Origin: a virus
Length of the DNA: 20,933 nucleotides
Strand: one strand, 5' to 3'
IMG/VR virus record: IMGVR_UViG_3300032156_000092
Coordinates: 1 to 20,933 of that record
The notes under the pieces are model-generated. The model made no database searches and had not been told where the DNA came from. It saw only the letters and a list, made by a program, of their open reading frames with translations. Position numbers and translations under genes: made by a program. This document shows positions 1 to 20,933 of this stretch, piece after piece. The first letter of the stretch is position 1; each line of letters starts with the position of its first letter.

Positions 1-70
1 ACGAAAAGAGGAAACTAACTGAATCGAAGAAGTTTGAGCTACAAAGACCAAGAAAACTGCTTGCCTTTCC

Positions 71-235
71 TCAAGTGTTGCAAGACGTTTGATATGGCTT
101 ATTCTTCCTGTTCAGCCTTTTCAGAAAAAATCTCCCCAGCAAGCATTGTTGATCACAGGAGACGCAGGCTTCAGCGTAGCCAAATTTTTTAATTCCACTT
201 TTTTGCTTGGGATCATTCGTCGACTTTTTTTTCAT
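71..235 (-). CDS. small cysteine-containing ORF, unrecognised (54 aa)
   Basis: A 54-residue reading frame starts at an ATG 23 bases inside the 3' end of the preceding 61-aa gene and runs in another frame. A GAGG sequence lies about 9 bases upstream of the ATG. The product is very basic (MKKKSTNDPKQK at the start; KRLNRKNK later) and holds four cysteines, including a CVSC pair at residues 24-27 followed by C31 and C52, which could be a small metal-binding knuckle. I recognise no family. Overlapping small genes are common in phage lysis and fibre regions, which favours it, but its length is short enough to be chance. A competing 25-aa frame opening with GTG also exists here. Below position 71 no convincing gene is visible. 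Confidence 0.35.
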   Translation of the reverse strand: MKKKSTNDPKQKSGIKKFGYAEACVSCDQQCLLGRFFLKRLNRKNKPYQTSCNT

Positions 236-398
236 CTTGCGCTACCTCATCCTTGATACATTCCAGAGCTTGTAATACCAAGGCAATAATCACATCATCT
301 GCTTTGCCTGGGGTAGCCGCCGCAACCATAGAGGCGATCCTTAATGTGATCTTAATCGATCTGTAGTAGTGGGATAATTTGGAAAATAATTTATCCAT
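213..398 (-). CDS. small hypothetical phage protein (61 aa)
   Basis: The ATG at 398 is preceded by AAGGAGG with a 7-base spacer, which decides the start over a TTG 24 bases upstream that overlaps the previous gene's stop. The product begins MDKLFSKLSHYYRSIK, a basic amphipathic stretch. A moderately hydrophobic segment (about residues 18-47, with a central TPGKADD turn) follows, and then an acidic tail. The layout recalls small helical proteins with a turn-DD motif often encoded near phage lysis or fibre genes, but I cannot name a family and see no clear transmembrane helix. It follows the last fibre gene after about 20 bases, so it probably belongs to the same transcript. A membrane-associated lysis accessory is possible but unproven. 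Confidence 0.6.
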   Translation of the reverse strand: MDKLFSKLSHYYRSIKITLRIASMVAAATPGKADDVIIALVLQALECIKDEVAQDEKKVDE

Positions 399-418
399 CG
401 GTAATCCTCCTTTTTGTC

Positions 419-2005
419 TCAAAGCACCAGCCGCAGCTCGGTCGTTGAGATCGCGACGCCAATTCCTCTATCATATACTGGGGTTGTCCCCAAAGTCCCA
501 TCAAACTGTAAAAAATATTTGCTGCCAGCTGTTAAACCAGACAAGCCCGCGACAACTGGGCCATAAGATACAGTGACGGATTGTCCTGCTGATCCGGACG
601 TCTTAGCGATACCAATTAGATTGTTGGGATTTTTAAAGATATTTCTTTTTGCGGATACCCACGTCCGATAAGAAGTATCTCCATTCTGGTAAAGGAAAAA
701 GGCAGTATGCGCTCCTTTTTCATAGTGAGCGATATGACCTGTAAAATAATTTTTAGTGCCTGAAAATTCGTGAATATTGTGAACATTTATAGTATTTCCT
801 ATTATATTTGCTGAGGTGTGGAAAATACCGCCGTTGGTGAGATCATGAAAACTAAACAGATAGAATCCGCCACCAAGAAATGAACCGAAAGGTTTTCGGC
901 CGACAGCGTCACTTTGCGCTGGGTTATTTAAATCAGCGATAGGCATCTGGTACGTAACTGTGGTCTCCGTGATGGTTGTCCCAGAAAAATCAACCAGGTC
1001 ATAAACAAGTCTGTAACCACTACTGGCATCTGCCCTACTAAAAAAAATCGCTCTTGTATCACTTATCCGCACCCCGGCGCAATCGCTTGAAACAACCACA
1101 CTTGTCATAACTTTTGCTGTCCCACAAGTAACGGTGTCTCCACTGACAGAAAATGCCGTCAAGTAACGATAAACCTGATCACTTACATCGTACCAAGAGA
1201 CAACAAACAAAGAATCTGTAATCCTTATATTGGCATTATTACATTCCACACCAGGCCCTCTGCCAGCGCTTACCACGCAAGTGTTTGCGCTACCAACAGC
1301 TGTTATTGTTGCGCCACTTAGTGTTAGGATTTTTACGAAAACTTGACCGCTGGCCTCGTTGTTCAGCACATAACAAAAAGCAGCCTTTGTCGCAGATAGC
1401 CCAACAACGCATCCTGAGGACACATCTCCCGAATATACCTGCGTTTGCGCGCCAAAGCTTGTGGATGCTGCGTTGGCTGTGACAATTGTAGCATACCAAA
1501 TGCCGTTAGAGCGATAACTACATATAGCTCTTGTATCGCTGACACGAGACATGGAGGCATTATAAACTGTAGCGTCCCTGCTCCATGTGGTACTGGCCAA
1601 AACTATAGGATTGAGATCTCCAGGTTTTTTTCGCATCCCATGCGTCCAAATATTACTGTATCTACCATAAAAAAGCAAACAGGTTTCATCGTTCAAGGCT
1701 ACGGCTGCAAGCGAACTACCAGCAGGTATAGTGTAGTCGCTGTTGTCTGGCGCGAAATACTTATTTAGGATTTCAAAGTCTCCGCAGTTCTCTTCCAAAT
1801 AAGCGTCCTCGGCGCCAGCACTTGTTAAAACAACTGGGCGCCCCGCAGTTACGCTTTTGCCAGTCGCTACCGTAAAACTGGCAGTTTGCTCTCCGCCTCC
1901 ACCAGCCACCTTATAAGTGCCATCATTTGTCAAAAAAGTGCTACCGTCTCCATCATCCGTCACTTTGCGCACCGCGGAAATATCTTTAATACGTTGATAA
2001 GCCAT
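419..2005 (-). CDS. tail fibre / receptor-binding protein with propeller-like repeats (528 aa)
   Basis: Probably a virion surface fibre. Residues 15-34 carry the short module GDGSTFLTNDGTYK, which recurs in the other fibre genes here. From about residue 150 to 450 a beta-rich pattern recurs roughly every 50-60 residues: near SDTRAICSYR (156-165), SATKAAFCYV (204-213), ITDSLFVVSW (262-271), ISDTRAIFFSR (314-324), GGGFYLFSFHD (378-388) and GAHTAFFLYQ (431-440). Each is followed by an aromatic strand, as in beta-propeller blades; six are visible. Residues 461-528 (IGIAKTSGSAGQSVTV ... LTAGSKYFL) look like a C-terminal module I associate with phage fibre proteins. An ATG start has AGGGAGG upstream. 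The gene follows a terminator-like hairpin. The sugar or protein it binds cannot be read from sequence. Confidence 0.75.
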   Translation of the reverse strand: MAYQRIKDISAVRKVTDDGDGSTFLTNDGTYKVAGGGGEQTASFTVATGKSVTAGRPVVLTSAGAEDAYLEENCGDFEILNKYFAPDNSDYTIPAGSSLAAVALNDETCLLFYGRYSNIWTHGMRKKPGDLNPIVLASTTWSRDATVYNASMSRVSDTRAICSYRSNGIWYATIVTANAASTSFGAQTQVYSGDVSSGCVVGLSATKAAFCYVLNNEASGQVFVKILTLSGATITAVGSANTCVVSAGRGPGVECNNANIRITDSLFVVSWYDVSDQVYRYLTAFSVSGDTVTCGTAKVMTSVVVSSDCAGVRISDTRAIFFSRADASSGYRLVYDLVDFSGTTITETTVTYQMPIADLNNPAQSDAVGRKPFGSFLGGGFYLFSFHDLTNGGIFHTSANIIGNTINVHNIHEFSGTKNYFTGHIAHYEKGAHTAFFLYQNGDTSYRTWVSAKRNIFKNPNNLIGIAKTSGSAGQSVTVSYGPVVAGLSGLTAGSKYFLQFDGTLGTTPVYDRGIGVAISTTELRLVL

Positions 2006-2026
2006 TTTTGTGCCTCCCTATAATTG

Positions 2027-2060
2027 AAAAATGGAGGAGAAGTTATCCTCCTCCTCCATT
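2027..2060 (-). terminator. intercistronic stem-loop, probable intrinsic terminator
   Basis: On the minus strand AATGGAGGAG pairs perfectly with CTCCTCCATT over 10 bp around an 11-base apical region, and a run of five T follows (2027-2031). It lies between the 419-aa fibre gene and the 528-aa propeller-like fibre gene, about 20 bases upstream of the latter's start. The position and T tract fit a factor-independent terminator or attenuator for minus-strand transcription. It could also act as an mRNA 3'-end stabiliser. Confidence 0.7.
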
Positions 2061-2078
2061 AACAAAATACCCTCAAAC

Positions 2079-3338
2079 TTACAGAATCACCCAATTTGTG
2101 CCGTCAGACATAATAGGATAACCCTCGTATTGTACAGATAAGACCAAAGTGGTCTCGCCATCAATCGTCTCGGTGCTATTTGGATCAACAGTGACGGTTT
2201 TGGCCTCGTCGCTATTAACTTTTTTAATTTGATATACGCGACCTGCACAACTAGCAGCCGCTGGCAAATAAATCACAAAGCTGGCTGAGGAGGCATCTGC
2301 CAACACTACGTGATGGCTTGCTCCTAAAGTAGTCTCACCAGTAACTGCGGCGTGCTTGTAGCCGATAGCTCCACCAAACACAGTATCTCCGCCGTCAGGT
2401 TGAATACTAACTGTTCCTTTGGTTGCGTTGCTAGTAGAGGTAATAGAGAGGTCGTCTCCACTTGCAGTGCCTCCAGTGATTGATTGCCCACCAGATTTAC
2501 CAGTTGCAAGGTCAACAGTTACTGTCCCAGTGGTATTGGTAAGACCAGTAGAGATGGTCAAAGCCGATTGTTTACCGTTAAAGGTTGTCCAATCCGTGCT
2601 TGATAGATAACCACCTTGACTACCGCTTGCTGCCTTAACTTCAATCGTGGCTGCTGTCAATAAAGCAGTAGCTCCGCCAGTGCTAATCGTCAACACAGAC
2701 GAGGTGGCCTCTGATAAGCCAGCCGGGGTAATTGAGGCTTGCTTGCCATTAAAGGTTGTCCAGTCAGCAGCACTTAAATAACCAGGTGTGGTTGAGCTCG
2801 ATGCGCTAACTGCAATAGTTACGCCTGTGCCAATAATTGCGCCAGTTCCACCAGATACGGTCAAAACAGAAGAGGTGGTCTCAGAAATATTACCTTTGCT
2901 TACGGTTGGCTCTTTTCCTGACAAAGCGGTAACTAAACCAGTAATATCGCTTGGTTCTAAGGTGACTGTGCCTGTCTTACTACAGACAGAGGCTACCTTG
3001 TCGGTATTGTCAATTTTATCCCATCCACCCGAGGTGCTGTAGGTCGCCCAATCTCCGATTTGGAAATCAACGGAATCAATAATCCCAGCTACGCTGATGA
3101 TATAATAATCTCCACTTGCTGGGGTTGCTGGGTATTCTTCATCTGAGGCATCCAATACACCTTTATAATTTAGACCACTAACCAAACTACCAGGGATTTG
3201 CGTTGCGGTTAATTTACCGCCACTATCCAGGGTAGCAACACCGCTATTTGCTCCTTTTTCTGACGCCGGGATCTTACCACTAAGAGCAGAGGTTAATCCT
3301 GTAACGTCACCAATTAGCCACCGTTTTTTGTAAGCCAT
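2079..3338 (-). CDS. repetitive tail fibre protein (419 aa)
   Basis: A low-complexity, Ser/Thr/Gly-rich fibre-type protein. Short ITGL-type elements at residues 10-22 (DVTGLTSALSGK) and 131-142 (DITGLVTALSGK) match the repeat of the neighbouring histidine-pair fibre. Two tandem copies of a roughly 54-residue unit (about 147-200 and 203-256) each end in DWTTFNGKQ after GYLS. The C-terminal 80 residues (VVLADASSA ... IKKVNSD ... SDGTNWVIL) align by eye with the C-terminus of the 321-aa fibre, suggesting a shared tip or trimerisation domain. The start is ATG with CGGAGG about 10 bases upstream. Unlike its neighbours it lacks the GDGSxFLxxDGTY module. The role is adsorption or virion decoration; the ligand is unknown. 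Confidence 0.75.
   Translation of the reverse strand: MAYKKRWLIGDVTGLTSALSGKIPASEKGANSGVATLDSGGKLTATQIPGSLVSGLNYKGVLDASDEEYPATPASGDYYIISVAGIIDSVDFQIGDWATYSTSGGWDKIDNTDKVASVCSKTGTVTLEPSDITGLVTALSGKEPTVSKGNISETTSSVLTVSGGTGAIIGTGVTIAVSASSSTTPGYLSAADWTTFNGKQASITPAGLSEATSSVLTISTGGATALLTAATIEVKAASGSQGGYLSSTDWTTFNGKQSALTISTGLTNTTGTVTVDLATGKSGGQSITGGTASGDDLSITSTSNATKGTVSIQPDGGDTVFGGAIGYKHAAVTGETTLGASHHVVLADASSASFVIYLPAAASCAGRVYQIKKVNSDEAKTVTVDPNSTETIDGETTLVLSVQYEGYPIMSDGTNWVIL
2571..2900 (-). repeat. tandem coding repeat of about 162-165 bp, two copies
   Basis: Two diverged copies encode a unit opening with S-E-x-T-S-S-V-L-T and ending GYLSxxDWTTFNGKQ (2739-2900 and 2571-2732). The strongest DNA match is around TTAAAGGTTGTCCA on the plus strand, present at both ends of the pair. 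It is a building block of the 419-aa fibre. Confidence 0.7.
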
Positions 3339-3376
3339 TTTTTGTAATCCTCCGTTTTATTTTTTTTTGAAAAAAC

Positions 3377-4342
3377 TTAGAATGCAGTCCATCCGACCCC
3401 GTCACTAATGATGATCACTGATTCGTCGCCTACTGTGAGCACCAAAGTGGATTCTCCATCAACAAGCTCAACCCCGGCAGGGTTAATAGTTACGACGTTT
3501 TCTGTTTCGTCAGTCTTTTTAATTTTGTATTCCAGGCCATCATTACCTACTGCCGTAGGGAGCTGTATTTCGCAATTGTTATTTGTGGTGTCGATTAAGA
3601 CAACACTATTTAACAGACTAACTACGTAAGTTTCGGAACTAGTGCGAGCTATATTTAAGCGGTGCACGTGGTTGGTCGCAGACTTACCAGCGAGAGCGTC
3701 TACTAATCCAGTGATTGCAGACATTAGATGGGTATGACTGGTCGCCGCCTTGCCTGCCAAGGCGTCTATTAGCCCAGTAATATCACTTTGGGCATGGGCA
3801 TGGGTTGTGGACGCTTTGCCCGCCAAAGTGGTAATTAGATCAGTAATATCATTTAAGATGTGATTGTGGGATGAGGCCGCTTTACCTGATAGAGCCGTTC
3901 CTAATCCAGATACCTCTTCAATCTCGTGCTCGTGATCCAAGGCGGCATAATCGGCGTCGTGATCGTGATCAGAGGTTGCTTTCCCTGATAAAGCCGTCTC
4001 TAATCCAGATACCTCTTCGATCTCGTGCTCGTGCCCCAAGGTGGCATATTCGGTGTCGTGGTCGTGCTCAACAGCAGCCTTTGCATCAATGACCGATTTT
4101 AAATCTGTTTGGAGCGCTAATGTGCCAGTAATCGTACCCCAGCTTGCTCCACCCTCAACTACACCTTTATAAGTCCCATCATTTGCCAGGAAAAGCGCAC
4201 CGTTGCCTTCATCCGTGATTGTGTCAATCAATTCTTTATTTTCGTGGTCGTGTTGCGGCACATCTTTATAAGTGCCATCATCAGAAAGGAAAAGGGAGCC
4301 GTCACCCGCTTTCTTGATTCGGTTGATAAAATAATTTCCCAT
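3377..4342 (-). CDS. histidine-pair tail fibre protein (321 aa)
   Basis: The protein begins with two copies of a GDG-type module (GDGSLFLSDDGTYK at 13-26 and GNGALFLANDGTYK at 46-59). Residues 89-154 hold two 33-residue repeats and residues 155-220 three 22-residue repeats, each ending ALSGK or LAGK. Nine HxH pairs occur (H31, H93, H104, H126, H137, H159, H181, H203, H225, each with its partner two residues on). In trimeric fibres such as the T4 gp37 tip, HxH pairs from three chains coordinate a metal ion; that is family knowledge applied here by inference. Residues 245-321 resemble the C-terminus of the 419-aa fibre. The start is ATG with AAGGAGGAG upstream. Confidence 0.8.
   Translation of the reverse strand: MGNYFINRIKKAGDGSLFLSDDGTYKDVPQHDHENKELIDTITDEGNGALFLANDGTYKGVVEGGASWGTITGTLALQTDLKSVIDAKAAVEHDHDTEYATLGHEHEIEEVSGLETALSGKATSDHDHDADYAALDHEHEIEEVSGLGTALSGKAASSHNHILNDITDLITTLAGKASTTHAHAQSDITGLIDALAGKAATSHTHLMSAITGLVDALAGKSATNHVHRLNIARTSSETYVVSLLNSVVLIDTTNNNCEIQLPTAVGNDGLEYKIKKTDETENVVTINPAGVELVDGESTLVLTVGDESVIIISDGVGWTAF
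3683..4078 (-). repeat. in-frame tandem repeats: 2 x 99 bp and 3 x 66 bp
   Basis: Codons for residues 89-220 of the 321-aa fibre form two 99-bp units (sharing HEHEIEEVSGL) followed by three 66-bp units (sharing SDITGLIDALAGK-like ends). The two 99-bp copies keep long identical DNA runs, for example the CTAATCCAGATACCTCTTC stretch on the plus strand, so they look recently duplicated. The 66-bp units look like the 99-bp unit with one 11-residue block removed. Unequal recombination could change the copy number. Confidence 0.85.
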
Positions 4343-4360
4343 CCTAATCTCCTCCTTCTT

Positions 4361-4543
4361 TTAAATCAAAATGCTAACTATGATAGCCAGGATCGAGACG
4401 AAAAAAGACCCAACCGCAACAGTGCGCGACACAAAATCCTTAGAGACCTTGTCTTTGGTCTCCAACGCGACTAAGCGCTCTGCAACTTGATCTAATTTAT
4501 CTTCGATCCTAATGAGGGCTTGATGCAGTAAGCTGTCATCCAT
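4361..4543 (-). CDS. small membrane protein, XhlA/holin-accessory-like (60 aa)
   Basis: Residues 1-30 form a charged amphipathic or coiled-coil helix (heptad-like LIRIEDKLDQVAERLVAL). Residues 40-60 are one strongly hydrophobic C-terminal segment (VAVGSFFVSILAIIVSILI) suited to a single membrane span. This layout is like XhlA-type haemolysin/holin accessory proteins and some phage holins. No sequence motif proves it. It sits between two fibre genes, about 18 bases from each, with an ATG start and GGGAGGG upstream. A membrane anchor with no role in lysis is the main alternative. No endolysin is visible in the window. Confidence 0.55.
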   Translation of the reverse strand: MDDSLLHQALIRIEDKLDQVAERLVALETKDKVSKDFVSRTVAVGSFFVSILAIIVSILI

Positions 4544-4561
4544 AACCGACCCTCCCTATTG

Positions 4562-6031
4562 TCAAATAGTGATATTGTGGACTATGGTAGCCAGTGGAGC
4601 ATCTATCGCAGTGGTCGCCCCAGAGATAATGTTGTTTATAATTAAGATATCGACGATAACGAGAGCTGGATAATCCATATAAATTCCGTAATCGTTAGGG
4701 GAACTATTTGACATAGATATAACATTGCCAGCAATTAAACACTGGAAAATGGCGCCGGTAGTATCCTGATCCCAACCGTACACCCCTTTTGCAAAACATC
4801 CATAAAATAAATTGTTTCTAATTAGTATGTTATAGCTTACTTTTGGTAGGGTTATGCTTCCTGGGCCATCTTGAACGCCCGCTAAATAACTGCAACCAGA
4901 CAAAATCGCGTGTTTTACAATATAGTTTGACTGGGCGTTGCTTTGAAGAAAACTTCCTGTCTGGCCACTAAAAATAACGTCTTTTACAATGATACGGCTA
5001 ACTAGGTATTCCGATATCATCGCCAAAGTGCAGTTTTTAATTATAATAGCCTCCGAAGAGCTGGTGGATATGCTACTACTAGAGATACTTTGGACGAGAG
5101 AATTTACAACAGAATTTACAACCCCGCCAAAAGAATAACTAAACCGAACACGACAGTCGCAAGAATCCCTAACTTTTATTTGCGTGCATTTATAAAAATT
5201 CATACAAATGCTACTTGCAGAAGTTATTGAAATGTTTACCGAAGAATTAAATTCTATGTACTTATCACGCGTGCTAGTCAACCCAATGATTTCAATATTC
5301 TCGCAATAATTTAATTGTTCATAAACGGGTACGGGAGAAGACCCACCGTCTTCCAGTATGCGATCAACATAAACTTTCGAAGAAGATATTTTTAAAATCT
5401 TGTAGGCCCTGTCTTTAGCAAAGCAGATGAGGTCTCCTACCGCAAGAAAAAAAGACGAAAGGGTGATATATTTATCCCCGAGGTGACCCGTTCCTGTTCC
5501 GCAATAAAATTCGCTCGATGGCTGAAATTGAAAAATGTAGGAGGCGGCGGCTGTAGTAAAAACGGCATCCAGATGGCAAATTATCCGACAGTTTTTGAGA
5601 CCAGAAACGACGACGGTCTCAAAAACTTTATAAGTGCCTGCTGGAAAATAGATTGTCTTATTAGATCCTGCGTTTAAGATTGCGGAGATTGCCGCGGAAT
5701 CATTAGTTACCCCATCTCCTACGCAACCCGCCAACTTAGCGTTAACGTCGTACCATTCTTCAACAATGCCCTCAGGAGGCTCTTGATATACCCCGTTATC
5801 CGCCAAAAACAAAGAGCCGTCGCCATTACTAACCAGGGTATCTAACATAACCTTGTTGGCGTGATTATGGTTATCTATGTGGGTGTGGTCAGCCGTGGCA
5901 AGGGTTGCTCCATCAAGCAACCCGGCATCAATTAGCTGATCGTCTTTTAAGGCATCAAAATTATCACGGATCAAAATTGCTGAATCTGCGATGATATCAT
6001 CATTTTTCGGTCTGGTATTGTCAAAGGCCAA
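4562..6031 (-). CDS. tailspike-like beta-helix protein, second copy (489 aa, TTG start)
   Basis: Probable virion spike or depolymerase-type fibre. The N-terminus (AFDNTRPKNDD...) aligns with that of the upstream paralogue (AYNGNKPADDE...), as do the ALKDD, DAGLL, HTH/HNH and GDGSLFLADNGVY elements. Residues 96-111 (VNAKLAGCVGDGVTND) and the following IYFPAGTY are the usual opening of pectate-lyase-like right-handed beta-helices; short Ile/Asn/Val rungs follow to the end. The paralogue alignment and a GAGGAGG site 8 bases upstream point to the TTG at 6031 rather than an ATG at 6082, which has no good binding site and overlaps the previous gene by 38 bases. Catalytic residues cannot be assigned by eye. 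A perfect inverted repeat lies inside the gene. Confidence 0.78.
   Translation of the reverse strand: MAFDNTRPKNDDIIADSAILIRDNFDALKDDQLIDAGLLDGATLATADHTHIDNHNHANKVMLDTLVSNGDGSLFLADNGVYQEPPEGIVEEWYDVNAKLAGCVGDGVTNDSAAISAILNAGSNKTIYFPAGTYKVFETVVVSGLKNCRIICHLDAVFTTAAASYIFQFQPSSEFYCGTGTGHLGDKYITLSSFFLAVGDLICFAKDRAYKILKISSSKVYVDRILEDGGSSPVPVYEQLNYCENIEIIGLTSTRDKYIEFNSSVNISITSASSICMNFYKCTQIKVRDSCDCRVRFSYSFGGVVNSVVNSLVQSISSSSISTSSSEAIIIKNCTLAMISEYLVSRIIVKDVIFSGQTGSFLQSNAQSNYIVKHAILSGCSYLAGVQDGPGSITLPKVSYNILIRNNLFYGCFAKGVYGWDQDTTGAIFQCLIAGNVISMSNSSPNDYGIYMDYPALVIVDILIINNIISGATTAIDAPLATIVHNITI
5591..5626. repeat. perfect 12-bp inverted repeat inside tailspike gene
   Basis: GTTTTTGAGACC (5591-5602) and GGTCTCAAAAAC (5615-5626) are exact reverse complements separated by 12 bases. 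The mRNA would form a strong hairpin in codons for the KVFETVVVSGLKN region of the 489-aa spike. Its right arm ends four bases from the block that is identical with the other tailspike gene. A perfect stem of this length inside a coding sequence is unlikely by chance in a window of this size, but its function is unknown. Confidence 0.85.
5630..5746 (-). repeat. DNA blocks identical to the neighbouring tailspike gene (copy 1)
   Basis: Two stretches are identical to the upstream paralogue: 33 bp at 5630-5662 (matching 7224-7256) and 41 bp at 5706-5746 (matching 7300-7340). The DNA between them is diverged. They encode NKTIYFPAGTY and VNAKLAGCVGDGVTN, the entry to the beta-helix. Such islands in otherwise diverged genes indicate recent recombination or gene conversion and can serve as crossover points. 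Confidence 0.85.
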
Positions 6032-6046
6032 ACTTGCCACCTCCTC
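6029..6046 (-). promoter_or_regulatory. ribosome binding site deciding a TTG start
   Basis: GAGGAGG (6040-6046 on the minus strand) overlaps the TGA stop of the preceding tailspike gene and lies 8 bases before the TTG at 6029-6031. The geometry suggests translational coupling between the two spike genes and fixes the N-terminus of the second. Confidence 0.75.
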
Positions 6047-7625
6047 ACGTGATATTGTGATCAGTAATTGATCCCGTTCCATTATTAACTATAGGGTTGC
6101 CAGCGCTGTAATAATTGGTCTCCCTTGCGATATTTCCCACAACGATGGAATAGCTTGCAGTGCAATAAATTCCACTGTCTCCAGTTCTGCGGATACAATT
6201 TTCTTTTATAATATGCCCTTGTCCTGTGGCGTGGATTCCGTAGCCCATACATTCGTCAACAATATTTCCTGCAACTACGACACCTTTTCCAACTTCTGCT
6301 GATCCTACTATTTTAATAGCTTTTTGGTTGTGATCAGCTCCGCCATAGTTGATTATATTATCCTCAATAGTTGTCAAGTACGAATATTCAGAAAAGATTG
6401 ATGATCCCCGCATCCCCATAACGGTATTTGCAACTACTGAGCCCTTGACGCAATATTGCAAAAGTAAACCATCGATACCTAATAGATTGGTCGTAATTTC
6501 ACCGCTAATGTTGTTGCCTGTAACTTGATAGTTTTGACAATAGACCAATTTAATGGGGCAGGAGCAATTACCATAATACCCGTCATCTACAGTTACGCCG
6601 TGGCTCTCTCGGATATAGAGACCGTAGGGAGCAGCATTGGTATCCATCTCAGCAGGCAAAGTAAAGCTGTATCGAGGGACACTTACGTTTTTACATCCCT
6701 TTACGTAGAGCCCGCAAGTTTGCATTTCGTACACGTCAAAATCAGCATCGGCAACAGTTAACCCATCACATTGCACCACATTTATGCAAGCATAACTGGT
6801 ATTCGACGTGCCAGCCATATTTACGTCAATTCGCGGGGAAATAAATTCAATATTTTCAGATATTTCTGCGTTTAAATAGATTGACAGAACGGTATTGTCC
6901 GGGATTGCGATTGGCAATGAGCGATCTAGATAAACATTATATCCAACAATATTCAAGATTTTATAGATCCCTTGCGCCCAGGTATAACTGGACACTACAT
7001 AATCACCAATTGCATAACCAGTAATCGTGTTAACTGTAATATAGCTTTGCCCCAAAGGAGCAGTCACAGTTAACATCACGTTTTTTAAATAATCCCCGCC
7101 GTAAATCCTAATCCCTGACCTTCCGTTGCCAAGATTCGAGAAAGTAAGTTTAGCCGCTGGGTGGAAATAAAACCGAGCATTTTTTAACTTAGTAATCTCG
7201 ATACCGTAGGCGTAGGCGTCCAGATAAGTGCCTGCTGGAAAATAGATTGTCTTATTGGAGGCGTTCGCAAAAATATTATAAAGTGCGGTGTGATCGTTGG
7301 TTACCCCATCTCCTACGCAACCCGCCAACTTAGCGTTAACATCATATTGCACAGGTAGAGCAGGGGATAGATAGCTCCCATTATTAGCCAAAAACAACGT
7401 GCCCGATCCTGCATTTGTGACACTATCTAATAGGGTTTTGTTGGTGTGACCGTGTAATTCTGTGTGGGTATGTCCAGATGTGGCAAAATAAACGGAATCG
7501 TGCCCTTGGAGCAAGCCAGCATCAACTATCCGGTCGTCTTTAAGAGCTCTTTGGTTCTCGCGGATAACCCCAGGAACATCTGCTACTAATTCGTCATCGG
7601 CTGGTTTGTTGCCATTATAAGCCAT
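6045..7625 (-). CDS. tailspike-like beta-helix protein, first copy (526 aa)
   Basis: Residues 1-50 (AYNGNKPADDELVAD ... ALKDDRIVDAGLL) form a small conserved head, probably the tail-attachment part. HTHTELHGHT (52-61) carries histidine pairs, and GSGTLFLANNGSY (73-85) is the shared fibre module. VNAKLAGCVGDGVTND (96-111) and IYFPAGTYL (127-135) are typical of the start of pectate-lyase-like beta-helices. The remainder is rich in short strands with Asn and Gly turns (for example NNISGEI, NTVMGM, NIVDECMGYGIH), consistent with stacked rungs. Function is inferred to be host polysaccharide binding or cleavage. The ATG start has AAAGGAGG upstream, and that site can be sequestered by a hairpin. Confidence 0.8.
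   Translation of the reverse strand: MAYNGNKPADDELVADVPGVIRENQRALKDDRIVDAGLLQGHDSVYFATSGHTHTELHGHTNKTLLDSVTNAGSGTLFLANNGSYLSPALPVQYDVNAKLAGCVGDGVTNDHTALYNIFANASNKTIYFPAGTYLDAYAYGIEITKLKNARFYFHPAAKLTFSNLGNGRSGIRIYGGDYLKNVMLTVTAPLGQSYITVNTITGYAIGDYVVSSYTWAQGIYKILNIVGYNVYLDRSLPIAIPDNTVLSIYLNAEISENIEFISPRIDVNMAGTSNTSYACINVVQCDGLTVADADFDVYEMQTCGLYVKGCKNVSVPRYSFTLPAEMDTNAAPYGLYIRESHGVTVDDGYYGNCSCPIKLVYCQNYQVTGNNISGEITTNLLGIDGLLLQYCVKGSVVANTVMGMRGSSIFSEYSYLTTIEDNIINYGGADHNQKAIKIVGSAEVGKGVVVAGNIVDECMGYGIHATGQGHIIKENCIRRTGDSGIYCTASYSIVVGNIARETNYYSAGNPIVNNGTGSITDHNIT
7224..7340 (-). repeat. DNA blocks identical to the neighbouring tailspike gene (copy 2)
   Basis: This is the partner of 5630-5746: 33 identical bases at 7224-7256 and 41 at 7300-7340, encoding the same beta-helix entry motifs, with diverged DNA between. 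In this copy the flank lacks the 12-bp inverted repeat found beside copy 1. Confidence 0.85.
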
Positions 7626-7632
7626 AAATAGT

Positions 7633-7669
7633 CCTCCTTTGTCAGGAGGTGGGGCTATTTCCCCACCTC
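7633..7669 (-). promoter_or_regulatory. two mutually exclusive hairpins over the tailspike ribosome binding site
   Basis: Hairpin 1 (7646-7669) begins at the last base of the gpJ-like stop codon: GAGGTGGGG pairs with CCCCACCTC over 9 bp with a six-base loop, and no T tract follows. Hairpin 2 (7633-7649) pairs CCTCCT with AGGAGG around five bases, and its AGGAGG is the ribosome binding site of the 526-aa tailspike. Both use the CCTC at 7646-7649, so they cannot form together. When hairpin 1 forms the binding site is free; when hairpin 2 forms it is hidden. A regulatory role is inference. Confidence 0.55.
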
Positions 7670-10600
7670 TAAAATCCTTTTGCTTGCCAGTAAATAGTGC
7701 CCGCCACTAAATCGTCGTCTTCGTTGTATAGGTTACAATAAAAGTAATCGTAGCTCTCTAATCCAACTTCGGCTCTGAGCCCCACCCCAATAGGGGTAAC
7801 CTCCAGGTAGCCATTGTCATATTGCCCAGGAGGGAAGCGAAAAGAAATTGGGTAGATTACCCGGTTGCCATTTAATCCCAATGTGATGTTTGCGATACCT
7901 TGTTGCGCTAAATCTGGCACATCCAAAATAATCTCAAACCCAGTGACGATAGGGGTATCTATCCCATTGGCTGACGTCAAAGCTAATTTAACCTGTAGAT
8001 ATCTTGTCGTGATTGATTGGGCTATATAAGTTATCCAACTACCCCAACCTCCTGGCACATTAGCGGTGCGATAGGAGATAGTGTATCCAGTATTCGCTGG
8101 ACAGAAGATCTCACTATCAATCAAGAGACCGCAGGTGGTCACTACGGAGAGATCATAAGCCTCTGTAGTATAAGTGCCAGCAAAAGCCCCCTCGGTAAGT
8201 TTAATTGCAGACTGCATAGTGATCCAGGCGTCTCTGGTATAGTCCGATAAACGACCTCCTAAAGTGTCCATGTGAGCGTTACCTGCGGAAACGTAGGTAT
8301 TCACACAAGTTCCAGTAGGCTCAATGATCTCGTCCCAGCTACGGATAATATTTCGTATGTCAAGTTCAGTGACGATTATCTCGCAATCATCCGCAGTTAA
8401 ACTGCAAACTTTATCTACTGAGATTGACTTAATCCAAAAGTGATAAGTGCCGACTTCAAAAATGGGCCATTCAAAATGGTCGGTTGGGTCAGTAATTACC
8501 CCAACTTGGCTTCCGTTATCCCAGGTAGATCCCAATCTAATTTCGTACTTTGTAATATAATTAACTGTCGGATTAGTCCAACTTGCCACAAAATTGTTGA
8601 AATTTTGCACTACCTGAAAATCAGTAGGAGCGGGAGGAGCAATATTATCCACCCAGATTGTTTCTTCGTCCGAACCCACTTTTTTCCCGCTAATCAAATA
8701 GACTGTTTTTACGGTGTGATACCCTGCAGCAGTCAGATAGATTTTTGCAGGGTGGTCGTAATGCCCCAAAAAAACCCCATCAAAATAGACTTTAACGAGA
8801 TTTACAAGACCCACTTCTATCCAGTCAGCCAGGAGATAGTGTCCATCTACGTCTTCTGACTTGGTTAAAATTAACCCGCTACGAAATTCCATATCTTGAC
8901 TATAATTTATTTCGGGCACTGTGGCGTCATCAATATATACTTCCTCGATGTATTCCAAACAAGAGAGCTTCCGTCGAAAGTCTCCGTCTCTTGTGATGGA
9001 AACAACGCGGAAAGGTTTGGCTGACTTATCAACCTCACCAAAACTGTATAAGTAATCTGTTTGTGGTTCCAGCATAATTTCTGGAGGATCAACAATTTGA
9101 ATAAAGGCAGTGACTGTCTCTACACCTACACCTATAACCTCATGCGTCGCTAAAGTGTCCGTTATCTGATTTCTAATTGTGATCTCATAGTCGACGTCTG
9201 GTTGCAAAACTACGGTATTATCTAATTGGATACCGTCAACAGTCGAATAAGCAATTCTGCCTCCGATTGCCCACTTGGGCACATCGTGCTGTACTAAAAT
9301 AACATCTCCTACTTGGCAAGCGATTGCGTCAACATCAGCCGAAAAACTAATTGTGCGCAAGAGATATTTATTTAATCTTAATCGATACAAGGCTTCCCGG
9401 TAAGCGTGGTTAAAATCAGTGATCCCGTCAAGGTTAACTGTTGCTGTTCTGGTATCTGATGCATCGTAATCCTCAGTTGTTAGGAAGAAGATATCTCTTT
9501 CGTAATTTTTGTCCTCGCTGTAAAAAGTTACCTCTACCGCATTACTTCGGCTCTCATCTGATAAAAAAGTCTCGCTAAAACTACCAGCAATGATATTTGC
9601 AGAAGTAAACAATTGCACTGGGTCTGCTGTTCCATCCCAAATACAGCTAAATTTCGTGCCTTTGATAACAACCTTGCCTCTGCCAGTTGATTCTGGTGTT
9701 TTTAAAGCGTCCCAGAGATTTCCATAAACATCACAAATCCAATTAATCACACAGCGCTTAATGATTACTTCTTCGCCTTCTACTAACACTTCGACTTCTT
9801 CGTCGCAGAAAGTTGACCAGTCACTAAAAGACTGAAAATCTACGTTGTCGGTGGAGATTCCCTCTGTTTCATAAACCCAAGCTGACGTATTAATATTGTA
9901 TAAATGCTTTATTCTGCAGATTAAATCATAAGCGCACCAGGCAGGATTGGAGGCGTCTTTTTCCTGGTATTCGTCATCATCGGGATTCCATACCCACACC
10001 TTGCTTCTGGTTTGCTCCCAGGTAACGTTAGGTACTGAGCCATTTAAATCTTCTGTGGCTAACGCAGACATTCCTAACAAGATTTTATTTTGCCGTACTA
10101 AAACCTCACCCATTCGCGCGTTAAATTCTTGGTAATAACAAGTGGAACGGTTGGTAAAGTTAGGGTCAGGAAACCAGAAGTGATTTTCGTAAACTTCGCG
10201 ACACATTACCCTTACGTCGTAAGCGTCTAAAGCCAAATCTTCAACGTGCGCTTTCAGGGTAAAAGCTGATTCCGTTGCTCCTAAAGTATACCAGCGACCC
10301 TCGCTATCACTATAGACAGGGTATTGCGGAGGGGTTGCGGGTCGAGCCATCCAAGGATAGCAGGTATCAATAGACCCGTCCCAAGTGAGCTTATGCCAAT
10401 CATTAGCATCCTTTACGCTGTATTCTCCGTCAAATTTCATTGAGATCGAGAATTTCCCCGCTCCATAACAAGTCCAAGCTCCAGCAGGAAAATTTAAAAC
10501 TACCTCTAAGTCGCTAACCGCATTACCAGTTGTGGTTTTATTTACCCAGACCCCGACAGGGTCAACATCATTATTTGGATTATCAAGCTGGACGTTAGGA

Positions 10601-11373
10601 TATTGACTTTGCCAGAAACCGTCAGATATCTCCAAAAAGCTCTGGTCATTGAGACCAGCTCTTTTGTATATGGTAATTCCTGCAAATTCATCAATATCTG
10701 TATCGTTAATTTTAATACTTGCTATCCCCGTACAGTTGCTATCTTCTCCGTTACCTGTATAATCACAAGGCCCTTCTCCGCCACAAATAACCATATTTAG
10801 TTTTTGTGTTCCGCTGGTATAGACGCGCTGATAAACCAGTTGTCCAGCTGTTCGCCTTGTCCCATAAGTTATCGGCAAAGGATTCCCTTGACCTGTCAAA
10901 GTGGACAAAGGAGACCATCCATTGGCTGAAGAGGAGATGTTATTTTCAGTGAGGGGTTGTTCCGCCAGCATATATCTATTTATTAAATAATTTCCACCTG
11001 CAGCCATTAGACCAGCCGCTAAATAAGATGCGGCACCCCAGCCAGCCATACCAATAAAGCCAGCTCCCATAAAAGCTCCCCCAGCAAACACAGAGCCTAC
11101 CCCCATTGTTACGATGGTTAGGGCTACTGCCGCAAGGACGCCTACTACTTTTTTATTGGTATCTGAACCTCCACTGATTACTGGTCTACAAAGCACAAAA
11201 TCTCCTTCAGCGGGGATAAAATCACCAACAACAACTTTTCCGTTCACGGTGACTAACCAGTCTTCGGGATTTTCGATGCCTGCTAATTCATATACCCCTT
11301 GTCCGTTCAATTCTTTTTGGTATACTTGCTTGCTTGAGCTAAATGGATTCAGGATCTTTGTAACCGTGAGCAA
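7669..11373 (-). CDS. gpI-gpJ fused tail tip / host specificity protein (1234 aa)
   Basis: Forms the distal tail tip and central fibre. Residues 1-65 look like a small beta-grasp domain (VTVNGKVVVGDFIPAEGDFV), and residues 75-135 are long, glycine-rich and hydrophobic. QGNPLPITYG (162-171) corresponds to the lambda gpI C-terminus (QGNVLPVLYG in gpI). From about 190 onward the protein follows gpJ-like architecture: glycine/cysteine-rich GGEGPCDYTGNG, tail-hub beta domains, and a fibronectin type III-like domain around 905-990 (PPAPTDFQVV ... VASWTNP). Its length is near the sum of lambda gpI and gpJ, supporting a fusion. It starts at TTG with AAGGTGA about 4-5 bases upstream, 4 bases after the NlpC gene. 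The C-terminal part should contact the receptor. A hairpin follows the stop. Confidence 0.85.
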   Translation of the reverse strand: MLTVTKILNPFSSSKQVYQKELNGQGVYELAGIENPEDWLVTVNGKVVVGDFIPAEGDFVLCRPVISGGSDTNKKVVGVLAAVALTIVTMGVGSVFAGGAFMGAGFIGMAGWGAASYLAAGLMAAGGNYLINRYMLAEQPLTENNISSSANGWSPLSTLTGQGNPLPITYGTRRTAGQLVYQRVYTSGTQKLNMVICGGEGPCDYTGNGEDSNCTGIASIKINDTDIDEFAGITIYKRAGLNDQSFLEISDGFWQSQYPNVQLDNPNNDVDPVGVWVNKTTTGNAVSDLEVVLNFPAGAWTCYGAGKFSISMKFDGEYSVKDANDWHKLTWDGSIDTCYPWMARPATPPQYPVYSDSEGRWYTLGATESAFTLKAHVEDLALDAYDVRVMCREVYENHFWFPDPNFTNRSTCYYQEFNARMGEVLVRQNKILLGMSALATEDLNGSVPNVTWEQTRSKVWVWNPDDDEYQEKDASNPAWCAYDLICRIKHLYNINTSAWVYETEGISTDNVDFQSFSDWSTFCDEEVEVLVEGEEVIIKRCVINWICDVYGNLWDALKTPESTGRGKVVIKGTKFSCIWDGTADPVQLFTSANIIAGSFSETFLSDESRSNAVEVTFYSEDKNYERDIFFLTTEDYDASDTRTATVNLDGITDFNHAYREALYRLRLNKYLLRTISFSADVDAIACQVGDVILVQHDVPKWAIGGRIAYSTVDGIQLDNTVVLQPDVDYEITIRNQITDTLATHEVIGVGVETVTAFIQIVDPPEIMLEPQTDYLYSFGEVDKSAKPFRVVSITRDGDFRRKLSCLEYIEEVYIDDATVPEINYSQDMEFRSGLILTKSEDVDGHYLLADWIEVGLVNLVKVYFDGVFLGHYDHPAKIYLTAAGYHTVKTVYLISGKKVGSDEETIWVDNIAPPAPTDFQVVQNFNNFVASWTNPTVNYITKYEIRLGSTWDNGSQVGVITDPTDHFEWPIFEVGTYHFWIKSISVDKVCSLTADDCEIIVTELDIRNIIRSWDEIIEPTGTCVNTYVSAGNAHMDTLGGRLSDYTRDAWITMQSAIKLTEGAFAGTYTTEAYDLSVVTTCGLLIDSEIFCPANTGYTISYRTANVPGGWGSWITYIAQSITTRYLQVKLALTSANGIDTPIVTGFEIILDVPDLAQQGIANITLGLNGNRVIYPISFRFPPGQYDNGYLEVTPIGVGLRAEVGLESYDYFYCNLYNEDDDLVAGTIYWQAKGF

Positions 11374-11377
11374 GAAA

Positions 11378-11794
11378 TCACCTTCTTTCTGTCAAGGTCA
11401 AGGTGTAGAATCCAACTATTTTATTTTTCCACATTGGATGATCTATTCTTGAGGTATGCACATTTACTTTTTCTAAGATGTGGACAAACTTTCCGTTTCC
11501 AATATAAACCCCCACGTGGTTAACTAACGTGGGGTGATTCCTAATCACTACTAAAGCTGGCACAGGGATTTCTTTTCCTGCCACTTGTTTAAAAAAATCA
11601 CCAAAGCCTTCTTTGTCATTATACTTCCGGGCGATTCCCTCTGGGTCATAAGCTGACAAATTATAATCAGGCAAACTGTAGCCATAGAGCATAAAAATAT
11701 GCATCGCCAATCCATAGCAATCAAATTTGTCTGGGCCTCTGCCACCGTCTGCAAAAGTGGCGGTAAGTAATCTATCTATACAGGTTTGTCCCAA
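11378..11794 (-). CDS. NlpC/P60 family tail-tip peptidase, lambda gpK-like (138 aa)
   Basis: A predicted cysteine peptidase that cleaves peptidoglycan stem peptides, or assists tail-tip assembly, in lambda-like phages. FDCYGL places the nucleophile at C26, NHVGVYIGNG places the histidine at H93, and FVHI supplies the third polar residue at H105, the usual NlpC/P60 order and spacing. It lacks the JAB-like N-terminal domain of lambda gpK, so it is the short form. It starts at TTG, overlaps the gpL-like gene by 23 bases, and has GGGGAG about 10 bases upstream, suggesting coupled translation. Its place between gpL and the gpI-J protein matches the lambda order. Confidence 0.88.
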   Translation of the reverse strand: MGQTCIDRLLTATFADGGRGPDKFDCYGLAMHIFMLYGYSLPDYNLSAYDPEGIARKYNDKEGFGDFFKQVAGKEIPVPALVVIRNHPTLVNHVGVYIGNGKFVHILEKVNVHTSRIDHPMWKNKIVGFYTLTLTERR

Positions 11795-12377
11795 CTATGC
11801 CAATCTCCCCTCCAAACCTCATCTGGTTTTCTAGCTCTAAACACCGGGTGTAAGTTTTATTACAGGTGGTTTCTGCCCCAGCATAAGCGCATTGGCAACC
11901 TTTAAACTGTAACATGCAAAAGTCTTTCATGTACCGCTGTTGCGGTCTCCTTGATTGCAAGCCATATTCCCCTTGACAAGTAAAGCTACACCATTGCTCA
12001 TCACAAGTAGTTGCCCTAATGATAAAAGTCTCGCTGATTTCAGCAACCCCAGAAATTAAATTATCACTGTGCACAACTTTTAAAGTGATTTCTTTTCCGA
12101 CCCCACCCTTGCAGGCCTCAAGATATCCTTGCACTACCCGGTTAATATTAGATACCTTAATCGTTAGTTTTGGTATCTCTCCTTTGCTATCTTCAGAGAT
12201 TTCTGACAAATCAAAAGGAAAAGCTGTGTATATTTGACTGTCAAAAGTTATATCTTCAGTATTCCTAACTAGGTATAAAGTTTCTGTCTCCAAATCAACC
12301 TCAAGTAATATTAACCAAGCTCCTGTGTCAGAAGGCTTATTTTTAACCAGTTTTGCTATTGCAGATAAACTTAACAT
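11772..12377 (-). CDS. minor tail protein L-like, probable Fe-S cluster protein (201 aa)
   Basis: Part of the tail tip, between the distal tail ring and the hub. The N-terminal 140 residues are beta-rich (LYLVRNTEDITFDSQIYTAFPF), as in lambda gpL. The C-terminal part has cysteines at 154, 161, 163, 172 and 179. C154, C163, C172 and C179 match the four-cysteine arrangement by which gpL-family proteins bind a [4Fe-4S] cluster; that assignment comes from the family. Other cysteines (125, 130, 134) precede it. The ATG start has GGAGG 9 bases upstream, where the site overlaps the end of the gpM-like gene. The order M-L-K supports the call. Confidence 0.85.
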   Translation of the reverse strand: MLSLSAIAKLVKNKPSDTGAWLILLEVDLETETLYLVRNTEDITFDSQIYTAFPFDLSEISEDSKGEIPKLTIKVSNINRVVQGYLEACKGGVGKEITLKVVHSDNLISGVAEISETFIIRATTCDEQWCSFTCQGEYGLQSRRPQQRYMKDFCMLQFKGCQCAYAGAETTCNKTYTRCLELENQMRFGGEIGIVGTNLYR

Positions 12378-12381
12378 AGGC

Positions 12382-12720
12382 CTAAGCCTCCTTCACGGTT
12401 ACTTCGATTTCCCAGCCAACTACAGATATTTTACGGGCTTTGCCTAAGTTGACAAATCTAACAGATAAAACTTCCGTAGTGATAGGATGCGTCCAGTCAA
12501 AAACCTCTGCTTGACCTTTGACCGTATTGCGAAAAAAGCTTGTTAAAGCGCAATAGTCAGAATTTGACAAACAATTATATTTAAAAGTATATGTGCCTCG
12601 AGATCTCGTAAATTTAGCCCGAGAAATCTGACTTCCATTTTCAACCTGAGAGGCTATTCCCACATCCTCAAATTCTTCGCTGAATTCGTTACAGCAGGCG
12701 ATATTTGGATAAACAGCCAT
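12382..12720 (-). CDS. minor tail protein M-like (112 aa)
   Basis: A lambda gpM-type tip protein that joins the tape measure initiator complex. Recognisable features are the central YTFKYNCLSNSDYCALTSFF, the GQAEVFDWTHP stretch (about residues 70-80) and the C-terminal VRFVNLGKARKISVVGWEIEV pattern, together with a length close to lambda gpM. The ATG start has GGGGGA upstream. It is separated from the tape measure by a stem-loop and from gpL by 4 bases. Confidence 0.83.
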   Translation of the reverse strand: MAVYPNIACCNEFSEEFEDVGIASQVENGSQISRAKFTRSRGTYTFKYNCLSNSDYCALTSFFRNTVKGQAEVFDWTHPITTEVLSVRFVNLGKARKISVVGWEIEVTVKEA

Positions 12721-12735
12721 TAGTATTCCCCCTTC

Positions 12736-12767
12736 AAAATAGGAGCTCCTGGGGCAACCAGGAGCTC
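12736..12767 (-). terminator. intercistronic stem-loop after the tape measure gene
   Basis: GAGCTCCTGG pairs perfectly with CCAGGAGCTC over 10 bp around a five-base loop (12743-12767), followed by CTATTTTG. The stem is strong but the T tract is short, so it may be a leaky terminator or an mRNA-stabilising hairpin. It begins about 8 bases after the tape measure stop. Confidence 0.6.
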
Positions 12768-12774
12768 ATTCTCG

Positions 12775-15700
12775 CTACATTGATTTGAGCAGGTCTCCTA
12801 AACCTTGCTTATTACTTGCAACTGCGTCTATCACGACACCTACTATATAGTCTCCTCCATTAACCTGAGGAGCGCTGGTCTTAGCTTTGATTTCTTGCCC
12901 GCTATTGTTTTCTATATTTATTACAAAATTGGGGGGTTGATTATTTACCGTTACATTAGGAGCTCCAAAGCCAGGCTGCTTAATTTGACTATTAGGGATA
13001 ATCTTTCCTGTCATACTGGGGATAAAGATTTCTGGGCCTCTTTCGCCAACTAAATAGGGTTTGCGTTCTGCAACAGGGCCTCCTGAAGCTCTAGCCCCAG
13101 AGATACCTGTTATTGCTCCAGCAACGGCTGGGCTTTCGCTTGCTGCCCCTCCAGCAAATCCAGTGACAGCTTTAAAAATTAACCATTTGGTCATCATCTG
13201 CAAAAGCATTTCAGAAAAATCCTTCAAGATTTGCACTGCGATATTTTTTAAAGTTGTTTGTAGATTTTTAAAGATGTCTTTTTGCTTATCTGCCGATTCT
13301 TGCCGTATAGAATCTGCTTGTTTATTAAATTCCATTTCAGCTTCAGTGGCACTTTTGCCCAAAGCCATTTGGTCTTTGATAAACTGCTCTTTTTTGGCGT
13401 AGAATTCTTCCAATGCCAAAGTCGCTTCTTGGGAAGCTCTGACTGAATCCATAAAGTAATCTACGGGGGCAGAGATTAACCCGCTTAAAGCTGACCCTAT
13501 ACTATCACTAACCACCTGGGATGCTGTTTTGATAGTGTCTGACCAGTTTTTTACTGCCATACTGGCCATTTCCCAAGGGGTTGGGTCTTGTATTAATCGA
13601 TAGTAATTTTCAATGTCCACAGTAGAGAGACCCATAGTTTCAGCTCGCATAAGAGCTTCTTGCTTTTCTATTTCTATTAGCTCGTTTTTCGTTAAAATTA
13701 ATTCATCCATTTTGTCAGTGTAGCTTTTGTAAAAGTTGGTAATTTCTCGCTCGCTATTATTTAAAATTTGTTTACGTTTGTTTTCTGAGCTAGCCAAAAA
13801 ATCAATTTCTTCTTGACTTGATTCTCCGAATTGCTTTTGAATTTCGTCTATTTTGTTGGCTCTCTCGTCCATTAAGTTTTGTAAGTCCTGGGTTCTTTTT
13901 GCGTAAATGTTTTCGATTCCTTCATAATTACCGCTGGCGTCAAATTCAAACGTAGAATTGCGTAAATCATTGGCAAGATCCCGATGGATAGACTTTAAGT
14001 TCTCTGCGTGCTGTTTATTGACGTCAGTTTCCTTATTTCTGAAGGTTTCATTGATTAAATCCAAAGCCTCTTTTAGCTTAGTCGCGTCTGTTATTTTATC
14101 TTTGGCGTCACTGATTGCATCAAGGCGTTCTTGATCAAGCACTTTTAATCTTAGTAATCTCTGCTCTTCCAGGTTGGTGGTGATATCTAACTGTGATTGC
14201 AACAGGTTCTTCTTCCAATTTTCCAGGAATTCGCGCTGTTGTCTAAGTTTTGCCTCTATGTCATCTCCGCCACCACTATCAATGATAGTTCCCAGATCTA
14301 TTGTCAATTCATACTTCGCCAGCTCTGCTAAGGCAGCCTTACGTTTTTTAGCTAACGCCTCAATCAATGACGTTACTAATTCTGTTTGTGGCACAGAGAG
14401 CTTTTTGGCGTTCAGCAAACGCTGGAATCGCTCGATGCCGTCCTCATATCCGGATATCTCCTGACCCAAAAAGTTCTGCATCTCCATAGTTTCTTTCTGC
14501 TTCATCTGCTCATCAACTATTTTTTTCGCTTCTTCTATAGTTTTCCCTTGCCTAATAGCTTCCGCGATCAAGATTTGTCTTTTTTCGTCAAGAGCTTTCT
14601 TGATTTGTTCTAATTTAGACTTATTATTCTCTTTTGTTTGACGGTTCGCAAGGATCTGTCGTTCAATCTCCCGTTGCATCTCTTTTTGATCTAATTTAAG
14701 CAGTGCTTTGTCTTTCTCTGCATCAATTTTCTTACGAGCCGCGATTTCTTCTTTTGATAATTCTTTCAGGTTTTCAATGGTTGCCTTTGTATTATGATCA
14801 CGCATAGACTTTTCCCAGTTTTCAACATTTTTGTAAGCTTCATTTCCTTGTTGCTCCACGGAGGCGTATGCGTCATCCAAAACCGTACCTTTAAAGCGAA
14901 AATTGAATTCTTTGACAACCTCTTTTCCCGCCAGGTCGTTTATTTTCTTGGCTAGCCAATTGTATCCTTCAAAAATATTATTCAGAATCTGCACAAAGGC
15001 CTGCGGGATTAAATTAAATGTGGCAATAATTAACTTAGTTAGCCCAAAAGTAGCCCAAACAAAAGCTTTTGCGAGACCTCCTACTGCGGAGATAGAGAGG
15101 TCATACATTGCTCCCAACATAAACTGCCAAGCAGACAATGTGGCTTTTTTAATCACTGCGAAAGCGCCCTGTATACCAGCGGAGGTATTAACCAACATTC
15201 TCTCAATGCCGATAGAGATAGCATCCCAATTAGACAGCACATATTTAAAAGTATCTATTGCGATCATTACCATTCCGACCCAGCCAAGGATAGACATAAA
15301 AACAGTCGCTACCGTTCGACCAACGGAGGCGATTGCTACACCTACGGTCTTGGCTGTAGATCCGACTGCGCTAACAGTAGATTTCCAAGCATTTCGTGTC
15401 GCTGTGGCTAAAAATGTTTGCTGCGTGTTAATAATGCCGCCTTGCTGAATCTGGGCGACCTTACACCTCAATATCTCCTGTTCTGTTTGCAACACTTGCC
15501 TATCGAGCCTGACGTATTCCTTCCGTAAATTGTTAAGGATACTTTCCTCCTTGGCTTTATCTTTGTAAACATTGTTGCCGAGAAAGTCCGTTTCTACACC
15601 AAAAAAGGAAGTTTTTCTTAACCCTTTCACCATTTTAGCTTGTTCATTTATGGCTAAGTTCCGCTCTGCTCTTAGTTTTCTTGTAGTCGCGAGCTGTTGC

Positions 15701-17004
15701 TTTAATTGCGCCTCTTGCTCCGCTGCATTTAATTTTGCTTGGTTCGCTGTTGCCATAGTCTCTCTTGCTTCGCCTTTTGCAGCAGACACCGCATTTTGCG
15801 TATTTTTTAAAGATAATAGAGCGAGGCCCAATTTTCCCGCTTCTTGCTTGGCGTTGCGGAGAGATGCCGCAAGCGTCAAGAGAGAAATATTTATTTGTTC
15901 GCCTTGACCACGCAACATCCCCAGATACCCTCCTGCACCTCGCAGGGCAATGATCAGGAGACCAACAGCTACGGCGACACCAACTGCTCCCTCGTTTGCC
16001 GATTGGAATAATTTAACAAGCGGGACGAAAGCAGCCACTTTTGCCAATACACCAAACAAACCCCCAAAAGATTCGGTTAATTTTTGGATCAGCACCATTA
16101 CACCAAGCACAGCTGTGCCAATAGTGCCAGCGGGCATCATTTTTTCAAACGCCTTCTGAAAGCCTTTTTTATTCATCAGGGCATTAAAAGTCTCAAGGAA
16201 ATTATTTATTCTCAACAAGATACCTTTTAAATCAATCGCCTGGACAATTGCTAATCCAATTCCAGACATACTAATTTTAATATTATCTCTTAGCGTGCTC
16301 AGTCGCCCTTCGATCGTTACTGATTGCTTCTGCATTCCTCCGAAAAATTTGGGGTCTTCCTGCACCGCGTCTATAATTGACCTTAGCGCTTTTGAGGCAG
16401 AGATAGCCCCTTTTTCGATCTGTCTCGACCAATTCTTGCCAAAGTCTCGATTGAAGATTTCTGCAATGTTAATACCAGCTTCCGCGAACATTCGAACTTC
16501 TTCCATTGAGATTCTACCTATAGCTTTGACTTTTTCAAAAGCATAAGCCATCCGGTCGAGGCCTTCTTGTCCTGAGCCTAGGGCAGAAGTAGCGTTCCCG
16601 AATACAGTCATAATTGGGATAGTCGATTCCAACTTAAAACCAAAAGCCAATAACTTACGCTGGGTGTCAGCTAACCCATTGAATTCGAAGGGGGTAACTG
16701 CAGCAAATTGCTTTAGATCTTTGATGTTTTGTTTGGCGATGCTTGCAGATCCAGTTAGATTTGTAAAAGCTACCGTTAATTGTTCTGTTCTCGCGGTAGC
16801 GGAAATGGCTTCCTTTACAAAAGCACCCATACCAACAACAGCGGAAATGAACCCCATACCCAACAGTCTCGCTTGGTAAAAAGTGGCAGAAGTCTTCTGG
16901 TTAACTTTGTTCAGACTATCTTGGACTTTACCCAACTGCTGGTTAAATTTGGTAGCATCGATGGAAACATTTGCATATAGGTCTGCAATTAATGTGCGGA
17001 TCAT
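12775..17004 (-). CDS. tail tape measure protein (1409 aa)
   Basis: Sets tail length and is ejected with DNA. Residues about 45-65 hold a hydrophobic helix, and about 70-185 a tape-measure N-terminal domain (ARTEQLTVAFTNLTGSA ... FGNATSALGSG ... ISMEEVRMFAEAGI). Several hydrophobic stretches follow in the first half, then long charged coiled coils (Lys/Glu/Gln-rich, about 400-530 and 740-1170). Near the C-terminus SGGPVAERKPYLVGERGPEI (1307-1326) is the signature common to tape measure C-termini. At about 0.15 nm per residue the tail would be near 210 nm; this uses the general ruler rule and is not seen directly. The ATG start has AGGAGGAG upstream. It follows the frameshifted chaperone gene, as expected. 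Confidence 0.95.
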   Translation of the reverse strand: MIRTLIADLYANVSIDATKFNQQLGKVQDSLNKVNQKTSATFYQARLLGMGFISAVVGMGAFVKEAISATARTEQLTVAFTNLTGSASIAKQNIKDLKQFAAVTPFEFNGLADTQRKLLAFGFKLESTIPIMTVFGNATSALGSGQEGLDRMAYAFEKVKAIGRISMEEVRMFAEAGINIAEIFNRDFGKNWSRQIEKGAISASKALRSIIDAVQEDPKFFGGMQKQSVTIEGRLSTLRDNIKISMSGIGLAIVQAIDLKGILLRINNFLETFNALMNKKGFQKAFEKMMPAGTIGTAVLGVMVLIQKLTESFGGLFGVLAKVAAFVPLVKLFQSANEGAVGVAVAVGLLIIALRGAGGYLGMLRGQGEQINISLLTLAASLRNAKQEAGKLGLALLSLKNTQNAVSAAKGEARETMATANQAKLNAAEQEAQLKQQLATTRKLRAERNLAINEQAKMVKGLRKTSFFGVETDFLGNNVYKDKAKEESILNNLRKEYVRLDRQVLQTEQEILRCKVAQIQQGGIINTQQTFLATATRNAWKSTVSAVGSTAKTVGVAIASVGRTVATVFMSILGWVGMVMIAIDTFKYVLSNWDAISIGIERMLVNTSAGIQGAFAVIKKATLSAWQFMLGAMYDLSISAVGGLAKAFVWATFGLTKLIIATFNLIPQAFVQILNNIFEGYNWLAKKINDLAGKEVVKEFNFRFKGTVLDDAYASVEQQGNEAYKNVENWEKSMRDHNTKATIENLKELSKEEIAARKKIDAEKDKALLKLDQKEMQREIERQILANRQTKENNKSKLEQIKKALDEKRQILIAEAIRQGKTIEEAKKIVDEQMKQKETMEMQNFLGQEISGYEDGIERFQRLLNAKKLSVPQTELVTSLIEALAKKRKAALAELAKYELTIDLGTIIDSGGGDDIEAKLRQQREFLENWKKNLLQSQLDITTNLEEQRLLRLKVLDQERLDAISDAKDKITDATKLKEALDLINETFRNKETDVNKQHAENLKSIHRDLANDLRNSTFEFDASGNYEGIENIYAKRTQDLQNLMDERANKIDEIQKQFGESSQEEIDFLASSENKRKQILNNSEREITNFYKSYTDKMDELILTKNELIEIEKQEALMRAETMGLSTVDIENYYRLIQDPTPWEMASMAVKNWSDTIKTASQVVSDSIGSALSGLISAPVDYFMDSVRASQEATLALEEFYAKKEQFIKDQMALGKSATEAEMEFNKQADSIRQESADKQKDIFKNLQTTLKNIAVQILKDFSEMLLQMMTKWLIFKAVTGFAGGAASESPAVAGAITGISGARASGGPVAERKPYLVGERGPEIFIPSMTGKIIPNSQIKQPGFGAPNVTVNNQPPNFVINIENNSGQEIKAKTSAPQVNGGDYIVGVVIDAVASNKQGLGDLLKSM

Positions 17005-17044
17005 TATTCTTTCTCCTCCTCGTGAACAAAAAAAAAGAGGGATT

Positions 17045-17727
17045 CTAATCCTTCTTTTTCTTCTTCTTCCCGTTTCCTGACCAAACCTTCAGAAAGTTTT
17101 TAATCTCCGTAGGGTCTGTTAAAACTTGATCAACTGATTCTTGATGCATTGGTTTATTTTTGTTTTCTTTTTCATAAGCCCTACTTTCCAAAAGTTTGCA
17201 ATAATGACTTCTTGGAGGCAGGCAGCTAAACAATATCCAAAATCTACTTGAAGGCAGATTGTTTTTCGCTAAATCAATTTGGTATACATCTAAAAAAGAA
17301 CAATAGATAGATGACCAATCGCTTAAAATGTCGTCCAGTGTGATCTCTATTCCACTGGATTCAGTGCGTTTGGGTCAGTTTCTTGCTCCTTGTTTTTGGC
17401 TTCCGCAATCTCTGTAAGTTGCTGGGAAACCCAGGAGGCGATGCTAAATAACTGGGTATCAGTAGCTCCCTTTTCTTTCCAGTTTTCATAAGTTTCTTTG
17501 CCGACGAGCTCCCTGAGAACCCAGAGCAGATAATCGACCATCGAATCTTCGTTTTCGCTAATGATAACTTCTCGGCTTTTGCGTTCCATTTTTAAAGCTA
17601 CACGAATGTCAATATCCGTATTGATTTTTACTGTCTCTCCTAAGAAGGTGATTTCAATAATATCTTTTTCTTTCTGTGCGTCGTCTGCCATAAGTTGGTC
17701 GAAATCTTGAAATCTTCTGTTAATCAT
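17045..17727 (-). CDS. tail assembly chaperone, gpGT-like -1 frameshift product (227 aa)
   Basis: A ribosomal -1 slip at CCCAAAC (17368-17374) near the end of the 126-aa chaperone gene would join its first 120 residues to a second frame that is open without interruption to 17045, adding 107 residues. The extension starts RTESSGIEITLDDILSDW and ends in a lysine-rich tail (GNGKKKKKKD). In lambda and most siphoviruses such G-T products bind tape measure and tail tube protein during assembly. The second frame has no good start of its own, which supports frameshifting. The product ends 40 bases before the tape measure start. The joined product is inferred; the slippery site and open frame are directly visible. 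Confidence 0.85.
17335..17374 (-). promoter_or_regulatory. programmed -1 frameshift site with downstream stem-loop
   Basis: In the chaperone frame GAC CCA AAC contains C_CCA_AAC (17368-17374), an exact X_XXY_YYZ heptamer. Nine bases downstream CCAGTG (17353-17358) can pair with CACTGG (17335-17340) over 6 bp, with the zero-frame TAG stop inside the 12-base loop. A second, competing 5-bp hairpin (CACTG/CAGTG) starts one base after the heptamer. Either could stall the ribosome. Confidence 0.82.
17347..17727 (-). CDS. tail assembly chaperone, gpG-like (126 aa)
   Basis: The unshifted product, expected to be the abundant form. It has a small beta-rich N-terminal part (DIIEITFLGETVKINTDIDI), then a helical domain (ALKMERKSREVI ... 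DYLLWVLRELVGKETYENW ... SWVSQQLTEIAEAKNK). This composition and the position between the major tail protein and the tape measure are typical of the family; sequence identity within it is low, so the call rests mainly on context and the frameshift signal. The ATG start has a weak GGGGG upstream, unlike the strong sites elsewhere in the operon. Confidence 0.85.
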   Translation of the reverse strand: MINRRFQDFDQLMADDAQKEKDIIEITFLGETVKINTDIDIRVALKMERKSREVIISENEDSMVDYLLWVLRELVGKETYENWKEKGATDTQLFSIASWVSQQLTEIAEAKNKEQETDPNALNPVE

Positions 17728-17745
17728 AAAAGTTTGCCCCCATTA

Positions 17746-18303
17746 TTAAATTTTAAGATAATTTTGATGGCTGTTTTCGCTGTAGCCAAACCCATAAATG
17801 CTGGCAAAAGCGATTGCGTAGGCAATCGCGGCATCGAGCTCACTGAGGAAGTAGCCAATGTGCTTACTTTTCCCATTGATTCGGATTTCCGCTACCCATT
17901 TGTTGGCTCTCTTGTGCCAACAAACGCCTCTGTATTTACTGGTAGCTTTTTTTTGTTTACCTCGATTAATAACGCTCGCAAAAGAAGAGAGAAAGCGGAG
18001 GTTGGCTCTCTTGTTGTCAAAAGTATTCCTGTTTATATGGTCGACTGTTTGTCCCTCTTGTGCGCTCATAAGAAAGCGATGTAGTTTGATGTTTTGTTGC
18101 TTTCCTTTACTAAGAGGTTTATTGAACTTACATTCAAACCTGTTGTCCCTTTTGTCAAAGTTCACATAGATAGTCGTATCAAATCCCTCGAATAGTTTTA
18201 AATCTTCTGTATCCATAAGAACTTCTTTATGTCCATAAGTTTCTGAGAAAATGTGAATAATGCAAGTGTTATCTTCCAAATAAGTAATCTGATTTTTAAT
18301 CAT
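17746..18303 (-). CDS. free-standing HNH homing endonuclease with AP2 DNA-binding domain (185 aa)
   Basis: A selfish endonuclease that makes site-specific breaks, probably in relatives lacking it. An HNH core spans about residues 73-107 (LHRFLM ... TVDHINRNTFDNKRANLRFL), with H75, D88-H89 and the Asn residues of the motif present. An AP2 domain follows at about 123-171 (YRGVCWHKRANKWVAEIRIN ... AAIAYA). HNH-AP2 proteins are common phage intruders. The N-terminal 70 residues are beta-rich and unassigned. It interrupts the usual major tail protein-chaperone adjacency, is flanked by a terminator and its own promoter, and has AAAGGAAG 7 bases before the ATG. All motif residues look intact, so it is probably active. 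Confidence 0.9.
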   Translation of the reverse strand: MIKNQITYLEDNTCIIHIFSETYGHKEVLMDTEDLKLFEGFDTTIYVNFDKRDNRFECKFNKPLSKGKQQNIKLHRFLMSAQEGQTVDHINRNTFDNKRANLRFLSSFASVINRGKQKKATSKYRGVCWHKRANKWVAEIRINGKSKHIGYFLSELDAAIAYAIAFASIYGFGYSENSHQNYLKI

Positions 18304-18323
18304 TTGTTTGCTTCCTTTCTATT

Positions 18324-18345
18324 ATGTGATCTAATTCTACCACAT
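18324..18345. repeat. imperfect inverted repeat over the HNH promoter -10
   Basis: ATGTGAT at the left and ACCACAT at the right of this 22-bp stretch (plus strand) match as inverted arms at six of seven positions and enclose the -10 element. The arms lie 8 bases apart, unlike the closer spacing of a CRP site. It might be an operator or incidental symmetry. Confidence 0.4.
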
Positions 18346-18362
18346 GATAGAGAGAAAATCAA
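18334..18362 (-). promoter_or_regulatory. sigma70-type promoter for the HNH endonuclease gene
   Basis: On the minus strand TTGATT (18357-18362) and TAGAAT (18334-18339) are separated by exactly 17 bases, and TGG precedes the -10 as an extended element. Transcription would start near 18326-18328, about 25 bases before the HNH start codon. It lies directly downstream of a terminator, so the gene can be read independently of the late operon. Confidence 0.72.
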
Positions 18363-18373
18363 TGACCTTAGAG

Positions 18374-18411
18374 AAAAAGAAGAAAAGAAAGGAGGCGGCC
18401 TTTCGGCCGCC
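18374..18411 (-). terminator. strong intrinsic terminator after the major tail protein
   Basis: GGCGGCC and GGCCGCC form a 7-bp GC stem closed by a GAAA tetraloop (18394-18411), followed on the minus strand by a T-rich tract (TCCTTTCTTTTCTTC, ending near 18376). It starts 17 bases after the major tail protein stop. It should trim most transcripts there, giving a high ratio of tube protein to downstream genes. Confidence 0.9.
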
Positions 18412-18427
18412 CAGTCAACCGTCCAAT

Positions 18428-18868
18428 CTACGCGAAAGTTGGTTTTCCGGAAATAACAAGCTCACATTTGAAGAGCATTTTATCGCCAACACCACCGCCA
18501 AGATCGCCAACTTTTACACCAGCCGAAAAGCTCATTTCTTCTCCATCTGCCAAAGTCAGCTCAAAGTTTCCGATAGCATCATAACCAACTTCTCTACTAA
18601 GGGTAACCAGCCGACCAATGGTATCAGCGTCGACGTCTCCAGATGTTGCATCGACCACATAATTCGCTTCAAAAGTGATTCCAAGGCTTCTTAGAATGGG
18701 CATCGCTGTTTTGAAACCATCTGTGTCAAAGTTCGTCAAATCCACATCGTCAGAACCAGACGTTAAAGTCAAAGAGGTGATCTCGGCAATTGCATTGAAG
18801 GCTTCTGTTTCTTTGCCATCGCCGACTTTTAAGACCATATCTCGACACAATTTTACTATCGTAGCCAT
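18428..18868 (-). CDS. major tail (tube) protein (146 aa)
   Basis: Polymerises into the tail tube. The beta-rich sequence runs from MATIVKLCRDMVLKVGDG through SLTLTSGSDDVDLTNFDTDG to a C-terminal GDKMLFKCELVISGKPTFA, with the Gly/Asp-rich strands usual for small siphovirus tube proteins. It is close to the 140-200 residue range of the family. The ATG start has AGGAGG upstream. Placement between the tail terminator and chaperone genes is decisive, and the strong terminator just after it fits a highly expressed structural gene. Confidence 0.85.
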   Translation of the reverse strand: MATIVKLCRDMVLKVGDGKETEAFNAIAEITSLTLTSGSDDVDLTNFDTDGFKTAMPILRSLGITFEANYVVDATSGDVDADTIGRLVTLSREVGYDAIGNFELTLADGEEMSFSAGVKVGDLGGGVGDKMLFKCELVISGKPTFA

Positions 18869-18882
18869 TGTTTATTTTCCTC

Positions 18883-19284
18883 CTAATTATTTCTGGTTTT
18901 CTGATAATCAACCAGCAAATTTAAACTAATTAAATGATTTTTGGATTCATCTATTCCAACGTATCCGCACGAGATAGTTGAGATATTATTAACATAAGCT
19001 CCATCGGTAATCAAAGTTTGCCCGTGAATCCCATCCAAGCTGTCTTGGATACCCTTTATTAAAGTATAGCAAGCTCTTGGGTCGGGACTTCTCACGATTA
19101 TTTGATAGTATTCTCGGGCTTGTCCCAACGGACAAGGTACAGGTTGACAAGCATAATTAATAATAGCTACCGCTTCAATAGGAGATTCTGGTAAAGTGTG
19201 TAAAAAGATATTTCCATCAGTACCATCAGATTCATAAGTCCCAAATTCCTCATCGTCTAGATACTGAGCGATTTCTTCTATCAT
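18883..19284 (-). CDS. tail terminator / minor capsid-type protein (133 aa)
   Basis: Caps the tail tube and joins it to the head. The sequence (IAQYLDDEEFGTYESDGTDG ... FLHTLPESP ... YYQIIVRSPDPRACYTLIKGI) resembles the phage minor capsid/tail terminator family, where the QIIVRSxD strand followed by a helix is typical. The start ATG overlaps the previous stop (ATGA), indicating coupled translation with the gp10-like gene. Confidence 0.82.
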   Translation of the reverse strand: MIEEIAQYLDDEEFGTYESDGTDGNIFLHTLPESPIEAVAIINYACQPVPCPLGQAREYYQIIVRSPDPRACYTLIKGIQDSLDGIHGQTLITDGAYVNNISTISCGYVGIDESKNHLISLNLLVDYQKTRNN

Positions 19285-19598
19285 TTTACATCACCCCTCA
19301 GCTTTTTGGCTATCTTTTCTGCCACTTCAACCTGCGCATCGATCAACGTTCTTTCCAACCATTTGTATCCAGTGCTATTGGGATTTTCGTGAACTTTATA
19401 TGCATATTCCGCATCATAAGAAATAGCAACACTATCTTCTGCAACTTCCAAATTACCAGATTCCTTTAAATTGCCAGTTTTTACAGGTACACGGGATTGC
19501 GCTTCATCAAATAAACTTTCCCCGACCTCTTTAGCAGCTTCTTGAACATTTTGTTTCAAGTTTGCTTTTATCTTCTCTCCGTACCATTTTAGCGTCAT
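19281..19598 (-). CDS. HK97 gp10-like neck / tail completion protein (105 aa)
   Basis: Forms part of the neck ring between head and tail. It has a long amphipathic N-terminal helix (KANLKQNVQEAAKEVGESLFDEA), the family signature SRVPVKTGNLKESG (34-47), then a YAYKVHENPN turn (65-74) and a C-terminal helix. The P-V-x-T-G-x-L-x-x-S signature is characteristic of HK97 gp10-type proteins. Its start and stop each overlap neighbours by four bases (ATGA). Confidence 0.9.
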   Translation of the reverse strand: MTLKWYGEKIKANLKQNVQEAAKEVGESLFDEAQSRVPVKTGNLKESGNLEVAEDSVAISYDAEYAYKVHENPNSTGYKWLERTLIDAQVEVAEKIAKKLRGDVK

Positions 19599-19900
19599 CT
19601 TAGGTATACCTTGACCAAAGAGAGCGTAATAATGGAACTTTCGTAAGCCTCAATTGCCATTACTTCACGTGAGCCTTCTGGAGGTGTAGCCGATGAGGAA
19701 ACCCCAAAAGCAACCACTGCGCCTAATGGTATCTCTTGTCTTAGATACAAGTAAGCTTTCGATACCTCTTCTTTTCCAGCGTGACCTTTGACAATCGACT
19801 GTTTGTTTACCTTGTTGCAAGGTACAGTAATAGGCGAACCGTAAGTATTGTAAGGCCCGGTCTTTGTCCAATAAGTTATCTTGTCTTTAAATTGTAGCAT
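19595..19900 (-). CDS. head closure / head-tail joining protein (101 aa)
   Basis: Probably plugs the connector and binds the neck. The small, beta-rich protein begins LQFKDKITYWTKTGPYNTYG and contains AYLYLRQEIPLGAVVAFG; this length and strand pattern are usual for head closure proteins, and the order connector-closure-gp10-terminator agrees. The call is mainly by context. The ATG start has AAGGAGG upstream and follows a terminator-like hairpin. Confidence 0.72.
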   Translation of the reverse strand: MLQFKDKITYWTKTGPYNTYGSPITVPCNKVNKQSIVKGHAGKEEVSKAYLYLRQEIPLGAVVAFGVSSSATPPEGSREVMAIEAYESSIITLSLVKVYLR

Positions 19901-19921
19901 TTGTATTCCTCCTTAGAGGGT

Positions 19922-19961
19922 AAAAAGGGGGAGGCTATTGGGGCAATAGTTGTCCCTCCCC
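19922..19961 (-). terminator. intrinsic terminator inside the head-tail joining operon
   Basis: GGGGAGG pairs with CCTCCCC (7 bp), and inside it CTATTG pairs with CAATAG (6 bp, loop CCC), with a five-base bulge on one side (19928-19961). A CTTTTT tract follows (19922-19926 on the minus strand). It begins 5 bases after the connector stop and precedes the head closure gene, so downstream expression needs read-through or antitermination. Confidence 0.82.
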
Positions 19962-19966
19962 AAAAA

Positions 19967-20458
19967 TCAGACAATTTTGAATAAAGGATTAATATAATCC
20001 CTCAGTAGTCTTTGGGTATATCCCGTGATTGTTTCGATTCGACCCATCTTTTTATCGAACTGGTAACTTTCATCTCCGAGCCCGAATGAAGTAATCCCTA
20101 ATTCCTTTAAGTGATTAACCGCCTGATCCGATACAATAGAAGTTTCCGTTCCTGCCTGGCTTACTATATAATAGAGGGCTTCCTCGCATACTGCAGCAAG
20201 TAATTGGACGCTGTAATCTTCTTCTTCTTTGTATCCATCAGGTGATAAAAACGCTCTTGGGAATTGTAAGGTTTGGTCAGAAGATACCTTCCTTCCTCTA
20301 AGCAATAATAAGTCAATGTTTTGGGTTGCTCTCATTAACGCTTGCTCTTTGGCGGCATCTTCTGCGTCATCCCAGGTATCGGAGGTGTAGCGTTCAGATA
20401 TATAGGTCTCCGCATCCACCAGCGCAATATAACTATTAGTTCCAACTGTTAAAGCCAT
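19967..20458 (-). CDS. head-tail connector (adaptor), DnaT-like/gp6-like annotation family (163 aa)
   Basis: Sits directly after the coat gene and should form the ring under the portal. The sequence (NSYIALVDAETYISERYTSD ... AEDAAKEQALMRATQNIDLL ... LQFPRAFLSPDGY) matches the family often labelled 'putative DnaT-like ssDNA-binding protein' in phage genomes; the neighbourhood favours a structural adaptor role rather than DNA replication. The pattern of helix, QFPR-type loop and helices is also that of head-tail adaptors. The ATG start has GAGGAGG 7 bases upstream. Confidence 0.78.
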   Translation of the reverse strand: MALTVGTNSYIALVDAETYISERYTSDTWDDAEDAAKEQALMRATQNIDLLLLRGRKVSSDQTLQFPRAFLSPDGYKEEEDYSVQLLAAVCEEALYYIVSQAGTETSIVSDQAVNHLKELGITSFGLGDESYQFDKKMGRIETITGYTQRLLRDYINPLFKIV

Positions 20459-20480
20459 AAGAATACCTCCTCACGGCTGA

Positions 20481-20933
20481 TTAAGAAGCTTTCACACAGA
20501 ATAGATTAACTAAGCCAGCTGGTTTGGTTACTTTAGCACCAAAAGTGTAAAGACCTTTGACAGCATTAGCGAAACGCAATTCTGGACGGTACATTTCCAT
20601 CTCGTCGATTTGACCCGCAAAAGTTACAGCTTGACGAACGCCAGCCATAACATTGTAGGAATCGTTGGTGTCAACAAAAACATTATTGCTCTCATAGATT
20701 TTTAAAGTCCCAACATTACCAAGATAACCAGGGAGGGCAATAGCTGGGTCTTTAACAAAAATTTGTTTGTTTAACGCGGCAGTGTAGAAATGCGGAACAA
20801 CCACAAATCTTTCACCGTTCGCATTTGATTCTTTTAATGCGGTTTCTACGTCAATCAAGTAATCGTAAGCATTGTCTGCGTCAATCTCGATAGGGACAGT
20901 AGTCGTTCCAATTTTGTTGGTCGCACCAACAAC
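20481..20933 (-). CDS. P22-type coat (major capsid) protein, C-terminal 150 residues, cut by window edge
   Basis: The frame stays open from the window end to a TAA at 20481, so the N-terminus is missing; an internal TTG at 20858 is not the real start. The visible end (GATNKIGTTTVPIEIDADN, then VETALKESNANGERFVVVPH, later AGVRQAVTFAGQIDEMEMYR and GLYTFGAKVTKPAGLV) resembles the C-terminal domain of P22-like coat proteins with an HK97 fold: a T-T-V-P strand, a V-V-P-H strand before a helix, and a final K-V-x-x-P strand. Its position before the connector gene agrees. Confidence 0.78.
   Translation of the reverse strand, partial: VVGATNKIGTTTVPIEIDADNAYDYLIDVETALKESNANGERFVVVPHFYTAALNKQIFVKDPAIALPGYLGNVGTLKIYESNNVFVDTNDSYNVMAGVRQAVTFAGQIDEMEMYRPELRFANAVKGLYTFGAKVTKPAGLVNLFCVKAS

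Follow-up and report, generated by a model that had tools for sequence, protein, structure and literature searches.

The junction between the gpJ-like tail tip gene and the first tail-spike gene of this virus holds a perfect 9-bp hairpin that starts within the gpJ stop codon. Judging from the sequence, we lean modestly towards reading this hairpin as an insulator of the ribosome termination structure (RTS) type, with its overlap with the spike ribosome site probably being incidental or a mild form of tuning. The stems, their predicted stability, their fit to the published definition of an RTS and an association with gap length among kin are what we observed, and from these we infer both the insulation and the incidental character of the overlap.

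The window, that is the whole stretch of 20,933 nt that was analysed, is virus record IMGVR_UViG_3300032156_000092. Its minus strand bears a tail module with L-like and NlpC/P60 proteins, a gpJ-like tip, two beta-helix spikes and more fibre genes, and the long ORF at 12775-17004 was taken as the tape measure gene from its size and place. The gpJ-like gene matches PHROG 31 'central tail fiber J' (E 1e-87) and Pfam Phage-tail_3 (E 1.5e-14), and spike gene 1 matches Pfam Beta_helix (E 3e-9) and Pect-lyase_RHGA_epim (E 3e-8). From the gpJ stop (TAG, 7671-7669) to the spike ATG at 7625 there is a gap of 43 nt. The two genes and the elements between them are as follows:

7669..11373, minus strand: gpJ-like tail tip gene, TTG start, TAG stop at 7669-7671
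7661..7669, minus strand: stem 1 5' arm, GAGGTGGGG, from sequence and fold; begins at the G of the TAG stop
7655..7660, minus strand: stem 1 loop, AAATAG, from sequence
7646..7654, minus strand: stem 1 3' arm, CCCCACCTC, from sequence and fold; shared with stem 2 over its last four bases (7646-7649)
7644..7649, minus strand: stem 2 5' arm, CCTCCT, the complement of the ribosome site, from sequence
7639..7643, minus strand: stem 2 loop, GACAA, from sequence
7633..7638, minus strand: stem 2 3' arm, AGGAGG, which is the spike Shine-Dalgarno (SD) sequence, from sequence; 7 bases to the ATG
6045..7625, minus strand: tail-spike gene 1, with an N-terminal anchor common to the spikes of kin followed by a right-handed beta-helix

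An earlier note on this DNA had proposed that the two stems share four bases, that only one of them can form and that a ribosome finishing gpJ would favour the second, as a translational switch that might set the spike:tip ratio. The geometry in this proposal was borne out. The stem at the gpJ stop has nine perfect pairs (7669-7646) and starts inside the stop codon itself, the stem over AGGAGG has six perfect pairs (CCTCCT(gacaa)AGGAGG, 7649-7633, minus strand), and CCTC at 7649-7646 is common to both. Stem 1 is a real feature and more than chance: a perfect stem of at least 9 bp arose in 0.1% of 20,000 dinucleotide shuffles of the stop and gap, and stems of 9 bp or longer with at least six G/C pairs were expected 0.04 times on the minus strand of the window (200 shuffles), where two distinct ones were observed. 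Stem 2 taken alone could be partly chance. With the ribosome site held fixed, 1.8% of shuffles had CCTCCT upstream of it in full, and 13% had five of the six bases. The surrounding 101 nt have an unremarkable folding energy (z -1.2, with 20 of 200 shuffles folding equally well) because the signal is local, and an Rfam scan gave one sub-threshold match, located elsewhere.

The claim that only one stem can form did not hold. Predicted energies are -18.9 kcal/mol for stem 1 alone and -10.1 kcal/mol for stem 2 alone. Mixed states that combine the inner 5-8 bp of stem 1 with 6-3 bp of stem 2 have -18.1 to -18.5 kcal/mol, within 0.8 kcal/mol of stem 1 alone, and the boundary between the stems slides. 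Stems 1 and 2 are not the mutually exclusive structures of a two-state switch.

In a synthetic E. coli operon, structure close to the stop lowers re-initiation (Chemla et al., 2020, PMC7518266); the natural function of an RTS is so far speculation according to the same authors. The passages of that paper that define an RTS ask for a next gene that lies at least 25 nt away or on the other strand, for at least five consecutive 40-nt windows, opening from -10 to +20, in which the native sequence is more stable than permuted ones, and for one or more of these windows to reach -6 kcal/mol or below (PMC7518266). A review reports that structure just past the stop correlates with less coupling (PMC12548453). 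The gap of 43 nt in the junction studied here exceeds the 25 nt of the definition, all 31 of its windows are more stable than permuted sequences (mean difference -8.3 kcal/mol, 40 permutations), and the minimum energy is -18.9 kcal/mol. The junction is like an RTS as defined in those passages in that a stable structure stands right after the stop in a gap of at least 25 nt, with an energy far below the threshold of -6 kcal/mol and the next gene on the same strand (PMC7518266). Unlike the cases described there, it lies in a phage tail operon and is known here from sequence and predicted folds, and its 3' arm overlaps the complement of the next gene's ribosome site, which is no element of the definition as given in those passages (PMC7518266). 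Our literature search found no paper linking 'ribosome termination structure' with phage, nor a relevant phage-tail case. Other long gaps in the window also qualify by this definition (19967 to 19900, 18428 to 18303, tape measure to 12720 and 2079 to 2005). Two long gaps, 3377 to 3338 and 17347 to 17004, failed it, and the gap from 17347 to 17004 is mostly a probable frameshift extension.

Single-sequence searches found no kin among viral contigs with the gpJ, spike or tape measure protein, among genome contigs with gpJ, or among phage records with the spike or the 18428 gene; gpJ had only distant matches (<60% identity) in phage records. Kin were reached through an alignment of distant gpJ proteins, which gave viral loci (best 80 of 449 kept), and through a tighter gpJ alignment, which gave 42 genome loci and further viral loci (best 80 of 204 kept). 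Titles of the genome loci include Pelosinus, Sporomusa, Veillonella, Massilibacillus and Succiniclasticum, all of which we take to be Negativicutes. The gpJ stop lies within the locus in 131 of the 173 kin entries. The anchor domain of the window's spike begins the gene after gpJ in at least 18 kin, which with the window makes 19 junctions. These 19 post-gpJ junctions came from 35 anchor-domain matches, 16 of them labelled by script and three (L100, L134 and L197) assigned by hand; L186 is identical to L106, and L103 and L104 are near copies that were both counted.

The gaps of the 19 gpJ-to-spike junctions are 2 to 78 nt long. Four of these junctions (the window, L102, L106 and L183) have a clear hairpin at the stop, with differing sequences, and the remaining 15 have none; sequence conservation across these homologous junctions was seen for neither stem 1 nor stem 2. 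Eight of the nine junctions with gaps of at least 25 nt qualify as an RTS, a lenient definition by which L008, L098, L132 and L153 pass without a clear stop hairpin, and structure was found in none of the ten with shorter gaps. Part of this association with gap length is trivial, since a hairpin needs space. Comparing gaps below and above 25 nt more widely (530 and 339 pairs, from the window and the kin listed), we found a difference in post-stop folding bias with p 9e-21, under a simplified criterion that lets 35-47% of short gaps through as well. Ahead of the ribosome site, hairpins of -8 kcal/mol or lower occurred in 74 of 281 gaps of 25-120 nt, compared with 16 in shuffles (window and kin listed), in a survey where loci are partly redundant and genes were called by a simple script.

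In the mechanism that we propose, stem 1 would be a stop-proximal intergenic hairpin of the RTS type that stands at the leading edge of the ribosome ending gpJ. It would hinder this ribosome from sliding on and re-initiating, and the spike gene would thereby be insulated and would rely for its start on new ribosomes recruited by its own strong AGGAGG. Being C-rich and ending in CCTC, the 3' arm of stem 1 is able to trade pairs with the ribosome site. This trading probably lowers spike initiation mildly, and it would more likely be a side effect than a selected switch. The comparison suggests that the tail operons of a phage group in several Negativicutes follow the RTS rule, which was stated for bacterial genomes. 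It also suggests that two such hairpins at a phage junction can be told apart as a recurrent stop hairpin and a site-covering stem that so far looks incidental.

A rather unlikely alternative is an attenuator-like switch, in which a ribosome on the gpJ stop would cover the 5' arm of stem 1 and free CCTCCT to pair with AGGAGG. The spike site would then be closed until stem 1 reforms, and translation of gpJ would hold the spike down. We modelled SD access in an 81-nt RNA (SD = AAGGAGG) with the stop and the next nine bases held single-stranded to represent the terminating ribosome. Mean SD access in the window fell from 0.62 in free RNA to 0.15 with these bases masked, a drop matched in 16 of 1000 cases when the stretch before the SD was shuffled. 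The masked length follows an assumed size of the ribosome footprint, which counts against the switch, as does the brief time for which a ribosome rests on a stop codon. The earlier idea that a ribosome ending gpJ favours stem 2 stands for the window in this folding model, but only one of eight testable kin behaves alike. Among the nine gpJ-to-spike junctions with the SD outside the footprint, two close on masking (the window and L106, from Succiniclasticum, 0.42 to 0.02), two open (L008 and L096) and five barely change (L098, L102, L132, L153 and L183), with L134 omitted from the access figures for having no ribosome site in its gap and L183 scored on a 3-base match. Access in L102 barely changes (0.05 to 0.07) because its SD is closed in both states. 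Over 302 gaps from the window and the kin listed, eight close and seven open by at least 0.35, a balance with no preferred direction that argues against a switch. A translational role of the junction hairpins for the spike gene is plausible. As for a translational switch, the layout and the logic of the model held up, but the stems are not exclusive and most of the testable kin junctions barely respond.

The strongest comparative point for the switch idea is a predicted layout with a shared arm. When G-U pairs are counted, an SD-covering stem has four bases in common with the 3' arm of the stop hairpin in the window, four in L102 and six in L106, which makes three of the four junctions with a clear stop hairpin; L183, the fourth, has no such layout. 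The spike anchors of L102 and L106 are similar, and these two junctions may not be independent. Against the switch, 21 of 77 gap hairpins had a 3' arm that reached -6 kcal/mol or lower in pairing with its own SD region (G-U pairs allowed, scored by energies), and permuted SD regions gave a mean of 21.3. Any C- or T-rich arm fits an SD. In the same 77 hairpins, the numbers of arms pairing with the SD at -6, -7 and -8 kcal/mol were 21, 16 and 11 for 3' arms and 13, 7 and 4 for 5' arms, and this excess of 3' arms, growing at -8 kcal/mol, could hint at weak selection for overlap. With Watson-Crick pairs only and a narrow window for the ribosome site, SD-complementary 3' arms numbered 4 of 74 and 5' arms 1 of 74.

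The same double layout was also found in an unrelated lineage. A pattern made from the sequence of stem 1 matched 34 stretches of other viral contigs, 24 of them after an ORF stop (a hand count that includes some copies). With a pattern made from the stem 1 3' arm and stem 2 there were 25 matching stretches, and in four of these the double layout precedes a different gene. Kin of that gene gave 12 loci, the four included, and ten were examined, with L269 and L270 left out for lack of the N-terminus. All ten junctions have a stop-proximal hairpin. The CCTCCT/AGGAGG stem is present in four, the same four that were found by searching for that stem, and it is absent from the six others, which retain the stop hairpin; this counts against the switch. 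Three distinct sequences of this lineage have the shared-arm layout, which is a point for the switch, and masking lowers their SD access from 0.17-0.21 to 0.01, a small effect because the site is already closed.

An alignment of 22 columns from seven of the ten junctions, six of them distinct, was used to look at covariation. Its register was set by hand around the loop and leans towards structure; in it pairing holds for 94% of cells, and covariation scored 0.41, higher than in all 500 shuffles and every slid version. Both sides change at three of nine pairs, a number reached by 149 of the 500 shuffles. When the sequences were aligned with MAFFT, the helix fell out of register and RNAalifold gave only three pairs of the stop hairpin and four of the second hairpin. 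Covariation as a check on the stems was thus divided, with compensatory changes in the stop hairpin of the unrelated lineage but a site-covering stem in only a minority of its junctions. Since the stop hairpin is present throughout with compensatory changes and stem 2 is not, the stop hairpin appears to be kept and the site-covering stem to be variable. In L264 (88-136), also of this lineage, the CCTCC with which AGGAG can pair lies just downstream of it, between the ribosome site and the ATG, and not upstream.

A joint claim of wider reach is that a stop-proximal hairpin has its C- or T-rich 3' arm recruited as a mobile anti-Shine-Dalgarno, a form of 'negative translational coupling', in this phage, in its Megasphaera/Succiniclasticum prophage relatives and in the unrelated phage lineage. 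We regard this as quite unlikely. If it were true, translating one structural gene would transiently repress the next. As a comparison, the window resembles the cases of coupling by RNA unfolding covered in part of a review (f1 VII-IX, MS2 coat-lysis and rpmI-rplT) in having a coverable downstream site near the upstream stop; unlike in these cases, where the first gene opens the second, the model for the window predicts closing (PMC12548453). A ribosome on the gpJ stop would close the spike site because the covering stem lies beyond the masked stretch. The opposite layout was seen at the gpJ-to-spike junction of L008 (15486-15530), where the 5' strand of the SD-covering stem begins 6 nt past the stop, so that a ribosome there would open the site (0.28 to 0.66), resembling classical positive coupling. 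The trp leader and the erm leaders are ribosome-controlled attenuators with alternative hairpins, and the window is like them in its order of segments (1:2 or 2:3, with the ribosome covering segment 1). Unlike them, the window has no identified leader peptide or sensing codons, its stems are not exclusive and its response is not common to most kin.

Another possibility, which we judge unlikely, is static tuning. The stems would exchange pairs freely, the site would always be partly covered, and the spike yield would be lowered by a fixed amount with no response to gpJ. The isoenergetic mixed states and the mean SD access of 0.62 in the free 81-nt RNA are consistent with this. Stem 2 alone could achieve the same without the 9-bp stem 1, and no common set-point is seen because free access across kin junctions spans 0.02 to 0.84, both of which speak against it.

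It is very doubtful that the hairpin is a transcription terminator or attenuator, or a stabiliser of RNA ends, that lowers or processes transcripts beyond gpJ. The hairpins of L102 and L106 stand at the same place, are followed by seven T in eight bases and look like intrinsic terminators, the L183 hairpin ends in TTTT within its arm, and a terminator-like hairpin lies upstream of two L142 spike copies. Stem 1 of the window is followed by one T in the next eight bases, too few for the T run of an intrinsic terminator, and a terminator scan of the window did not list it; what the scan listed at this junction was the short stem 2, whose tail is poor. In L142, the two anchor-domain spike copies (1373-1450 and 15362-15439) each follow a terminator-like hairpin with a T run.

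Recoding, in which the stem in the stop codon would stimulate a +1 shift at TTT TAG or read-through to give a gpJ-spike fusion, is highly improbable: the spike frame of the window runs open through the gap and beyond the gpJ stop, and TTT TAG would permit a one-base slip, as such sites slip, but the spike frame relative to gpJ is not kept in kin (0, 1 or 2) and in 12 of the 19 junctions is closed before it gets beyond that stop, the spike has its own strong ribosome site, and in-frame read-through reaches TGA after eight codons.

Elsewhere on the minus strand of the window, a perfect 10-bp hairpin (GAGCTCCTGG/CCAGGAGCTC, 12743-12767) lies 7 nt past the tape measure stop and ahead of the 12720 gene. 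A 13-pair hairpin with a T run (AATGGAGGAGGAG/CTTCTCCTCCATT, 2030-2060) follows the 2079 stop, and its 3' arm contains CCTCC, complementary to GGAGG of the next gene.

Several of the spike and fibre proteins encoded at 419-6082 (minus strand) carry, by eye, variants of one short motif (like GDGSLFLADNGVY, GDGSLFLSDDGTYK and GDGSTFLTNDGTYK), of which a script pattern picked up only one copy. These variants suggest shared modular linkers. An HNH/AP2 homing-endonuclease-like gene (17746-18303, minus strand) sits between the 18428 and 17347 genes, and it is preceded by a 124-nt gap with very strong post-stop structure (-19.1 kcal/mol). Near the end of gene 17347-17727, the slippery sequence CCCAAAC (17374-17368, minus strand) marks a candidate programmed -1 frameshift (17045-17374). 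The -1 frame after CCCAAAC is open to about 17045 and fills most of the 342-nt 'gap' before the tape measure gene, an arrangement that we presume to resemble the gpG/gpGT tail chaperones.
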